From a virus, in IMG/VR virus record IMGVR_UViG_3300030107_006898, positions 1 to 55,589 of that record: a stretch of 55,589 nt of DNA; one strand, 5' to 3'. The notes beneath the pieces are model-generated. The model searched no databases. It had not been told where the DNA came from and saw only the letters and a list, made by a program, of their open reading frames with translations. Below, piece after piece: positions 1 to 55,589 of the stretch (its first letter is position 1; each line of letters opens with the position of its first letter). Position numbers and translations under genes: made by a program.

Positions 1-155
1 CGAGTGGAAGTGATTATGATATTGATTTGTTAGCTGAAGGCTTTCGCCCACTGAGTGGCGATAGCGCACCTAATGGTAGCGGTAATACTATTCTATATAT
101 GGCTATGGCAGACATAGGTGGTAATGGTACGCTACCACCGATCTACGGAAGATAG
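1..155 (+). CDS. Tail fibre protein, C-terminal fragment (5' end outside window)
   Basis: Open reading frame entering from the left edge and ending at TAG 153-155. The last about 50 residues match almost exactly the C-terminus of the 847-aa tail fibre at 52626-55169. I count 11 substitutions and no indels against 55015-55169, mostly at third codon positions. It is followed after 9 bp by the tail-fibre assembly gene, the same order as at the right end. It is therefore either a second tail-fibre copy or, more simply, the other allele of the same gene where a circular genome was opened. Confidence 0.85.
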   Translation, partial: SGSDYDIDLLAEGFRPLSGDSAPNGSGNTILYMAMADIGGNGTLPPIYGR

Positions 156-575
156 GAGAATATTATGTGGGCAAGGATTATGGGTAATAAGTTGGTTGAG
201 GTAATTTCTCAGCCCAAATCCGTTACTGTAAATGGGGTTGTTCATCCCAAGGCAATCTTTGGCTCCTCTTGGACGGATGATGAGCGCAAAGCTATAGGCA
301 TTGTCCCTTACGTTTACGAAGGCAGCTATATAGAAAACATGTTCTATACTTCTTCTGAGGCTGCACCAGCAGTTGAAGAAAGTAGAGTTGTTGTCAAAAG
401 AACTCAATCCGCAAGAGATGTTGCAAAGATAAAGGCAACAATGAAGGAATCAGTTTCAAGGACGCTTGCTAGTTATCTTGAGCAAACTGATTGGATTGTA
501 ATCCGGGAGCAAGACAATGGCACTGCCAAGCCAGCAGACCTCGCGAAGTGGCGCACGGATTTGAGGGTGAAAGCT
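1..575 (+). repeat. Left copy of diverged terminal duplication
   Basis: Aligns without gaps to 55015-55589 (constant offset 55014, right to the last base). Identity is about 93% over the fibre end, lower over the N-terminal half of the assembly gene, and high again around the TDWIVIREQDNG motif. Exact direct terminal repeats should be identical, so this is allelic variation at an assembly join or a genuine duplicated module. Confidence 0.85.
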
Positions 576-716
576 GCTGCACTTGAAACTGCAATCGACA
601 GTAAATCAGATGTTGCAGGGCTTGAGGCTATGACAGAATTTACAGAGGAGATGAGGGATTCTGGAAAAAAAGCCTCAGAATTTCATGATTGGCCTGAGAA
701 TCCTAGGAACTCTTGA
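165..716 (+). CDS. Tail fibre assembly (Tfa-like) chaperone
   Basis: 183 aa. The ATG follows a TAGGAG ribosome site at normal spacing. The C-terminal half has the pattern L-x-x-TDW-x-x-x-R-x-x-x-x-G-x-x-x-P-x-x-L-x-x-W-R-x-x-LR typical of phage tail-fibre assembly chaperones (seen: TDWIVIREQDNG about residue 108, KWRTDLR about 128). Such proteins help the preceding fibre fold and trimerise. The position directly after a fibre gene supports this. The N-terminal half is the most diverged part relative to the copy at the right edge, as expected if it is matched to a particular fibre allele. Confidence 0.7.
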   Translation: MWARIMGNKLVEVISQPKSVTVNGVVHPKAIFGSSWTDDERKAIGIVPYVYEGSYIENMFYTSSEAAPAVEESRVVVKRTQSARDVAKIKATMKESVSRTLASYLEQTDWIVIREQDNGTAKPADLAKWRTDLRVKAAALETAIDSKSDVAGLEAMTEFTEEMRDSGKKASEFHDWPENPRNS

Positions 717-880
717 TGGCTACAGCTAAAGATGTTGAAGCAAAGCTGAACACGCATGAAGCGGTTTGTGCTGAGAGATGGAAAGAGACGATTGAGAGGA
801 TAAAAAGACTTGAGATGATACTTATAGGCTCTGCTGGAGCTTTAATAGTTTTGATGGCTGGGATGCTTTGGAAACTTTAG
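716..880 (+). CDS. XhlA-like small membrane protein (lysis cassette)
   Basis: 54 aa; the ATG overlaps the upstream stop (TGATG). The first about 30 residues are charged and helical (KLNTHEAVCAERWKETIERI), followed by one hydrophobic segment from about residue 35 to the C-terminus. This N-terminal amphipathic helix plus single C-terminal transmembrane segment is the plan of XhlA/haemolysin-type lysis accessory proteins, and the next three genes are lysis genes. Function is inferred from topology and context. Confidence 0.65.
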   Translation: MATAKDVEAKLNTHEAVCAERWKETIERIKRLEMILIGSAGALIVLMAGMLWKL

Positions 881-883
881 CTC

Positions 884-1219
884 ATGGATGGATCTATAGA
901 TATAAGGCTTATTGTTACGCTTGCTGGAATGCTTGTAAGTGTTGCGGGAGCAGCAGCTGTTGCCAAGATGCAGCTTAAAATAATAAATGAACAGCTTAAA
1001 GATATAGAGTCTAGGTTGCGTGTTATGGACAAAAGAGTGGATCACACAGAGCTAACTGGCCAGAGGGTTGATGTTTTGTCAAAAATGCTTTCTCCTGATG
1101 CCAGAGAAACACTGCACAGATCTCTCGCGAGCATGGAAACACGTTTGGGAAATTGTGAGGTTGAATTAAATAGATTAAGAAATATGCATAATGGTAAACA
1201 CCCAGAGGTACACAAATAA
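884..1219 (+). CDS. Membrane-anchored coiled-coil protein, spanin- or holin-like
   Basis: 111 aa with one N-terminal transmembrane segment (about residues 8-28, rich in V/A/G/L) and then a long charged heptad-type helix. It starts 3 bp after the XhlA-like gene, and its stop overlaps the next start (TAATG). An N-terminal anchor plus periplasmic coiled coil is what an inner-membrane spanin looks like. No outer-membrane spanin partner lies beside it, so the exact lysis role is uncertain. Confidence 0.5.
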   Translation: MDGSIDIRLIVTLAGMLVSVAGAAAVAKMQLKIINEQLKDIESRLRVMDKRVDHTELTGQRVDVLSKMLSPDARETLHRSLASMETRLGNCEVELNRLRNMHNGKHPEVHK

Positions 1220-1626
1220 TGATAAATGCACTCTTGCCAGCTGTTTTACCAGCAGTTACTGATGTCATAGGTAGATTCCTGCCAGAAGACAAACAGAAAA
1301 AAGCTGAAGCCGAGCGTCAAATAAAAGCTAGCCTGATGGAGCATCTCGCAAAAATAGATGTTGCCCAGCTCGGTATAAACAAACAAGAAGCAGCACACAG
1401 GTCTGTTTTTGTTGCTGGCTGGAGACCTTTCATTGGCTGGACTTGTGGTGTTGCCCTTGCTTATAATTACGTTTTGCAGCCAGTGCTGATATTTATCTTG
1501 GCGCAAATGGGGCATCTAATGGAGCTGCCAGCTCTTGATCTTAATGAAATCATGCCTGTTTTGATGGGGATGCTTGGTTTGGGTGGATTGAGAACATTCG
1601 AGAAATATAAAGGTGTTTCAAAATAA
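1219..1626 (+). CDS. Holin, GTA-type 3-TM family
   Basis: 135 aa. A charged N-terminal helix (residues about 20-50) precedes a GWRPFIGW segment and hydrophobic stretches around residues 73-98 and 110-125. The 'AGWRPFIGWTCG...YNYVLQPV' region and the order of elements match the holin family found in alphaproteobacterial gene transfer agents and phages. It would form membrane lesions that release the endolysin encoded immediately after it (start codon directly follows the stop). Confidence 0.75.
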   Translation: MINALLPAVLPAVTDVIGRFLPEDKQKKAEAERQIKASLMEHLAKIDVAQLGINKQEAAHRSVFVAGWRPFIGWTCGVALAYNYVLQPVLIFILAQMGHLMELPALDLNEIMPVLMGMLGLGGLRTFEKYKGVSK

Positions 1627-2070
1627 ATGGATCTTCAAAAGCTGCAGAATCAATTGATTGAAGATGAAGGTTGTGTTTACGAGATATACCTTGATCACTT
1701 AGGCTTGCCAACTTTTGGAATCGGTCATCTTGTCAAAGACAATGATGAGGAAAAAGATATTCCTGTTGGATCTCCGATTTCAAAAGAAAGAGTCGATGAG
1801 TGTTTTGCCAAAGATACCCAATCAGCGATAGAAGAGTGTTCTAAACTTTTTGATGATTTTAACGAGCTGCCAGAAAAAGTGCAACTTGTCGTCGTAAACA
1901 TGATGTTCAACTTGGGATACCCTCGCCTCTCCGGTTTTAAGAAAATGATAAAAGCTATGAATGAAAAAGATTGGAATGAAGCTGCCAATCAAATGGTTGA
2001 TAGCAAGTGGTACAATCAAGTTCCAAACAGAGCAAAGCGACTTGTTGAAGAAGTTAGGAGTTGCGGTTAA
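1627..2070 (+). CDS. Endolysin, T4-type lysozyme (GH24)
   Basis: 147 aa. The catalytic triad of phage T4-type lysozymes is visible with the right spacing: Glu14 (EDEG), Asp23 (YLDHLG) and Thr29 (PTFGIGH), equivalent to T4 E11/D20/T26. The family cleaves the beta-1,4 bond between MurNAc and GlcNAc. C-terminal helices with NMMFNLGYPRLSGF also match the family. There is no signal peptide, so release should depend on the holin upstream. Confidence 0.9.
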   Translation: MDLQKLQNQLIEDEGCVYEIYLDHLGLPTFGIGHLVKDNDEEKDIPVGSPISKERVDECFAKDTQSAIEECSKLFDDFNELPEKVQLVVVNMMFNLGYPRLSGFKKMIKAMNEKDWNEAANQMVDSKWYNQVPNRAKRLVEEVRSCG

Positions 2071-3917
2071 TGCCTCTTCAAGCACTCAATGTAAAGCCCG
2101 GAATTGTCACTGACATTGATGAGTATACCGCTGCTCGCATAGGACCATTTTGGGTTGATGGTGACAAAATAAGGTTTGTTAATGGTCTTCCTCAAAAGAT
2201 TGGCGGTTGGGAAAAAGAAAGTACAACTCCAACAACTGCAACATCAAGCACAAATCTTTCCGCTGGGAAAGTAAGAGCTTTAACAAACTGGCGTTTAATT
2301 GATGGGACAGATGTAACAGCTCTGGGATCAGAGAAGCAGCTCCTAATACTCCTTGGTGGGCAGTATTATGATATAACACCTCTCAGAACATCGGCAACTC
2401 TCGGGGCAAATCCCATAACGACTTCTAGTGGATCTTCAACTGTAACAGTCACCCACACAAGTCATGGAGCAACGACTGGTGAGATTGTTTCTTTTAGCGG
2501 TGCAGCTGCTGTCAATGGAGTAACTTTGTCCGGAGCCTATGAGCTAACAAAAGTTGATAACAATTCATATACTGTTGTTGACTCTGCAACTGCTTCTGGA
2601 TCAGGAGCTGGTGGAGGAAGCTCTGTTGTTGCATCTTATTTGATTGGCAAAGATGAGGGAATGCTTGAATCATCATCTGCTCTTGCTCTGGGTTGGGGTA
2701 CAGGAACATGGGGAGGAAGTACTTGGGGAACAGCTCGCTCAACGTCAAATGTTACTCTTGAACTTTCCCAGTGGAGTTTTGACCTCTGGGGAGAAGATCT
2801 TATCGCGACAGTTCACAACTTTGGAACTTATGTTTGGGATGCGAGTTCTGGTGTATCAACAAGAGCAACTGTAATCAACGAAGCAGAGATTGCAAAATCA
2901 AGATTCACAACAGTATCTTTCCCGGACAGGCATCTTCTTGCAATGGGTGCAACTGATACAAGCACATCAGCCCAAGACCCTATGCTTGTCAGGTTCTCTG
3001 ACCAAGGAGATTATGCAGAGTTTACAGCATCAGCAACAAATTCTGCAGGATCACAAAGGCTTCAAGTTGGCACTAAAATAATGGCCGCTGTTCCGACTCG
3101 TGAAGCAACATTTATCGGCACTGATGAAGCAATGTATGAAATGCAATTCGTTGGTGCGCCGTTTATATTCTCCTTCCGGCTGCTCGGGACAGGTTGCGGC
3201 CCAATATCTCAAAATTCTATGGTCAACGAAAGTGGCGTTGTTTACTGGATGGGCAAAAGCAACTTTTTCGTTTACGATGGTCAGGTCAAAGAGCTTCCCT
3301 GCTCAGTTCAATATTTTGTTTTTGATGATCTAAATCAGCAGCAGCAACAGAAAATTTTCGGCTCTTTGATTAGAAAGTTCCAAGAAGTTATTTGGTTCTA
3401 CTGCTCAAATGATGCTACAGATGATGAGCCAGACAAATATGTAAGTTATAACTTTGAGTCTGGTGTCTGGACAATCGGCTCTTTGCAAAGAGGAGCTTGG
3501 CACGATCAGTTTGGTGTTCGGCTTGTTCCTTATGCCATAGACAAAGATGGCAGTTTATATAAACATGAAACTGGCACAGATGATGATGGATCTGCAATGA
3601 CATCATTCATCGAAAGTTCAGCCATAGAGTTTGATTCCCAGCAAGCCCCAGATGGAACAAACCTGTTCATGATTGACAAAGTAATACCAGCAGGATCAAT
3701 AACTGGTTCTGTTGATTTAACTTTAAAATCTAAAAAATACCCACAAGACAATTCTGAGGTTAGCAAAGGGCCGTTTACTATTTCATCAACTACAACTAAA
3801 GTAAGCACAAGAGCCAAAGGTCGACAGATGAAAGTTCGTATATCTAGCTCTGATCAGGGTGACAATTGGGAGCTTGGCACATTTAGATATAATTTAAGAC
3901 CGGATGGACAGCGATGA
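2070..3917 (+). CDS. DNA-stabilisation / tail structural protein (P22 gp10-like)
   Basis: 615 aa from the ATG that overlaps the lysozyme stop (TAATG). An in-frame TTG nine bases upstream is possible but less likely. The N-terminus (LNVKPGIVTDIDEYTA...WVDGDKIRFVNGLPQKIGGW) is a conserved opening of a family of podophage structural proteins. The body is rich in beta-strand-type G/S/T/W repeats suggesting a beta-propeller, as in P22 gp10, which closes the head-tail junction. Homology is recognised from pattern only, so the exact position in the tail is inferred. Confidence 0.6.
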   Translation: MPLQALNVKPGIVTDIDEYTAARIGPFWVDGDKIRFVNGLPQKIGGWEKESTTPTTATSSTNLSAGKVRALTNWRLIDGTDVTALGSEKQLLILLGGQYYDITPLRTSATLGANPITTSSGSSTVTVTHTSHGATTGEIVSFSGAAAVNGVTLSGAYELTKVDNNSYTVVDSATASGSGAGGGSSVVASYLIGKDEGMLESSSALALGWGTGTWGGSTWGTARSTSNVTLELSQWSFDLWGEDLIATVHNFGTYVWDASSGVSTRATVINEAEIAKSRFTTVSFPDRHLLAMGATDTSTSAQDPMLVRFSDQGDYAEFTASATNSAGSQRLQVGTKIMAAVPTREATFIGTDEAMYEMQFVGAPFIFSFRLLGTGCGPISQNSMVNESGVVYWMGKSNFFVYDGQVKELPCSVQYFVFDDLNQQQQQKIFGSLIRKFQEVIWFYCSNDATDDEPDKYVSYNFESGVWTIGSLQRGAWHDQFGVRLVPYAIDKDGSLYKHETGTDDDGSAMTSFIESSAIEFDSQQAPDGTNLFMIDKVIPAGSITGSVDLTLKSKKYPQDNSEVSKGPFTISSTTTKVSTRAKGRQMKVRISSSDQGDNWELGTFRYNLRPDGQR

Positions 3918-4162
3918 CGATTAGACAGGGAAGATTGCCTTCTCCACCAAGTTCATATGATCAAAGATGGGCTAATCAGCTCACGCGCCAACTTGAGCAA
4001 AATATATCATCAACAAATCTTTCTGCATCATCAGAGAGATATACTGTCACCAACGTCACCACAGACCGAACCTATGATGCAGATTCCACTTCAACCGCAG
4101 AGTTGGCAGATGTTCTTGGGACGCTTCTGACTGACCTAAGAGCACGGGGGATTATAGGCTAA
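3914..4162 (+). CDS. Small structural-module protein, unknown
   Basis: 82 aa, starting in an ATGA overlap with the preceding gene and ending in a TAATG overlap with the next. Ser/Thr-rich with a QRWANQLTRQLEQ helix near the N-terminus and an LADVLGTLLTDLRARGII helix at the C-terminus. No enzyme motif. Tight coupling on both sides suggests a minor virion or assembly component. Confidence 0.7.
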   Translation: MTIRQGRLPSPPSSYDQRWANQLTRQLEQNISSTNLSASSERYTVTNVTTDRTYDADSTSTAELADVLGTLLTDLRARGIIG

Positions 4163-5478
4163 TGGCACTTGAAAACATTTCAACAACACAATCGATAACA
4201 GGAGTGCCAGCAGAAGAAACTGATGCTGGTGTAATGCCTGTTTTCCAAGTTCAATCTCAAGACCCTGGACTTGCCACTGGGGAGCTTCAAAAGCTCTATG
4301 GAACTGCGGCAATGCCAATGTTTCAATGGGCAAAAAGAATTCAGTCTGGAGAAGCTACTTTTGATCCTTCAAATCAATTTGACCGAGAGGCTGCTAATTT
4401 TATAGGCTCTGCTTCGAATCAGGAGCTGGCGGCGCAAGGAGTTGATACCTCGGTGAGAGACGCTCTTGCTCAAGCTGGCGGTTTTGCTGCTGGAGCTGTT
4501 GTTTCAAGGGCTGGATTGCAAGCTGCAGAAGCTGCCGGGCAAGCCGCCGGGCAAGCCTTCACAGGAATCGGAAGAGACTTCTCAAATGTTGCAGGCAGTG
4601 CTGATTTTGCAGGTCAACTTGGTCCGGCTGCAAAAAGTTACCTTCCAGAATTTGCTGGGGGTCCATCTTCTTTTACTAATCCTACGTTAGCAAAAGCTGC
4701 TGGCCTAGCACCCAACCAAACCCTGGTAACTACTAAAGCATTCAAAACACTTCAAGGTGCTAAATCGGATCTTATGGGTTCCGCTGTCCCCGGCAATTCT
4801 GGGTTTATGAAAGTCAACACACCTCAATTCAATGAAGCTGTACTGGCTGCAAAAGATCCATCAATTGTTGCAAGTGCCAGCGCAGCTCCTGATCCCGGTA
4901 TGTTTGAAGCTGGGGGCTTCTTTGATAAGGCAACAACAAGTTACACACCAAGCTTGGGACAGGTTGGTCTGAACTTCGGAATCAGCATGGGTGTAAATCT
5001 TTTGATGGGGCAAAGCCCGAAACAAGCTGCGAAGCAAGCTGCAATATCAACTGTAGGCACAGCCATCGGGACAGCTATTGGTGGTCCTGTTGGTGGCTTC
5101 ATTGGTGGGACAATCGCAAGCGTTGTTGGCGGCAGAGTAATCTGCAACGAGCTTGCTCGTCAAGGATTCATGGACCGCAATCAAATAATTCTTGATTACA
5201 AATTCACTCGCGAGCATCTTTCTCCTCAGCATGTCAAAGGCTATCATGCTTGGGCAGTTCATGTTGTGCGCAGACTGCGCAAGGGCAAAGGTGTAAAGCT
5301 CTGGCGTCACATTGCAACTCACAGAGTTAATGAGATTGCCTACATTTATGGCGAGCGCGATAAACCAGATTACCTCGGTAAATTCTACCGTCACTTTGGA
5401 GAAAAAGGTTGTTGGCTAGTCGGCCTTTTTTGCGAGAAATCAGACTGGTCAGCACTTTATAAAATCAAGGAGGCTTAG
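4162..5478 (+). CDS. Ejection/internal virion protein with glycine-zipper segment
   Basis: 438 aa. The first about 290 residues are Ala/Gly/Gln-rich and low in recognisable fold. A glycine-zipper hydrophobic stretch (AIGTAIGGPVGGFIGG, about residues 305-330) looks able to insert into membranes. The C-terminal about 110 residues form a compact basic domain (NELARQGFMDRNQIILDYKF...HAWAVHVVRR...IAYIYG) that I associate with internal virion proteins of aquatic phages. Likely part of the DNA-ejection apparatus that crosses the cell envelope. Confidence 0.6.
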   Translation: MALENISTTQSITGVPAEETDAGVMPVFQVQSQDPGLATGELQKLYGTAAMPMFQWAKRIQSGEATFDPSNQFDREAANFIGSASNQELAAQGVDTSVRDALAQAGGFAAGAVVSRAGLQAAEAAGQAAGQAFTGIGRDFSNVAGSADFAGQLGPAAKSYLPEFAGGPSSFTNPTLAKAAGLAPNQTLVTTKAFKTLQGAKSDLMGSAVPGNSGFMKVNTPQFNEAVLAAKDPSIVASASAAPDPGMFEAGGFFDKATTSYTPSLGQVGLNFGISMGVNLLMGQSPKQAAKQAAISTVGTAIGTAIGGPVGGFIGGTIASVVGGRVICNELARQGFMDRNQIILDYKFTREHLSPQHVKGYHAWAVHVVRRLRKGKGVKLWRHIATHRVNEIAYIYGERDKPDYLGKFYRHFGEKGCWLVGLFCEKSDWSALYKIKEA

Positions 5479-5760
5479 ATGTCTGAAGAAATGATGATGC
5501 AACCAAGACAATCAACTCTTAATACGGAGATGGGTCCTGAAGCATCTCAAATGATGATGCAAGCAGACCCGGAAATTCAGGTTGTTTTATTGTCACGCCT
5601 TGAATCATTGACTCCGCAAGAGCTTCAAGCTCTCGACAGGGCAATTGATGGTGAAACTGCCAAAATTCTTATGAAGCTACTCCCTGAGCTTGAAGAACTT
5701 ATCAACGCTATTGGTGGTCAGCAACAGGCTCCCCAACAAGGTGCTCTGGCAGGGATGTAA
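5479..5760 (+). CDS. Small acidic structural-module protein, unknown
   Basis: 93 aa with Met-rich and Gln-rich ends and one central helical segment (EIQVVLLSRLESLTPQELQALDRAI). It starts directly after the previous stop, with GGAGG at good spacing, and ends overlapping the next start. Function unknown. Confidence 0.7.
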   Translation: MSEEMMMQPRQSTLNTEMGPEASQMMMQADPEIQVVLLSRLESLTPQELQALDRAIDGETAKILMKLLPELEELINAIGGQQQAPQQGALAGM

Positions 5761-6197
5761 TGCAAATACGCAAAGCAACAATTTTTGATTTTTCGCCTAT
5801 TTGTGGCCTCCTGCACAGGATGCACAAAGAGGTAGATTTTTGCATCTCTGAAATATCACCAGCAAAATTCTCTTCTGTTGTCCTGCATGCGATAAATCAA
5901 GGCACTGTCGTTGTTGCAATTAAGGATGGCCATTTAATAGGATCAATTGGTGGAGGGTACGCTTCTGAATGGTGGTCAGAAGAGATTATCCTCGGTGATG
6001 TTTGGTTTTATGTTGAGCCAGAAAGCCGGAGCACAAAAGCAGCCAAGGAATTAATAAAAGAGTTTATGGAACTTGGCGATGGAATGAAGATAAAATTAGG
6101 TCATATGTATGGTGCAGACCAAGAAAGAAAAAATAATTTCTATGAACGTCTTGGTTTGAGAAAAGCTGGCATACATTATTTTTCGGAGGCTAGCTAA
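5760..6197 (+). CDS. GNAT-family acetyltransferase-like protein
   Basis: 145 aa with the GNAT layout: an N-terminal IRKATIFDFSPICGLL strand-helix, a central beta region (VVVAIKDGHLIGSIGG), a beta4-like 'GDVWFYVEPESR' strand followed by a helix starting at the acetyl-CoA loop, and a C-terminal NNFYERLGLRKAGIHYF. The pyrophosphate loop is degenerate (PESRSTKAAKEL rather than QxxGxG/A). GNAT-like genes often sit inside phage structural operons. The substrate is unknown; it could modify a virion protein or be a structural derivative. Confidence 0.65.
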   Translation: MQIRKATIFDFSPICGLLHRMHKEVDFCISEISPAKFSSVVLHAINQGTVVVAIKDGHLIGSIGGGYASEWWSEEIILGDVWFYVEPESRSTKAAKELIKEFMELGDGMKIKLGHMYGADQERKNNFYERLGLRKAGIHYFSEAS

Positions 6198-7207
6198 TGG
6201 GCGGTTTGTGCACAACAAATGTTGAAGTTCTTCCAGACCCTAAAGAAGTTTTAACAGACACAGAGATTCCTGAGTGGGTATCAGAAGGTGGTCAGAAACT
6301 TTTCCAGCAAGCAGCAGAGCTTGCCGAAAGTGAATTTCCAGCTTTCGAAGGTCAAAGGATTGCGACTTTTGAAGACATTGATGACCCTGATGCGATATCA
6401 AAATTAACTGGAAGAGAGCAAAGGGGTCTTCAGCTTCTTGAGGAGCAAAGTGATGTCTATCAGCCTTATATTCAAAGAGCTGGTGAGGTCGCAGCCGACA
6501 TCGGAGCGCAGAGACTCGGAGCGAGAGATTTCAATTTCGATGCATTCGGACAAAGTGATGTCGACAGGTTCGCACCAATATTTCAGTCAGCTGTCAGTCC
6601 ATCTCTTGCAGATGTTTCAGAAACTTTCGCGAGGGAAAAAAGAGACTTAGATTTGCAAGCTGGTAAAACAGGGGCATTTGGCGATCGGTCTGGGATTGAA
6701 CAAGCAGAGCTAACTCGTGGAGAGGCAAGAGAGCGCGGTCGTCTTCTGTCAGAAGCTGGTAGGCAGGGGCTTGAATTTGCAGCTTCTCAATATGAAAGAG
6801 ACAGGCAAGCCGCTGAGAGAGCTTTCCAGCTTACCGGGGAGGAAAGAAAATCAGCTTTTGATCTTGATCAGGCAAGCAGACGGATGGAGCTTGAGGCAGT
6901 CCAGAGCCTCGCTCCGCAGGTGCAGGGGCTTGTTCAACAAGAGGCGCAGGGTCTCATAGGGGCTGGCGAGGCAGAGCGGCTCCTGGACCAACAGGCGCTG
7001 GAGATCGCATACCGAGATTACGTTGAGCAAAGAGAATATCCGTTCACATCTCTTAATTTTGCAATTGGTGCTCTGAAAGGTCTGCCATTCGAGACTCGTG
7101 AATTCACGATGCAGCGTGGCGGTGAATTTATTCAAACGCCGAGCGTATATGGCCAGACAATGGGTGGCCTTGGTGCGTTGGCATCAGCCTACAAGTTGTT
7201 GAGCTAA
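6197..7207 (+). CDS. Internal virion / ejection protein, helical
   Basis: 336 aa, mostly helical and rich in E, R, Q and A, with heptad-like runs (about residues 130-270) suggesting long coiled coils. The C-terminal segment (YVEQREYPFTSLNFAIGALKGLPF) is a conserved signature of podophage proteins encoded among ejection genes. Starts by TAATG overlap with the GNAT gene. A role in ejection or the tail core is inferred. Confidence 0.55.
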   Translation: MGGLCTTNVEVLPDPKEVLTDTEIPEWVSEGGQKLFQQAAELAESEFPAFEGQRIATFEDIDDPDAISKLTGREQRGLQLLEEQSDVYQPYIQRAGEVAADIGAQRLGARDFNFDAFGQSDVDRFAPIFQSAVSPSLADVSETFAREKRDLDLQAGKTGAFGDRSGIEQAELTRGEARERGRLLSEAGRQGLEFAASQYERDRQAAERAFQLTGEERKSAFDLDQASRRMELEAVQSLAPQVQGLVQQEAQGLIGAGEAERLLDQQALEIAYRDYVEQREYPFTSLNFAIGALKGLPFETREFTMQRGGEFIQTPSVYGQTMGGLGALASAYKLLS

Positions 7208-7217
7208 GGAGGTTCTT

Positions 7218-8531
7218 ATGGCAACACCACCAAAAGCTCCGGCGAATAATGCTTCTTCTAATCTGTCCTTACAAGGTTATGGTGCCTCCGGAACTAATGC
7301 GAACCAACTCGGAGGAGGAGCACTTCAAAGCATTATGAGAGATCCCGGACAAGTTGCAGCTCTGGGAAGAGCACTTCAGCCGCAAAAAAGATCCATGAGC
7401 GATTATCTCACTGAAGATGATAGGTGGCTCATTGCTTTCAAATTTTTCACAGACATGGCTGCCGGGGCAAGCAAGCCCGGAGCCACAGCTCTTGGGGCCG
7501 CTGGGTCCGCTGGATCATCCGCTGTTGATTTCGCAACAGGCATTGCCAAGCAAAAAAGAGAAGAAGCCCTCGCGGCAACTCAACTTGGTGCTGGCTTAAT
7601 TGGAAAACTTTCTAAGCCAAAAACAGGGGTGCCGAAAGCTGTTGATATGGGGCCAGTTACAAATGATGATGGCACTCCAAAAATTGATGCAACAACTGGC
7701 AAACAACTTCATAAATTTAATGTTTTTGATGCTGATGGGTCAGTTCGATCTACTTATGAAGCAGTGCGGAAAGGTGGTCAGACCATAAATGTTGGCGGTG
7801 ACGCTGCTGCATTCGGGAAAGTTTTTTCGAAAAAAGAGGCAGAGAGATTTAGCGAGCAGTTAGCAGCCTCTAGTCAATCTTCAGATACAATTCAAACTTT
7901 ACAAACCCTCTCTGGAATTTTAGACAATCCGGATTTTGATACAGGAATAAAAGAAGAGATGCTCCTCCCTCTGAAACAGCTTTCTGTTTCTTTCGGTGTT
8001 GGGAGCATTGACGAGATCAATCAAGTTGCAAATGCAGAAGCATTCCAAGCTATGGCTCAAAAACTTGTCCTTGAGTCTGTCTCTAAGATGAAAGGTGCTC
8101 TTTCTGACAAAGAACTTGGATTTTTACAATCGCAAAATGTTACTTTGGGCAAATCAAAAGCTGGTAATAAACTTCTATTGCTTTTGAGTATGCATCAGCT
8201 TGAAAAGGCAAAAGAGTTTGCCCCATTCAGATTGAAATGGGAGAATGACAATGGACCTATTCAAAAAGCAAGCGATTATGCAAAGCTCGTTAATGATTAT
8301 AGAGATCAGCCATTTATGAAAGAGAATCCTCTTCAGTATGTTGAAAGGCGTGCAGCAGAGGATCTTCGAATTGCTCTCAGCAATGCAGGAGCGGATTTTG
8401 ATCCTGAAGGAAAAGTGGTTGATGGGAGCATTGATGCTGACACAAAGAAAAAAATTGGCGTTCAAGTAAGCGAAAAATACAACCTCCCCCTTGTTAAGAA
8501 AATATTTAAAAATTCAGGATTTAGACGATGA
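7218..8531 (+). CDS. Putative ejection protein
   Basis: 437 aa with a strong ribosome site (AAGGAGG). The N-terminal 40 residues are low complexity (A/N/S/G). Residues about 65-110 form an Ala/Gly-rich possibly membrane-active helix (TDMAAGASKPGATALGAAGS). The rest is soluble, charged and helical. Size, composition and position between two other ejection-type proteins suggest a component of the internal virion complex; no specific family recognised. Confidence 0.5.
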   Translation: MATPPKAPANNASSNLSLQGYGASGTNANQLGGGALQSIMRDPGQVAALGRALQPQKRSMSDYLTEDDRWLIAFKFFTDMAAGASKPGATALGAAGSAGSSAVDFATGIAKQKREEALAATQLGAGLIGKLSKPKTGVPKAVDMGPVTNDDGTPKIDATTGKQLHKFNVFDADGSVRSTYEAVRKGGQTINVGGDAAAFGKVFSKKEAERFSEQLAASSQSSDTIQTLQTLSGILDNPDFDTGIKEEMLLPLKQLSVSFGVGSIDEINQVANAEAFQAMAQKLVLESVSKMKGALSDKELGFLQSQNVTLGKSKAGNKLLLLLSMHQLEKAKEFAPFRLKWENDNGPIQKASDYAKLVNDYRDQPFMKENPLQYVERRAAEDLRIALSNAGADFDPEGKVVDGSIDADTKKKIGVQVSEKYNLPLVKKIFKNSGFRR

Positions 8532-10687
8532 GCGAATCTTTATTAGACATTCTGGATTCTGCTGTTGAAATAAGCAAAAAAGATCCGGAAAAAAATATTG
8601 CTGTTGAGCAACCGCAGCCAGAGCCGCAATCTCTTTCTCTTGAAGAGAATGTCAAACTTGGTTTGCAAGGTCTCTTGTTCAATTTTAGTGATGAAGGATT
8701 TGCTGCATTACAGGCTATGACCTCAGACCTAAGTTATGATGAGGCTGTTGCTGCCGAGAGAAAAATTTTAGAAGAAGCTCGGCAAAAAGATCCAACAGGG
8801 GCTTTGGTTGCTGAGTTGGGCGGTGCTCTTGTTCCTTCTCTTGTATCAATGGCTTTCACAGGAGGAGCCTCAACTCCACTTGTTCTCGCTAACTTGGCAA
8901 AGATTGGTGTCAGTGGAGGAAAGACAGCCCTGAGACGAGCAGCTAGAGGAACTGCCATAGGAGGTGCGGAAGGGCTTGTTGCTGGCGTGGGGGCTGCGGA
9001 AGGAGATATCAAAGATCAACTTACAGATACAGGAACACTCATTTCAACAGCAACAGGGGCAGCTGCTCGACCTTTAATGACCGCTGTCGGATCTGGGGGC
9101 AAAAAACTTGTTGGCGCAGTCTCTGATTTCGCGGTTGGCATGCCATTCCGTAAACTTTTTAACAGACTCGGCGAAAAAGAAACAGCTGAGTTGAATAGAG
9201 TCATTGATGAGAGCGGACTCAGCGTTGACGAGATAATCCGTCGATCTGCTGCGGGCGAAACAATTGCTGAAATGTCTGAGTCTGTCAGGGACTCTTTGAA
9301 AGCAATTTATAATGCTGCTGGAGAAGGGCGAGAAGAAATCAGCACAGCTCTGCGCCGTCGTGCAACGGAAAAGCCAGAAGAAGCAATGTCAACTCTTCAA
9401 GAAGGTTTGACACCAAAGCCTTTGGTGACTGCTGGAGAAGGTGGCGTAAGAGTTCCAGAATCCGGTGAAATGGTTGGCACAGGAGCAGGATTAGTTAAAG
9501 TTGGTGGGTCTGGGAACATATTGAAATATTTCGGCAAAGGCATAAAAGATCTCAAAGCTGATGAGGGTAAAGCCTACGACGAAATATTTGCTCGTGGAAT
9601 AAGGCCATCAGAAGAGCTTAATGAAGCAGCTTCTGAAATTTTAACTAATCAAAAAAGCTTAAGACAACCTATAAAGGATTTGATGGCAGCATCTGGTCAG
9701 CCAAATCTATTCAAAATAAATAAAAAAACAGGCATTGCTGAATTGACTAGAGATGTTGATTTAGAGACAGGTGAAATAATAAGGCGTGCTCTAAAAGATG
9801 GAGAAACTGCAGCTTACAAAGCTGGCAAAGGTGCATTGGCAGATGCAATTGGGGATTTAGAAACTGGCATAAGGCAAGTTCTTGATGATGTTTCCCCGGA
9901 TCTTCAAAAGACTCGTGCTAATTGGGCAGCGATAAATGCTTCAGCTGATGCTTTCGATCAAGGTAGTAAGATACTTACAAAACAGGCAGACCAAGTTCAA
10001 GTAGACTTCGCAAATCTAGTTGCGAAAGGTGATGAGGATGCTGTTGCTGCTTTCCGAATGGGTTATGCAAGTTCACTAAGAAATCAGGCTCAAGCTAGGA
10101 ATATAACAACTCTTTTTGGAGAGATGAACAAACCGGGAAGAAAGAATGAGATTATCCTGAATACGATATATCCCGGTGACTCCCTTGATGAAGCTGTCAA
10201 AAAAATAAATCTTGCTGATGCAGCAATGCAAACTCGCAATGCAGTCCTTGGTGGATCTCCGACTCAAAAAACCCAAGCAGCTGCGGAAAAGATTGGCTCA
10301 TTGAGCACAATTGCGAATCTCGTTGAAATGGTTACATCACCATTGAGAGCACCCGGTGCTGCGTTCAGAATAATTAGGGACTTTGCTGGGAGAAAAGCAG
10401 AAAATTTATCTCCGGAGCAACTCACACGTGTTGCAAAAATGCTCATAGAAGAAGATCCGGAAGTTTTGAGTAGAGTTTTGAGAAACAAAAATGCTTTTTC
10501 TCAGCTGTCATCAAAGTACAATGAAATTGTTGATGGCTTGATCTCAGGAACTGTACAGGGATCAACGACAACAACAGCTGGCGACATACAAAGAGAAGAG
10601 ACTCCGAGAATAGTCAAATCTCTTGTTGGTGGTCTAAGCCCATCAGCTCAGAAAAAAATTATTGGCGCAACTACCCCTAGCCAATAG
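8528..10687 (+). CDS. Large internal virion protein (ejection)
   Basis: 719 aa, the largest protein of this half-operon, starting in an ATGA overlap. A Gly/Ala-rich hydrophobic region at about residues 90-155 (ALVAELGGALVPSLVSMAFT and the glycine-rich stretch after it) is followed by long helical segments. No peptidoglycan hydrolase motif is seen. The last gene of the rightward late unit; its stop is one base from the stop of the leftward unit. Confidence 0.55.
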   Translation: MSESLLDILDSAVEISKKDPEKNIAVEQPQPEPQSLSLEENVKLGLQGLLFNFSDEGFAALQAMTSDLSYDEAVAAERKILEEARQKDPTGALVAELGGALVPSLVSMAFTGGASTPLVLANLAKIGVSGGKTALRRAARGTAIGGAEGLVAGVGAAEGDIKDQLTDTGTLISTATGAAARPLMTAVGSGGKKLVGAVSDFAVGMPFRKLFNRLGEKETAELNRVIDESGLSVDEIIRRSAAGETIAEMSESVRDSLKAIYNAAGEGREEISTALRRRATEKPEEAMSTLQEGLTPKPLVTAGEGGVRVPESGEMVGTGAGLVKVGGSGNILKYFGKGIKDLKADEGKAYDEIFARGIRPSEELNEAASEILTNQKSLRQPIKDLMAASGQPNLFKINKKTGIAELTRDVDLETGEIIRRALKDGETAAYKAGKGALADAIGDLETGIRQVLDDVSPDLQKTRANWAAINASADAFDQGSKILTKQADQVQVDFANLVAKGDEDAVAAFRMGYASSLRNQAQARNITTLFGEMNKPGRKNEIILNTIYPGDSLDEAVKKINLADAAMQTRNAVLGGSPTQKTQAAAEKIGSLSTIANLVEMVTSPLRAPGAAFRIIRDFAGRKAENLSPEQLTRVAKMLIEEDPEVLSRVLRNKNAFSQLSSKYNEIVDGLISGTVQGSTTTTAGDIQREETPRIVKSLVGGLSPSAQKKIIGATTPSQ

Positions 10688-10688
10688 T

Positions 10689-11123
10689 CTAGTTCTCTAT
10701 GTAACCCTGATACATCCTTTCGGGCTGATCATAGAGCCATTGTGCCCTGCGCACATGCCATCCTTTGCCCTGAAGAGAAACTTCAAATATCACTGCCTTC
10801 TTGTTGAATGACAGCTCAAAGCAATTCCCAGAAACAATTTGTTTCAGGAGAATTTGATTGTGCATGCCATCTTTGGCAACCATTGATTTTAAAATTGGAG
10901 ACCAGCTTTCTGGCGTTTTGCAGAAATGCCGAGTTTTCTCTATTTTCTTTCCCTCTTCAGTTTGCGCTCCTTGATTAGATAGCCATGTGATGATATCAGT
11001 GGAGCACTCTGCGTTTTTGCAGGTCATAACTTTCCGCGACCAAAGGCTCTCCGGTTTTGGACTCATGCCTGTCAACAAGCCAATCAGCAAGATCCCGCCA
11101 ATAATTCTTGAACCAAGGATCAT
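10689..11123 (-). CDS. Exported or membrane-anchored protein, unknown
   Basis: 144 aa with an N-terminal hydrophobic helix (ILGSRIIGGILLIGLLTG) and four cysteines after it, consistent with a periplasmic domain anchored in the inner membrane. The ATG overlaps the upstream nuclease stop (ATGA). It is the last leftward gene. Possibly an exclusion or envelope-modifying factor, but nothing in the sequence proves this. Confidence 0.6.
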   Translation of the reverse strand: MILGSRIIGGILLIGLLTGMSPKPESLWSRKVMTCKNAECSTDIITWLSNQGAQTEEGKKIEKTRHFCKTPESWSPILKSMVAKDGMHNQILLKQIVSGNCFELSFNKKAVIFEVSLQGKGWHVRRAQWLYDQPERMYQGYIEN

Positions 11124-11572
11124 TTGCCAATTCCGATGCTTGCATAATCATCTTCAGTTTTCGTTCCATCTATAACACTCCTCAATTCATCCCAGTCATC
11201 ATCATTCATATTGCCCATCTTTGACCATGAGCAGATTTCAACAAGATTGCAGACAGTTTTGCCTTTTGACATTGTTTTGCAAATGCTTCCATCAACAAGG
11301 ACAATTCCTTTGCGTTCAATGCGAAAAAGAAGCCAGCTCGTCCCGCCATGTTTGCAATAAGAATCATGCCACATTGCTTGGGCCTTGCGTACGCCTGTTT
11401 TAACTTTCCCCTTCTTTGCCATCTCGGGAATGTATTTTAGCTCTATCCATCCAGAGGAATTTTTAGAGACATAATGAACATCTGGCATCCCGACAGCAAC
11501 TCTGTTCTCAACCCGGTACATCTTTAGATTAAGATTGTTGCGAATCAGGTTCCAAAAATTCTTTTCGCTCAT
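11120..11572 (-). CDS. PD-(D/E)XK nuclease, VRR-Nuc/Holliday-resolvase-like
   Basis: 150 aa. The core of the restriction-endonuclease fold is visible: an N-terminal helix with R-x-E-N, then GMPDVHY (motif Asp) and 12 residues later IELKY (motif E-x-K), then a helix ending Q-x-x-WH and a GGTSWLLFRI strand. Small phage enzymes of this type resolve branched DNA or degrade host DNA. The family is clear but the substrate is inferred. It sits downstream of the SNF2-type helicase with tiny overlaps, so the two may act together on replication intermediates. Confidence 0.75.
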   Translation of the reverse strand: MSEKNFWNLIRNNLNLKMYRVENRVAVGMPDVHYVSKNSSGWIELKYIPEMAKKGKVKTGVRKAQAMWHDSYCKHGGTSWLLFRIERKGIVLVDGSICKTMSKGKTVCNLVEICSWSKMGNMNDDDWDELRSVIDGTKTEDDYASIGIGK

Positions 11573-11847
11573 CGACCTAGAAGCCAGTCAAGAAAAGATC
11601 TCTTTTTTGGCCTTTCCAGATCTCTAGGTTTTAGGTCTGGAAATTTTTTATCATTTGAATGAATTTCTAGCGAAGACAAAAACTCCGGCGGCTCCGGGAT
11701 TTCTTCTTTTTCCACAGCGATGTATATGACATAAGAAATCTGGTTCATTGTCATGCCATTTTCTTCAGCGATTTGCCTCAGAGTTTTAGTTTTTTTCTGA
11801 TGCCTCATTTCTCTTATAAATGAATCAGAATATTTTTTAGGTCTCAT
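11569..11847 (-). CDS. Small HTH DNA-binding protein
   Basis: 92 aa. A helix-turn-helix is apparent at residues about 8-40 (SFIREMRHQKK...LRQIAEENGMTMNQISYVI), of the kind found in terminase-small/resolvase-like HTHs. The C-terminal half is a proline/charge-rich tail ending in FLDWLLGR. Lies between the SNF2 helicase and the nuclease with near-zero spacing. Could recruit one of them or act as a regulator. Confidence 0.6.
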   Translation of the reverse strand: MRPKKYSDSFIREMRHQKKTKTLRQIAEENGMTMNQISYVIYIAVEKEEIPEPPEFLSSLEIHSNDKKFPDLKPRDLERPKKRSFLDWLLGR

Positions 11848-11848
11848 T

Positions 11849-13531
11849 TCAACTCTCCATAAAGATTGACATTGGGTCTTGAGTTATCATATCTGCCAGA
11901 CTCTTCTTGTCTCGCAGGGCTTTTATTATTTTTTTGTCGATTGTCTTGTTTGCCTCGATGTCTATGTAGGTTACGTTGTTTGTTGTCCCGATGCGGTGAC
12001 ACCTGTCTTCTGATTGCAACCTAACTTCCAGATCAAAGCTGTTTGAATAATAAATGGCATAGCTCGCTGCAGTTAGTGTGAGGCCAATGCCGCCACTTTG
12101 GGGTTGGCCAATAAAATATTTTATTTTTGGATTGTTTTGAAAGGCATCGACAGCCTTCATCCTATCGTCATTTGAAACGCCACCGTGATAAGAGACAGAC
12201 ATCTCTCCAAGTTCACTTTCTATGAGTTTTAAATCAGCCCTAAACCTTGCCCATATTATTGCTTTGCCATCTATCTCGCTGAGGATTTCTTTCAGCAGCT
12301 CTATCCTAGGATTTTTGTCGTCTATTGGAACAGGATTTTCTGATGGAAACCAACCACAAGTTATCTGCTGCATCCTTAGAAGCCTTGTAATGGCTTCAGG
12401 AGCCTCAATGGTGTTTTCTTGGTAGTCGGCAACCCAATCATCTCTCATTGTGTTGTACAGGCGTCTCTGGGCTTCTGAAAGGTCAACATAAGCACGCTGG
12501 TATATTTTGTCTGGCAGATCCAAGCAATCTTTCTTCAATATGCGGAAAGAGTGTCCCTCTATGTTTTTTGTCAGCTCATCAACATTTTCATAGGCGATAA
12601 TCTGCCTATTCTCGTAGCCACCCATAACGCAGTATCTCGCACGGAAAGAGTAGAAGCTCTCATAGCCAAGGATGTATGGGTCAAGGAAGGCAAATTGGCT
12701 GTAAACATCTTCTGGCCCTTTGGTAACAGGGGTGCCTGTAAGGATCCTGCGGTACTTTGCTTGCTTGCCAACTTTTGTTATGAACTTTGTTCGTTTTGCT
12801 CCGGGTCTTTTTATCCTTGAGCTCTCGTCAACAACAAGCATGACATCTTCTGTCCTCATGATAGATTGCATCATTGCTTGGGCTTTTTTGGAGACAAATG
12901 CTTCGACATTAAAAGCAAATATTTTCAAGCTGTCATCGGACGATTGGACATGACTCCAGTTCTCTAGGTCTTGTTTCTTCATGCCAGAATAATAATATGC
13001 TGTCCTGCGATGACACCACTCCGGGAGATGGAAAGGAACCTCGTTATTGAGCCAGTTCCTGTGAACACCATTCGGGGCAATGACAACAAGGGCAGTTATT
13101 TTGTTGTTGGCATATAAGTAAGCTGCATTGTCAATGATAACTTTTGTCTTGCCTGTGCCTTGCTCCATCAAAAGGGCAAAGTTCTTTTTGTCGCGTGACA
13201 TGTAGAATGCTTTGCGCTGATGGTCGAATGGCTTGGTCTCGAACATGAAGTCATCATTCTCAGGAACCGAAAATTTTATCTTGTCGTCGGCAGCTTTGAG
13301 AGACTTGATATATTCTTCAAGGATTGGCTTTGACTGATCATCCCACTCGGCGTCCGGCCAGTGCTTTTGGATGTGTTTTATGTTTGCCCCTGTGGGAGCG
13401 AACATCATTTTACGGCCAACCCATTTGCTGAACCCAGGAAGAGTTGAAAGATACTGCGTTGCCTCAGATGTCAATTTTACGTTGGCGTAGCAGTATCTTC
13501 CTTTAGCCTTTTCTATTATCATTTTTGACAT
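11849..13531 (-). CDS. SNF2-family helicase/ATPase
   Basis: About 560 aa from the ATG with AGGGTGAG upstream; a GTG 12 bases earlier is possible. The superfamily 2 motifs appear in order: I (EQGTGKTKV), II (VVDESS, a DEAH variant), III (LTGTP), V (GGIGLTLTAA) and VI (QSEDRCHRIG). The 'LTGTPVTKGPEDVYSQF' and 'YSNSFD...RCHRIG' pairing is diagnostic of SNF2-type translocases, here the short phage form without accessory domains. Likely remodels protein-DNA complexes or branched DNA during replication. Confidence 0.9.
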   Translation of the reverse strand: MSKMIIEKAKGRYCYANVKLTSEATQYLSTLPGFSKWVGRKMMFAPTGANIKHIQKHWPDAEWDDQSKPILEEYIKSLKAADDKIKFSVPENDDFMFETKPFDHQRKAFYMSRDKKNFALLMEQGTGKTKVIIDNAAYLYANNKITALVVIAPNGVHRNWLNNEVPFHLPEWCHRRTAYYYSGMKKQDLENWSHVQSSDDSLKIFAFNVEAFVSKKAQAMMQSIMRTEDVMLVVDESSRIKRPGAKRTKFITKVGKQAKYRRILTGTPVTKGPEDVYSQFAFLDPYILGYESFYSFRARYCVMGGYENRQIIAYENVDELTKNIEGHSFRILKKDCLDLPDKIYQRAYVDLSEAQRRLYNTMRDDWVADYQENTIEAPEAITRLLRMQQITCGWFPSENPVPIDDKNPRIELLKEILSEIDGKAIIWARFRADLKLIESELGEMSVSYHGGVSNDDRMKAVDAFQNNPKIKYFIGQPQSGGIGLTLTAASYAIYYSNSFDLEVRLQSEDRCHRIGTTNNVTYIDIEANKTIDKKIIKALRDKKSLADMITQDPMSIFMES

Positions 13532-13632
13532 TGATAAGCTCACCCTACTTTACTAACACACGTTATCCGGTCCATGTGCTTTCATCCACCCTTCCCGTCA
13601 CCACCACCTATCTCGGATCGCATAACACCGAG

Positions 13633-13660
13633 CCTCCCAGCCGACCCTTAGACTGGGAGG
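13633..13660 (-). other. Inverted repeat between helicase and upstream gene
   Basis: Perfect 8-bp stem (CCTCCCAG / CTGGGAGG) with a 12-base loop in the 165-bp stretch 13545-13709. No T-tract follows on the minus strand, so it is not a standard terminator. The remainder of the stretch holds only tiny reading frames (21, 13 and 10 codons, the last two joined by an ATGA), which I cannot support as genes. Confidence 0.45.
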
Positions 13661-13709
13661 GAAGACATGATGGCCATTACTGCCTGTTGCCAGTCCTCGG
13701 GCGAGCTTA

Positions 13710-14372
13710 TCAATCCTCCTTCCGCAGAATTATTTTTGCTTTTGTTGGACGACTGATGAAACCGAATGATGGGTCATCGTCGCTGCGAGAAACCTTGGCG
13801 CTGAATTGGACGCGGTCGCCTTTCTTGGCTTCGCTGATTTTGCTCGGGACAGAACCCCAGAGCTTGTAGCCAGCATCGGTTTTGTACAGAGCCTTCGTCT
13901 GCCAGCCATACATCCCTTCAACTTCTTTTGTGCTCAGGATCTCTGCGACAATATCGATGCGCTCATCTGTCTCAGGGACTGGGGGCAGATTAGCTGCCTC
14001 AGCTTTCCACTGAGCTTCACGCTCCGCTTTTGTTGCGAGGCGCTCTTTGGCACGTGCCAGAGACTTGCGGACGATGTCTGTCTGCTTGGGAGAAAGTTTT
14101 CCATGGTCTCTCAAACTCACCGCAAGGTCAGCCAATAAATCCCCGAAGCTCCCGTCATACATCCCGACGCGAAGCGGATGCTCTTGGAGACTTTTCGGAA
14201 AATATTCACCACACGCATTCAGCCAGTTGTTAAGTTCTTGGTGATCCGGAGCCTCTGAAATCCAGCGTTTGAATGCACCTTTGCGTGCATTGGCTTTGAT
14301 GTGCTCTGCGACTGCCTTGTCGTAACGAGCTTCGGAAACTTTACCATCTGCGAATTGAGGATCATATGCCAT
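13710..14372 (-). CDS. Early phage protein with C-terminal OB-like domain, unknown
   Basis: 220 aa. The N-terminal half is helical and charged; the middle (about residues 95-125) is a basic helix rich in K/R/A/E. The C-terminal about 60 residues (YKLWGSVPSKISEAKKGDRVQFSAKVSRSD...KAKIILRKED) look like a small beta-barrel of the kind in nucleic-acid-binding proteins. It has its own promoter and the shared leader motif, implying strong early expression. Confidence 0.55.
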   Translation of the reverse strand: MAYDPQFADGKVSEARYDKAVAEHIKANARKGAFKRWISEAPDHQELNNWLNACGEYFPKSLQEHPLRVGMYDGSFGDLLADLAVSLRDHGKLSPKQTDIVRKSLARAKERLATKAEREAQWKAEAANLPPVPETDERIDIVAEILSTKEVEGMYGWQTKALYKTDAGYKLWGSVPSKISEAKKGDRVQFSAKVSRSDDDPSFGFISRPTKAKIILRKED

Positions 14373-14432
14373 GTCAAAAATTCCTTTCTCAGTTGACTTT
14401 GTTATTATCGTTTATATCGCTCGGAAAGTAAA
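14373..14432 (-). promoter_or_regulatory. Promoter P1 with operator-like repeat and TGAGAAAGGA leader
   Basis: On the minus strand: -35 TTTACT (14427-14432), 17-bp spacer, -10 GATAAT (14404-14409), then the leader motif ACTGAGAAAGGA (14382-14393) before the ATG at 14372. A 10-bp perfect inverted repeat GCTCGGAAAG / CTTTCCGAGC (14419-14428 and 14440-14449) straddles the -35. This could be an operator and is longer here than at the sister promoters. Confidence 0.75.
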
Positions 14433-14465
14433 GTATTTTCTTTCCGAGCAATATCAGTGACTTGC

Positions 14466-14750
14466 TTATGAATTAAGAATGTAACCGAGCATGGTTGCCC
14501 CCAGCGTCGCATGGGTAAGCTTCCTCGGAATGCGATCCATTTTATCCCAGGCAACATCAATACCCTTTGCCTGAACAAACCCAGCAATTTGACGACCCCA
14601 CTCATAAGACACCTGCCAGTACATTGGCTTGGTCTCGTAGTCCTCACCCCAGATGCCATCCATGTAATCATTGAAGCCCAAGAACACAGACTCCTGAATA
14701 AGAAAATTTCTGGCAGATGACCGACTTGTCCTAAGATTTTCGTTTCTCAT
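14466..14750 (-). CDS. Unknown early protein
   Basis: 94 aa, hydrophilic except for a C-terminal hydrophobic helix (THATLGATMLGYIL). No known motif. It carries the conserved leader motif, and the gene is separated from the next one by promoter P1. Could be a small host-interaction protein; not recognised. Confidence 0.6.
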   Translation of the reverse strand: MRNENLRTSRSSARNFLIQESVFLGFNDYMDGIWGEDYETKPMYWQVSYEWGRQIAGFVQAKGIDVAWDKMDRIPRKLTHATLGATMLGYILNS

Positions 14751-14810
14751 TTCATATTCCCTTTCTCAGTTTCTACCCCGAAAGCCCCGACCATTTCTGG
14801 AGCGGGGCTG
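14751..14810 (-). promoter_or_regulatory. Leader hairpin plus TGAGAAAGGG motif
   Basis: The leader motif AACTGAGAAAGGG (complement at 14759-14770) is preceded on the transcript by an inverted repeat AGCCCCG / CGGGGCT (14783-14789 and 14803-14809). I see no promoter of the TTTACT-N17-GATAAT type here, so this leader is probably inside a longer transcript. The hairpin may protect or process the message. Confidence 0.6.
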
Positions 14811-14828
14811 AGGTTGAGGTTTGAAAGT

Positions 14829-15050
14829 TTAATACCCTGTGACAGTGAATCCGTGACCACAGAAATGTCCGGCATGTCCATTGGAATGAATTACGACAGG
14901 GGCATACCGCGAGTCAGATTCAACGATCATGAACCGTATCGATTTGCTATGCTCAGGGGCAATTAAATCTATCAATTTGTTGATTGCCTTGCGGGCATTG
15001 TCTTCTGTCGCGTAAGTTTTCGGGGGACGAAATTTGAACTCTGTAGCCAT
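14829..15050 (-). CDS. Unknown early protein
   Basis: 73 aa. Basic N-terminus, a central helix (DNARKAINKLIDLIA) and a beta-type C-terminus with several His/Gly (HSNGHAGHFCGHGFTVTGY). No family recognised. Preceded by promoter P2 and the shared leader. Confidence 0.6.
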   Translation of the reverse strand: MATEFKFRPPKTYATEDNARKAINKLIDLIAPEHSKSIRFMIVESDSRYAPVVIHSNGHAGHFCGHGFTVTGY

Positions 15051-15124
15051 CGTATTTTTCCTTTCTCAGTGTATCAGCCCCTTGCTGATATGATTATTAT
15101 CTTTTATATTTGATAAAAAGTAAA
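15051..15124 (-). promoter_or_regulatory. Promoter P2, 5' hairpin and TGAGAAAGGA leader
   Basis: Minus strand: -35 TTTACT (15119-15124), 17-bp spacer, -10 GATAAT (15096-15101). The expected transcript start falls just before an inverted repeat TATCAGC / GCTGATA (15072-15078, 15084-15090), followed immediately by ACTGAGAAAGGA (15059-15070). The message would begin with a capped-off hairpin. The sequence upstream of the -35 (GAAAATAC, CATTGATAT) is shared with P1 and P3. Confidence 0.75.
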
Positions 15125-15156
15125 GTATTTTCTTTTCGTTGTATATCAATGGTTTA

Positions 15157-17964
15157 CTATGAAGTCAGTTTTCTTATATTGTTAACATAAATTTTTCTGA
15201 AGCCTTTTTTGATCTGACCTTTGACAAGAAACCAATCCCCCTCACGAGATTGCTCGACAATCGGCTTCCCCATTTTGTTATATTTAAACCTGTCAATCGT
15301 GCATATTATCGGAGCTGTGTCATCTTCAAATGTCAAGTTCAGCCACAGGTTGTTGTTATCAACTCTTCGGCCACCACGCTTGGCTAAGTTCACAACCTCA
15401 TTCATGTCACGCAGGTTTTTCTCTATCAGCTTGCCGAAGAAGACAAATGTTCCAGGGCTGTCGCCATCTAGATCAACGATGTCAGTAATGTCGGAAACGA
15501 TGTTGTGGGCTTTCGGATTTTCTTTTATGTGTCCCCATCGGCGCTCGCACTCAAATATATCATCATATGGTGTTGACCCATTGTCGAGCAACTTCTCTTG
15601 ACGAGGTGTCAAAGGCTCTCCCATCTTCCTACGACGGATGATGTCCTCTGACATTTTTGGACCGATGCCTTTTATTCCAATAAGACCGCCAATCAATTCA
15701 CTATCTTGAACCGACCAGTTTTCGAGCGATCTGAATTTGTCGAATGGTTTGTATGACATTCCCTCTTTGACCACTTCCCGGAGAAGTTTAACGCCTTGCG
15801 AATCGTCTTTGACATTTCTGAGACAAGCTGCAGCAAACTCCAGAGGAAACTGATACTTAAGAACACAACACCAATAAGACAGCATGCCATAACTGACAGC
15901 ATGACTTCTATTAAACGCCCAACTCCCCATTGTATTGATGTGATCCCAAATGTACCTCGCTTCGCTTTCTTCGATTCCATTCTCTTCTGCTCCGATTTTA
16001 AATTTCTCAAAATACTTATCAAAGAATTCTTGACCTAAAGATTTGCTCATTGCTTTGCGCAACTGAGAAACATCTTCCCAAGACAACTTACCGACATCCC
16101 TACCAATTTGCATCACTTGCTCTTGATAAACAACAACACCATTCGTAACCTCTGTTATGTCTTTTGTTAGTGGGTGGAGATATTCTGTTTTCTCAGCGCC
16201 AGTGTGTCTCTTTATGTATTCTGTTGTCCCTCCAGAGTTAAGCGGTCCAGGACGCGCCAGTGCAGTTATAGCAGCAATGTCTTCGAAATCATGAACTTTC
16301 ATCTGACGAGTAACAGATTGGAGTGCATAACCTTCGAACTGAAATATCCCGGCATATTTCTCGTCATTTAAGATTGCGAATGCATCTTTGTCGTCTAGTG
16401 GGTAATCTATCAATTTTTCTCTTTGCCAACCAACCTGATCAAGTATGTCTTGGAGGATGCTGAGGGTCCTCAAACCCAATGCATCTATCTTCAGCAGGTT
16501 CAAATCTTCAGCATCATACTTGTCTATCTGCGCAGACCCTCCATAGCTGCTCACCGAGCAATAGTTGTGGACTGGCTCTTCTGTGACCAATATTCCTGCT
16601 GCATGAACACCGCTATGCCGAGCGTGATATTCCATGTCAGCGGCAATTTTCATTTGAGGATATTTTTTGAGAATATCCCTGCCGACATCCAACTCGTTGA
16701 ATGTATCCAATATACAGAAGGCTGCTCTTGAGTCTCCTCCGCTCCGCTCGATGATTGCACCTTTGAGATCGTTGACCTCCCACATCGGAATGCCAAGCTC
16801 TTTTGACACTTCAGTTATTGTGCTCTTGGCTTTGTAACGAGAAACTGTTCCGAGGTGGGCAACTTTTTCCGAACCATACTTATTGCGGAGATATTCAAAA
16901 ACCATCTCTCTGCGGTCGTCCTGAAAATCAATATCAATGTCTGGCAGGTCTGCTCTTGTTACGTCGATGAACCTTTCAAAAAGCAAATCGTGCTTAATTG
17001 GATCCACATTTGTTATGCCCAATAGGTAACAAACTAAAGAGCCAGCCGCCGAACCTCTCGCTGGACCAACAAGCATGTGCTTGCGAGCATAATTTACCAT
17101 GTCAGCAATCACAAAGAAATAGTCCTCGAACTCTTTCTCTGCGATCATTCCAACCTCTCTTTTCAATCGGTCGGAATAGTCTTTTGAACTTAAATCAATT
17201 CCTAAATTTTTAGCACCAGCAACACACATGCTTTCAAGTGTCAAATTTGTTTTGTAGCGCACCATCTGAGCTTGTGGTAGGCTTGCATTGCACTGCTCCG
17301 CAACGCCATAGGTGTTGGCAATTGCTTCTTCTGGAAGCCATTTTATTACAGACCTAAGTTCCCACTCATTAAGAATGTGCATGGGTTTGGTCCTAGATTG
17401 CCGATTGCGCCCAGTCAACACTTCGTAAACTTTTTTGTCCTCAATCCTAGGATAAAAATTGTCGCTCACAGCAATTGGCTTGAAGCCCTTGTCAATTGAC
17501 TCGAGACACTTCTTCGTGCTCATTGGGCCAATCTCAATATAGAGATTTTCTTTGTGGGTTGCTGGGAGCATCCCCCAGTTGGGATTTGTCCCTGACAGGA
17601 TTACTACATTTTCTGATATATCAAAAAGGTCGGAATAATCGAGGCGAGGGATGTAATAAAAATTGTCTGTTGACCGAGTTACTAACTCATATATCTCTTT
17701 CAGCCCTTGGTTGTTTTTGGCGATGAATGACATATAATTTGCTGGTTGCTTCTCTCTTGATCTGGCATCATCAACAAATGCGATCTCCACACCATATATA
17801 GGCTTCTTGCCTGCCTCTTTACAGCTGCGTTGGAAAGCAGCATGCCCCCACGTACCTGTGTCGCATATGCCCAAGCAATCACCCTCTACTGCATCTATGA
17901 CTTTGCTCAATGGGCCATAGGCTGTCCGAAATGAATATTCTGTGCGGAGCTTCAAATTAAACAT
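15157..17964 (-). CDS. dnaE: Family C DNA polymerase III alpha subunit (DnaE-type)
   Basis: 935 aa, shorter than cellular DnaE (about 1160). The palm is intact: GPARGSAAGS (300-309), PDIDID with Asp342/Asp344, and KIDALGLRTL with the third Asp494. The FNRSHAVSYG finger motif is also present. The N-terminal PHP domain begins LKLRTEYSF where active PHP domains have HxH, so its metal site looks lost. The C-terminus holds an OB-like domain (VFFGKLIEKN...KGQIKKG). It overlaps the DnaQ-type exonuclease by 8 bp, which presumably supplies proofreading. This would be the replicative polymerase, an unusual choice for a podovirus-like phage. Confidence 0.93.
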   Translation of the reverse strand: MFNLKLRTEYSFRTAYGPLSKVIDAVEGDCLGICDTGTWGHAAFQRSCKEAGKKPIYGVEIAFVDDARSREKQPANYMSFIAKNNQGLKEIYELVTRSTDNFYYIPRLDYSDLFDISENVVILSGTNPNWGMLPATHKENLYIEIGPMSTKKCLESIDKGFKPIAVSDNFYPRIEDKKVYEVLTGRNRQSRTKPMHILNEWELRSVIKWLPEEAIANTYGVAEQCNASLPQAQMVRYKTNLTLESMCVAGAKNLGIDLSSKDYSDRLKREVGMIAEKEFEDYFFVIADMVNYARKHMLVGPARGSAAGSLVCYLLGITNVDPIKHDLLFERFIDVTRADLPDIDIDFQDDRREMVFEYLRNKYGSEKVAHLGTVSRYKAKSTITEVSKELGIPMWEVNDLKGAIIERSGGDSRAAFCILDTFNELDVGRDILKKYPQMKIAADMEYHARHSGVHAAGILVTEEPVHNYCSVSSYGGSAQIDKYDAEDLNLLKIDALGLRTLSILQDILDQVGWQREKLIDYPLDDKDAFAILNDEKYAGIFQFEGYALQSVTRQMKVHDFEDIAAITALARPGPLNSGGTTEYIKRHTGAEKTEYLHPLTKDITEVTNGVVVYQEQVMQIGRDVGKLSWEDVSQLRKAMSKSLGQEFFDKYFEKFKIGAEENGIEESEARYIWDHINTMGSWAFNRSHAVSYGMLSYWCCVLKYQFPLEFAAACLRNVKDDSQGVKLLREVVKEGMSYKPFDKFRSLENWSVQDSELIGGLIGIKGIGPKMSEDIIRRRKMGEPLTPRQEKLLDNGSTPYDDIFECERRWGHIKENPKAHNIVSDITDIVDLDGDSPGTFVFFGKLIEKNLRDMNEVVNLAKRGGRRVDNNNLWLNLTFEDDTAPIICTIDRFKYNKMGKPIVEQSREGDWFLVKGQIKKGFRKIYVNNIRKLTS

Positions 17965-18496
17965 ACAAATGCCTCTCTTTCACATACCACCGAATAATTT
18001 CAATTAAGGCTCTGACATCAGCTATCGCTCGGTGGGCACCTTTGTGCTCTTCCCCAGTAACTTCGAAGTATATGTCTCCGAGTTTTCTCTTTTTGTTCCA
18101 CACAGTCTCACCAACTTCAACTGTGCAAGTGTGCTCAGGTGGCCAAGGGAAGCTCGTCACTCTCCCCAACCGCTCAAGCTCAAACGTCAATATCGTTTTG
18201 TCGAATGGTAGGTTATGAGCAACAAGGTTCCTCTCACCAAGAAAAAACTCGCAAACCTCATCGACCCTCGCAACAAATGGCTTCTGGTCTTTCAGATCAT
18301 CATCCGTTATGCCAGTGATCTTTGTTATCTGAGGCTCAAGAGGTATCCCAGGATTGCACATGAATTCAAGAGTTCCGATCTCATTGAGCTCTTCGTCCAA
18401 CTTCACTGCGCCAAACTCTGTTATCCGAGGTTGGAGGTCAAGGTCTGCACCTTCGGCTTTTGGGAGACCTGTCGTCTCAAGATCAAACACTATCAT
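17957..18496 (-). CDS. DnaQ-type DEDDh 3'-5' exonuclease
   Basis: 179 aa. All DEDDh motifs are present: Exo I FDLETTG (Asp5, Glu7), Exo II HNLPFDKT (Asp99), Exo III HRAIADVRAL (His155, Asp160). Acts on 3' ends of DNA. Translational coupling to the family C polymerase (8-bp overlap) strongly suggests it is the proofreading subunit, like bacterial DnaQ. Its own start lies inside the end of the upstream VOC gene. Confidence 0.93.
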   Translation of the reverse strand: MIVFDLETTGLPKAEGADLDLQPRITEFGAVKLDEELNEIGTLEFMCNPGIPLEPQITKITGITDDDLKDQKPFVARVDEVCEFFLGERNLVAHNLPFDKTILTFELERLGRVTSFPWPPEHTCTVEVGETVWNKKRKLGDIYFEVTGEEHKGAHRAIADVRALIEIIRWYVKERHLYV

Positions 18497-18977
18497 GATT
18501 TATCCTTACTATGAATTTGACATCAACACCGAGTATTTCTTTTGTGTCAAATATGACATAATTGTATGTCCGCTTCCCAGCGATGACTGGATTGGTGTGA
18601 GACTCTGTCACAACCTCCTGAGCAACAGAAATGTTCCTCTTCTTGAAAAAATCACGCCACTCTAATAATTCATCAGCAGTGCAGTGCATCCCAAGATGGC
18701 TAACAGAGTTGACTTTTCTAGGCCAATCATTTTTTGCTTCTCTGCTATCCATCCAGTTCTTGCCAGTGGTGTAGTTCAGAACTTCAAATTCATTGCCATC
18801 TATCAAGTCATAGTTGAAAGACAGATCTGCTTCATTGCGGCCAATGGATCCAAAAACTTTTCCCTCTGCCACAACATGATCTTCTGCCCATTCTCCAGCT
18901 CCCATTTCTTCTAGAAGCCTTTTTGCTTTTTCTGGGTAACGTGGGCAAATTGCAATTTGTTCAATTTTGAATTTCAT
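18483..18977 (-). CDS. VOC-superfamily (glyoxalase-fold-like) protein
   Basis: 164 aa from the ATG with GGAG eight bases upstream; the longer frame lacks a ribosome site. Pattern: MKFKIEQIAICPRYPEKAKRLLEEMG at the N-terminus, a paired half with VSHLGMHCTADELLEWRDFFKKRNISVAQEV, and a final ILGVDVKFIVR strand, giving beta-alpha-beta-beta-beta modules typical of vicinal oxygen chelate proteins. Metal ligands cannot be assigned with certainty. Substrate unknown. Sits between the SDR and the polymerase operon with overlaps on both sides. Confidence 0.55.
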   Translation of the reverse strand: MKFKIEQIAICPRYPEKAKRLLEEMGAGEWAEDHVVAEGKVFGSIGRNEADLSFNYDLIDGNEFEVLNYTTGKNWMDSREAKNDWPRKVNSVSHLGMHCTADELLEWRDFFKKRNISVAQEVVTESHTNPVIAGKRTYNYVIFDTKEILGVDVKFIVRINHDSV

Positions 18978-18979
18978 AA

Positions 18980-19654
18980 TTAAGCTCCATATGGCAGGAT
19001 ACAACCTGTCAAAAATTTGTGGTGAGTTTTATCTTGAAGAAGATATGCTATAAATCCAGCAAGCAATTCTGGTGGCGTCTCTTCTCCAGTCAACAGTCCA
19101 TTAAGCTGATACTCTTGAGCAAACTCTTTTGTCCACCCGCGTGTGGCAACAACCTGATCATCAATTGAGTCACTCATCCCTGTGCCAGACATTTTATTGG
19201 GTGCCACACCAAAAACCGTTATGCCATGCTTCTTCGTGAGTTCACGAGCTAGCTGCAAAGTCATTATGTGCGCTGCACCTTTTGATGCATTGTAGGCCAG
19301 AGAGCATGTCATAGGCATGTGGGCTGCATTGCTGACGATGTTAACAATCGTCCCTTTGCTTTTTATAAGCATAGGCAAACAAGCTTGAGACATCATGTAA
19401 ATGCCTTTGGCATTTGTATCCATGACCATGTCCCACTCACCCTCAACGAATTTTTCGAGCCAATTAATTATGTTGACACCTGCATTGTTTATCAGGATGT
19501 CAAGCTCCTCTGGCAAGTCAGACAAGTCTGGGCGGCGAACATCATCACCATTGCCAATATCATAGCCAACAACATTGTGACCTTGATTCGTAAGCTCCTC
19601 AGAAAGAGCCAAGCCAAGACCCTTGCCACTTCCTGTTATAAGAATATTACTCAT
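18980..19654 (-). CDS. Short-chain dehydrogenase/reductase (SDR)
   Basis: 224 aa with complete SDR signatures: TGSGKGLG (residues 7-14, NAD(P) binding), NNAG (56-59), catalytic Ser108, and YNASK with Tyr121 and Lys125. It should oxidise or reduce a hydroxyl/keto group using a nicotinamide cofactor; the substrate cannot be read from sequence. Starts in an ATGA overlap with the DUF6378-like gene. It resembles a host-derived auxiliary metabolic gene fully embedded in the phage early operon. Confidence 0.9.
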   Translation of the reverse strand: MSNILITGSGKGLGLALSEELTNQGHNVVGYDIGNGDDVRRPDLSDLPEELDILINNAGVNIINWLEKFVEGEWDMVMDTNAKGIYMMSQACLPMLIKSKGTIVNIVSNAAHMPMTCSLAYNASKGAAHIMTLQLARELTKKHGITVFGVAPNKMSGTGMSDSIDDQVVATRGWTKEFAQEYQLNGLLTGEETPPELLAGFIAYLLQDKTHHKFLTGCILPYGA

Positions 19655-19950
19655 TTGTCGTTTTCCTTTCTTTCTTCAGGCATCAAAGATTCAACCATAG
19701 CAGCATAAACAGCAGCATCGTGGATGCTATCTTTGTGTGATAAATTGGTGTTGGCAAACCTCGTCAACTTAACAACCATCAATTCGAATAGGTGCCATTT
19801 GTTGAATTGGTCTTTGCTGGAAAGCTCGATGCCATCAGGGAACAAAGCCATCATAACTTCGCCAACAGACTTATAATTGTCGCCATAAATTTTATTGCGC
19901 TCTCTAAATGTCTCAGCCATTGACAGCAATATTTTATCAGCACTCGGCAT
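19651..19950 (-). CDS. DUF6378-like phage protein
   Basis: 99 aa from an ATG preceded by AGGGGAAG; the longer frame runs into the upstream gene. The pattern ADKILLSMAETFRERNKIYG...MALFPDG...FNKWHLFELMVVKLTRFA...DSIHDAAVYAAMVESL is a conserved phage domain of unknown function. All-helical, with D/E/H/K positions reminiscent of MazG-like nucleotide hydrolases, though I cannot confirm this. The family name is from memory. Confidence 0.65.
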   Translation of the reverse strand: MPSADKILLSMAETFRERNKIYGDNYKSVGEVMMALFPDGIELSSKDQFNKWHLFELMVVKLTRFANTNLSHKDSIHDAAVYAAMVESLMPEERKENDK

Positions 19951-20188
19951 TATTCTTCCCCTCTGCATAGCCATCTGCTTTGCCCTCTTCGTAGGCTTCC
20001 GCTCGGCTCTTCTCAAGCTCAATCACATCTGTGTGTAAACTAGAGGTCTCCGAGCTGAGTTGTTCATATTCATCAGCTTGGCGCACATAATCTTCCAGTG
20101 CCATTCTCAAGCTAGAATTTATATCGAGAACTCTTGCAACTTTTTGGCCATCAATCTCGATATCATTACCAATCAGTCTTATACTCAT
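19937..20188 (-). CDS. Small coiled-coil protein, unknown
   Basis: 83 aa from the ATG with AAGGAG upstream. The N-terminal 20 residues form a beta-hairpin-like 'IRLIGNDIEIDGQKVARVLD', and the remainder is a long acidic coiled coil ending EGKADGYAEGKN. The ATG overlaps the HAD gene stop (TGATG). Common in phage early operons; no known function. Confidence 0.65.
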   Translation of the reverse strand: MSIRLIGNDIEIDGQKVARVLDINSSLRMALEDYVRQADEYEQLSSETSSLHTDVIELEKSRAEAYEEGKADGYAEGKNNAEC

Positions 20189-20622
20189 CAAAAGTCTCCT
20201 TCTTGGACTTGTAAGCATCTGAGGCCAGATTTCCTCCACATGTCAACAACAGACTTCCGGTCATCAAGAACAAACCAAACGTCTGAAATTTTTATGAAGT
20301 TGTCCAATATGTCTTTCTTGACAACATAGTCAGGACGCTTATCTCCAGCCACCCTCATGAAAAGATCATCATAATATATGTCATTTAGATGTAGCCAATC
20401 TTTTGTCTGCATCAAATAACGATTATCTCTCCCTGTAACAAGAAAAATTTTAACTTCATCCGATCTTAGTTGCCTGAGGATATTTGCAATATCCTCGTTG
20501 ACAGAATCATCAATGCAACGAGAGTTAAATTCGTCCCACTCTTTTCGCTCCGCATATTCTAGACGATGATCACAATTGCAGAGCGTCCCATCAAGGTCAC
20601 ATATTATTATTTTCTCTTCCAT
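20188..20622 (-). CDS. HAD-superfamily phosphatase (polynucleotide kinase 3'-phosphatase-like)
   Basis: 144 aa. HAD motif I CDLDGTLCN (Asp9 nucleophile, Asp11), motif II FLVTGR, a Lys in the VKK region and motif IV VLDDRKSVVDMW. Arrangement and size match the phosphatase half of phage polynucleotide kinase/phosphatases (T4 PseT-like) and related nucleotidases. No kinase domain is attached. Could remove 3' phosphates or dephosphorylate nucleotides; proximity to ThyX favours nucleotide metabolism. Confidence 0.75.
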   Translation of the reverse strand: MEEKIIICDLDGTLCNCDHRLEYAERKEWDEFNSRCIDDSVNEDIANILRQLRSDEVKIFLVTGRDNRYLMQTKDWLHLNDIYYDDLFMRVAGDKRPDYVVKKDILDNFIKISDVWFVLDDRKSVVDMWRKSGLRCLQVQEGDF

Positions 20623-20638
20623 CTTTTCCTCTCTGGTA

Positions 20639-21283
20639 TTAGGGATTAAGAGCTTTGCCCATGGATGGTGCTGCCCATTCAGTTGGCGTCAAGAATGGCA
20701 ATGCCCAAGGATGGACTTTGACGACCTCTGCTATCATGGCTTTAAAAACTTCTTGATGCTCTCCTTGAGCTCTTGGGCTAAGTCTTGACTTGGCAGTTTC
20801 ATGCAGGTTCCTCAAATCAAATTTAGCCACAATGTTGGTGTGGATGTTTGTTGGAAGAACGCCACGCGCATCTTCTGCAGGGACAAGCTCTTTTAGATCT
20901 TGATATGCTTTGTTTATGAGAACCATCGTCTCATCATAGATTGCCTTGGCAATGTCATTCTCTTGTATGCGCATTGGAGTTGTGTAACCAAAGCCCTCCA
21001 TGTCTACTGTGCGTTGAGACTGTTGTGCATAACTCCCCATCCTGTTCCTAACAAATTGGTGGGTGAATGCTCTGCTGACATCCCGGATCTCGAATGTGTA
21101 ATCAACGAACTCCCAACTAGATTTTATTGTTTGAAGCATGTAGTCTAGTTCTTCTTGCTTCTTTTCATCTGACCAGTCTTTGATCATTTCATATGCATCA
21201 GGAACATTCATCAAGCGAGTGTTCTTGGTGAACAGAAGAAGGTTCTTCGCATCTTGGGTATAATTAACGAGTTTAACTTGCAT
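20639..21283 (-). CDS. thyX: Flavin-dependent thymidylate synthase ThyX
   Basis: 214 aa from an ATG with AAGGAG eight bases upstream; the 242-aa frame has no ribosome site and overlaps another gene. The ThyX signature RxRxxSxxxxSxR appears as RNRMGSYAQQSQR. Downstream are ARGVLPTNIHT and DLRNLHETAKSRLSPRAQGE, the FAD/dUMP-binding helices. The enzyme methylates dUMP to dTMP using methylenetetrahydrofolate, FADH2 and NADPH. The first signature position is VRNR rather than the usual RHR, a divergent form. Confidence 0.9.
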   Translation of the reverse strand: MQVKLVNYTQDAKNLLLFTKNTRLMNVPDAYEMIKDWSDEKKQEELDYMLQTIKSSWEFVDYTFEIRDVSRAFTHQFVRNRMGSYAQQSQRTVDMEGFGYTTPMRIQENDIAKAIYDETMVLINKAYQDLKELVPAEDARGVLPTNIHTNIVAKFDLRNLHETAKSRLSPRAQGEHQEVFKAMIAEVVKVHPWALPFLTPTEWAAPSMGKALNP

Positions 21284-21431
21284 CGATATTCTCCTTGAGT
21301 ATTTTGATTGTTGTTTCGTAGATGTTTTTCCCAACACGAGAGAAAGCATCTTGAGCTGACTCAGCATCTTGTTTTGAAAGTAAAACTACGATCGCCAGAG
21401 CCTGAATGCATATTATGGTGCTCCTGATCAT
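21273..21431 (-). CDS. Small exported peptide, unknown (52 aa)
   Basis: 52 aa. The ATG overlaps the stop of the lipoprotein gene (ATGA), and its own stop overlaps the ThyX start by 11 bp, so the spacing is that of a real coupled cistron. The N-terminus is a signal-like segment (STIICIQALAIVVLL) with a plausible cleavage after AESA, leaving a 25-residue amphipathic remainder. It carries the ThyX ribosome site inside its coding sequence. Confidence 0.6.
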   Translation of the reverse strand: MIRSTIICIQALAIVVLLSKQDAESAQDAFSRVGKNIYETTIKILKENIDAS

Positions 21432-21859
21432 GGCTTTATCTCATCAAAAATTTTCGGCTCTTCGGACATGTTGTCGAGTCGGTAAGCAAGCAAGATATAA
21501 ACTCTGAAAGAGTTCTCTTCCTCAACTACCTCTATCTCTTTCCTTTCAAAGCCTGACAAGTTGACATTGTCAATAGTCTCGACAGAAGCAATCTCTGAGA
21601 GGTTCTTGCCATTCGCACCGCGATAATATTTTGACCTGCCATTGACATTTGTCGAAAGGTGGCTGGCAAGAGTTCTCTTCGCACTCATCTCAGAGACATC
21701 TATTGCAAATTGAAGATTTTTGTCTGAGGCATAGCCAGAGGCATATACTTTTCCGCTCTCTGTTGGTGGCTCGGTGTACCAATCTGGTGCATCTGCTAAC
21801 TGGCCGCCTGATGAACACGCACTAAGCAACAATGTAAGAATTATGATTTCCTTTCTCAT
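21428..21859 (-). CDS. LPP20-family-like outer-membrane lipoprotein
   Basis: 143 aa with a lipoprotein signal: positive MRK, hydrophobic IIILTLLL, lipobox LSAC with Cys15. The mature part (APDWYTEPP...VYASGYASDKNLQFAIDVSEMSAKRTLASHL) matches the pattern of LPP20-type lipoproteins, with a W-[YF] start, a 'G.G.S.....A...A...AR..LA' helix and a final beta strand. Expected to be lipidated and placed in the outer membrane or periplasm. Phage lipoproteins (for example T5 Llp) block receptors, so superinfection exclusion is a reasonable hypothesis. Confidence 0.75.
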   Translation of the reverse strand: MRKEIIILTLLLSACSSGGQLADAPDWYTEPPTESGKVYASGYASDKNLQFAIDVSEMSAKRTLASHLSTNVNGRSKYYRGANGKNLSEIASVETIDNVNLSGFERKEIEVVEEENSFRVYILLAYRLDNMSEEPKIFDEIKP

Positions 21860-21870
21860 TTTGATCCTTT

Positions 21871-22791
21871 CTAGTTTTTGGTGTGTAGTGATAAATTGTA
21901 TGAGCTGCTTTCGCTCAAGAAATTTTCTATTACAGCAACATCTTTGACAACATCATCCAACAGAAGCTGTCGCCAAGTCGCAAACCTCCCGAGAGAATAT
22001 ATGTTGTGCTCTTTGGTTAAATAAAATATGAAATCTTTTCTGAGGCGCTCATCTATCGGCAATATCTTACCGTATTTCTGACTGCCTGTTTGTGGGTTTT
22101 CTACTGAACGAACACGTATACCAAAATCGTCACGCAGGAAATTCATTATACTAATTCCTGGATTTGAATTTGGCTTCTTGGCATACTCAGCTATGACAAC
22201 ATTGCCGATTATAGAAACTCTGTATTGATCATCAAATGGATCTGGATAATATATCGTTTGATAAACATTTATGTCTGGGTCTGAAATTATCCCGGCATGA
22301 GTCCATATCTCAGTCCTTCTGAACTCCGGTACATCTTCCCAGCCGACAATCTTCATCATAGCTGGCATCGGTATTGTGCTTATTATTGGTTCTGATTTTT
22401 GCAGATTTTCTGATGTCAGCCTCTGATTGTAATCTATCTTGCAGTTGAGAGCCATCGAGCTTATCAAATCAAGGGGAGCTATATACCTTGTTGATGGGGA
22501 CAAATCAGATATTGATCTTTGCTCAACAGCGCCAGTCACTTTTTCTGAATAGCTATTGCTGAAAAATAAATTTGGCTCTGTGTAAATTTTTCCTTCAAAC
22601 TTTATCGCCTTGTTGACGAAAACTTTCTTGAAAGGTATCCCGCAAGAGTCACCAACACTTGGTGTTCTAAATCTTAACAATGCGGAGTGATTGTTTGGCA
22701 ACTCGCTTTGAGCCTCTTTGACAACTGGCGACATTCTCCTAAGAATGTTTGCTGCCAGCAAGCCAGCCATTCCTGCTCCGTATATTATCAT
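21871..22791 (-). CDS. FAD-dependent oxidoreductase-like protein
   Basis: 306 aa from the ATG with GGAGAG upstream. N-terminal Rossmann motif IIYGAGMAGLLAANIL (GxGxxG form). The C-terminal GRFATWRQLLLDDVVKDV fits the FAD-contacting 'GR...W....DD' end seen in UDP-galactopyranose mutase/amine-oxidase-like flavoproteins. The usual substrate domain is shortened. It may use a nucleotide-sugar or other small molecule; the substrate is not readable. It follows a structured leader region. Confidence 0.7.
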   Translation of the reverse strand: MIIYGAGMAGLLAANILRRMSPVVKEAQSELPNNHSALLRFRTPSVGDSCGIPFKKVFVNKAIKFEGKIYTEPNLFFSNSYSEKVTGAVEQRSISDLSPSTRYIAPLDLISSMALNCKIDYNQRLTSENLQKSEPIISTIPMPAMMKIVGWEDVPEFRRTEIWTHAGIISDPDINVYQTIYYPDPFDDQYRVSIIGNVVIAEYAKKPNSNPGISIMNFLRDDFGIRVRSVENPQTGSQKYGKILPIDERLRKDFIFYLTKEHNIYSLGRFATWRQLLLDDVVKDVAVIENFLSESSSYNLSLHTKN

Positions 22792-22916
22792 ATTTCTCTC
22801 CAAAAAAGTGGAAGGCTCCGATGATTCTGTCGTCTTCGTTGACGGAATTCATCTATGCATGGAGCCTTCCGAGTTTTGCGTAAAGCTAGGTTACAAGGGA
22901 AACAGCCAAGAGACAT
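22788..22916 (-). CDS. Possible 42-aa cistron or leader peptide
   Basis: Reading frame of 42 codons ending in an ATGA overlap with the FAD oxidoreductase start. It contains CxxC (residues 5-8, CFPC) and is very basic (many R and K). GGAG lies 12 bases upstream of the ATG. The 10-bp inverted repeat followed by T6 lies inside it, so its translation would interfere with that hairpin, as in attenuation leaders. Coding status is uncertain. Confidence 0.45.
   Translation of the reverse strand: MSLGCFPCNLALRKTRKAPCIDEFRQRRRQNHRSLPLFWREI
22804..22870 (-). promoter_or_regulatory. Terminator/attenuator-like hairpin before FAD oxidoreductase
   Basis: Inverted repeat GGAAGGCTCC / GGAGCCTTCC (22861-22870 and 22810-22819) with a structured 41-base interior (GATGA/TCATC pairing inside). 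On the minus strand it is followed two bases later by T6, directly before the ribosome site of the oxidoreductase gene. This has the form of an intrinsic terminator located inside a leader. Confidence 0.55.
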
Positions 22917-22946
22917 CCAGCTTTTCAACTCCTGATTAAATAAATG

Positions 22947-22972
22947 ATGGGGGGACAATTGTGTCCCCCCAT
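22947..22972. terminator. Strong intrinsic hairpin
   Basis: Perfect 11-bp stem ATGGGGGGACA / TGTCCCCCCAT with a 4-base loop, four bases beyond the stop of the leftward 195-aa gene. T-rich sequence lies on both sides (TTTTG on plus, CATTTATTTAA on minus), so it could terminate in either direction. It most likely ends or attenuates the leftward transcript from the 23-30 kb region. Confidence 0.8.
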
Positions 22973-22976
22973 TTTG

Positions 22977-23564
22977 TTAATCACAAACTTCTGCCCAACC
23001 GTGCTTCAGGTCGTATGCGAAGTCTGGGCGACGACCACCGACTGCCATGAAGTCTTGATAGAGCATCGGCCCATTGTTCTTGAGAATTTCCCAAGAGCGA
23101 TGTGCGTGAGTTCCTTCGCGTCTCGGATTGGGAATGCCCTCTTTGACACACACCATTTTGTCTTTGAAAATTCTCCGCTCTGCCGATTTGATCTTTGCAT
23201 CTTGTTTGGCAAAGCGTCGCGCCCTTTTACTTCCCTTAGCTTTTGGCTTTTGAAAAACATCCGAAAGAAAATCTTCGAGAGTATTATCACTCATGGTCAC
23301 CTCACATTCTGATTCGGTCAACATTTTCCAAACTCGACTTTCAGCCGTCTCGCGATCACGAAACTTTGAGATGCGACGCTCTGCCTTGATGTTGTATAAA
23401 CCAACAAGAATGTTCGTTGGGAAAAGACGCTTGTCGCTCAAGCATGTTTTCTCTTTGACAATGTTGAAGCCATTGCCGGAATCCAGAGCTTCTTCTTCTG
23501 AAGCGAAAACTTTGAAGGTCGGAGCCTTTGGCCCGGTCGAGTAGATTGCATACACGTTCGTCAT
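22977..23564 (-). CDS. Unknown early protein
   Basis: 195 aa from the ATG directly after the GAGAAAGGA leader motif. The N-terminal half is a mixed alpha/beta domain (YAIYSTGPKAPTFKVFASEEEA...FPTNILVGLYNI). The middle is a strongly basic linker (KPKAKGSKRARRFAKQDAKI), and the C-terminal about 50 residues look like a small helical DNA-binding domain (HAHRSWEILKNNGPMLYQDFMAVGG). No family recognised; DNA binding is suggested by charge. Confidence 0.6.
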   Translation of the reverse strand: MTNVYAIYSTGPKAPTFKVFASEEEALDSGNGFNIVKEKTCLSDKRLFPTNILVGLYNIKAERRISKFRDRETAESRVWKMLTESECEVTMSDNTLEDFLSDVFQKPKAKGSKRARRFAKQDAKIKSAERRIFKDKMVCVKEGIPNPRREGTHAHRSWEILKNNGPMLYQDFMAVGGRRPDFAYDLKHGWAEVCD

Positions 23565-23643
23565 TTCTGTTTCCTTTCTCAAAAAATCACGAGACCCTTT
23601 GCCTCTACTGACTCAACCCCAGCAGCCGAACTGTTTGGGGTCT
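23565..23643 (-). promoter_or_regulatory. Leader hairpins plus TGAGAAAGGA motif
   Basis: Complement of the motif at 23572-23581. Upstream on the transcript lies a nested stem: AGACCC / GGGTCT outside (23592-23597 with 23638-23643) and a CCCCAGCAG / CTGTTTGGGG arm inside (23617-23640), ending in T6 right before the motif. This may be the terminator of the preceding zinc-finger gene as well as the leader structure of the next. Confidence 0.55.
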
Positions 23644-23664
23644 TTGTCAATATGTCTGGGGAGA

Positions 23665-23865
23665 CTAGAGGTAGGTGAATCGTGCTCCGGGGTAATCCTC
23701 AGCAGCATCGGCGATCGAGCCGTAAACCTCTGTGAAACTTTTTTCGCCAGAGCCATCACAAGCGAAGCAATCAACTTCTTTAACAGAAGGATCATTCGGG
23801 TGGCCTAAGCAAACTTGTCCGTAGCCATCGCAGTCGGGGCAAGAAATAGTAACCTTGAATTCCAT
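23665..23865 (-). CDS. DnaJ-type zinc-finger peptide
   Basis: 66 aa from the ATG after the leader motif; the longer frame begins in the promoter and is rejected. Two CxxCxGxG motifs (CPDCDGYG and CFACDGSG) form one zinc site as in DnaJ cysteine-rich domains. Stand-alone domains of this kind bind unfolded protein or nucleic acid. Function in the phage is unknown. Confidence 0.75.
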   Translation of the reverse strand: MEFKVTISCPDCDGYGQVCLGHPNDPSVKEVDCFACDGSGEKSFTEVYGSIADAAEDYPGARFTYL

Positions 23866-23939
23866 GTCATTTCCTTTCTCAGATCGGGGCCAATCCCCGT
23901 TGACAAAATTATTATCTCTTTTATTCACAAAAAAGTAAA
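23866..23939 (-). promoter_or_regulatory. Promoter P3, hairpin and TGAGAAAGGA leader
   Basis: Minus strand: -35 TTTACT (23934-23939), 17-bp spacer, -10 GATAAT (23911-23916). A hairpin CGGGG / CCCCG (23885-23889, 23895-23899) follows, directly before CTGAGAAAGGA (23872-23883). Upstream sequence AGAAAATGC and CATTGATAT matches P1 and P2. Confidence 0.75.
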
Positions 23940-23972
23940 GCATTTTCTTTCTTTTATATATCAATGACTTAG

Positions 23973-25442
23973 TTACATATCAAAAAATTTTATTGTCCTT
24001 GGCCTCACCAAAAACAAATTTTTGCGCGCTCTTGTCACCGCAACATACCACACCCTGATCTCCTCATCAAGTGTGCTGGCCTTCCAGGACAAGCCACCCA
24101 TGTCTGTGACAAGGGCAACATTGTCTGCCTCGCCACCTTTGACTTGATGAATTGTGCTTATCGTTATGCGCGGCTCCTCTCCAAATTTTTCTCCATTGTG
24201 CAGGCACGCCCTGAGATATTCCCTTTCGTCCGGGGAGATGTTTCTCAACATAGTCATCCAGTCATGTTGGCGAGCTTGTTCTGTGAAGCCAAAGTCTCTC
24301 AATCTATATTCTTTCAGCACTGGAAGATCTATCTTTGTCGGTATGAATTCAATCATGTTCTTTGCTTCGGAAACACTGATCGATCTGCCCTTCCTCAAAC
24401 CTTCCCAGGATATTATCGCTCTTGTCTCTTTTGTATCTGTTGAGTAGCCACCGAACATTTTGTATGCATAGCCTTGCTGGTGACAAATTTTCTTGAACCT
24501 TGTCAAAAAATATTTTGATCTCGACAAGAGCATCCAGGACTCATTGCCTGACAAATCAATTTCTTCTTCATGAGCAACCCATTCAACATTTCCTTGCTCC
24601 TCGCGAGCACCCCACTCTTTCTCATATCTATTTTTTATTCGACCACAAATAGATTGAGCAAACTTGTGAACCAGCGCAGGAGTCCTGTAACTGTGTGGGA
24701 GTATTTTTTTGTCACCTTTAAGAGATAAAAATTTCCTTATGTCTGCACCAGCCCATCCGAAGATTGCTTGATCATCATCTCCAGCTATGTAAATCTTAGA
24801 AGCCATCTTTGAAGCATTTATGGCCATCTTGTATTGTATGGAAGAGAGGTCTTGCGCTTCGTCGAAAATGCAAATGTCAACATCTAGCTCTGAGTTGTAT
24901 CTTTCAAGCATGTCGGTGAAATCAAGCAAGCCATTTTCTTCTTTGTACCTCTTGACGACATTCGCATACTGCTGACATGCATGGAGTGTCAGGTCAGGTT
25001 CATTTGAAAGTTCATATTGCTGCTCGATGCTGCACATCCGAACCCGGCTCAATGTTTCTATCCGGGAACACTTGTCGCCCAATCCATCACCAATCGGCAT
25101 GTGAACAGCATCATCATATATTCCTCTGAATTCAACACCGAGTGTTCTACCAAGTTTTTTATAATGGTTCTGGGTCATAACCTCATCACGCTGGATCCCA
25201 AGCTGACGAAAAGCTAGTGAGTGAAGTGTTCTGAAATATGGCAACCTACTTTCATCAATGTTGAACCTCGCCATTGCACGCTCTTGAGCCTCGTGCGCTG
25301 CTTTGCGAGTGAATGCAAGGTAAGCAATTCTTTCTGGCGGTATGCCAGATTCAATCGCCTCATCAACAATGTTAAGAAGTGTTGTTGTTTTTCCAGTTCC
25401 TGGAGGACCAAGAATTATGTTAACTCTGGATTGTGTTTCCAT
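23973..25442 (-). CDS. UvrD/Rep-type superfamily 1A DNA helicase
   Basis: 489 aa. Motifs in order: I GPPGTGKTT (12-20), Ia LAFTRKAAHEA, II FDEAQD, III GDDDQAIFGWAGA, IV HSYRT, V TIHQVKGGEADNV and VI VWYVAVTRARKNL. Shorter than UvrD (about 720 aa), with reduced accessory domains. A 3'-5' DNA translocase, probably the replicative or recombination helicase, as no DnaB-type helicase is present. Overlaps the following 70-aa gene by 23 bp. Confidence 0.93.
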   Translation of the reverse strand: METQSRVNIILGPPGTGKTTTLLNIVDEAIESGIPPERIAYLAFTRKAAHEAQERAMARFNIDESRLPYFRTLHSLAFRQLGIQRDEVMTQNHYKKLGRTLGVEFRGIYDDAVHMPIGDGLGDKCSRIETLSRVRMCSIEQQYELSNEPDLTLHACQQYANVVKRYKEENGLLDFTDMLERYNSELDVDICIFDEAQDLSSIQYKMAINASKMASKIYIAGDDDQAIFGWAGADIRKFLSLKGDKKILPHSYRTPALVHKFAQSICGRIKNRYEKEWGAREEQGNVEWVAHEEEIDLSGNESWMLLSRSKYFLTRFKKICHQQGYAYKMFGGYSTDTKETRAIISWEGLRKGRSISVSEAKNMIEFIPTKIDLPVLKEYRLRDFGFTEQARQHDWMTMLRNISPDEREYLRACLHNGEKFGEEPRITISTIHQVKGGEADNVALVTDMGGLSWKASTLDEEIRVWYVAVTRARKNLFLVRPRTIKFFDM

Positions 25443-25632
25443 CCCTGACTTTCTCCATCCACTCTTTAACAGTCATCAGCTCTTTCATGTGATTGAAGCT
25501 GAATGTTCCTTTCTCGAGTAAAATTTCTAGGCAGTCAAGCAACTCGATTATTGGTTGCTCTTTGGTTGAGCGAAATCTTTCTACTTTCTGCTTTCGCTCA
25601 TTTTCATACCCATACTCTTCGGGTGATGTCAT
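25420..25632 (-). CDS. Small helical protein, unknown
   Basis: 70 aa, charged and helical (PIIELLDCLEILLEKGTFSFNHMKELMTVKEWMEKV). Overlaps the helicase start by 23 bp, and its ATG overlaps the stop of the small lipoprotein gene. Function unknown; could be a helicase partner by position. Confidence 0.65.
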   Translation of the reverse strand: MTSPEEYGYENERKQKVERFRSTKEQPIIELLDCLEILLEKGTFSFNHMKELMTVKEWMEKVRDGNTIQS

Positions 25633-25775
25633 TTTTGCAGCCTCTCTATTTCCTTCACTCTGTCTTGTAATTTTTTCATCTTATCCATTCTGTTGGCCTC
25701 TAACATGATAGATGGAATAATCATGTGTATGCAGCCAGACAAAAAAATTAAAATAATAATTATTGATATCTTCAT
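25629..25775 (-). CDS. Small lipoprotein (48 aa)
   Basis: 48 aa starting in an ATGA overlap with the zinc-ribbon gene and ending in an overlap with the next. Signal segment MKISIIIILIF and lipobox LSGC (Cys15), then a short coiled-coil tail (DKMKKLQDRVKEIERLQK). Such a lipid-anchored coiled coil would suit an outer-membrane spanin, but the gene is far from the lysis cassette, so an exclusion or envelope role is equally possible. Confidence 0.65.
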   Translation of the reverse strand: MKISIIIILIFLSGCIHMIIPSIMLEANRMDKMKKLQDRVKEIERLQK

Positions 25776-25927
25776 TTGCCTTTTGATTGGGCTTTGTCAA
25801 TTGGCCTATCACAAGATCCGCAACAAATCTCTTTATTTATTATTTTTGCTCTCGTAAACAATCCACACCAAGGACAATCCCTCAATTCATCATCATATTC
25901 CCAGTGCTGTATGTCACTCGTTTTCAT
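25772..25927 (-). CDS. Zinc-ribbon peptide
   Basis: 51 aa from an ATG overlapping the primase stop (TGATG). Two Cys pairs CPWC (about 18-21) and CGSC (about 36-39) make a small zinc ribbon. Encoded next to the primase, so it may be a primase-associated DNA-binding module. The longer frame lies inside the primase gene and is not used. Confidence 0.7.
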   Translation of the reverse strand: MKTSDIQHWEYDDELRDCPWCGLFTRAKIINKEICCGSCDRPIDKAQSKGK

Positions 25928-27474
25928 CAAAAGTCTTCCTCTATTGTGGGTGGCAAGCCTAGTGGCTCCTCCTCGTAAAACTCTGGCGCGGGCACAGACC
26001 ATACTTTTATCGCCTTTCCTTTTATCCTGAATTGTCCTCTATCGCCACCAGCTTCTCTGAGCCATGACCAAATTTGATGTTGGCTGTGAAACCGGAAGCG
26101 TCTTGCCTCTAAGTATATGAAGAGATCTTCAGACCTAAAATAAACTTTTTCACCCTCTTTGTCATGCCAAGGCTTAGCATTCATTATCTCATCACGATGG
26201 CGTGCCTGAACTTTACCAGTCAAAAATGCATCAAGAACTTTCTCAAACTGACCGCGTGGTGAGGCATCATCAGGATCATTGATGACCTCGACAACAGTCA
26301 ACAATTCATTAACACGGCTCTCCCATCGGGGCTGAGGCATTATTGATGGGCACTTGTTCAGCTTCTCCACGCAGAGCCTTTGGAGCTTGCGCTGCTCAAG
26401 GAGCTGATCTGTTGTGACCTCTATCCGCTCCCCCTGCATTTCGATGTACCACCTAACCGACGATCTGTTCTCAGTTTCATATTTTGTTATTGAATCGATC
26501 TCTATTGCATTCCCGCCGAAGCCACCACCGACACCATAGGCTCTTTTCAGACACTTGGATTTCTCACAATAGTTGCATATTGGTGCTTGTTTGCAGGTGT
26601 AGGCATATTCTTTTTTTGAAACACCTTTTATAATTCCACCAGCTTCTCCACTTGATAGTGGTGGATCAAAGTGTTCATAGTTGTGTTTCATTATTTCTTC
26701 TTGCCAATCGTCTGGGTTCTTCTTGCGGTAGTAAACTCCAATGTTAAATAAACTTACGTTACGCGTCCCCTCAGGGAAACCCATGGTTGATAGGTGCTGG
26801 AGGCAAGGTGGCCCATCATTGAAAAGCTCTGTCAGCTCTGGCTCAAAGTCATCAAGCTGCTCTGCCCTGACACGCTTGCTCTCTGCCAAGTCTAAAAATT
26901 CAGAGAGGCTTAGTTTCTTGCCTTCATGAATTGCATAACGCTCTGAATCATCACCGCCATGGTAAGCTAAGTTTATCCAATTGCCTCTGTCTTGCTCATT
27001 GGCACGAGAGACTTGTTTGGGAAATATCTCAACACCACCATAACCCAATTGAGCAGAGAAAGCACTCAACTTTTCGACCATCTCTTTGGCGGGTATTTCT
27101 GGATCGCAAAAAAGATAGAGATGGGCACCTCCACTTTTGCTCCTGCACAAAACCAATGGAGTGTGACGTATTTTCTTCTCTAGCTCTTCGAGCGGCTCCT
27201 CTAGTTTAACAACACCACGAATGTCAATATCAATACAGCCGAAAGAGCAGTGATTGTTTTCCTTCAGCATAATTATGCCCAGTATGTATGGCCCACCATC
27301 GAGGTGTTCTTTGTAATTTTCCTCGGTCGCTGGCTCTGAGTTTGTTATCGCCCTACCAGAGAGTTTGCCATCGTCTCCTTGGCTTGTAACTCGATATTGT
27401 CCGTGTGCCTTTTCATAACCGTCAAATAATCTCATAAATCTTTTTATGTCACTCAATTCATCCTCCATAGCCAT
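25927..27474 (-). CDS. Archaeo-eukaryotic-type primase (PrimPol/TOTE-like)
   Basis: 515 aa. AEP motif I IDIDIRG with Asp82 and Asp84, motif II SKSGGAH with His118, and a later strand with GGVEIFPKQ and GNWINLAYHGG. A Cys cluster CKQAPICNYCEKSKC follows in the middle and resembles PriCT/zinc elements of primase-helicases. The C-terminal part resembles winged-helix regions but I see no Walker motifs, so the helicase activity must come from elsewhere. Makes primers for the family C polymerase. Confidence 0.8.
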   Translation of the reverse strand: MAMEDELSDIKRFMRLFDGYEKAHGQYRVTSQGDDGKLSGRAITNSEPATEENYKEHLDGGPYILGIIMLKENNHCSFGCIDIDIRGVVKLEEPLEELEKKIRHTPLVLCRSKSGGAHLYLFCDPEIPAKEMVEKLSAFSAQLGYGGVEIFPKQVSRANEQDRGNWINLAYHGGDDSERYAIHEGKKLSLSEFLDLAESKRVRAEQLDDFEPELTELFNDGPPCLQHLSTMGFPEGTRNVSLFNIGVYYRKKNPDDWQEEIMKHNYEHFDPPLSSGEAGGIIKGVSKKEYAYTCKQAPICNYCEKSKCLKRAYGVGGGFGGNAIEIDSITKYETENRSSVRWYIEMQGERIEVTTDQLLEQRKLQRLCVEKLNKCPSIMPQPRWESRVNELLTVVEVINDPDDASPRGQFEKVLDAFLTGKVQARHRDEIMNAKPWHDKEGEKVYFRSEDLFIYLEARRFRFHSQHQIWSWLREAGGDRGQFRIKGKAIKVWSVPAPEFYEEEPLGLPPTIEEDF

Positions 27475-27532
27475 ATGTTATGAGCTGTGTGGCGCTAAGT
27501 CCTCGCAGAACGTCTCCTGCTTCTATTCCCAT
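27458..27532 (-). CDS. Possible 24-aa micro-ORF upstream of primase
   Basis: ATG frame of 24 codons (MGIEAGDVLRGLSATQLITY then GYGG) that overlaps the primase start by 17 bp in another frame. No good ribosome site is seen. It overlaps the end of another 26-codon frame (27523-27603). Composition looks protein-like, but the evidence is slight. Confidence 0.3.
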   Translation of the reverse strand: MGIEAGDVLRGLSATQLITYGYGG

Positions 27533-27603
27533 TTTGACCACTGGTCGGGAACACCGATGTCCTCGCAACTCCCCGGCATAAATGGAGCGCAGACACCTCT
27601 CAC
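27523..27603 (-). CDS. Possible 26-aa micro-ORF, Cys-containing
   Basis: GTG frame of 26 codons in the 145-bp gap between the SSB-like gene and the primase, ending SCEDIGVPDQWSKWE. Two cysteines. Its stop overlaps the start of the next micro-ORF. AAAGG lies directly upstream but too close for a normal ribosome site. The alternative is an untranslated structured spacer. Confidence 0.3.
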   Translation of the reverse strand: MRGVCAPFMPGSCEDIGVPDQWSKWE

Positions 27604-27619
27604 CTTTGGCTAGCCTAAC

Positions 27620-28420
27620 TTAGAATTGATCGTCGTCAGCCATGGCTTCCGGCGCAGCTGAAACGGTCTGATTATCAACACGCTCCTTGAATGAACGTGC
27701 ATCAAGATAGATCGACTGGCCATTGTCTAGGCTTTCTAGGATGCCACCAGAGCCACCATCGAGACACTCGATGTCCCAACCGAACCAGCTGCCCTGATCA
27801 TTCTCTTCCGGCACAGTTGTCAGCTTGTATGATGCGTAAAACATCGCTGGGTTGAAAACACCCGAGCCATCAGGCTTTGCGATTTTGAGATGGTTCATCA
27901 TTGAGTTCCAGCGCCGAGCTTTTTTGAGCTGGCTTGATGTCATGCTCAAAAGTGCAGGGTCGTACGAGCCATCTGGTTTGATCACAAACAAAAAGTATTC
28001 TCCAGTGACAACGATCTCATTGCCATTTTCGAGAATGTTTTTGTAACCTTCGTCTTGCGTGCATTGCTGCAAGATGCTGGCGTCTGAGCCATGGTCTGCA
28101 ACAAAGCCACCTCGGTTAGCTTTCCACTCGATGTGTGCACGACGATATTTGATCGGCACAACTGTGATGCCCTCTTCTCCATCAGCCACCTCATTGGAAA
28201 CTGTATTGAAGATGGATCCAACTTCTGCACCTTCAACGTACTGCCCATCACGCTTGTTGACTTGTGGGCTCATCGATTGAAGAATGCTGATGCGAGGGAT
28301 CATCAAGTCCTGAGATTCAATGCCCTCTTGTCCTGCACCCTGATCTTCGAACAACATGTCATTGTTCACAAGTGCAACAACATTGTCTTTCTTTTTAGCA
28401 ACTGACTTTCCGTTTGCCAT
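27620..28420 (-). CDS. Candidate single-stranded DNA-binding protein
   Basis: 266 aa. The central part is beta-rich with aromatic residues (ITVVPIKYRRAHIEWKANRGGF; GEYFLFVIKP), and the C-terminus ends in an acidic tip AMADDDQF, like the acidic-Phe tails by which SSBs recruit partners. Encoded upstream of the primase in the replication block, with TAATG coupling to the preceding gene and a strong AGGAGG. No direct SSB signature, so the assignment is from architecture and context. Confidence 0.55.
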   Translation of the reverse strand: MANGKSVAKKKDNVVALVNNDMLFEDQGAGQEGIESQDLMIPRISILQSMSPQVNKRDGQYVEGAEVGSIFNTVSNEVADGEEGITVVPIKYRRAHIEWKANRGGFVADHGSDASILQQCTQDEGYKNILENGNEIVVTGEYFLFVIKPDGSYDPALLSMTSSQLKKARRWNSMMNHLKIAKPDGSGVFNPAMFYASYKLTTVPEENDQGSWFGWDIECLDGGSGGILESLDNGQSIYLDARSFKERVDNQTVSAAPEAMADDDQF

Positions 28421-29013
28421 TATGGCCTCCTGATCTGGACTTTTTGTCCGGTGTAAAGTTTGAAGATATCACTGGGCACATTTATGCCTCTGCCTAAACA
28501 TTCAGCAATAAATGCTTTCAGTGATTGAGGGTGAACACCCATCGAGTCTCGGTAAAAAATTTTCTTGTCACGAAGTTCTTTTTTGAACTCTGTGCAAGAA
28601 CCATCTTCACCTTTGCCGAATTGAACCTCGACATTCGATTTGATGAGTTCGCCTCCACCATTGTCACGCAACCAGTCGAAACATTGTTGTTGACGTTCGT
28701 AGAGTTCCTCTCGATTATCGCCTTTGGCTCGATCAATTGCACCAGCCGAAGGAATGGAAGCAGAAACTATATCCACAAGACCGACCTTTGATCCATCAGT
28801 CAGTGTGAAGTCTTTGACATTAAGCTCCTGCATAAGATCAGGCATTTCTTGTTCAGTCAGGCTTTTCAGCCTCTGCTCTTTTTCCTTCACCTGCCTCGTG
28901 AGCTCATCTATCTCATCTCTTAATATTTGAGCTCTTTGAGCGGCTTCAGCGATAGCACCTAGTTCGTTGGACGCAGGTGCAACGTCCTCAAGCAGATTGA
29001 TATGCTCTTTCAT
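28420..29013 (-). CDS. Conserved phage replication-module protein, coiled coil
   Basis: 197 aa from the ATG overlapping the upstream stop (TGATG). The N-terminal about 65 residues form a coiled coil (ILRDEIDELTRQVKEKEQRLKSL) ending in QEMPDLMQELNVKDFTLTDG. The C-terminal domain is mixed alpha/beta. This layout (coiled coil, then 'iPdlM.e..v..F.L.dG.kv') is common in phage proteins next to SSB-like genes. Function unknown, possibly recombination or replication support. Confidence 0.6.
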   Translation of the reverse strand: MKEHINLLEDVAPASNELGAIAEAAQRAQILRDEIDELTRQVKEKEQRLKSLTEQEMPDLMQELNVKDFTLTDGSKVGLVDIVSASIPSAGAIDRAKGDNREELYERQQQCFDWLRDNGGGELIKSNVEVQFGKGEDGSCTEFKKELRDKKIFYRDSMGVHPQSLKAFIAECLGRGINVPSDIFKLYTGQKVQIRRP

Positions 29014-29390
29014 CAATCCTCCTCTCTCATGAAGTTTTCAAATTCAATGGCGACGGGCATGTACCAACCTTTGCGGCGATCCCGCACACCTTCTTCTTTG
29101 TTGCGCTCCCATCTCAGGAAACGCACCACAGGGGAGTTTTCACGCGCAACCATAGAACATATGGAAACAGCGATCGGGTCTCCCCCTCCGGGCCAGAGTA
29201 AATAGTCCTCTGGCCCAAAGTCTTTCATCACCTTGCGAGCCTTGCGCAAACTTGGAGTTGGCAAGAACTGAGGTTTGTCACTGGCTTCGAAAACAGGAAT
29301 CATCTTCCCATAGCGAGCAGCATCTGTCAGATCTGGCACCCAACCAAATTTGTTCTCACGAGGTGTTTGGACAACGTAAACTGTGCTCAT
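29013..29390 (-). CDS. Conserved phage protein, unknown
   Basis: 125 aa from the ATG in the ATGA overlap with the glycosylase-like gene. Motifs: N-terminal VYVVQTPRENKFGWVPDLTDAARYG, central DYLLWPGGGDPIAVSICSMVA, and FLRWERN. This set is conserved in many phages but has no assigned function. The alpha/beta pattern suggests a nucleotide-related fold. Confidence 0.65.
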   Translation of the reverse strand: MSTVYVVQTPRENKFGWVPDLTDAARYGKMIPVFEASDKPQFLPTPSLRKARKVMKDFGPEDYLLWPGGGDPIAVSICSMVARENSPVVRFLRWERNKEEGVRDRRKGWYMPVAIEFENFMREED

Positions 29391-29794
29391 GATACTGGCC
29401 AGACATATGGCATGTCGTCCGGCTCCTTCCAGTTGAATTGTGAATAAAACTCTGGATCTTTGCGCAGCAGGTTTGAACGATGGCTTGCGCAAATGTCTTC
29501 ACGACCGAACCATGGTGGCAAAGAGAACAAGTGATCCTTGCGCCAGTCCATAGTATTTTTGAATCCGCGACGGATCCACTCTTCGATGCAGAGATCTTTG
29601 TAAAACTCTAGCGCACTGTCAAAGCCACGCCACATCTTCGTCGCTGGGTGGTTGACCCAACCACCTGTCTTGTCATAGTCGCCGCGCAGAGCCTTCAATA
29701 TTTGATAAGCCTCTACACGTTGTTTGCCCAGTCGCTTGTTGTCAAGACACCGGACAGATTTGCCCAATGAGGGCAATGGTAGAAACGTCTGCAT
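29387..29794 (-). CDS. Pyrimidine-dimer DNA glycosylase-like protein (MSMEG_6728 type)
   Basis: 135 aa from the ATG after the TGAGAAAGGA leader. Conserved blocks: CLDNKRLGKQRVEAYQIL, a WVNHPATKMWRGFDSALEFY stretch, SHRSNLLRKDPEFY and a PYVWPV terminus. These match the family related to T4 endonuclease V-type glycosylases. It would cleave UV-induced cyclobutane dimers, useful for a phage in sunlit water. Activity is inferred from family resemblance. Confidence 0.75.
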   Translation of the reverse strand: MQTFLPLPSLGKSVRCLDNKRLGKQRVEAYQILKALRGDYDKTGGWVNHPATKMWRGFDSALEFYKDLCIEEWIRRGFKNTMDWRKDHLFSLPPWFGREDICASHRSNLLRKDPEFYSQFNWKEPDDMPYVWPVS

Positions 29795-29851
29795 AGTATT
29801 GTCCTTTCTCAGCAGTTCAAGAACCATGCGGCAACTTTGCCGCGAAGTCAA
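29795..29851 (-). promoter_or_regulatory. Promoter P6 with palindrome in spacer and leader motif
   Basis: Minus strand: -35 TTGACT (29846-29851), 17-bp spacer, weak -10 CATGGT (29823-29828), then the leader GCTGAGAAAGGA (complement 29802-29812). The spacer is filled by a near-perfect palindrome GCGGCAA-CT-TTGCCGC (29828-29843), positioned like an operator. Confidence 0.6.
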
Positions 29852-29854
29852 GTT

Positions 29855-30037
29855 TTACTTTTCTCGTTGAACACAAGAACCTATTGTCATTGTCAATCCT
29901 GCAGCTGCTGCTTGAACATGAGCCAGTTCAAGATAGGTGCTGCAGGATCTGAATGTCCAAGGCTTCCCGTCTCCTGATCTTGCTTCAATTGAAACGCAAG
30001 TTGAAGAGCACAACATATAAATTGCAACGACTACCAT
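29855..30037 (-). CDS. Small exported Cys-rich protein
   Basis: 60 aa with an N-terminal hydrophobic signal (VVVAIYMLCSSTCVSIEA) and four cysteines (10, 14, 32, 55). The ATG overlaps the stop of the upstream gene by 7 bp. Probably periplasmic or membrane-attached. Function unknown. Confidence 0.6.
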   Translation of the reverse strand: MVVVAIYMLCSSTCVSIEARSGDGKPWTFRSCSTYLELAHVQAAAAGLTMTIGSCVQREK

Positions 30038-30261
30038 TGCATGTGCCTCTTAATTTGCCATCTTTCAATGACTGGATTGCCATAGTCATCTTCATCCACA
30101 CAAACATGCGCGACAGTTTTGAGCACTGTGGCATAACGCACAGAGCCATCGCTCATGAAAATTTTGTGCGGGAAGTTTGCCCACCAAGCAATTTCATTTC
30201 CATCTGTGACGCTCTCATAGACGAACGTCGCATCAGTGTCTTTGTGAGTGAATTGCATCAT
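30031..30261 (-). CDS. Unknown early protein
   Basis: 76 aa from the first of two adjacent ATGs, overlapping the upstream stop (ATGA). Beta-rich (QFTHKDTDATFVYESVTDGN...WWANFPHKIFMSDGSVRYATVLKTVAHVCVDED). No known motif. Member of the leftward operon driven by P4. Confidence 0.6.
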   Translation of the reverse strand: MMQFTHKDTDATFVYESVTDGNEIAWWANFPHKIFMSDGSVRYATVLKTVAHVCVDEDDYGNPVIERWQIKRHMQW

Positions 30262-30425
30262 GACTGCGCACCTTGAATTTCGGCCAGCCACTGTTCAACA
30301 GTCGGACGATGCGGAGTCACACCACCAATCTTTGTGTGCGTTCCATCCTCGTTGACTTCACCAACATAAAAGTCCGCTCGAAGATTCGGTGTGCTGTATT
30401 GGTAGATTTTAAATTGTCTATCCAT
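30258..30425 (-). CDS. Unknown early protein, first gene of leftward operon (55 aa)
   Basis: 55 aa beginning right after the leader motif of promoter P4. Pattern: beta-type N-terminus (DRQFKIYQYSTPNLRADFYV) and a helical C-terminal VEQWLAEIQG. The stop overlaps the next start. As the first gene on the leftward side it should be among the first expressed and may be a host-takeover peptide; not recognised. Confidence 0.65.
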   Translation of the reverse strand: MDRQFKIYQYSTPNLRADFYVGEVNEDGTHTKIGGVTPHRPTVEQWLAEIQGAQS

Positions 30426-30482
30426 GCTAACTTCCTTTCTCAGTTGCCTGAGTGTTATGCCTGAGGTTGCCAGTGAAGTAAA
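30426..30482 (-). promoter_or_regulatory. Promoter P4 (leftward) and leader
   Basis: Minus strand: -35 TTTACT (30477-30482), 17-bp spacer, -10 CATAAC (30454-30459). The leader contains CTCAG-GCAA-CTGAG, a 5-bp stem whose 3' arm is the start of the TGAGAAAGGA motif (complement 30433-30444). A TGCCTGAG direct repeat occurs in the same stretch. Confidence 0.65.
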
Positions 30483-30646
30483 GCCTTATAAGAAGATTAT
30501 TCGAGGAAAAAATATTCATCGAAAAAAATGGGAATTTGCGGCATCGGGCATCGCATCGTTGTTTTGTTCAATGTTAACAATAACTTATGCTGGGTGCCAA
30601 TGTGAAAATGGGTCGGAAAAAGATGCCGGAGTTCGGCACTTTTAGC
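30483..30646. other. Core of divergent intergenic control region
   Basis: About 165 bp between the divergent promoters P4 and P5. It is A-rich in the left half and contains GCATCG three times in 30541-30558 and an inverted repeat TGCCG / CGGCA near 30624-30638. A 62-73 codon frame runs through it without a ribosome site and is not accepted. This is the natural place for regulators to bind and possibly for replication initiation, but there is no direct proof. Confidence 0.5.
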
Positions 30647-30717
30647 TTTACTTTGCTGTAATTATCAGCGATGCTAACAATGTCAGGGAGGTCCTGACAA
30701 ACTGAGAAAGGAAAAAT
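30647..30717 (+). promoter_or_regulatory. Promoter P5 (rightward), 5' hairpin and leader
   Basis: -35 TTTACT (30647-30652), 17-bp spacer, -10 GATGCT (30670-30675). The predicted transcript starts at an inverted repeat TGTCAGG / CCTGACA (30681-30687, 30693-30699), followed by ACTGAGAAAGGA (30701-30712) and the ATG at 30718. Same plan as P2 and P3 on the other strand. Confidence 0.7.
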
Positions 30718-31110
30718 ATGTCTTACATTTTTAATGACGGTGGAAGAGCAGAAGCTGGCTACAAAGGAACAGCAGGTGACTGCGGTGCTCGCGCAATGGC
30801 AATCGCACTCGGCATCTCATACAAAGATGCTTACAAAGAGCTTGCCCAAGCAAACAAAGACATGGGCTTTGCTAAGTCAGCCCGCAACGGAATCATGAAA
30901 GAAGTTTACGACATGGTCCTCCAACGTCACGGATGGACATGGAAGCAATCACCAAAGTTTGACGGACGCAAAGCTCGCTGCTCCGATATGCCTGAAGGAG
31001 TCGTCATCGCTCGCCAAGCCAAACACTTTGTCGCAGTTGAGGATGGTGTCCCTCATGACATTTGGGATTGTACTCACAAAATGGTTTACGGATACTGGGC
31101 TCAGTCTTAG
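30718..31110 (+). CDS. Papain-like cysteine peptidase-fold protein
   Basis: 130 aa. N-terminal DGGRAEAGYKGTAGDCGARA with Cys22 at the head of a helix, and a later KHFVAVEDG with His103 and Asp109, give a Cys-His-Asp arrangement typical of small papain-like or C39-like folds. Phage proteins with this pattern are common in early regions. Catalysis is unproven. First gene of the rightward early operon, so a host-takeover or anti-defence role is plausible. Confidence 0.6.
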   Translation: MSYIFNDGGRAEAGYKGTAGDCGARAMAIALGISYKDAYKELAQANKDMGFAKSARNGIMKEVYDMVLQRHGWTWKQSPKFDGRKARCSDMPEGVVIARQAKHFVAVEDGVPHDIWDCTHKMVYGYWAQS

Positions 31111-31136
31111 CCCAGTCAACTGAGAAAGGAAAGCAA
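31094..31136 (+). promoter_or_regulatory. Intercistronic hairpin and TGAGAAAGGA leader
   Basis: An 8-bp perfect stem ACTGGGCT / AGCCCAGT (31094-31101, 31109-31116) overlaps the stop codon of the upstream gene and is followed three bases later by ACTGAGAAAGGA (31119-31130) and the next ATG. Hairpin plus motif, as at the other leaders, but with no promoter visible here. Confidence 0.65.
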
Positions 31137-31415
31137 ATGAAAGATCATCGTGTAAATAAGCTCGCAAAAGTTCGTGCAGAGATCGCACACCTCAAAGAAG
31201 TCGAAGCTGAATATGTTCGTGCCCTCAAAGAGTCTGGCCCAGGAACCTACGAGGGCGAAGATCACTACGTTGTCGTCAGTGATGTTGAACGCAAGACCCT
31301 CGACATGAAGGCAGTTCGCAAAAAACTCAGCCGCCAATTCATTCAGGCTAACACGAAAGTTAACAATAGCCTGTGCCTCAAGCTCTTCGGATATTCAAAG
31401 AAGGAGGCTGCGTAA
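31137..31415 (+). CDS. Small coiled-coil early protein, unknown
   Basis: 92 aa from the ATG after the leader motif; the longer frame overlaps the upstream gene and hairpin. The N-terminal helix is rich in K/E/A (VRAEIAHLKEVEAEYVRALKE), then a beta segment HYVVVSDVERKTLD and a C-terminal helix. No family recognised. Its stop overlaps the ArdC-like start (TAATG). Confidence 0.6.
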   Translation: MKDHRVNKLAKVRAEIAHLKEVEAEYVRALKESGPGTYEGEDHYVVVSDVERKTLDMKAVRKKLSRQFIQANTKVNNSLCLKLFGYSKKEAA

Positions 31416-32227
31416 TGGCTAAATTCGACATGAGGCAGGACGTCACCAATCGGATCATTGAACGTATCGAAAGTTGCGGTGAGTTTGAAATGCCATTCAA
31501 AACTTTCGGTGCACACAATGTTCACACTGGACATATGTACAGAGGCATCAACATCCTGTTGACTGCGATGGCTGGTTACAGCTCTCCTTATTGGGGAACA
31601 CCCAAGCAGTGGATTGCTGCTGGTGCTGACATCTCTGGAACCAAGTGCTACAAAATTGTTTTCTGGAAGCCAAGCAAAAAAGAGGACCCAGAAACTGGCG
31701 AGGAGACAACGAGCGTCTTCAGTAAATATTATAACGTCTTAAATTCAGAGCAGGTCAAAAACTGGGAGCCGCCTGTCTCTGATAAAAAGGATGAGACACA
31801 AATCATTTCTGAGGCTGATGCTTACTTCAAAAATGTTGGCGTAAAAACAACTGAGCAATCTGGTCGCGCTTGCTACAATCCCAAGACCGATGTTATCACT
31901 CTCCCGCCACGTGATGATTTCAATTCGACAAAAACTTCGTCGGCAACTGAGACTTATTATTCTACTCTGGCTCATGAGAATGTTCATGCGACCAAGCACA
32001 AGTCTCGGTGTGATCGTGAGATGAGATCATATGCTGCTGAGGAGTTGGTTGCTGAGATTGGAGCAGCGATCCTTTGTCAAAAACTCGGCATCAGTTCAGA
32101 GATGCGTGATGATCATGTTGCTTACATCAAGGGCTGGCTGGAGGCTTTGCGTGGTGACAAGCAGTTTATATTCACAGCTGCGAGCCGTGCACAGGAGGCG
32201 ATTGACTGGATGGATAACAAGCAGTAA
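31415..32227 (+). CDS. ardC: ArdC-like antirestriction protein
   Basis: 270 aa from the ATG with AAGGAGG upstream. The N-terminal ssDNA-binding domain of ArdC/DUF1738 type has VTNRIIERIESCGEFEMPF, YRGINILLT and YWGTPKQWIAAGA. The C-terminal zincin-like metallopeptidase domain has TLAHENVHATKH (His187-Glu188-His191) and EELVAEIGAAIL supplying the third ligand. In plasmids ArdC protects incoming ssDNA from restriction. Last gene before the terminator, in an immediate-early position suited to countering restriction. Confidence 0.85.
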   Translation: MAKFDMRQDVTNRIIERIESCGEFEMPFKTFGAHNVHTGHMYRGINILLTAMAGYSSPYWGTPKQWIAAGADISGTKCYKIVFWKPSKKEDPETGEETTSVFSKYYNVLNSEQVKNWEPPVSDKKDETQIISEADAYFKNVGVKTTEQSGRACYNPKTDVITLPPRDDFNSTKTSSATETYYSTLAHENVHATKHKSRCDREMRSYAAEELVAEIGAAILCQKLGISSEMRDDHVAYIKGWLEALRGDKQFIFTAASRAQEAIDWMDNKQ

Positions 32228-32256
32228 AATATCTGGAGAGTTTCCCCTCCCACTGA

Positions 32257-32279
32257 GGCGACATTTCACTTCTGTTGCC
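32257..32279 (+). other. Hairpin preceding terminator
   Basis: GGCGACA / TGTTGCC stem (one G-T pair) with a 9-base loop, no T-tract. Lies just upstream of the true terminator and may act with it or protect the 3' end. Confidence 0.45.
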
Positions 32280-32287
32280 TTAAACTT

Positions 32288-32329
32288 AGCCCTTCCGGTT
32301 TCACCCTAACTGGAGGGGCTTTCTTTTTT
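32288..32329 (+). terminator. Rho-independent terminator of the rightward early operon
   Basis: A 13-bp stem (AGCCCTTCCGGTT / AACTGGAGGGGCT, two G-T pairs), 7-base loop, then TTCTTTTTT. Separates the ArdC operon from the late packaging genes. Confidence 0.9.
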
Positions 32330-32396
32330 GAAAGAAGCAAAGTAACCTTCCTGAGATTTTATCTTTTATAACCAGTGCTCTGGAAAGAATTATAAG

Positions 32397-33005
32397 TTGT
32401 CAGAAAAAGCGAAAAAGAAACGTGGTCGGCCACGCAAAAAACCGGAACCAAAAGTCCAGGTCCAGAGGCCTGTTGATGATAGTCCGCACAACTCTCATTT
32501 GAAATGGGATGGCAAGGTCAGCCAAGAAGTAAATTTTGATGGACGCTTCTCATCTGTTGAGCCTTTGAAGAATCAGCAGCCCGGACGCAAAAAGCCATAC
32601 AAATGGAACCATCGTGCACTTCAGAATTGGATCATGGGCCAAGCAGACCCCGCTGGCTTCCTGTCATCTGTAATGCTCGGGAAAGAAATTTTCCCTGTCT
32701 ACGCGCAAGATGAAGATGGCAATGTCAAACACATTGGCAAAATATCTGCAGATCCAGAGTTAAGAATATCAGCCGCAAAAACTTTGCTGGCCAAATGTGT
32801 CCCTGATTTGAAGGCAGTCGAAATTAACCAAACTATCGAAGAACGCAAAGTTATCGATATCAGCGCATTGAGTGATAATGACCTCAACACAATTGAACGA
32901 GTTCTTGAACACGCTGTCATTGACGGAGATCCGAGCGGAGAAAATGCGGAGATCTCTGAAGCAGTTCATAATGGGCTCCTGGAACACGATAGAACCGGGT
33001 CGTAA
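32397..33005 (+). CDS. Terminase small subunit (putative)
   Basis: 202 aa from a TTG start with GGAAAG upstream; no suitable ATG is available. Very basic N-terminus (EKAKKKRGRPRKKPEPK, an AT-hook-like GRPRK), then helices with NHRALQNWIMGQADPAGFLSSV and DPELRISAAKTLLAKCVPDLKAV. Context decides: the TerL start overlaps its end. Would recognise phage DNA for packaging. The 67 bp before it hold no clear promoter. Confidence 0.7.
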   Translation: MSEKAKKKRGRPRKKPEPKVQVQRPVDDSPHNSHLKWDGKVSQEVNFDGRFSSVEPLKNQQPGRKKPYKWNHRALQNWIMGQADPAGFLSSVMLGKEIFPVYAQDEDGNVKHIGKISADPELRISAAKTLLAKCVPDLKAVEINQTIEERKVIDISALSDNDLNTIERVLEHAVIDGDPSGENAEISEAVHNGLLEHDRTGS

Positions 33006-34386
33006 CTTTTACGACAACTGGCACATTGATGCTATCTGCGAGTATCTTCAGGCTGTGGCAGAGGGTGATATTCGCCGTCTGATAATAAACATTCCACCAC
33101 GCCACATGAAAAGCATCACATCTTCTGTTGCTCTACCAGCTTGGCTTTGGACGCGCGATCCTCAGAAAAGATTTCTTTTCGCCTCATACGCAAGTTCTCT
33201 GTCAATAAGAGACTCTGTCAAGTGCAGAAGGCTTATCGATTCTCCTTGGTACAAAGAACATTTTGGAGAGAACTTTCGCCTGACGACCGACCAGAACCAG
33301 AAGCAAAGATTTGACAATGACAAGACTGGCTATCGAATAGCAACTTCTGTCGATGGTGCGTTGACTGGTGAGGGTGGTGACATAATTGTCATTGATGATC
33401 CGCACAATGTTCGCGAAGCTGAAAGCTCCACTGTCCGTGAAGGTGTTTTGGAGTGGTGGGATCAGGCAATGCAAACCCGGCTCAATGATCCGCAGACAGG
33501 TGCATTTGTCATAATAATGCAACGTGTTCATGAGGCTGATCTGACTGGGCATATTTTAGCCAATGATGTTTCCGGAGACTGGCATCATCTTTGTCTCCCC
33601 GCTCGTTATGAACCTGACCACCCTTCTATCGTGACTGGCACTGGCAACAACATTGATCCCAGAAGTGAAAGAGGTGAGTTGCTCTGGCCCGAAAGAGTTG
33701 ACGAGAAAACCCTGTCAGATCTGGAAAGATCTCTTGGTGAGTATGCAGCTGCTGGCCAACTTCAGCAGAGGCCAATGCCGCGTGGTGGCACAATACTCAA
33801 GAGCAAGTGGTGGCGACCTTGGGAGAAAGAAGAACTCCCCAATATTGAATATGTCATCCAGTCCTGGGACACAGCATATTCCACTAAAGAAAAAACTAGC
33901 TATTCTGCTAGGACAACTTGGGGTGTGTTTACATATGAAAACTCTTGGAATGCTATTGTCATCGATTGTTGGTATGATCGTGTTGGCTACCCAGACCTCC
34001 GCAGAGAGGCGCAAGATGCTTATGCAGCCTATGAACCTGATGCAGTCCTCATAGAAAAGAAAGCATCTGGCCAAAGTTTGATCCAGGATCTGCGCATGGC
34101 TGGCATCCCAGTCCTCGAGTATTTGCCTGACAGAGACAAAGAAGCTCGTGCCCATGCGGCATCGGCTCTTCTCGAAGATGGAAGAATTTGGTTTCCCTCA
34201 GACAAGAAATGGGCTAAAGATATAATAAGTATTTGCGCAGCATTCCCTGCTGGGGAGAACGATGACATCGTAGACACATGTACTCAGGCTTGGTTACGGC
34301 TAAGAAAAGGCTGGTTCCTGACACACTCAGAGGACTGGGAAGATGAGGAACAACAACCAAGGCAAAAGGTGGTGATGTATGGCTAA
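32944..34386 (+). CDS. terL: Terminase large subunit
   Basis: 480 aa from the ATG with CGGAG upstream, overlapping the small subunit by 62 bp. Walker A variant NIPPRHMKS (about 49-57), Walker B IIVIDD (about 147-152). Nuclease domain with QSWDTAYS, VLIEKKASGQ and NDDIVDTCTQAWLRL carrying the acidic residues. ATP-driven motor that translocates DNA through the portal and cuts concatemers. The His in PPRHMKS replaces the usual P-loop lysine region, as in other members of this family. Confidence 0.95.
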   Translation: MRRSLKQFIMGSWNTIEPGRNFYDNWHIDAICEYLQAVAEGDIRRLIINIPPRHMKSITSSVALPAWLWTRDPQKRFLFASYASSLSIRDSVKCRRLIDSPWYKEHFGENFRLTTDQNQKQRFDNDKTGYRIATSVDGALTGEGGDIIVIDDPHNVREAESSTVREGVLEWWDQAMQTRLNDPQTGAFVIIMQRVHEADLTGHILANDVSGDWHHLCLPARYEPDHPSIVTGTGNNIDPRSERGELLWPERVDEKTLSDLERSLGEYAAAGQLQQRPMPRGGTILKSKWWRPWEKEELPNIEYVIQSWDTAYSTKEKTSYSARTTWGVFTYENSWNAIVIDCWYDRVGYPDLRREAQDAYAAYEPDAVLIEKKASGQSLIQDLRMAGIPVLEYLPDRDKEARAHAASALLEDGRIWFPSDKKWAKDIISICAAFPAGENDDIVDTCTQAWLRLRKGWFLTHSEDWEDEEQQPRQKVVMYG

Positions 34387-36862
34387 AGACCCAACTGCTA
34401 TGATTCCCTTTTCAGAGGGAGCGCCGGATGATGGCTTGCAGGTTGAAGAACTCCCGAGTGGAGAAGTTCTTGTTGGTGCTTTTACCCCAGCGAATGATGA
34501 GCCAGAATCTGAATTTGATCAAAATTTAGTAGAATTCATTGATCCGAGAGATCTCAGCTCATCCGCTTCCGAGCTTATCGATTACTTTGAATCTGACAAA
34601 GCTGGTCGTATGGAGTGGGAGCAGCGCTACAAAGATGGCCTCAAAACTTTAGATCCCGACGGCAATCTTCATGATGATGATGAGGAGAGAGCCATCCGTG
34701 GTCTGAGCCAAGTTGTTCATCCAATGATTGCTGAAGCTGCGACGCAGTTTCAATCCCGTGCCATCGCAGAACTTTATCCTTCTGGTGGCCCAGTGCGCAC
34801 AGTCATTGTCGGTGAGACAGATGACGAAGTTGATGCACAAGCGACACGTGTCAAAGAATATATGAATTATCAGATCACACAGGAGATGCCTGAGTTCTTT
34901 CCTGATCTTGATAAAATGCTATTTCATCTGCCCCTTGTTGGACAAACTTTCAAAAAGGTTTGGTTTGATCCATCACTTGACCGAGTAACAGCACGCTTTG
35001 TCCAGGCAGAAGACTTTGTTGTTTCCCCAGACAGCACAGATCTTAAAACCTCCCCTCGTTACACACACATAATTAAACTTTCTCGCAACGACTATAACAG
35101 ATTTGTCAAGGCTGGCTATTATGAGCCGCTTGATTTAACTTCTGTTGGGGCAGATGAAGATTCAAACACAGTCGAGGAGATTGAAGGAATCTCGGCTTAT
35201 GATGCGGAGCGTGATGATGGGACTGTCGTCCTGCTTGAGATGCACACGTATTATATGTTTGATGGTATTGATGGCGCAGACTCTTCAGATGACAATGCTG
35301 TTGCACTACCATATGTCATAACCATTGAGCAAAATTCAGAGAAGATAGTTTCTGTCCGCAGGAACTGGAATGAAGAGGATGAGCGCCAAGAAAAGAGAGA
35401 CTGGTTTGTCGAATACAAGTTTCTTCCTGGCCTTGGTTTTTACGGCTTTGGCCTGTATCATATTATTGGAGGTCTTGGAAAGGTCGCCACTGGATCACTT
35501 CGCGCTCTTTTAGATTCCGCTGCTTTCTCTAACATGCAAGGTGGTTTCAAGCTCAAAGGTCGCGTCCCCGGCGGCGAGATGGACATTGCCCCTGGAGAGT
35601 TTGTTGATCTTGACGCCACAGTTGACGATGTCAAAAAGGCAGTTATGCCGCTGCCTTTCAAAGAGCCTTCCAGCACACTCTTTCAGCTTCTAGGATTCAT
35701 TGTTGAGGCTGGGCAAAGGTTCGCTGCCATTGCTGATCTTAATGTTGGCGACGCCACAAACCAAGCTCCTGTCGGCACAACTGTTGCGTTGCTTGAACAG
35801 GGATCAAAAATATTCAGCGCGATCCACAAGAGGCTCCATGTCTCTCAGAGCGATGAATTTAAGATCATGGTCAGCCTCAACTCGATGCATCTCGAAGATG
35901 AGATGAAGTTTGCGAAGGCTGGTGTTTCGACTTTCATTCGTCGAGAAGATTTTGACGATCGCATTGATGTCATCCCGGTATCTGACCCAAACATCTTCAG
36001 CTCTACGCAACGCATTGCCCAAGCTCAAGCCATTCTTCAGATGGCCCAAAGTGCTCCGCAACTTCACGACATGTACGAAGCATACAAGCGGATGTACGAA
36101 GCTGTCCGAATTCAAAACACAGATGAAATTCTCATTGAACCAGCGAAAGCTGCGCAGCTAGATCCCGTCGATGAAAATATGGCTGTGTTGCTTGGCAAGC
36201 CAATCAAGGCATTCACTGAGCAGAATCACGAAGCTCATATCGCTGTTCACCTCCAGTTCATGAGTGATCCCTCGCTTGGTGGCAACCCAGCTGCAAAAGC
36301 ATTGCAACCAGTTCTAGTTGCTCACATTGCCGAGCACGTTGCGCTGCTTTATAGACTGCGAATGGAAAAAGCTATGGGCATTGATCTTCCCAAGCTGCCA
36401 GACATCAGAGATCCTAAGTTCAAGTTCAAAGACATACCGCAAGATGTTGATGATGCAATTGCCGAGCGAGCTGCAATGGTTGTTCAGCAAGTTCCTCAGA
36501 TGGAGCCAATAAAGGGCTTGGCTGGTTTGGCTGGTCAGCAACAAAATCCTCTGCAATATGCCAAACAGCTAGCGCAGCTTGAAGCAGATGCATTGATTGC
36601 AAGAACCGAAGCTGAAATCAAAGCTGATCAGGCCAAGGCGCAATCTGACATGTCAATTGATCAGGCCAAAGCACAGCAAAGCCTGCAAGCGCAAATGATG
36701 AAAATGCAAGCTGACCTTGAAGCCAAGATGGCGAAGCTGCAAGCTGAAGTTGAAATATCTCGTCAAAAAGCTGCTGCTGACATGCAGCTAGAGCAAACAA
36801 AAGCTGCCGCCGAAATTCAAGCTGACATTGCTAAAGATGCCCGCCAAGGAGAACTTTTATAA
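34379..36862 (+). CDS. Portal protein (P22-type, large)
   Basis: 827 aa, overlapping TerL by 8 bp. The N-terminal half has the portal pattern (QRYKDGLKTL...GLSQVVHPMIAEAATQFQSRAIAELYPSGGPVRT...FHLPLVGQTFKKVWFDP...DFVVSP). The last about 130 residues are a Gln/Lys/Ala coiled coil that would form the barrel seen in P22-type portals. Dodecameric entry point for DNA and attachment for the short tail. The size itself argues for podovirus morphology. Confidence 0.9.
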   Translation: MAKDPTAMIPFSEGAPDDGLQVEELPSGEVLVGAFTPANDEPESEFDQNLVEFIDPRDLSSSASELIDYFESDKAGRMEWEQRYKDGLKTLDPDGNLHDDDEERAIRGLSQVVHPMIAEAATQFQSRAIAELYPSGGPVRTVIVGETDDEVDAQATRVKEYMNYQITQEMPEFFPDLDKMLFHLPLVGQTFKKVWFDPSLDRVTARFVQAEDFVVSPDSTDLKTSPRYTHIIKLSRNDYNRFVKAGYYEPLDLTSVGADEDSNTVEEIEGISAYDAERDDGTVVLLEMHTYYMFDGIDGADSSDDNAVALPYVITIEQNSEKIVSVRRNWNEEDERQEKRDWFVEYKFLPGLGFYGFGLYHIIGGLGKVATGSLRALLDSAAFSNMQGGFKLKGRVPGGEMDIAPGEFVDLDATVDDVKKAVMPLPFKEPSSTLFQLLGFIVEAGQRFAAIADLNVGDATNQAPVGTTVALLEQGSKIFSAIHKRLHVSQSDEFKIMVSLNSMHLEDEMKFAKAGVSTFIRREDFDDRIDVIPVSDPNIFSSTQRIAQAQAILQMAQSAPQLHDMYEAYKRMYEAVRIQNTDEILIEPAKAAQLDPVDENMAVLLGKPIKAFTEQNHEAHIAVHLQFMSDPSLGGNPAAKALQPVLVAHIAEHVALLYRLRMEKAMGIDLPKLPDIRDPKFKFKDIPQDVDDAIAERAAMVVQQVPQMEPIKGLAGLAGQQQNPLQYAKQLAQLEADALIARTEAEIKADQAKAQSDMSIDQAKAQQSLQAQMMKMQADLEAKMAKLQAEVEISRQKAAADMQLEQTKAAAEIQADIAKDARQGELL

Positions 36863-37476
36863 TGGCTGATCAATACAACAATCCAACCAATCCAGACATG
36901 CAAAGCTACACTGCTGGCCCGCAAACTCCTGGAATCGGACCAGTGACAAATCAAGAGATGGACCAGTTCATGGACATGATGCCATCTCGTCAGGATGAAC
37001 TCCAGCAGCGAGCTTACCAGTCTTACATGGATGCACTACGCAGATTGCGTCAACAAGAGGATAAAGGTCTTGCTCCATCAGCAGCACCAGCTGCCGATGC
37101 TCAAAATAGACTTAATGAAATTCGCAGTGGCATGAATGCCGCCAGAGCTCAGATGCCTCCTGCGATTGACCTAGAGGACTATTTCAATCAGAGAAATGCA
37201 GGCATGGGATCAATGATTGGTCAACCAGTTGGTTCCGGGTCTACAAGCGATGCTGAATTCAGAGCTTACCAAAATGCTGTCCAATCAGGCCAGATGTCCC
37301 CGGCTGATGCAGCTTCTGCAGCTACTGGATTGCCAAACCCATTTAACCAAATGCCCCGTGCTGGTGGAGCACTTGGCGGTTTGGAAGGTGTGCAACCAGA
37401 TAAAGCTGTTGAGGATGCTATGCCTCTCGCAAATTTCCTCAAAAATTTATTCAACAAACAAGGAGCAGCACAATGA
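36862..37476 (+). CDS. Unknown virion-module protein
   Basis: 204 aa, TAATG coupled to the portal. Rich in M, Q, P, A and N and probably partly disordered, with a central helix (QQRAYQSYMDALRRLRQQED). No motif. May be an internal head protein. Confidence 0.6.
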   Translation: MADQYNNPTNPDMQSYTAGPQTPGIGPVTNQEMDQFMDMMPSRQDELQQRAYQSYMDALRRLRQQEDKGLAPSAAPAADAQNRLNEIRSGMNAARAQMPPAIDLEDYFNQRNAGMGSMIGQPVGSGSTSDAEFRAYQNAVQSGQMSPADAASAATGLPNPFNQMPRAGGALGGLEGVQPDKAVEDAMPLANFLKNLFNKQGAAQ

Positions 37477-37640
37477 ATTGGCTTAAAGAACGGATTGTTG
37501 AACCTACAACTTGGATTTCTGTCGGGGTTGGTGCCGTCATCTTGTCGATGGCCCTGCCAAAAGCCGCAGTTTTCTTTTTAATCGCCGCAGCTGTCACAGT
37601 TGGTCTCGGTATTTTTATGAAGGAAAAAGGCAATGGCTGA
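37473..37640 (+). CDS. Small membrane protein (55 aa, two TM segments)
   Basis: 55 aa starting in an ATGA overlap and ending in an overlap with the next gene. Two hydrophobic segments (TWISVGVGAVILSMALP and AVFFLIAAAVTVGLGIF) flanked by charged ends, a helical hairpin in the membrane. Could be a pinholin/antiholin or an envelope-targeted virion peptide. Unusual inside a head operon. Confidence 0.65.
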   Translation: MNWLKERIVEPTTWISVGVGAVILSMALPKAAVFFLIAAAVTVGLGIFMKEKGNG

Positions 37641-37884
37641 TGATGTTGTTGACATGGCTGCTATGTTTGAAGCCAAGATGGGTTTCTCAGCTGAAGATGT
37701 TCCGCTTAATGATGAGCAGCTATCAAACTTCCTGATGCTTTGTCAAGAAACCATGCTTAAAGAATCTGGCATGATGGAAGATGAAGAGATGATGGAGGAC
37801 GATGTTGAAGTCCGAGTTATTAAAGTTCACGATGGCGACATCCATGGAATGATGGACAAGGTGCTGAAAGGACACAGCTACTGA
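37633..37884 (+). CDS. Small acidic protein, unknown
   Basis: 83 aa, very acidic and Met-rich (ESGMMEDEEMMEDDVEVRV). Immediately precedes a series of very basic small proteins, so it might neutralise or chaperone them. Coupled to neighbours by overlaps. Confidence 0.6.
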   Translation: MADDVVDMAAMFEAKMGFSAEDVPLNDEQLSNFLMLCQETMLKESGMMEDEEMMEDDVEVRVIKVHDGDIHGMMDKVLKGHSY

Positions 37885-38072
37885 TGGCAGAAAAGTTGAC
37901 GAAAAAACAGAAGATTGCCAAGCTCAAGAAGCAGAAGCCATCTCTCTATCGCAACATCAACCTAAAGAAACTTGGTGCAGGGAAAACTAAGAAAAAGCGC
38001 AAGGTTGGTTCCAAAGGTGCCCCGGCAAAAGGTGCTTTCAAACGTGCAGCAAAAACTGCGAAGAAACGATGA
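37884..38072 (+). CDS. Highly basic small protein 1
   Basis: 62 aa with about 40% Lys/Arg (KKQKIAKLKKQKPSLYRNIN; GKTKKKRKVGSKGAPAKGAF). Resembles histone-tail or protamine-like DNA-condensing peptides. Starts in an ATGG overlap with the acidic gene and ends in an ATGA overlap with the next. Confidence 0.65.
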   Translation: MAEKLTKKQKIAKLKKQKPSLYRNINLKKLGAGKTKKKRKVGSKGAPAKGAFKRAAKTAKKR

Positions 38073-38221
38073 AAAAGTCTGTTTCCGCTCCAAAAGGTTT
38101 CCACTGGATGAAATCAGGCAAAGGTTTTAAGCTGATGAAAAATCCAGCTGGTGGTTATAAGCCGCACAAAGGTGCAAGTCTTAAGGCATCATTTCCTGTC
38201 CAGCAGGTTCATAAAAAATAA
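38069..38221 (+). CDS. Highly basic small protein 2 (50 aa)
   Basis: 50 aa. Core APKGFHWMKSGKGFKLMKNP, a pattern I associate with tiny basic peptides in aquatic phages. ATGA overlap upstream, TAATG overlap downstream. Nucleic-acid binding inferred from charge. Confidence 0.65.
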   Translation: MKKSVSAPKGFHWMKSGKGFKLMKNPAGGYKPHKGASLKASFPVQQVHKK

Positions 38222-38478
38222 TGGCAACTTACAAAGGCAAAAAAGTTTCTCTGAATAAACCTCGCCGCATAAGCAAAGGCGAAACAAGCTATGGGAAAAA
38301 GAAATCTGTTGTCTATGTTATGGATGGCAGTAAAGTTAAGCGTGTGACTTTCGGCGATCCGAACATGCGCATCAAGAAAAATCAAAAAGGTCGCAGGAGC
38401 AACTTCAGGTCTCGTCACAATTGTGACAACCCCGGACCAAAGACAAAAGCACGTTATTGGTCTTGCAAAGCGTGGTAA
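38221..38478 (+). CDS. DUF5872-like basic protein
   Basis: 85 aa: YKGKKVSLNKPRRISKGE at the N-terminus, VTFGDPNMRIKKNQKGRRS, then SRHNCDNPGPKTKARYWSCKAW. The last block (RHNCD...ARYWSC..W) is a conserved domain that I recall from phages and large DNA viruses of algae. Two Cys and aromatic residues may bind metal. Function unknown; the basic character suggests nucleic-acid contact. Confidence 0.7.
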   Translation: MATYKGKKVSLNKPRRISKGETSYGKKKSVVYVMDGSKVKRVTFGDPNMRIKKNQKGRRSNFRSRHNCDNPGPKTKARYWSCKAW

Positions 38479-38488
38479 GGAGTCAACT

Positions 38489-38590
38489 ATGAACTATGGA
38501 AAAAAGCGATCCGAAAACAAAAAGGCTTTGAAGAAGAAAAAAGTCATGAAGAGAAAGAAGCCAATGCGCAAAGGCATGCGTAAATATTAA
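38489..38590 (+). CDS. Highly basic 33-aa peptide
   Basis: 33 aa, more than half Lys/Arg (KKALKKKKVMKRKKPMRKGM), with AAGGAG upstream and a TAATG overlap downstream. Protamine-like composition. Confidence 0.6.
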   Translation: MNYGKKRSENKKALKKKKVMKRKKPMRKGMRKY

Positions 38591-38733
38591 TGCCTGTTCG
38601 TAAGGTCAAAGGCGGGTATAGATGGGGCAAGTCTGGCAAAGTCTACAAGACCAAGGCAGCAGCCGAGCGTCAGGCTCGCGCCATCTACGCATCTGGCTAT
38701 AAAGGGAAAAGGAAAAATGGCAGGAAAGGGTAA
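38590..38733 (+). CDS. Basic 47-aa peptide with KVYKTKAAAERQARAIYASGY motif
   Basis: 47 aa. The recognisable core starts GGYRWGKSGKVYKTKAAAER and continues to AIYASGYKGK, a module found stand-alone and fused in phage proteins. Start overlaps the previous stop (TAATG), and its end overlaps the first MAGKGK-tagged gene by 17 bp. Probably nucleic-acid or virion associated; no proven role. Confidence 0.65.
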   Translation: MPVRKVKGGYRWGKSGKVYKTKAAAERQARAIYASGYKGKRKNGRKG

Positions 38734-39496
38734 ATTCGGAAAATTTGTAGAGGAACAAGCAAGCGGTGCTCTTGATTCTCTTTCTGATACTATTTCAAGT
38801 GTCTTGCCAGATAATATTTTTGATCTCCCGAGCTTTAAAGAGGCAACCAGAGCTTTCAAAAAATCACAAATTGATGAAAGTGAAGGTTATTCAACAGGCG
38901 AGTTCAAATATGATAATTCTGAGTTAGATGCAGAGCAAATTTCAACACACTCTTTGGATGCCGGAGATGATTTGCAACTTATAAACTATGATGAAAGTGG
39001 ATATGGTGGAGCTTTAAAAGATTGGTATGATGGCAAAATCGAGCTGGAAAATTTTGCTGAACATAATAATTTTGGTGGGATGGGGTCTGAATACCTTCCA
39101 CAAACTAATTATCCTTTAGATCCAGTGTCTCATATTATAAGAGACCTTGAATTTAATTATAACATGTCTAAAGATGAAATAATTGATTATTTTGAAAAAA
39201 ATAATGCACTTCCGAAAGATTTTGGCCCGAGAAATGTGGAGTCTTTGTCTGATGAAGAGTTAGACGATATTCTAATGAAGGGAGTTTTTCGTCTTTCTGT
39301 TGATCCCGAAACAGGATCAGTCACCACCAAAATGATGGAACAAACTCCAGAAATTGCTATGATTAAAGAAGCATTTCGTTCTGGTGATCCAAACAACCCA
39401 ATCGTTAAAAATATTCGTGGCGCTCTTGCTGATCTTGCAGATGAAGATGGTCTTGCTGAAGTTACGCCAGATATGATTTATGGGAAACCAAACTAG
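38717..39496 (+). CDS. MAGKGK-tagged protein 1
   Basis: 259 aa. The N-terminal tag MAGKGKFGKFVEEQASGAL is followed by LDSLSD. The tag is shared with five later genes, the body is not. It shares IFDLPSFK (about 33-40) with tagged protein 2 and a DPxxxIIxxLE...SKxE segment later. The remainder is acidic and without a known domain. RBS GGGAAAAGGA. Proposed virion cargo by analogy with the other members. Confidence 0.65.
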   Translation: MAGKGKFGKFVEEQASGALDSLSDTISSVLPDNIFDLPSFKEATRAFKKSQIDESEGYSTGEFKYDNSELDAEQISTHSLDAGDDLQLINYDESGYGGALKDWYDGKIELENFAEHNNFGGMGSEYLPQTNYPLDPVSHIIRDLEFNYNMSKDEIIDYFEKNNALPKDFGPRNVESLSDEELDDILMKGVFRLSVDPETGSVTTKMMEQTPEIAMIKEAFRSGDPNNPIVKNIRGALADLADEDGLAEVTPDMIYGKPN

Positions 39497-39687
39497 TGGC
39501 CAGAGCTAAAATCAAAAAAGTCGCTGCTGCAGAGATTCGCGCTGCCAAGAAGTTCCTTGAGCGCCGTGGTTTGAAAACCAAAGATCTTTCGCCGCGCAAG
39601 TTTGCTCAAGCAGCCAAGGAGCTTGATGAGTCGTTCAATGACACGCTGAATATCCTCGCGCAAGAAATACAAGGTGGCCAAGGCTGA
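39496..39687 (+). CDS. Small helical basic protein, unknown
   Basis: 63 aa from a GTG that overlaps the upstream stop (TAGTG). Basic N-terminal helix (ARAKIKKVAAAEIRAAKKFL), then a SPRKFAQAAKELDESFND helix. The only member of this stretch without the tag apart from the 157-aa and 80-aa proteins. Its stop overlaps the next tagged gene (TGATGG). Confidence 0.6.
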   Translation: MARAKIKKVAAAEIRAAKKFLERRGLKTKDLSPRKFAQAAKELDESFNDTLNILAQEIQGGQG

Positions 39688-40265
39688 TGGCTGGCAAAGG
39701 CAAATTCGGAAAATTTCTTGAGGGCAAAGCACATGGGGCTTTGGGAGAACTGACGGATGTGTTTACATCTAAAGATGTTCCTGTTGATGAAAGTAGAAGA
39801 ACTTTCATAAAGGGAGCAGCAGTTACCCCTATTTTTGCTGGTGGCGCATTGGCTGGAATTAAAGTTGGAGCTAAGCTGGTCGATGACATTTTACCAGTAG
39901 CATCCAAATCAGCTCCAAAGCTACCACAGTCAATATTTGACCTCCCAAGTTTTAAATCTGTTGATGCCGCATTTGAAAAAGTATTTCCTTCCGGAGAAGA
40001 ATCATTCGGATTTGGAACTGATTCTCTTTTAGCAGAAATGTCTGACTTTTCAGAAAAATATTTCTTGTCTTCGATGTCTTCTGGTGATCTTTCTAAACTT
40101 TTGAAAGAGGGTGGAGGAGAAGCAGCTATAGATCCATTAACTCCTATAATAAAAGAGCTTGAAGAAAAAGGTCTTAGCAAGTCTGAAATGGCAGAATATC
40201 TTTTTAGAAATGATGCTTATGATCCTAGCGAAGAAGCTAAAAAAGTTTTAGGACTGGTTGATTAA
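39687..40265 (+). CDS. MAGKGK-tagged protein 2 with Tat-like motif
   Basis: 192 aa. Tag MAGKGKFGKFLEGKAHGALG, then TDVFTSKDVPVDE, then SRRTFIK (Arg37-Arg38) leading into a hydrophobic Ala/Gly segment (about 43-62). This S-R-R-x-F-x-K plus hydrophobic stretch is the twin-arginine signal consensus, though with a long n-region. IFDLPSFK and DPLTPIIKELEEKGLSKSE are shared with tagged protein 1. TAATG coupled to the next member, to which its first 120 bp are very similar. Confidence 0.65.
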   Translation: MAGKGKFGKFLEGKAHGALGELTDVFTSKDVPVDESRRTFIKGAAVTPIFAGGALAGIKVGAKLVDDILPVASKSAPKLPQSIFDLPSFKSVDAAFEKVFPSGEESFGFGTDSLLAEMSDFSEKYFLSSMSSGDLSKLLKEGGGEAAIDPLTPIIKELEEKGLSKSEMAEYLFRNDAYDPSEEAKKVLGLVD

Positions 40266-40879
40266 TGGCTGGCAAAGGCAAATTCGGAAAATTTATTGAA
40301 GGCAAAGCTCGTGGAGCTTTGGAAAATCTTTCTGATGTGTTTACATCTAAAGATGCCCCTGTTGATGAAAGCAGAAGGCAATTCATAAAACAAGCACCTG
40401 TTGCAACAGCAGGAGGGGCAGGTGCCTTAGCTGGTCTCGGAACAGCAACAGCACTAGGAGCTAAAGCTCTTTTTTCACAAGGCAAATTTGATGATATCTT
40501 AGCCAAAATTAAAGATTCGTTTGACCCAGATGCATATGACGATATTTATTCCGCTGGTGAAACTTTGCAGAAAAAATTAGGAATTGATGATAGCGAATTT
40601 GCCAAAATCTCTGAAGAAACTACAGCAATGGATGATGCATTGTATTATCAAGATTTAAATATAGATAATATGAATTCTTCTGAGGTTGCAGAATTGGTCA
40701 GGAATTCTATTGATGATATTTTTGAAAGTTTGATTTGGGATCATAAGAAAGGAAGAGGAGAGAACCCTATGGTTTTGGTAGATGAGTTCAAAATTCCAGC
40801 ATTTAAATTAGAAGTCGAGAAAAATTTTCCTAATCTTGATCAAGATGAAGTAGATGATTTGGCAAAGAGATTGTTCTGA
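40265..40879 (+). CDS. MAGKGK-tagged protein 3 with Tat-like motif
   Basis: 204 aa. Tag MAGKGKFGKFIEGKARGALE, the same TSKD-PVDE linker, SRRQFIK at the same position (Arg37-Arg38) and an Ala/Gly-rich hydrophobic segment (about 46-68). The body (DDILAKIKDSFDPDAYDDIY...) is acidic, helical and unlike tagged protein 2, although the first 120 bp are nearly the same at DNA level. This suggests recent duplication followed by body replacement. Confidence 0.65.
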   Translation: MAGKGKFGKFIEGKARGALENLSDVFTSKDAPVDESRRQFIKQAPVATAGGAGALAGLGTATALGAKALFSQGKFDDILAKIKDSFDPDAYDDIYSAGETLQKKLGIDDSEFAKISEETTAMDDALYYQDLNIDNMNSSEVAELVRNSIDDIFESLIWDHKKGRGENPMVLVDEFKIPAFKLEVEKNFPNLDQDEVDDLAKRLF

Positions 40880-41352
40880 TGGACGCAAAAAGATTTCTTA
40901 GCAATTTGTCCGAAAAAGCCTCTGAAGGAATGCCACCTTTAGAAATTGATCTTGGTGCTCTAGGGAAGTTGACTCCAAAAATTGACATCTCTGGTGGGTA
41001 TTCTTCAAAAGATATCCCAGTTGAGCTTCCGGGTGGTTTGGTCAAAATAGGCGACACTCTTTTCAGAGCAGGTGGCAAGGTTGGTTTTGATTTGGAAACA
41101 CCTTCTGGCTATCAAGTTGGTGGCGGTGTTCAAGGTGGGTATGCCAGAGGACAAATAGAGTTCCCGAAAGAGCTTCAAGAATTTGGAACTCCTGAATCCC
41201 AATCATATGGAACTCGCGGTGTGGATGTTCAGTCTTATAATGCATATTTGAATACACCATCCGGTTTAGGCTTTTACGGAAACTACTCCCCAGAGACAGA
41301 ATTTTCTGATCCAAGATATAGTGCTGGCATTCGTTACAAGGCTAAATTCTGA
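40879..41352 (+). CDS. Beta-barrel-like protein in the tagged cassette
   Basis: 157 aa. A short helical N-terminus (DAKRFLSNLSEKASEG) is loosely similar to the tag. After it, a series of alternating strands rich in G/Y (GKVGFDLETPSGYQVGGGVQ; YNAYLNTPSGLGFYGNYSPE) ends YSAGIRYKAKF with a C-terminal Phe. The alternating pattern with terminal aromatic residue recalls outer-membrane beta-barrel ends; it has no signal peptide. Could insert in the outer membrane after ejection. Confidence 0.55.
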   Translation: MDAKRFLSNLSEKASEGMPPLEIDLGALGKLTPKIDISGGYSSKDIPVELPGGLVKIGDTLFRAGGKVGFDLETPSGYQVGGGVQGGYARGQIEFPKELQEFGTPESQSYGTRGVDVQSYNAYLNTPSGLGFYGNYSPETEFSDPRYSAGIRYKAKF

Positions 41353-41783
41353 TGGCAGGAAAAGGCAAAATAGGAAAATTTCTTGAGGGCCAAGCTCGTG
41401 GAGCTTTGGGAGAACTGACGGATGTTTTAAGTTTCTCTGATGCAAAACAAAAAAGAGATTTCAGTGCATTGCCGGAAGATGTCAAGTATCAATCTGCACA
41501 CTCTCTCCAACAACCTTTAATTACTAAAGATCGAAACATACATGAACTTGCTTCGGAGATTGCATCAAGAGGTGTAGGTAGGTCTGAGAGTGGAGTTGCA
41601 ATTAACACACCATCTGAGAAAGAACTTATGGGATTGATATTGGAACAAATGGAATCTATGTCTGCTTTGGGAAAAAGTATTCGTGAAAAAGGACACGACC
41701 ACCCAGAAACTAAAGCAATCATAAATCGAACTAATGAGCTATATAAGATAATAAATGATTTCGGCGATACATTGGGCGAGTAA
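41352..41783 (+). CDS. MAGKGK-tagged protein 4
   Basis: 143 aa. Tag MAGKGKIGKFLEGQARGALG followed by ELTDVL, DNA-identical in part to tagged protein 2. Body about 110 aa, helical, no known domain (SEKELMGLILEQMESMSALGKSI...INRTNELYKIINDFGDTL). Overlaps with neighbours on both sides. Confidence 0.6.
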   Translation: MAGKGKIGKFLEGQARGALGELTDVLSFSDAKQKRDFSALPEDVKYQSAHSLQQPLITKDRNIHELASEIASRGVGRSESGVAINTPSEKELMGLILEQMESMSALGKSIREKGHDHPETKAIINRTNELYKIINDFGDTLGE

Positions 41784-42505
41784 TGGCTGGCAAAGGTAAA
41801 ATTGGGCGCAGCATTGAAAAGGCAATAGCGGATCTCCCGGACGCTGCTCGTAGATGGCTCAATTCTTTAAGTGACGAAAAAATTTCCGCATCCTCTGGTG
41901 AAGTTAAGCCTTCTGAATGGCCGGAGTTTGTTGACAAGCTCAAAAATGTTTACACTGAAGCGCCATTTGCGTTTTCTCAATACGAGCCAAATGTTTTGAA
42001 AGAGGCGATTGCCGAATCCGCAGATGGCCTTTCTGACATTGCTCTGATAAGCCCTAAAGATTTCCGTATGCTTGCTGCAAGAAATCTTGAACAGTGGATG
42101 GAGGGTGGTAAATATTATTCACCAGATGATCCTATCACTCAAGACATTTTCAGCAAAATAAATAAATATGCTGATATGTATGAAGATGGAATTCAATTTG
42201 ATGATATTCCTCGTCTTGAAGTTGACCAGCCATTTGAAGGTGTTGCTCAAGTTGTTGGTCATGAAGGTCGGCACAGAATCCGTGGTCAAGAGAAACTTGG
42301 GACAGAAACAGCTTTAATAAAAATTTTAAGACAAAGAGATTATGATCTTAAAGGCTCCGATGATGTTTTGCACACAGAAATGAGTCACCACCAGCCAGCC
42401 TCTGAAGGTGGTGGTCAATCTTATAAGCCTTCAGCTGAGGTTTTGAAGTTTTTAAGCCTTGGTGCTGGTGTTGGTGCGCTTGGAAATTTGGTTGAAGATA
42501 GATGA
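41783..42505 (+). CDS. MAGKGK-tagged protein 5 with HEGRH motif
   Basis: 240 aa. The tag is shorter (MAGKGKIGRSIEKAI). Residues about 85-190 contain DIPRLEVDQ then GVAQVVGHEGRHRIRGQEKLG; His160-Glu161-x-x-His164 fits HExxH, and the 'HEGRHR...G' block recurs in phage polyvalent proteins. The C-terminus is Gly/Leu-rich and hydrophobic (FLSLGAGVGALGNLV), similar in style to tagged protein 6. May be a metal-dependent enzyme or a substrate-binding domain. Confidence 0.6.
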   Translation: MAGKGKIGRSIEKAIADLPDAARRWLNSLSDEKISASSGEVKPSEWPEFVDKLKNVYTEAPFAFSQYEPNVLKEAIAESADGLSDIALISPKDFRMLAARNLEQWMEGGKYYSPDDPITQDIFSKINKYADMYEDGIQFDDIPRLEVDQPFEGVAQVVGHEGRHRIRGQEKLGTETALIKILRQRDYDLKGSDDVLHTEMSHHQPASEGGGQSYKPSAEVLKFLSLGAGVGALGNLVEDR

Positions 42506-42744
42506 TTGTTGGATGGATAATTTTAATTCTTATGGTTTCCCCTGGTGGAAATAAACATGATGCTGTTGAGGTCTCCCACAGAATGGGTAAGCCGCTTGTT
42601 TTTAAAACAAAAGAAGATTGCGAAAATCATGTTATGAACAATTCATTTTATTTGACAGCTTTTGCTCTTAGCCAATTTGATTCTAGAATTTCTGTTGATA
42701 AAATTGCTTGCATAAAAAAAGTTCTTAAAGGAAGCACTCTTTAA
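42502..42744 (+). CDS. Small exported protein with Cys pair
   Basis: 80 aa, ATGA overlap upstream and TAATG overlap downstream. N-terminal hydrophobic signal (MIVGWIILILMVSPGG) and two cysteines (about 40 and 70) that could form a disulfide in the periplasm. It resembles small signal-bearing proteins of aquatic phages; no function known. Confidence 0.6.
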   Translation: MIVGWIILILMVSPGGNKHDAVEVSHRMGKPLVFKTKEDCENHVMNNSFYLTAFALSQFDSRISVDKIACIKKVLKGSTL

Positions 42745-43445
42745 TGGCTGGCAAAGGAAAAATTGGAGAATTTGCAGAGCAGCACGCCCGTGGTGCACTA
42801 GATGCCTTGACAGATGCTTACAAAAGGACATTTGACCCCGAGACATATTATCATGCAACTGGTGTTCCTGACATAAAAAAGTTTGACCCTTTTGCTGAGT
42901 CTCCTCATGGTGCTTTTGATGAAGCTGGCGCAACTTTTTTCACTCCCGATAAAAAACTTGCTGAACATTATCTTTATGGTAGCAAGGGTGCTGAATATTT
43001 GCACGGGCCAGTTGATAAAAGCTCAACTGAAGCGAAAGAGATTGCTGATGAATATGGCCGTGTTCCTACAGTTTATGAAGTTAAGATAAAAACAGACAAA
43101 CTTTTTGATCCAAATGATGAATCTCATATTCAAAAAGTTTATGAAGAGAATAAAACAAATTTCGACAATATTGATAATTTTAAAAATTATGTTGATGAAG
43201 CGATGGAAGGTGCCAGTTATGCAGATCCGGATCATGATTTTTATGAAATGTTAAAAGGAATTGGCTTTAGAGGTTTTAGAAATAATCCAAATGAAGTTGG
43301 TCTTTTCTACCCAGACAAAGGTGATGTGCGCTCTGTCTTCGCCAAGTTTGACCCCGCAAAGTCGGAGTCAGGGGAAATTCTAGCTTCAGTGCCAGCAGCT
43401 GCTTTTGTGGCTGGAGGGGCTTTAAGTGGATTAGTTGATGAATAG
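42744..43445 (+). CDS. MAGKGK-tagged protein 6, ADP-ribosyltransferase-like
   Basis: 233 aa. Tag MAGKGKIGEFAEQHARGALD, then an ART-type core: YYHATG (35-40, His37), GATFFTPDKKLAEHY (62-76), a VYEVKIKTDKLFD strand, then GIGFRGF and VRSVFAKFDPAKSESG near the end. This order (YHGT, FFT..A..Y, 'R..a.FDP...') is that of ADP-ribosyltransferase domains found in phage polyvalent proteins. A hydrophobic Ala/Gly tail (PAAAFVAGGALSGLV) ends the protein. Predicted to transfer ADP-ribose from NAD to a host target if delivered with the virion; the catalytic Glu is not assigned with certainty. Confidence 0.65.
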   Translation: MAGKGKIGEFAEQHARGALDALTDAYKRTFDPETYYHATGVPDIKKFDPFAESPHGAFDEAGATFFTPDKKLAEHYLYGSKGAEYLHGPVDKSSTEAKEIADEYGRVPTVYEVKIKTDKLFDPNDESHIQKVYEENKTNFDNIDNFKNYVDEAMEGASYADPDHDFYEMLKGIGFRGFRNNPNEVGLFYPDKGDVRSVFAKFDPAKSESGEILASVPAAAFVAGGALSGLVDE

Positions 43446-43493
43446 AGCGAGCTTCGGTAAACTTTTGAAGCCAACAAACAAGAGGAGTAAATC

Positions 43494-43613
43494 ATGGCTA
43501 AAAAACCAGAGAAAAAAGCTGAAACAAAAAAAGAAACCAAACCGTCGGTTGAAGAGAGGCTCGAAAAAATAGAAGAGTTCTTGATTCACCGCTCCGGGTA
43601 TTCTCGTGATTGA
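43494..43613 (+). CDS. Small coiled-coil peptide (39 aa)
   Basis: 39 aa with AGAGGAG at good spacing. Lys/Glu-rich N-terminus then VEERLEKIEEFLIHRSGYSRD. Short helical peptide before the head genes. Function unknown; preferred over a 44-codon frame in another phase. Confidence 0.55.
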   Translation: MAKKPEKKAETKKETKPSVEERLEKIEEFLIHRSGYSRD

Positions 43614-43761
43614 TCCGGAGGTCGAATCTAAAGATGTCATTGTCAATGTGACTGGCGTCTCAATTTCAACACAAACCGGAATAGGAGAACATGACAATCA
43701 AAGAGATCCTTCAAAGGATCAGAACAGAACTCCAGTTGAGGAAAGTTCAACTGGCGACTGA
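43606..43761 (+). CDS. Possible 51-aa protein (GTG start)
   Basis: GTG-start frame overlapping both neighbours. ESKDVIVNVTGVSISTQTGI reads like a beta-type phage peptide, and the remainder is polar. The ribosome site is weak. Could be a genuine overlapping small gene or a shadow frame. Confidence 0.4.
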   Translation: MIDPEVESKDVIVNVTGVSISTQTGIGEHDNQRDPSKDQNRTPVEESSTGD

Positions 43762-43888
43762 TATGATTGAAGGTCAGGTGTCTGACTTCAACCATTATCA
43801 GAAAATCGTTGGCGTGGCTGAAGGCTTGATGCAAGCAGATGCTATTGTCGATGGAATCATTAAACAAATAGAGAAAGAGGATGAATAA
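43691..43888 (+). CDS. Small conserved phage protein
   Basis: 65 aa with AGGAG upstream. Helical; core VSDFNHYQKIVGVAEGLMQADAIVDGIIKQIE is a pattern I recall from other phages just before head genes. Function unknown. Confidence 0.65.
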   Translation: MTIKEILQRIRTELQLRKVQLATDMIEGQVSDFNHYQKIVGVAEGLMQADAIVDGIIKQIEKEDE

Positions 43889-43890
43889 TC

Positions 43891-44238
43891 ATGGCCCATC
43901 CCCATGCACCACAGCCATTAGGCTGGAAAGTTCTGGTAAAACCATTCGAAGCACCAGACAAAACTGATGGAGGAATCTACCTTCCTTCTCAAGCCAAAGA
44001 CGCAGAAGAATACCTCACAGCACATGGCCACATTATTTCTATGGGCGAGCTTGCTTATAGAGAAAGAGAGAGTGGCCACAAGTGGAAAGGTCATTGGCCA
44101 AGCATCAATGATCATGTCACTTATGGCAAATACGCTGGTCAAAAAATTGTGGTTGATGGCGAAAAATTTCTGATTCTTAATGATGATGAAATAACATCAA
44201 TCCTTCCTGATGATTGTGAGGTAAATAATCATGTCTGA
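43891..44238 (+). CDS. GroES-like co-chaperonin
   Basis: 115 aa. N-terminal GWKVLVKPFEAPDKTDGGIYLP matches the GroES start. After an insert comes NDHVTYGKYAGQKIVVDGEKFLILNDDEITSIL, matching the GroES strand 'V.fgkyaG.evk.dg.e.lil.e.dil'. Acts as lid for host GroEL to fold large phage proteins, as T4 gp31 does for the capsid protein. Location directly before scaffold and capsid genes supports that. Confidence 0.88.
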   Translation: MAHPHAPQPLGWKVLVKPFEAPDKTDGGIYLPSQAKDAEEYLTAHGHIISMGELAYRERESGHKWKGHWPSINDHVTYGKYAGQKIVVDGEKFLILNDDEITSILPDDCEVNNHV

Positions 44239-45130
44239 AGAAGAGATTAAAAAAATTGAAGAGGAAATTGCAAACGCGCCTCTAGAAATAGAGCTTGTTG
44301 ATGATGAATCAAAAGAGCAAGAGGACCAAGAGCCAGAGCCTCAAGAAGCTAAAAAAGAGCAGGATGATCAAGAATTCAGCAAAAGAGTTCAAAAAAGAAT
44401 CAGCACGCTCGTTCAACAGCGTAAGCAAGCTGAGGCCGAAGCTGAACAATCACGCTCGGAACTTTCTTCTCTGAGATCAAGGCTAGAGCGTCTTGAGCAA
44501 GGATCAAATCAACAGGCGCAAACTGCTTTTCAAGAACGCTACAATCAGGCCCGAAATCTGTTGCAGACAGCAATAGAAGAAGGTGACACAAATGCTCAAG
44601 TAAGTTATCAAGAGCAACTCGCCGATATGCGTGCTGCAATGCGCGTTCAAGAAATGCAGCGTCAACAACAAGTTCAAAGGCAGATCTCCCCGACAGTTGG
44701 TAGAGCTGCTCAGGTTCAATCTGATCCTACGCCGCAAAAAGCAATTGACTGGTGGCAAAGGAACAATTGGTTTAATTCTGATGGTTTTGAGAGGGAAACT
44801 GCAGCAGCTAGAGCTGTTGATGTTCAGCTCGAAATAGAAGGTTATGACAAAAACTCTTCGGAGTACTACGAAACTCTCGATGGTCGTTTAAGAAAAATGT
44901 TTCCAGAACTGATTGGAGAGAGTAATGTAAGAGAGAAGTCTGCACCTAGGACAAAAAGCAGATCGCCAGTTGCACCAACTGCAGGTGGTCCTAGTCGCAG
45001 AGGAGGTCGCGTTAAGATGACGAAAGATCAACTTTCCATGGCTCGTGAGCTCGGAATAACCGACGAAAAAGGTTTGAAGGCTTATGAATCTGAGTTGAAC
45101 GCATTGCAACAGGAGAATAAGAATGGTTGA
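44231..45130 (+). CDS. Capsid scaffolding protein
   Basis: 299 aa. Acidic N-terminus (residues 1-60), long Gln/Glu/Arg coiled coil (about 60-150), a central WWQRNNWFNSDGFERETAAA segment, and a C-terminal basic region (SPVAPTAGGPSRRGGRVKMT) of the kind scaffolds use to bind capsid protein. Overlaps the GroES-like gene by 8 bp and precedes the capsid genes. Confidence 0.8.
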   Translation: MSEEEIKKIEEEIANAPLEIELVDDESKEQEDQEPEPQEAKKEQDDQEFSKRVQKRISTLVQQRKQAEAEAEQSRSELSSLRSRLERLEQGSNQQAQTAFQERYNQARNLLQTAIEEGDTNAQVSYQEQLADMRAAMRVQEMQRQQQVQRQISPTVGRAAQVQSDPTPQKAIDWWQRNNWFNSDGFERETAAARAVDVQLEIEGYDKNSSEYYETLDGRLRKMFPELIGESNVREKSAPRTKSRSPVAPTAGGPSRRGGRVKMTKDQLSMARELGITDEKGLKAYESELNALQQENKNG

Positions 45131-45605
45131 AAAGCGTAATGTTCGTGCATCTGAATCACGCCCAAACACTCGCGGGAAAGAAGCTCGCGCTAAAACACCT
45201 TGGAAACCCGCCTCTTTGCTTGATGCCCCTCCGGCTCGATCAGGAATGGTGCAAAGATGGGTAGCCACCTCGATTCTGGGGAAAGATACGCCCGACAATG
45301 TCTATAAACGACAGCGTGAAGGGTGGAACCCGCGACCAGCGGATACTGTGGGTGATTTTCCAATACCGACAATCAACCATGGTCAGTGGTCAGGATGCAT
45401 CGGCATCGAAGGTATGATTCTTTGCGAAATGCCTGAAGATACTCATTATGAAATGAAAGAGTATTATTCTGGCAAATCCGAAGAGTTGAATGAATCCGTC
45501 GCTACCGATCTCCGGAATGCTGAGAGGGCAGGAGGGATCCCGATCCATCAGGATCGTAGTTCTAGCGTTACCCGTGGCAGCGGTGTTGCTGTCATGGAGG
45601 ATTAA
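45123..45605 (+). CDS. Conserved head-module protein, unknown
   Basis: 160 aa. Basic N-terminus, then WKPASLLDAPPARSGMVQRWV and an R-x-x-REGW-x-P-R segment, found in other podo- and siphophages between scaffold and capsid genes. The C-terminus is polar and probably flexible. Probably an assembly factor or minor capsid component. Confidence 0.7.
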   Translation: MVEKRNVRASESRPNTRGKEARAKTPWKPASLLDAPPARSGMVQRWVATSILGKDTPDNVYKRQREGWNPRPADTVGDFPIPTINHGQWSGCIGIEGMILCEMPEDTHYEMKEYYSGKSEELNESVATDLRNAERAGGIPIHQDRSSSVTRGSGVAVMED

Positions 45606-45628
45606 ACTTCAAACCTAAGAGGTAGAAA

Positions 45629-46183
45629 ATGGCAAATGTAGACGCAGCCTTTGGCTTCGTTCCTGTGCGTCATCTCTCTGGCTCCGGATCTTGTAGGACC
45701 AACAAGTACACCATTGCGAGTGGCTTGGCTGAAAACATCTTTAATGGTGACTTGTGCATCATTGATGCGAACGGCCAAATCACGCCTCACACTGCTACTG
45801 AGGTGAACAACATTGGTGTGTTTGCTGGAGTTTCCTACACAGACTCCACGGGAGCTTATATCTATAAAGAGTTTTGGGCTTCAGGGACGACTGGTTCGGA
45901 CATAGTAGCTTACATCTATGACGATCCATTCATCATTTATAAAGTTCAGTCTGCGGGAACTCCCGCCCAGACGAACATCGGCAACTGTGCTGATGTTGTT
46001 GCTGGTGCAGGTTCCACAACGACTGGCCAATCTGGCTTCGAAATTTCTGGCACGATGGCCGCTGGTACGGCAACGTGTAAAATCATGGCTTTGTATGAGT
46101 CCCCAGAAAATTCTTTAGGAGCCAATGCTGTCATGGAAGTTCTCATCAATGAGCACCTCTATAAAGACAGCGCAGGCATTTAG
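45629..46183 (+). CDS. Capsid decoration / head structural protein
   Basis: 184 aa with AGAGG upstream. Opens ANVDAAFGFVPVRHLSG, a typical start of a family of phage head proteins ('mana.apfGlrPvrh..G'). The remainder is beta-rich (GDLCIIDANGQITPHT; GVSYTDSTG). Encoded directly before the major capsid gene. Likely binds the capsid surface. Confidence 0.65.
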   Translation: MANVDAAFGFVPVRHLSGSGSCRTNKYTIASGLAENIFNGDLCIIDANGQITPHTATEVNNIGVFAGVSYTDSTGAYIYKEFWASGTTGSDIVAYIYDDPFIIYKVQSAGTPAQTNIGNCADVVAGAGSTTTGQSGFEISGTMAAGTATCKIMALYESPENSLGANAVMEVLINEHLYKDSAGI

Positions 46184-46196
46184 GAGGGTTTAGACA

Positions 46197-47102
46197 ATGG
46201 CAATGCATAGAGCACAATTTGCTAAAATGCTCGAGCCAGGACTAAACACTCTGTTTGGCCTGGAATACGATACATACCCGGAAGAGTACAAAGCTGTTTT
46301 CGCAGCAAACACTTCCAGCAAAGCATATGAAGAAGATGTTCTGTTGGAAGGTTTCGGGAATGCTCCTGTAAAAACGGAAGGTGCGGCAGTCAGCTATGAT
46401 GAAGCTACCCAGCAATGGACAGCTCGTTATCAGCATGAGACGGTTGCTCTTGCCTTTTCGATCACGGAAGAAGCTGAGGAAGATGGCCAATACGGCTCTC
46501 TTGCTGCTCGTTATACGAAAGCATTGGCTCGCTCGATGGCTTCCACTAAAGAAGTCAAGGCAGCTAATATTTTCAATAACGCAACTTCCGGCAGCCACAC
46601 GGGTGGTGATGGTGTCTCGCTCTTGAGCACTTCGCACCCAACTCGCAGTGGAAACCAGTCGAACACACTTTCGACTGCTGCTGATCTTTCGGAGACTTCT
46701 CTCGAGTCCGTTTTGATTAACATTGCTGATATGAAAGATGATCGTGGTCTTCGCGTCGCTGCGCAAGGCACTCGCTTAATCATTCCCACAGCTTATGTTT
46801 TCACTGCTGAAAGGCTCCTTGAGTCTCAACTCCGAACAGCAACTGCTGACAACGACATCAACGCGATTCGCTCTGGTGGCTACTTGCCTCAGGGTTATCA
46901 TGTTATGCGTCGTATTTCTGATTCAGATCGTTGGTTCGTCCAGACAGATGTTCCTGATGGACTTAAAATGTTCCAACGCTCTCCGATGAAGAAGGGCATG
47001 GAAGGCGATTTCGAAACTGGCAATGTCCGCTACAAAGTTCGCGAGCGTTATTCGTTCGGGTTCACCGATTGGCGTGGCGTTTTCGGTTCCGAAGGTGCCT
47101 AA
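46197..47102 (+). CDS. Major capsid protein (HK97-fold type)
   Basis: 301 aa with a strong AGGAGG site. Pattern FAKMLEPGLNTLFGLEYDTYPEEYKAVF, then LLEGFGNAPVKTEGAAVSYDE, ALAFSITEEAEEDGQYG, a SHPTRSGNQSNT loop, LIIPTAYVFTAERLL and a C-terminal KVRERYSFGFTDWRGVFGS. This is the Mu gpT/HK97-like capsid layout. Followed at once by a strong hairpin. Confidence 0.85.
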   Translation: MAMHRAQFAKMLEPGLNTLFGLEYDTYPEEYKAVFAANTSSKAYEEDVLLEGFGNAPVKTEGAAVSYDEATQQWTARYQHETVALAFSITEEAEEDGQYGSLAARYTKALARSMASTKEVKAANIFNNATSGSHTGGDGVSLLSTSHPTRSGNQSNTLSTAADLSETSLESVLINIADMKDDRGLRVAAQGTRLIIPTAYVFTAERLLESQLRTATADNDINAIRSGGYLPQGYHVMRRISDSDRWFVQTDVPDGLKMFQRSPMKKGMEGDFETGNVRYKVRERYSFGFTDWRGVFGSEGA

Positions 47103-47112
47103 ATAGGGAATT

Positions 47113-47136
47113 GGGACCACCTTAACGGGTGGTCCC
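47113..47136 (+). terminator. Hairpin after major capsid gene
   Basis: Perfect 9-bp stem GGGACCACC / GGTGGTCCC with a 6-base loop, 11 bp after the capsid stop. No T-tract follows, so it probably stabilises the capsid mRNA 3' end or only partly stops transcription. Confidence 0.6.
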
Positions 47137-47143
47137 TAACCTT

Positions 47144-47692
47144 ATGGCTGATCCAAGAATAAAAGCTTATTATGATTATATCGGGAAAGAAGATGCAAAT
47201 CAGCTCTTCCCGGTAAACGATGGTCGTTCTCTTGATCAGAGAAGAGCCCAAGCACAACGTCTGCGCGAGATGGGTGTTCATGTTGCAACACCTAAAGCAA
47301 AGCCAGCAGAATTAAATTTTGGTAAAAATTTAGGGCAAGTTCCTATTTCTATCGGTGCCCTTGGTGGAATGACGCAAAAAGAGGTTGATGAAGCATCTAA
47401 GTCTGCGGCAGCAAGTTTGCAAGCTATAAATGACTATGGAACAATTCCTCTTTATTTCACACCAGCTGCCCCTGCAGCAGCTGCTTTTGATGTTTCAAGA
47501 GGAATAATCAACGAAGATCCGTATGAGGTTGGTCTTGCTGTTCTTGGCGTTGGAAGGCCATTAAAGTCTGTTGCTCAGACAATACCAGAGGCTCTTGAGG
47601 AGGCTTTGTCATATTCTTTTGTCTCTGGGGCTGTTGGAATACAAGTTCAAGACTTTTTGAAAAATTTAGGCAAAAAATCTTCAGAAGAATAG
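47144..47692 (+). CDS. Unknown virion-module protein
   Basis: 182 aa from the ATG; a GTG 15 bases upstream lies in the hairpin. N-terminal DPRIKAYYDYIGKEDANQLF, then basic helices, then an Ala-rich hydrophobic patch (YFTPAAPAAAAFDVSRGIIN) and a final helix. Weak ribosome site, suggesting low expression. May be a minor internal protein. Confidence 0.6.
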   Translation: MADPRIKAYYDYIGKEDANQLFPVNDGRSLDQRRAQAQRLREMGVHVATPKAKPAELNFGKNLGQVPISIGALGGMTQKEVDEASKSAAASLQAINDYGTIPLYFTPAAPAAAAFDVSRGIINEDPYEVGLAVLGVGRPLKSVAQTIPEALEEALSYSFVSGAVGIQVQDFLKNLGKKSSEE

Positions 47693-47696
47693 GAAA

Positions 47697-47726
47697 TTGA
47701 TTTTTTTATAGAATCGAAGTAAATTG
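47697..47726 (+). promoter_or_regulatory. Possible promoter before the decoration-type gene
   Basis: TTGATT, 17-bp spacer, TAAATT (4/6 matches in each box), in the 83-bp gap before the next gene, with a small CTGC/GCAG hairpin downstream. A plausible weak sigma70 promoter, but different from the early promoter consensus. Confidence 0.35.
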
Positions 47727-47775
47727 TTTTACCCTGACTGCGTAATGCAGACACTGGCCACGACAGGAGATTAAA

Positions 47776-48291
47776 ATGGCTAAAACAACCTTTTCCGGAC
47801 CAGTCCGATCCCGGCGCGGATTTATATCAGCCGGACCTGATGCAGTTGTAAATATTACTGCTGAGACAACTTTAACTTTTGATGATCATGCAGGTCGCCT
47901 CATTGAAATCAATGATGCAGATGGTGCGGTTACTCTTCCGACTATTAGTGCAGATTCTAACAGCTCGACCGCTGGTGCTGATGATCCGAATGTAAACAGC
48001 CATCTTGGTGCTGTTTACAAGTTTTTTATTGGAACTGATGCAACTGACCTTGACATTAAAACAGATGGCACGGATAAGTTTGTCGGATCTCTTGCTGTCG
48101 GTGTTGATGATGGCAGCTACAAAGTTTTCCAGCCAGCAGCTTCGAATGATGTTATTTCGATGAATGGTGGTACTCAAGGTGGTGACAAAAACTCTTATGT
48201 TGAAATCACTGCTCTCGCTGACAATGAATATTTAGTTCAAGGTGTTTTAATCGGCTCTGGTACGATTGCAACTCCATTCGCGGACAGTTAA
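47776..48291 (+). CDS. Capsid/virion decoration-type beta protein
   Basis: 171 aa with AGGAG upstream. Starts AKTTFSGPVRSRRGFIS, followed by beta-strand repeats (TLTFDDHAGRLIEINDADG; AVTLPTISA) and an SYVEITALADNEYLVQGVL end. Such proteins are abundant small structural components in marine phages. Followed by a strong hairpin, as is the capsid gene. Confidence 0.6.
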   Translation: MAKTTFSGPVRSRRGFISAGPDAVVNITAETTLTFDDHAGRLIEINDADGAVTLPTISADSNSSTAGADDPNVNSHLGAVYKFFIGTDATDLDIKTDGTDKFVGSLAVGVDDGSYKVFQPAASNDVISMNGGTQGGDKNSYVEITALADNEYLVQGVLIGSGTIATPFADS

Positions 48292-48305
48292 AATTGATTC
48301 GCTAT

Positions 48306-48330
48306 GAGGGGCAGATTCAATCTGCCCCTC
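48306..48330 (+). terminator. Hairpin after decoration-type gene
   Basis: Perfect 10-bp stem GAGGGGCAGA / TCTGCCCCTC with a 5-base loop, 15 bp after the stop. No T-tract. Same arrangement as after the capsid gene, pointing to mRNA stabilisation or attenuation. Confidence 0.6.
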
Positions 48331-48347
48331 ACAACGGGAGTTAAAAT

Positions 48348-48761
48348 ATGGCAGACATAACAACTACCACAATTCTTTCTGAGAATGACCGTCAGATAGT
48401 GATGGCATTTCAATATCAGTATGTGGACACTGGCAATGAAGATGGTGTCAAAAAAGTAGATGTTTCTACTTTAGCCAAGAATGCAGATGGAGAAAGCTGC
48501 ACAGCAGTTCGTATTGTTGAGGCTTGGTGGACGATTTTTGGAATGACTGTTCAAGTTGAAGCTGATGCTGACACAGATGTAATCATCCTTCATCTTGATG
48601 AGAATCAATCTGGCTATCAGGATTACTCTATTTTTGGTGGCCTTCCAAAAACTACCTCTTATGGTTCTAGTCCAACTGGAGACATATTTTTTACAACCAC
48701 TGGGGCTGGGGCTGTAACTGACACATATCAAATTTGTTTGAGAATGATAAAAGAGTACTAG
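48348..48761 (+). CDS. Unknown virion-module protein
   Basis: 137 aa with CGGGAG upstream. Beta-rich, with VRIVEAWWTIFGMTVQVEAD and a C-terminal QICLRMIKEY. Similar in style to small surface structural proteins. No motif. Confidence 0.6.
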   Translation: MADITTTTILSENDRQIVMAFQYQYVDTGNEDGVKKVDVSTLAKNADGESCTAVRIVEAWWTIFGMTVQVEADADTDVIILHLDENQSGYQDYSIFGGLPKTTSYGSSPTGDIFFTTTGAGAVTDTYQICLRMIKEY

Positions 48762-48762
48762 C

Positions 48763-49443
48763 ATGGCAACATCTGGCACTGTAGCTTTTAGGCCAAATAT
48801 CGAAGAGTTGATTGACGAGGCTTTTGAGCGTTGCGGCATTGACACCCAAACAAGGACAGGTGGTCATGCCAAAAGTGCCAGAAGAAGTCTCAATATGCTC
48901 TTTTCCGAGTGGTCCAATAGAGGCTGGAATTATTGGACTGTTGGATACAAAACGATAACACTTGTTGCTGATCAGGCAACATACACGCTTGATGCTGGTC
49001 TTGTTGACATAATTGATGTTGTTTACAGAAAAGTTTCTGGGTCTACATCAACAGATCAAGTTATGAATCGCATATCAATCTCTGAGTACAATCAGATACC
49101 AAATAAAACTGATTCTGGTGTGTCGTCTCAATACATGATAGATCGTCAATACACACCAACAATGACAGTTTGGCAAGTCCCGGACAACACTAGCGATTCA
49201 ATCAGATATTATGGAGTTTTCCAACCGGAGGATGTAACAGCCTCAAATCAAGATGCTGACATTCCATATCGGTGGACAGACTGTTTGTGTGCTGGCCTTG
49301 CAGCCAAACTAGCTGTAAAGTTCTCTCCGGAGCGAGCAGGTGATCTAATGGCTCTTTATGAAAGAGCTTTTCAATTTGCCTCTGATGAAGAAGGTTCAAA
49401 TGTTCATCTTCGAGTAAGGCCAACAGGGATGAATCTGTACTGA
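48763..49443 (+). CDS. Head-tail adaptor (tail accessory factor gp4-like)
   Basis: 226 aa. N-terminal FRPNIEELIDEAFERCGID...AKSARRSLNMLFSEWSNRGWNYWTV is the typical opening of this podophage adaptor family; later YYGVFQPEDV...IPYRWTDCLCAGLAAKLAVKF. It would bind under the portal and extend the neck. Precedes the second adaptor-type genes. Confidence 0.75.
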   Translation: MATSGTVAFRPNIEELIDEAFERCGIDTQTRTGGHAKSARRSLNMLFSEWSNRGWNYWTVGYKTITLVADQATYTLDAGLVDIIDVVYRKVSGSTSTDQVMNRISISEYNQIPNKTDSGVSSQYMIDRQYTPTMTVWQVPDNTSDSIRYYGVFQPEDVTASNQDADIPYRWTDCLCAGLAAKLAVKFSPERAGDLMALYERAFQFASDEEGSNVHLRVRPTGMNLY

Positions 49444-50126
49444 TGTCTGTTTATGCAAAAGGGCGAAAGTCTCTAGCGATAAGCGATCGCAGCGGATTCC
49501 GTGTGCCTTATAAAAATTTAAAAACAGAGTGGAATGGCCTGAGAGTTTCCCCGGATGATTATGATCCGAAACACCCACAGCTCACACCACCAAAAAATAT
49601 AACTGATGCAACTGCCCTTTATAGTCCTAGGCCAGATTCAGACCCAGAAAATGTTTCTTTCTATGTTAACTACAATTGGTTTGGATTTCAAAATGTCCCT
49701 CTTTCTGCAGATGGGTTTACCCAACCATCTATGGATTCAAGAGATTATGAAAAGCCCAATCGCCTTAATGCAAAAGGTTCGATTGGCACAGTCTCCATAG
49801 AGACGCCAGTTGAAATAAATGTTTCTTCCGTTCACAACCAAGGTATTGCCGGGCCAATTTCTAATATTGAACTTTCAATAGATGAGACAGGTGTTGCCGG
49901 AACAGGTGCTATTGGAACAGAGACTTTTGAATCATCAATCACTGAAACTGGCGTTGCTGGGACAGGTGAACTTGGTGTCTTTGGCGAAACAGATGGTGCA
50001 AACCTAACACTGAGCATAACTGAGACTGGCGTCGCCGGAACAGGTGCTATTGGAACAGAGTCTTTGGATGTCGACAATCCGACATGGGGAACAGGGACTT
50101 TTGGAAATGGTTCTTGGGGGCAATAA
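49443..50126 (+). CDS. Structural protein with internal ETGVAGTG repeats
   Basis: 227 aa, TGATG coupled. N-terminal DRSGFRVPYKNLKTEWNGLRV...DPKHPQLTPP...ALYSPRPD is a conserved phage domain that in relatives carries zinc-binding cysteines, absent here. The C-terminal half contains three copies of ETGVAGTG with about 30-residue spacing. Probably a neck or tail component. Confidence 0.6.
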   Translation: MSVYAKGRKSLAISDRSGFRVPYKNLKTEWNGLRVSPDDYDPKHPQLTPPKNITDATALYSPRPDSDPENVSFYVNYNWFGFQNVPLSADGFTQPSMDSRDYEKPNRLNAKGSIGTVSIETPVEINVSSVHNQGIAGPISNIELSIDETGVAGTGAIGTETFESSITETGVAGTGELGVFGETDGANLTLSITETGVAGTGAIGTESLDVDNPTWGTGTFGNGSWGQ

Positions 50127-50750
50127 ATGAATTACACAACTCTCAAAACCAACATACAAAATTTCTTAGAAGACGATTCTACGGAACTTTCAAATTCTTT
50201 AGATACGATCATATCTCAAGCAGAAGATATGATATTCCAAAGATTGCCAAACCTACCAGCTTTCCGGCAAAGCTCCACAGGAACTCTCGTTGATGGAACA
50301 GCATCCTATGTTGTGGCAAACGCACGCCTTATCCGGAATGTATCAATAACAGTTTCTAGCAATGTAAAATTCCTTGAACACCGAGTTGATTCTTATTTAA
50401 GAGACTTTGCACCGAATCCAAGCACAACTGGTGAGCCAACATTTTATAGCACCGACACAGCATCAACGTCTGGAACAACAATAACTCTCGCTCCAACGCC
50501 AAACTCCGGGTATTCTTTCGAAGTTGAGTTTGTTGCCCCAGCAACTGGATTGTCCTCTTCCAACACAACGAGTTGGCTTGGGAACAATGCTGAGAACCTA
50601 CTACTTAGCGCCTGTTTGTATGAAGCTAGCGGTTTTCTCAAAGCCCCGGAAACAGTAACTCTTTACAAATCACAATTTGATGAAGCATTGCAGCTTATGC
50701 AGCAGGAGATGCTGCGAGACTATGCTGCGGAATATGATGGAGGTATATGA
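50127..50750 (+). CDS. Phage adaptor protein (neck)
   Basis: 207 aa. N-terminal YTTLKTNIQNFLEDDSTELSNSLDTIISQAEDMIFQRLPNLPAFR is the helical head of gp6-like adaptors. A beta middle and C-terminal helix (YKSQFDEALQLMQQEMLRDYAAEY) complete the fold. Role in joining portal and tail inferred. Confidence 0.65.
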   Translation: MNYTTLKTNIQNFLEDDSTELSNSLDTIISQAEDMIFQRLPNLPAFRQSSTGTLVDGTASYVVANARLIRNVSITVSSNVKFLEHRVDSYLRDFAPNPSTTGEPTFYSTDTASTSGTTITLAPTPNSGYSFEVEFVAPATGLSSSNTTSWLGNNAENLLLSACLYEASGFLKAPETVTLYKSQFDEALQLMQQEMLRDYAAEYDGGI

Positions 50751-51166
50751 TGGCAATCAGCCAAGCAATGTGCACATCTTTCAAGGCAGAGATCCTTGAT
50801 GAGCAGCACGATCTCGCAGCAGACACGATAAAAATTGCTCTTTACACGAGCAGTGCCAGCTTAGGAGCCAGCACAACGGCTTATAGCACCAGCAATGAGA
50901 TATCTGGAACAGGATATACCGCTGGGGGTGTAGCTTTGACGAGTAAAACAGTTGCAACAACTGGGACAACTGCTTACTTTGATGCTGATGATCCGAGTTG
51001 GACTTCAGCGAGTTTTACTGCGAATGGTGCTTTAATATATAATGACACTAACTCTGATAAAGCAATCGCAGTGTTAGCTTTTGGTGGTGATTTCACAGTC
51101 GCTGGTGGAACTTTTAAAATTGTTTTCCCAGCAGCAGGAGCTAATGCTATTATAAGGATCGACTGA
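50747..51166 (+). CDS. Small tail/virion protein
   Basis: 139 aa with GGAGG upstream (two adjacent ATGs). Conserved pattern AISQAMCTSFKAEIL...TIKIALYTSSASLGASTTAYS...ALIYNDTN...FPAAGANAIIRI, seen in many phages as a small structural protein. Beta-rich. Function in the tail inferred from position. Confidence 0.65.
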   Translation: MMAISQAMCTSFKAEILDEQHDLAADTIKIALYTSSASLGASTTAYSTSNEISGTGYTAGGVALTSKTVATTGTTAYFDADDPSWTSASFTANGALIYNDTNSDKAIAVLAFGGDFTVAGGTFKIVFPAAGANAIIRID

Positions 51167-51167
51167 T

Positions 51168-52625
51168 ATGGCTAGTTCATACACAACAAACTTCTCCATT
51201 GAGAAAATGGCGACTGGTGATCAGTCGGGAACTTGGGGAACAACAACAAATCACAATTTTGACATCATCGATCGGATTGTGTCTTATAAGTCTGTTGCCA
51301 TAACAACAAATGCAGATACGCACACTCTGACTGTCAGGGAAGCCTCCCCCGGTTCCGGCACCGAGAATCTTCAGGATGGCATGTACCGTGTTATTAAATT
51401 TACGGGTGCTCTGGACTCAAATTGCACAGTAACAATAGCCCCAAACACAGCAGGTGCTTTCTTCATAATCATAAACTCAACCACAGACTCAGGCTCTAGC
51501 GGTCCTTATTCTCTTATATTGAGCCAAGGAAGTGGAGCGAATGTTACTGTTGCGAATGGCAAGTCTGCAGTTGTCTATTGCGATGGGGCTGGCTCTGGCG
51601 CTGCTGTTGTTAATGCTCTGAGTGCACCAATATTCGGATCAACTTTAACAATTGGCGATGGAACTGCTGAAGACACCAAACTTGTTTACGACGGAAATGC
51701 CAAAGACTTTTACATGGGTCTTGATGATAGCGCCGACAAGTTAGTTGTTGGTGTTGGATCGGCAGTCGGGACCAACTCAATTCTTACTTTAGATGACGAT
51801 TCTGTGACCATTGGCGATGGTGCAGCTGCAGACACAAAATTAGTTTACGATGGCAATGCCAAAGATTTCTATGTCGGATTGGACGACAGCGCAGATGTTC
51901 TAATTATAGGTGAAGGATCAACAGTTGGGACAAATCCAATCCTCACTTTGACTGATGATTCAGTAACTGTCGGTGATGGTGCAGCTGCTGATACTAAGAT
52001 TGTTTACGATGGCAATGCTAAAGATTTCTATGTTGGCCTAGATGATAGTGCCGACAAACTTGTAATTGGTGTTGGTTCCACTGTCGGAACTAACTCAATA
52101 TTAACGCTTGATGATGACTCTGTAACAGTTGGTGATGGGGCAGCTGTTGATACAAAGATTGTATTTGATGGCAATGCTCAGGATTATTATATTGGCCTTG
52201 ACGACAGTGCTGATGATCTTGTTATTGGCTTGGGGTCAGCTGTTGGGACAACACCAGCAATATCAATAGACGAAAACCAAGTAACAACATTTGGCAAGGC
52301 AACTGTTGGTGCGACTCTTACAGACACATCAAACACAGGCAGTGTAACACTAGACTTTCAAACCAGCCAAAATTTCGTTTTGACGCTTACCGGGAATGTG
52401 ACGCTTGCCAACCCATCAACAGAAGCTGTTGGCCAGTCTGGCATCATGGTTTTCATTCAAGATGGGACTGGCTCCCGGACTTTGTCTCTTGGAACTGACT
52501 ATGAGACAGCAGGTGGTGCCGGGATAACTTTGAGTACAGCAGCGAGTGCAGTTGATGTTGTCCCTTACTTTGTAAAGGCTGCTGGCAGCATTCAACTTGG
52601 CGCTCCACAGAAGGCTTTTGCGTAA
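51168..52625 (+). CDS. Tail fibre/spike protein with four 53-aa repeats
   Basis: 485 aa. N-terminal TNFSIEKMATGDQSGTWGTT is a frequent phage fibre opening. Residues about 163-374 contain four tandem 53-residue units built around GDGAAADTKLVYDGNAKDFY and GLDDSADKLVIG, likely stacked beta structure. The C-terminus is another beta domain. Likely an adhesin linking the tail to the larger fibre encoded next. Confidence 0.7.
   Translation: MASSYTTNFSIEKMATGDQSGTWGTTTNHNFDIIDRIVSYKSVAITTNADTHTLTVREASPGSGTENLQDGMYRVIKFTGALDSNCTVTIAPNTAGAFFIIINSTTDSGSSGPYSLILSQGSGANVTVANGKSAVVYCDGAGSGAAVVNALSAPIFGSTLTIGDGTAEDTKLVYDGNAKDFYMGLDDSADKLVVGVGSAVGTNSILTLDDDSVTIGDGAAADTKLVYDGNAKDFYVGLDDSADVLIIGEGSTVGTNPILTLTDDSVTVGDGAAADTKIVYDGNAKDFYVGLDDSADKLVIGVGSTVGTNSILTLDDDSVTVGDGAAVDTKIVFDGNAQDYYIGLDDSADDLVIGLGSAVGTTPAISIDENQVTTFGKATVGATLTDTSNTGSVTLDFQTSQNFVLTLTGNVTLANPSTEAVGQSGIMVFIQDGTGSRTLSLGTDYETAGGAGITLSTAASAVDVVPYFVKAAGSIQLGAPQKAFA
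51654..52289 (+). repeat. Four tandem 159-bp repeats in fibre gene
   Basis: Units begin at 51654, 51813, 51972 and 52131, each exactly 159 bp (53 codons). The units differ mainly at third codon positions; the fourth is the most diverged. Copy number may vary by recombination. Confidence 0.85.
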
Positions 52626-55169
52626 ATGGTAACATCTCCCGCATCATTTTTTATGGCTAGTGGTGAAGCTTCATTTGATTCAACTTTAATTGGTAATTCA
52701 ATTTGGTTGAATGGTTCTGATGATTACCTTACTAAAACTCCATCTAGTGCTGGTAATAGAACTAGGTGGACACTTGCATGGTGGTTTCAGTTAAATAAAT
52801 TTTCAACAGAAATGGCGTTTTTTTCTGCAAATACTAGCACTAATGAATTTCGCATTGCTTTTGAAGCAACGGGACAGTTGATGGTTCAAGATGATAATGC
52901 ATCTATGAATCTGTTAACATCAGCGTTGCTTAGAGATGTTGGTTGGTATCATTGCATTGTAAGTTTTGACAGCAATGCTGCTGAAACCTCAAGGCTAAAA
53001 ATCTACATAAATGGAAGTGAGCAAACTCTAACGACTGGGTCAGCAGCATGGCCGTCAAGCGCCGGAGAAACATTTTGGAACAATAACCAAGCTAACGAAA
53101 TTGGTAGACGTTCAAGAACAACATCTGTTTACATGAATGCATATATGACTCAAGTATGTTTTTTAGATGCAGACTCTATACAAAATGGTGATGTAGCTGT
53201 TTCAGATTTTTTAGATACATTTACATTTGGCACTAACGGTTCACAGTTTATTCCTAAGAAAGATAGTGAGATTGCTGCTCTAGCCAGTGCTGCTGGTGCT
53301 AATAGTTTCTGTCTTGATTTTTCAGCTAGTTCAGATTTGGGCAACGACATCAGTTCAAAAAATAATGATTTCTCTCCTCAAAACATGAGCAGTGTTAATC
53401 AGTCAATACATACACCTAGTAATGTTTATCCAAAAATTTCAGAAATTGGAAGACCTAGTGGTAGTACTGCTGCAAGCTATTCTATGTCAAATGGTAGTAA
53501 CCGTATGACATATAGCGGCGCTGCTCAAGCAGCTTTTGGACTTGTTTCTGATAAAGTAATACAAGCTGATGATCCTAAAATTTATTGGGAGTTTTATGTT
53601 GAAGCTGGTTCTATTGGTGGATCAAGTGGTGGCAGATTAGGTAACGGAATTGTTGTTCCACAGTTTAATGCTAATCAATCTAATGGTTTTTATGGGTCTG
53701 GGGGTGAATCAGCATATTTTCAACGAGATGCCATGTACGATAATGGTAGTGCTTCGGTTTCGGGTTTAACGCCTGTAGCAGTTGGCGGGTTTCAACAGAT
53801 GGCGTTTGAACCATCAACTGGAAAAGTTTGGATTGGGCAAGACGGCACATGGAGAAATGGTTCTGCAACAGCTAGTACTACACTAAATATTGATAACCAT
53901 GATGACCAACTAACAGTTCAAGATTATATCTTTGTAATAGGTTTGCAAAGGTCGGGTGATATTGGAGTTATAAACTTTGGTGATAATCCAACTTTCTCTG
54001 GGAATGAAACTGCTGGAACAAACGCTGATGAAAATGGACATGGGCTTTTTAAATATGCCGTACCATCTGGGTTTTTAGCACCTTGTTCTGCAAACCTAAC
54101 TGGACCAGAAAATCAAGGCGTAGATTATTTTCAACCTGTAACATATACGGGTAACGGCTCTGTAAGATCAATTTCAACTGACATTGATCCAGCTTGGGTG
54201 TGGCTTAAAAATCGTTCTCAAGATGATGAGCATAAGCTGGTAGACGTTGTACGAGGGGCTACAAAGGAACTGTCAAGTGACTCAACTGCGGAAGAAAGCA
54301 CAGACACTAATGGCCTTACTGCCTTTGGCACTGGATCGTTTTCTCTGGGAAGTGGAGCCAACGGATATAACGATAACACTGAAAATTTTGTAGCATGGTG
54401 TTGGCAAGCAAGCACTGCATGGTCTAACGATGCAAGCGCAACTAGCATAGGCAATCTTGATTCAAGTGGTCGCGTCAGTGCGAGTGATTCGTTTTCTATT
54501 ATCTCTTACACAGGCGGTGGAAATGCGGGAGACAGTATAAAACATGGCATGAGCGGAGCGCCCGAGTTCTTCTTTACAAAAGAAAGCAGTCACGATGAAC
54601 GCGGATGGCTAACCTACCATGAGTATTCTGCCAGCGACCCAGAAACAGATTTTGGCAGATTAGAATCTGATGCGGTTTGGGACGATGATACTACCCTTTG
54701 GAATGATACAAAACCAACCAGTAGTGTTATTACATTAGGACTAAGTACTGAAGTAAATGCCAGTGGAGAACCGTTTATAATGTACGCCTTTAGATCAGTG
54801 CCGGGTGTATGTAAAGTAGGAAGCTATGTAGGTAACGGTAGTTCTACTGTTCCTCCGTATGTTCACTTGGGATTTCGTCCAAGATTTGTTATTTTTAAAA
54901 ATGCTCCAGTTGCCAGAGACTGGGTAATAACTGACACAGCAAGATCACCATCAAACCCTGCTGAACTGTTTCTTTTTCCAAATGATGAAGATGCAGAAGC
55001 TGCAAGAGGACCAGCGAGTGGAAGTGATTATGATATTGATTTATTAGCTGAAGGCTTTCGCCCACTGACTGGCGATAGCGCACCTAATGGTAACGGTAAT
55101 ATTATTCTATATATGGCTATGGCAGATATAGGCGGCAATGGAATACTACCACCAATCTACGGAAGATAG
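52626..55169 (+). CDS. Large tail fibre, receptor-binding candidate
   Basis: 847 aa. Residues about 15-200 resemble a LamG/concanavalin-like lectin domain (WLNGSDDYLTKTP...RWTLAWWFQLNK...WYHCIVSFDS...LKIYINGSEQ). The middle has an SPRY-like part (IYWEFYVEAG...NGFYGSGG). The last about 330 residues contain two related modules (YTGNGSVRSI...PAWVWLKNRS and YVGNGSSTVPPYVHLGFRPR) common in marine phage fibres. Codon use and A/T content rise here relative to the neck genes. It would determine host range. Confidence 0.75.
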   Translation: MVTSPASFFMASGEASFDSTLIGNSIWLNGSDDYLTKTPSSAGNRTRWTLAWWFQLNKFSTEMAFFSANTSTNEFRIAFEATGQLMVQDDNASMNLLTSALLRDVGWYHCIVSFDSNAAETSRLKIYINGSEQTLTTGSAAWPSSAGETFWNNNQANEIGRRSRTTSVYMNAYMTQVCFLDADSIQNGDVAVSDFLDTFTFGTNGSQFIPKKDSEIAALASAAGANSFCLDFSASSDLGNDISSKNNDFSPQNMSSVNQSIHTPSNVYPKISEIGRPSGSTAASYSMSNGSNRMTYSGAAQAAFGLVSDKVIQADDPKIYWEFYVEAGSIGGSSGGRLGNGIVVPQFNANQSNGFYGSGGESAYFQRDAMYDNGSASVSGLTPVAVGGFQQMAFEPSTGKVWIGQDGTWRNGSATASTTLNIDNHDDQLTVQDYIFVIGLQRSGDIGVINFGDNPTFSGNETAGTNADENGHGLFKYAVPSGFLAPCSANLTGPENQGVDYFQPVTYTGNGSVRSISTDIDPAWVWLKNRSQDDEHKLVDVVRGATKELSSDSTAEESTDTNGLTAFGTGSFSLGSGANGYNDNTENFVAWCWQASTAWSNDASATSIGNLDSSGRVSASDSFSIISYTGGGNAGDSIKHGMSGAPEFFFTKESSHDERGWLTYHEYSASDPETDFGRLESDAVWDDDTTLWNDTKPTSSVITLGLSTEVNASGEPFIMYAFRSVPGVCKVGSYVGNGSSTVPPYVHLGFRPRFVIFKNAPVARDWVITDTARSPSNPAELFLFPNDEDAEAARGPASGSDYDIDLLAEGFRPLTGDSAPNGNGNIILYMAMADIGGNGILPPIYGR

Positions 55170-55589
55170 GAGAATACAATGTGGGCAAGAATTGAAGATG
55201 GTAAAATAGTACAAACTCTTTCTACACCTAAATCTTTAACGATTAATGGTGTGCAATATCCAGTATCTATTTTTACAACTGCTTGGACAGATGCAGAAAG
55301 AAAAGCTATTGGTATAGTTCCTTATGTATATGAAGGTAGCTTGGTAGACAATATGTTTTATTCTACATCTGAATCTGCTCCCTCTGTTCAAGAAGATAAG
55401 GTTGTTGTAACTAGAACAAAAAAAGAAAGAGATGTAGCTAAAATCAAAGAAGCAATGCAATCTCATGTGTCTTCTACTCTTTCAAACTATCTTGAGCAAA
55501 CTGATTGGATTGTTATCAGAGAGCAAGACAACGGGACTGCCAAGCCAGCAGACCTTTCAAAGTGGCGTACAGACCTAAGAGCAAGGGCT
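55015..55589 (+). repeat. Right copy of diverged terminal duplication
   Basis: Gap-free homolog of positions 1-575 covering the fibre C-terminus and most of the assembly gene. See the left copy for the interpretation. Confidence 0.85.
55179..55589 (+). CDS. Tail fibre assembly chaperone, 5' part (runs off window)
   Basis: 137 codons open to the right edge, ATG after TAGGAG. Homolog of the 183-aa protein at 165-716: same length to the edge, divergent N-terminal half, conserved YLEQTDWIVIREQDNGTAKP. Truncated only by the window end. Joining it directly to position 1 does not give a continuous gene, so the edge is not a simple circular junction. Confidence 0.8.
   Translation, partial: MWARIEDGKIVQTLSTPKSLTINGVQYPVSIFTTAWTDAERKAIGIVPYVYEGSLVDNMFYSTSESAPSVQEDKVVVTRTKKERDVAKIKEAMQSHVSSTLSNYLEQTDWIVIREQDNGTAKPADLSKWRTDLRARA

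Follow-up and report, generated by a model that had tools for sequence, protein, structure and literature searches.

The window, meaning the whole stretch of marine phage DNA that was analysed (55,589 nt; IMG/VR record IMGVR_UViG_3300030107_006898, positions 1 to 55,589), carries a cassette of small genes between its portal and a GroES-like gene, followed by a probable scaffold and the major capsid protein (Table 1). As first described, six ORFs each begin MAGKGKFG or MAGKGKIG, sit between portal and scaffold and have mostly unrelated bodies. A longer motif had been reported for five of them and is present, with the correction that it reads GKF in four genes and GEF in one (42744). The sixth (41783) has in common with the others only MAGKGKIG and a degenerate LxDA, and its orthologue in the related locus L026 retains RGALEGLSDAAQRW. 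Three genes inside the cassette are untagged (39496, 40879 and 42502), so the tag is not required for every gene at the locus; the first of these is kept in relatives, the cultured roseophages CRP-901 and CRP-902 among them. Neighbouring cassette genes overlap at their starts and stops (TAATG/TGATG), and a promoter and terminator scan of the locus gave a result near background. Cpn10 was detected in the window gene set, and its counterpart is annotated as GroES in CRP-901 and CRP-902.

Table 1. Genes of the portal-to-capsid region of the window.
Feature	Coordinates	Strand	Description
Portal	34379..36862	+	SU10_portal (PF23899, E 2e-14); upstream border of the locus
Gene immediately 3' of portal	36862..37476	+	Versions in relatives have MGALGNLxED in the C-terminal part
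Tagged gene A	38717..39496	+	259 aa; tag MAGKGKFGKFVEEQASGALDSLSD, then IFDLPSFK module; GALADLADE close to C-terminus
Untagged gene	39496..39687	+	63 aa; small basic protein, pI 10.1
Tagged gene B	39687..40265	+	192 aa; tag, then Tat-like DESRRTFIKGAA, then IFDLPSFK
Tagged gene C	40265..40879	+	204 aa; tag and Tat-like DESRRQFIKQAP in common with gene B; body differs
Untagged gene	40879..41352	+	157 aa; glycine-rich, C-terminal F, beta-barrel-like look; similar genes in relatives
Tagged gene D	41352..41783	+	143 aa; body without recognised relatives
Tagged gene E	41783..42505	+	240 aa; short tag MAGKGKIG; VVGHEGRHRIRGQEK motif in body; C-terminal FLSLGAGVGALGNLVEDR
Untagged gene	42502..42744	+	80 aa; N-terminus hydrophobic; homologue L010_1630
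Tagged gene F	42744..43445	+	233 aa; predicted ART-PolyVal-type ADP-ribosyltransferase; C-terminal GGALSGLVDE
GroES-like co-chaperonin (Cpn10)	43891..44238	+	Downstream border of the locus
Probable scaffold	44231..45130	+	299 aa; acidic N-terminus; role assigned from position
Major capsid protein	46197..47102	+	Phage_capsid_4 (E 1.4e-14)

All 15 pairs of window tags scored above each of 500 shuffles, which excludes a chance resemblance, and in the same comparison the body pairs gave background scores with the exception of 38717/39687. These two genes have in common the IFDLPSFK module, which is real as noticed earlier and whose variants recur behind the tag in relatives. The tag is an amphipathic helix of the N-terminal 17-25 residues with a basic start; it is conserved at the protein level, and codon changes inside it are largely synonymous. 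Similarity between tagged genes ends sharply after the tag: between 38717 and 42744, codons 1-24 comprised 8 identical, 8 synonymous and 8 non-synonymous positions, compared to 0, 1 and 23, respectively, in codons 25-48. The first 120 bp of the second and third copies (39687 and 40265), originally called nearly the same, are 85% identical (102/120), so that the wording was generous. An RNA-level explanation of the conservation was rejected because no consensus structure was found when a conserved RNA fold was sought over eight tag regions. The tag was also rejected as a signal peptide, the tag itself having no hydrophobic core, and as part of one known soluble family, the bodies being unrelated.

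Relatives with portals 62-95% identical carried the same body families in the same place, each genome with its own shared tag. The window form is MAGKGKFGKFxExxARGAL and those of other genomes include MAGKGKIVRGAL, MGKGKYVRGAL, MSKAQAVRGAL, MPKLPVKIKPGALP and the CRP form MANPVKGAIxQLGExVI, which is unlike MAGKGK; the cultured roseophage CRP-902, whose host strain is FZCC0083, has its own set of four proteins with a common tag, namely gp65, gp66, gp68 and gp72. Significant tag pairs on mostly background bodies were found in the window, L007, L023, L025, L026, L030, L036, L038 and CRP-901. Leads on different bodies of one genome had an identity of 0.733, and leads on the same body in different genomes one of 0.449 (permutation p=2e-4); the tag therefore goes with the genome rather than with the body. 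Gene A, for example, has orthologues bearing other tags (L006_1082, L023_15819, L107_2040, L124_2192), and gene C has an orthologue in L010_534. From one related genome to the next the tags of a cassette thus change together and the bodies stay orthologous, and the fixed sequence assumed in the preliminary description had to be given up. This variation also explains why a search with a strict MAGKGK DNA pattern matched only two close contigs. Deviating tags were seen in L010_1866, L107_3187 and window gene 41783. The arrangement has been retained in at least eight lineages of the tag, among them that of the cultured CRP-902, and cassette gene content and order vary strongly among near relatives. 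The cassette is accessory, since it is absent from the portal-to-GroES intervals of Planktothrix Pag-Yong1 and Caulobacter RW.

The tag profile search proposed in the preliminary description was run over 6,253 ORFs, drawn from more than 100 related loci (threshold E<0.01). All matches lay inside the portal-to-GroES locus and none elsewhere. N-terminal hydrophobic moments were also higher in the interval than outside it (0.43 compared to 0.33; p 2e-11). A second, tag-related motif, GALxxLxD/E, was present at the C-termini of 24/115 interval proteins compared to 2/284 others, and may serve the same docking as the tag. Tat-like motifs (RRxF[LIM]K) occur in several cassette members, as do hydrophobic segments.

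Pfam and PHROGs returned no significant families for the nine cassette proteins; the bodies of genes A to E had no recognised domain, and no window cassette protein combined two recognised domains in one chain in the manner of a polyvalent protein. Gene F matched ART-PolyVal (PF18760) with an E of 0.055, below the Pfam cut-off, as did its orthologues in L023 (1.1e-5) and L025 (4.2e-5). A further orthologue gave 3.3e-4, and matches above the cut-off were obtained in L018 (5e-13) and L013 (4e-10). The gene F model (pLDDT 64.6) is of moderate confidence overall and low confidence outside the core. Foldseek aligned it with predicted viral ART-PolyVal and large polyvalent proteins (E 5e-6 to 1e-3, about 6e-5 for ART-PolyVal), and gene F is on this model predicted to have an ART fold. 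The model gave no significant match in the PDB, the best being a weak one to a cyanophage A4 pre-ejectosome chain (E 0.0096). We kept this match only as a hint, since Pfam gave no ART match on the scanned internal and tail proteins of Anabaena phage A-4L, whose internal protein gp28 belongs to a different PDB entry (9k2v). The gene F ART used as query against the phages collection gave no match. In distant relatives an ART of the gene F type lies within single large proteins (449-1623 aa) adjoining the portal, and the ART is part of a longer chain in L008, L013, L014, L016, L017 and L018. PBECR5 RNase was above cut-off in CRP-901 and CRP-902, and GNAT in CRP-902 gp68. Judged by sequence and predicted fold, the identifiable bodies are polyvalent-protein enzymes (ADP-ribosyltransferase, PBECR5 RNase, GNAT). 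Gene E gave no match as a single query; its family alignment (45-69% identity to 4 relatives) matched five loci when used as query. The AlphaFold model of gene E was poor (pLDDT 52.5) and was set aside.

Inside the portal-scaffold-capsid run there is, then, a genome-specific amphipathic helix common to tandem, overlapping genes with differing bodies. We consider it probable (roughly 60%) that these 17-25 residues at the N-terminus serve to load small, exchangeable effectors into the virion. The reading proposed at the outset, in which the peptide targets a set of effectors to the capsid or for ejection, remains the best supported; from the context of the genes we infer both that the tagged proteins are incorporated into the virion and that the tag has a part in this. 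The proteins would be made late in infection, and the tag helix would dock each onto a procapsid partner, which may be the scaffold, a portal-proximal protein or the inner core. Single-domain effectors (the ADP-ribosyltransferase, and the PBECR RNase and GNAT of relatives) would thereby be enclosed during procapsid assembly, ejected with the DNA and able to modify the new host. Polyvalent proteins are large, portal-adjacent and predicted to be packaged (PMC5512222), and the locus would amount to such a protein split into separate small genes, a common address peptide taking the place of covalent fusion so that bodies can be gained, lost or swapped. A more tentative extension, which we think rather unlikely, is a modular address code, in which the lineage-specific tag co-diverges with a procapsid receptor, an open-ended effector set can be loaded and exchanged, and a further, Tat-like signal on some cargos (RRxF[LIM]K and a hydrophobic stretch) directs them, once ejected, to the inner membrane of the new host or through it.

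The tag might instead build an inner core or ejectosome, with structural ejection proteins on the portal forming a trans-envelope channel and enzyme-like domains being secondary. This would agree with the adjoining SU10-type portal, the glycine-rich hydrophobic segments and C-terminal tails, and the A4 pre-ejectosome chain as best, though weak, PDB fold match. We regard it as improbable, as gene content and order are strongly variable and some relatives lack the cassette, unlike essential channel proteins, and the bodies that can be identified are enzymes. A role of the tag as an amphipathic helix that brings unpackaged proteins, made and acting late in the producing cell, to the membrane (e.g., in lysis timing or superinfection exclusion) is quite improbable. 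The basic start and the amphipathic helix behind it would suit such a role, as would the Tat-like motifs and hydrophobic segments of several members, but concerted, genome-specific change is more readily expected with a phage partner that co-evolves than with a host membrane, and ART, GNAT and RNase are families known from virion-context polyvalent proteins (PMC5512222). That the common 5' ends are functionless leftovers, produced when a gene start (ribosome-binding site and first codons) was duplicated several times and the bodies were later replaced, is very unlikely, for although the 85% identity of 39687 and 40265 over 120 bp, the start-stop overlaps and the evident body shuffling recall such a process, residues are preserved despite synonymous divergence, similarity ends sharply, the same arrangement persists across the tag lineages and motif copies occur at C-termini.

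The virion-loading reading has its closest parallel in the capsid-targeting sequence (CTS) of phage T4 (IPI, IPII, IPIII, Alt; PMC9026906), and the analogy to Alt drawn in the preliminary description is apt in kind although the tag sequence is unrelated. In both systems a short N-terminal peptide stands on otherwise unrelated small proteins, the cargo varies between related phages and an ART is among it (PMC9026906); in IPIII, 10 residues suffice for targeting (PMC9026906). The CTS loads cargo into the prohead (PMC9026906), whereas for the present tag we infer loading. No similarity to the CTS is apparent in the tag, which, unlike the CTS, differs between close relatives, is near-uniform within a genome and has extra C-terminal GALxxLxD/E copies. 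The head genes also differ, with an SU10-type portal and a Phage_capsid_4 capsid in place of T4-type head assembly. T4-type targeting sequences are cut by a prohead protease at L/I-x-E. An HK97-type prohead protease was not detected: the S78 search was negative with positive controls, and the S77 search gave no match, which, a positive control lacking, is not evidence of absence.

Polyvalent proteins (Iyer et al., 2017; PMC5512222) include the same domain families (ART-PolyVal, PBECR, GNAT), which are predicted to be injected, and have likewise been proposed to act in the first minutes of infection. The cassette lies in their late, portal-adjacent context, with portal and terminase, but consists of separate small genes with a common address peptide as opposed to one long fused chain. 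The internal proteins of phage P1 (Dar/Hdf; PMC12810830) form, as proposed for the cassette, a set carried in the head to act on the next host; the packaging of the others depends on the dedicated capsid-binding DarA and Hdf, with no common N-terminal tag on each. Marine podoviruses of the HTVC023P/CRP-901 type (PMC10149686) have the same structural module as the window (portal 63% identical to CRP-901), a GroES-like gene and small conserved genes; the tag arrangement was found neither in the passages of that study that were consulted nor in the abstracts of the other papers covered.

If the virion-loading reading is correct, an abundant marine podovirus group targets proteins to the capsid by a signal with no relation to the T4 one, and phages can swap giant fused polyvalent proteins for a tag-and-cargo scheme. 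If the address code and Tat-like signal also held, targeting would have two steps, first to the virion and then to a host compartment. The cultured CRP-902 makes the virion-loading reading directly testable, and the short peptide might serve to load foreign proteins into virions. The tag also offers a means to recognise ejected effectors whose bodies match no known family.

Six genes of the window begin with one shared protein N-terminus (the tag) and continue as different bodies. The ORF table placed all six where the preliminary description had put them, at starts 38717 (A), 39687 (B), 40265 (C), 41352 (D), 41783 (E) and 42744 (F). The full tag, M-A-G-K-G-K-[FI]-G-[KE]-F-x-E-x-x-A-x-G-A-L-x-x-L-[ST]-D, is present in five of them, and the sixth (41783) has MAGKGKIG only. 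The gene overlaps described earlier were also present, with TAATG and TGATG among the junctions and the majority of cassette genes (the tagged run plus the untagged genes between) adjoining in this way. The cassette lies on the strand of the terminase, portal, GroES-like gene, probable scaffold and capsid, with family matches for the portal (SU10_portal), adaptors (SU10_adaptor) and capsid (Phage_capsid_4) of this virus record.

The likeness of the tags is not due to chance and mostly not to recent copying. When 2,112 N-terminal pairs from portal-anchored loci were scored against 500 shuffles, 15 of 15 window tag pairs exceeded all 500; body pairs were at background except 38717/39687, which have the IFDLPSFK module in common. 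Between 38717 and 42744, codons 1–24 were 8 identical, 8 synonymous and 8 non-synonymous and codons 25–48 were 0, 1 and 23, respectively; the tag residues were therefore preserved under codon drift, with the likeness ending after the tag. The first 120 bp of 39687 and 40265, previously called nearly the same, share 102 of 120 bases and are an exception to this pattern.

Portal and ADP-ribosyltransferase (ART) searches yielded about 90 related loci, a subset of which hold cassettes at the same place with related bodies and other tags. Body order and content differ by genome, and in one near relative a gene (L010_1866) has a tag form unlike its neighbours'. Across 34 tagged genes, identity at residues 2–6 (five residues only) was 73% when two different bodies from a single genome were compared, 45% when one body was compared across genomes and 46% when both body and genome differed. 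When tags were permuted between genomes inside each body family, none of 5,000 trials attained the observed value; the resulting P-value is indicative, given five residues and non-independent related genomes. A comparable cassette was absent from the portal-to-GroES interval of Planktothrix phage Pag-Yong1 and Caulobacter phage RW, and the locus is therefore accessory.

Cassettes and associated features in the window and related loci (A to F, bodies of the window; other letters, bodies in relatives; CRP, cultured roseophages)
Locus	Genes	Tag	Body order	Twin-arginine-like motif	Other features
Window	six tagged		A-B-C-D-E-F	39687-40265, 40265-40879 (residues 37-42)	37884-38590, basic small genes; 39496-39687, 63-aa protein; 40879-41352, glycine-rich
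L007	three	MSKA[KQ]	G-F-E
L010			G-C-F
L023	five	MAGKGKI[VIA]RGALE or MAGKSKI	B-E-A-H-F	14594
L025, L030		MAGK[SG]			L025 9573-10205, ART
L026		M[GS]KG[KE]	E-F-G-J		10607-12526, 639-aa protein
L031				6101
L036, L038		MPKLP[VI]KIKPGALP			L036 14014-14817, possible ART
L041, L045, L060					14642, 14428, 9060, glycine-rich
L053				14830	15671, glycine-rich
L107	seven or eight in cassette		G-X-A-H-F-E	935
L124, L008		M.A.SK[IF].Q
CRP-901	two tagged
CRP-902	four	MANP[VI]K

A profile built from the 34 tags and searched against 6,253 ORFs gave 39 matches at E < 0.01, all within the portal-to-GroES interval; no other ORF entered, and most matches were profile-building sequences (five were not). The next-best matches (E 0.013) were the small genes that immediately follow the portal in phages of the CRP type, with MGALxAISDA. 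Within the final 35 residues, GAL..[LIV].[DE] was present in 24 of 115 proteins of the interval and in 2 of 284 others (counts include homologues); each of those two is encoded by the gene that follows the portal. N-terminal hydrophobic moment was also higher in the interval (0.43 versus 0.33).

Body F is a predicted ADP-ribosyltransferase. It fell below the Pfam ART cut-off, with orthologues reaching 1e-5 and fused relatives 5e-13 and 4e-10, and its AlphaFold model (core pLDDT 84–93, mean 64.6) matched predicted viral ART-PolyVal proteins and large polyvalent proteins. In relatives the ART lies inside a single 449–1623 aa chain adjoining the portal, and in L008 another N-terminal region precedes it; the window lineage therefore has separate genes with a common tag instead. 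The L025 ART gene keeps the tag and C-terminal tail of its relatives with a different middle part, which suggests that the catalytic domain was replaced while both ends were conserved. A tagged L036 protein shows VFRQG, SFS and EEE by eye, possibly an R-S-E type (Alt/VIP2-like) ART, a class unlike the window's ART-PolyVal. The tagged 639-aa L026 protein (MSKGELISGALTHLTD) is the largest cargo seen with this tag type and contains LLIDEMQSPW, presumably a motif of polyvalent proteins. CRP-902 gp65 and gp68 matched PBECR5 RNase and GNAT families, respectively.

A twin-arginine-like motif, [DS]RRxF[LIM]K with a hydrophobic stretch rich in glycine and alanine behind it, was confined to cassette proteins among 24 loci; the L031 protein passed the Pfam TAT_signal cut-off. 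This motif may direct proteins, once ejected, to the inner membrane or through it. Untagged, glycine-rich cassette proteins of ~150–190 aa with an alternating pattern and C-terminal phenylalanine recall the signal of outer-membrane beta-barrels. Immediately upstream of the cassette, three or four small, very basic genes (pI 10.7–11.7, 24–40% K+R) have a composition that internal head proteins would be expected to show. The variable cassette also contains a basic 63-aa protein (MARAKIKKVAAAEIRAAKKFLERRG...) that is conserved across many relatives, CRP-901/902 among them; it is a candidate for a tag receptor or a core protein of the head. Elsewhere the window encodes ArdC-N and MPTase-PolyVal domains, an SNF2 helicase, thymidylate synthase Thy1, a PolIII-alpha-like polymerase and Pam3 gp32-34-like proteins.

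A search for an S78 prohead protease found none, and one for an S77 prohead protease, run without a positive control, was negative. No account of such a common tag for these phages came up in the open-licence literature, mainly abstracts. In T4, ten N-terminal residues can suffice for prohead loading, and cargo, including the ART Alt, differs between relatives (PMC9026906). The tag would resemble the T4 capsid-targeting sequence in its working and is not a member of that system. The proposal of capsid or ejection targeting gains from the confinement of the tag and from recognisable bodies of families (ART, PBECR, GNAT) proposed as packaged and injected (PMC5512222); that the tag loads proteins into the virion is inferred from T4. 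By that analogy, the amphipathic tag would dock cargo in the procapsid, and the cargo would be ejected with the DNA.
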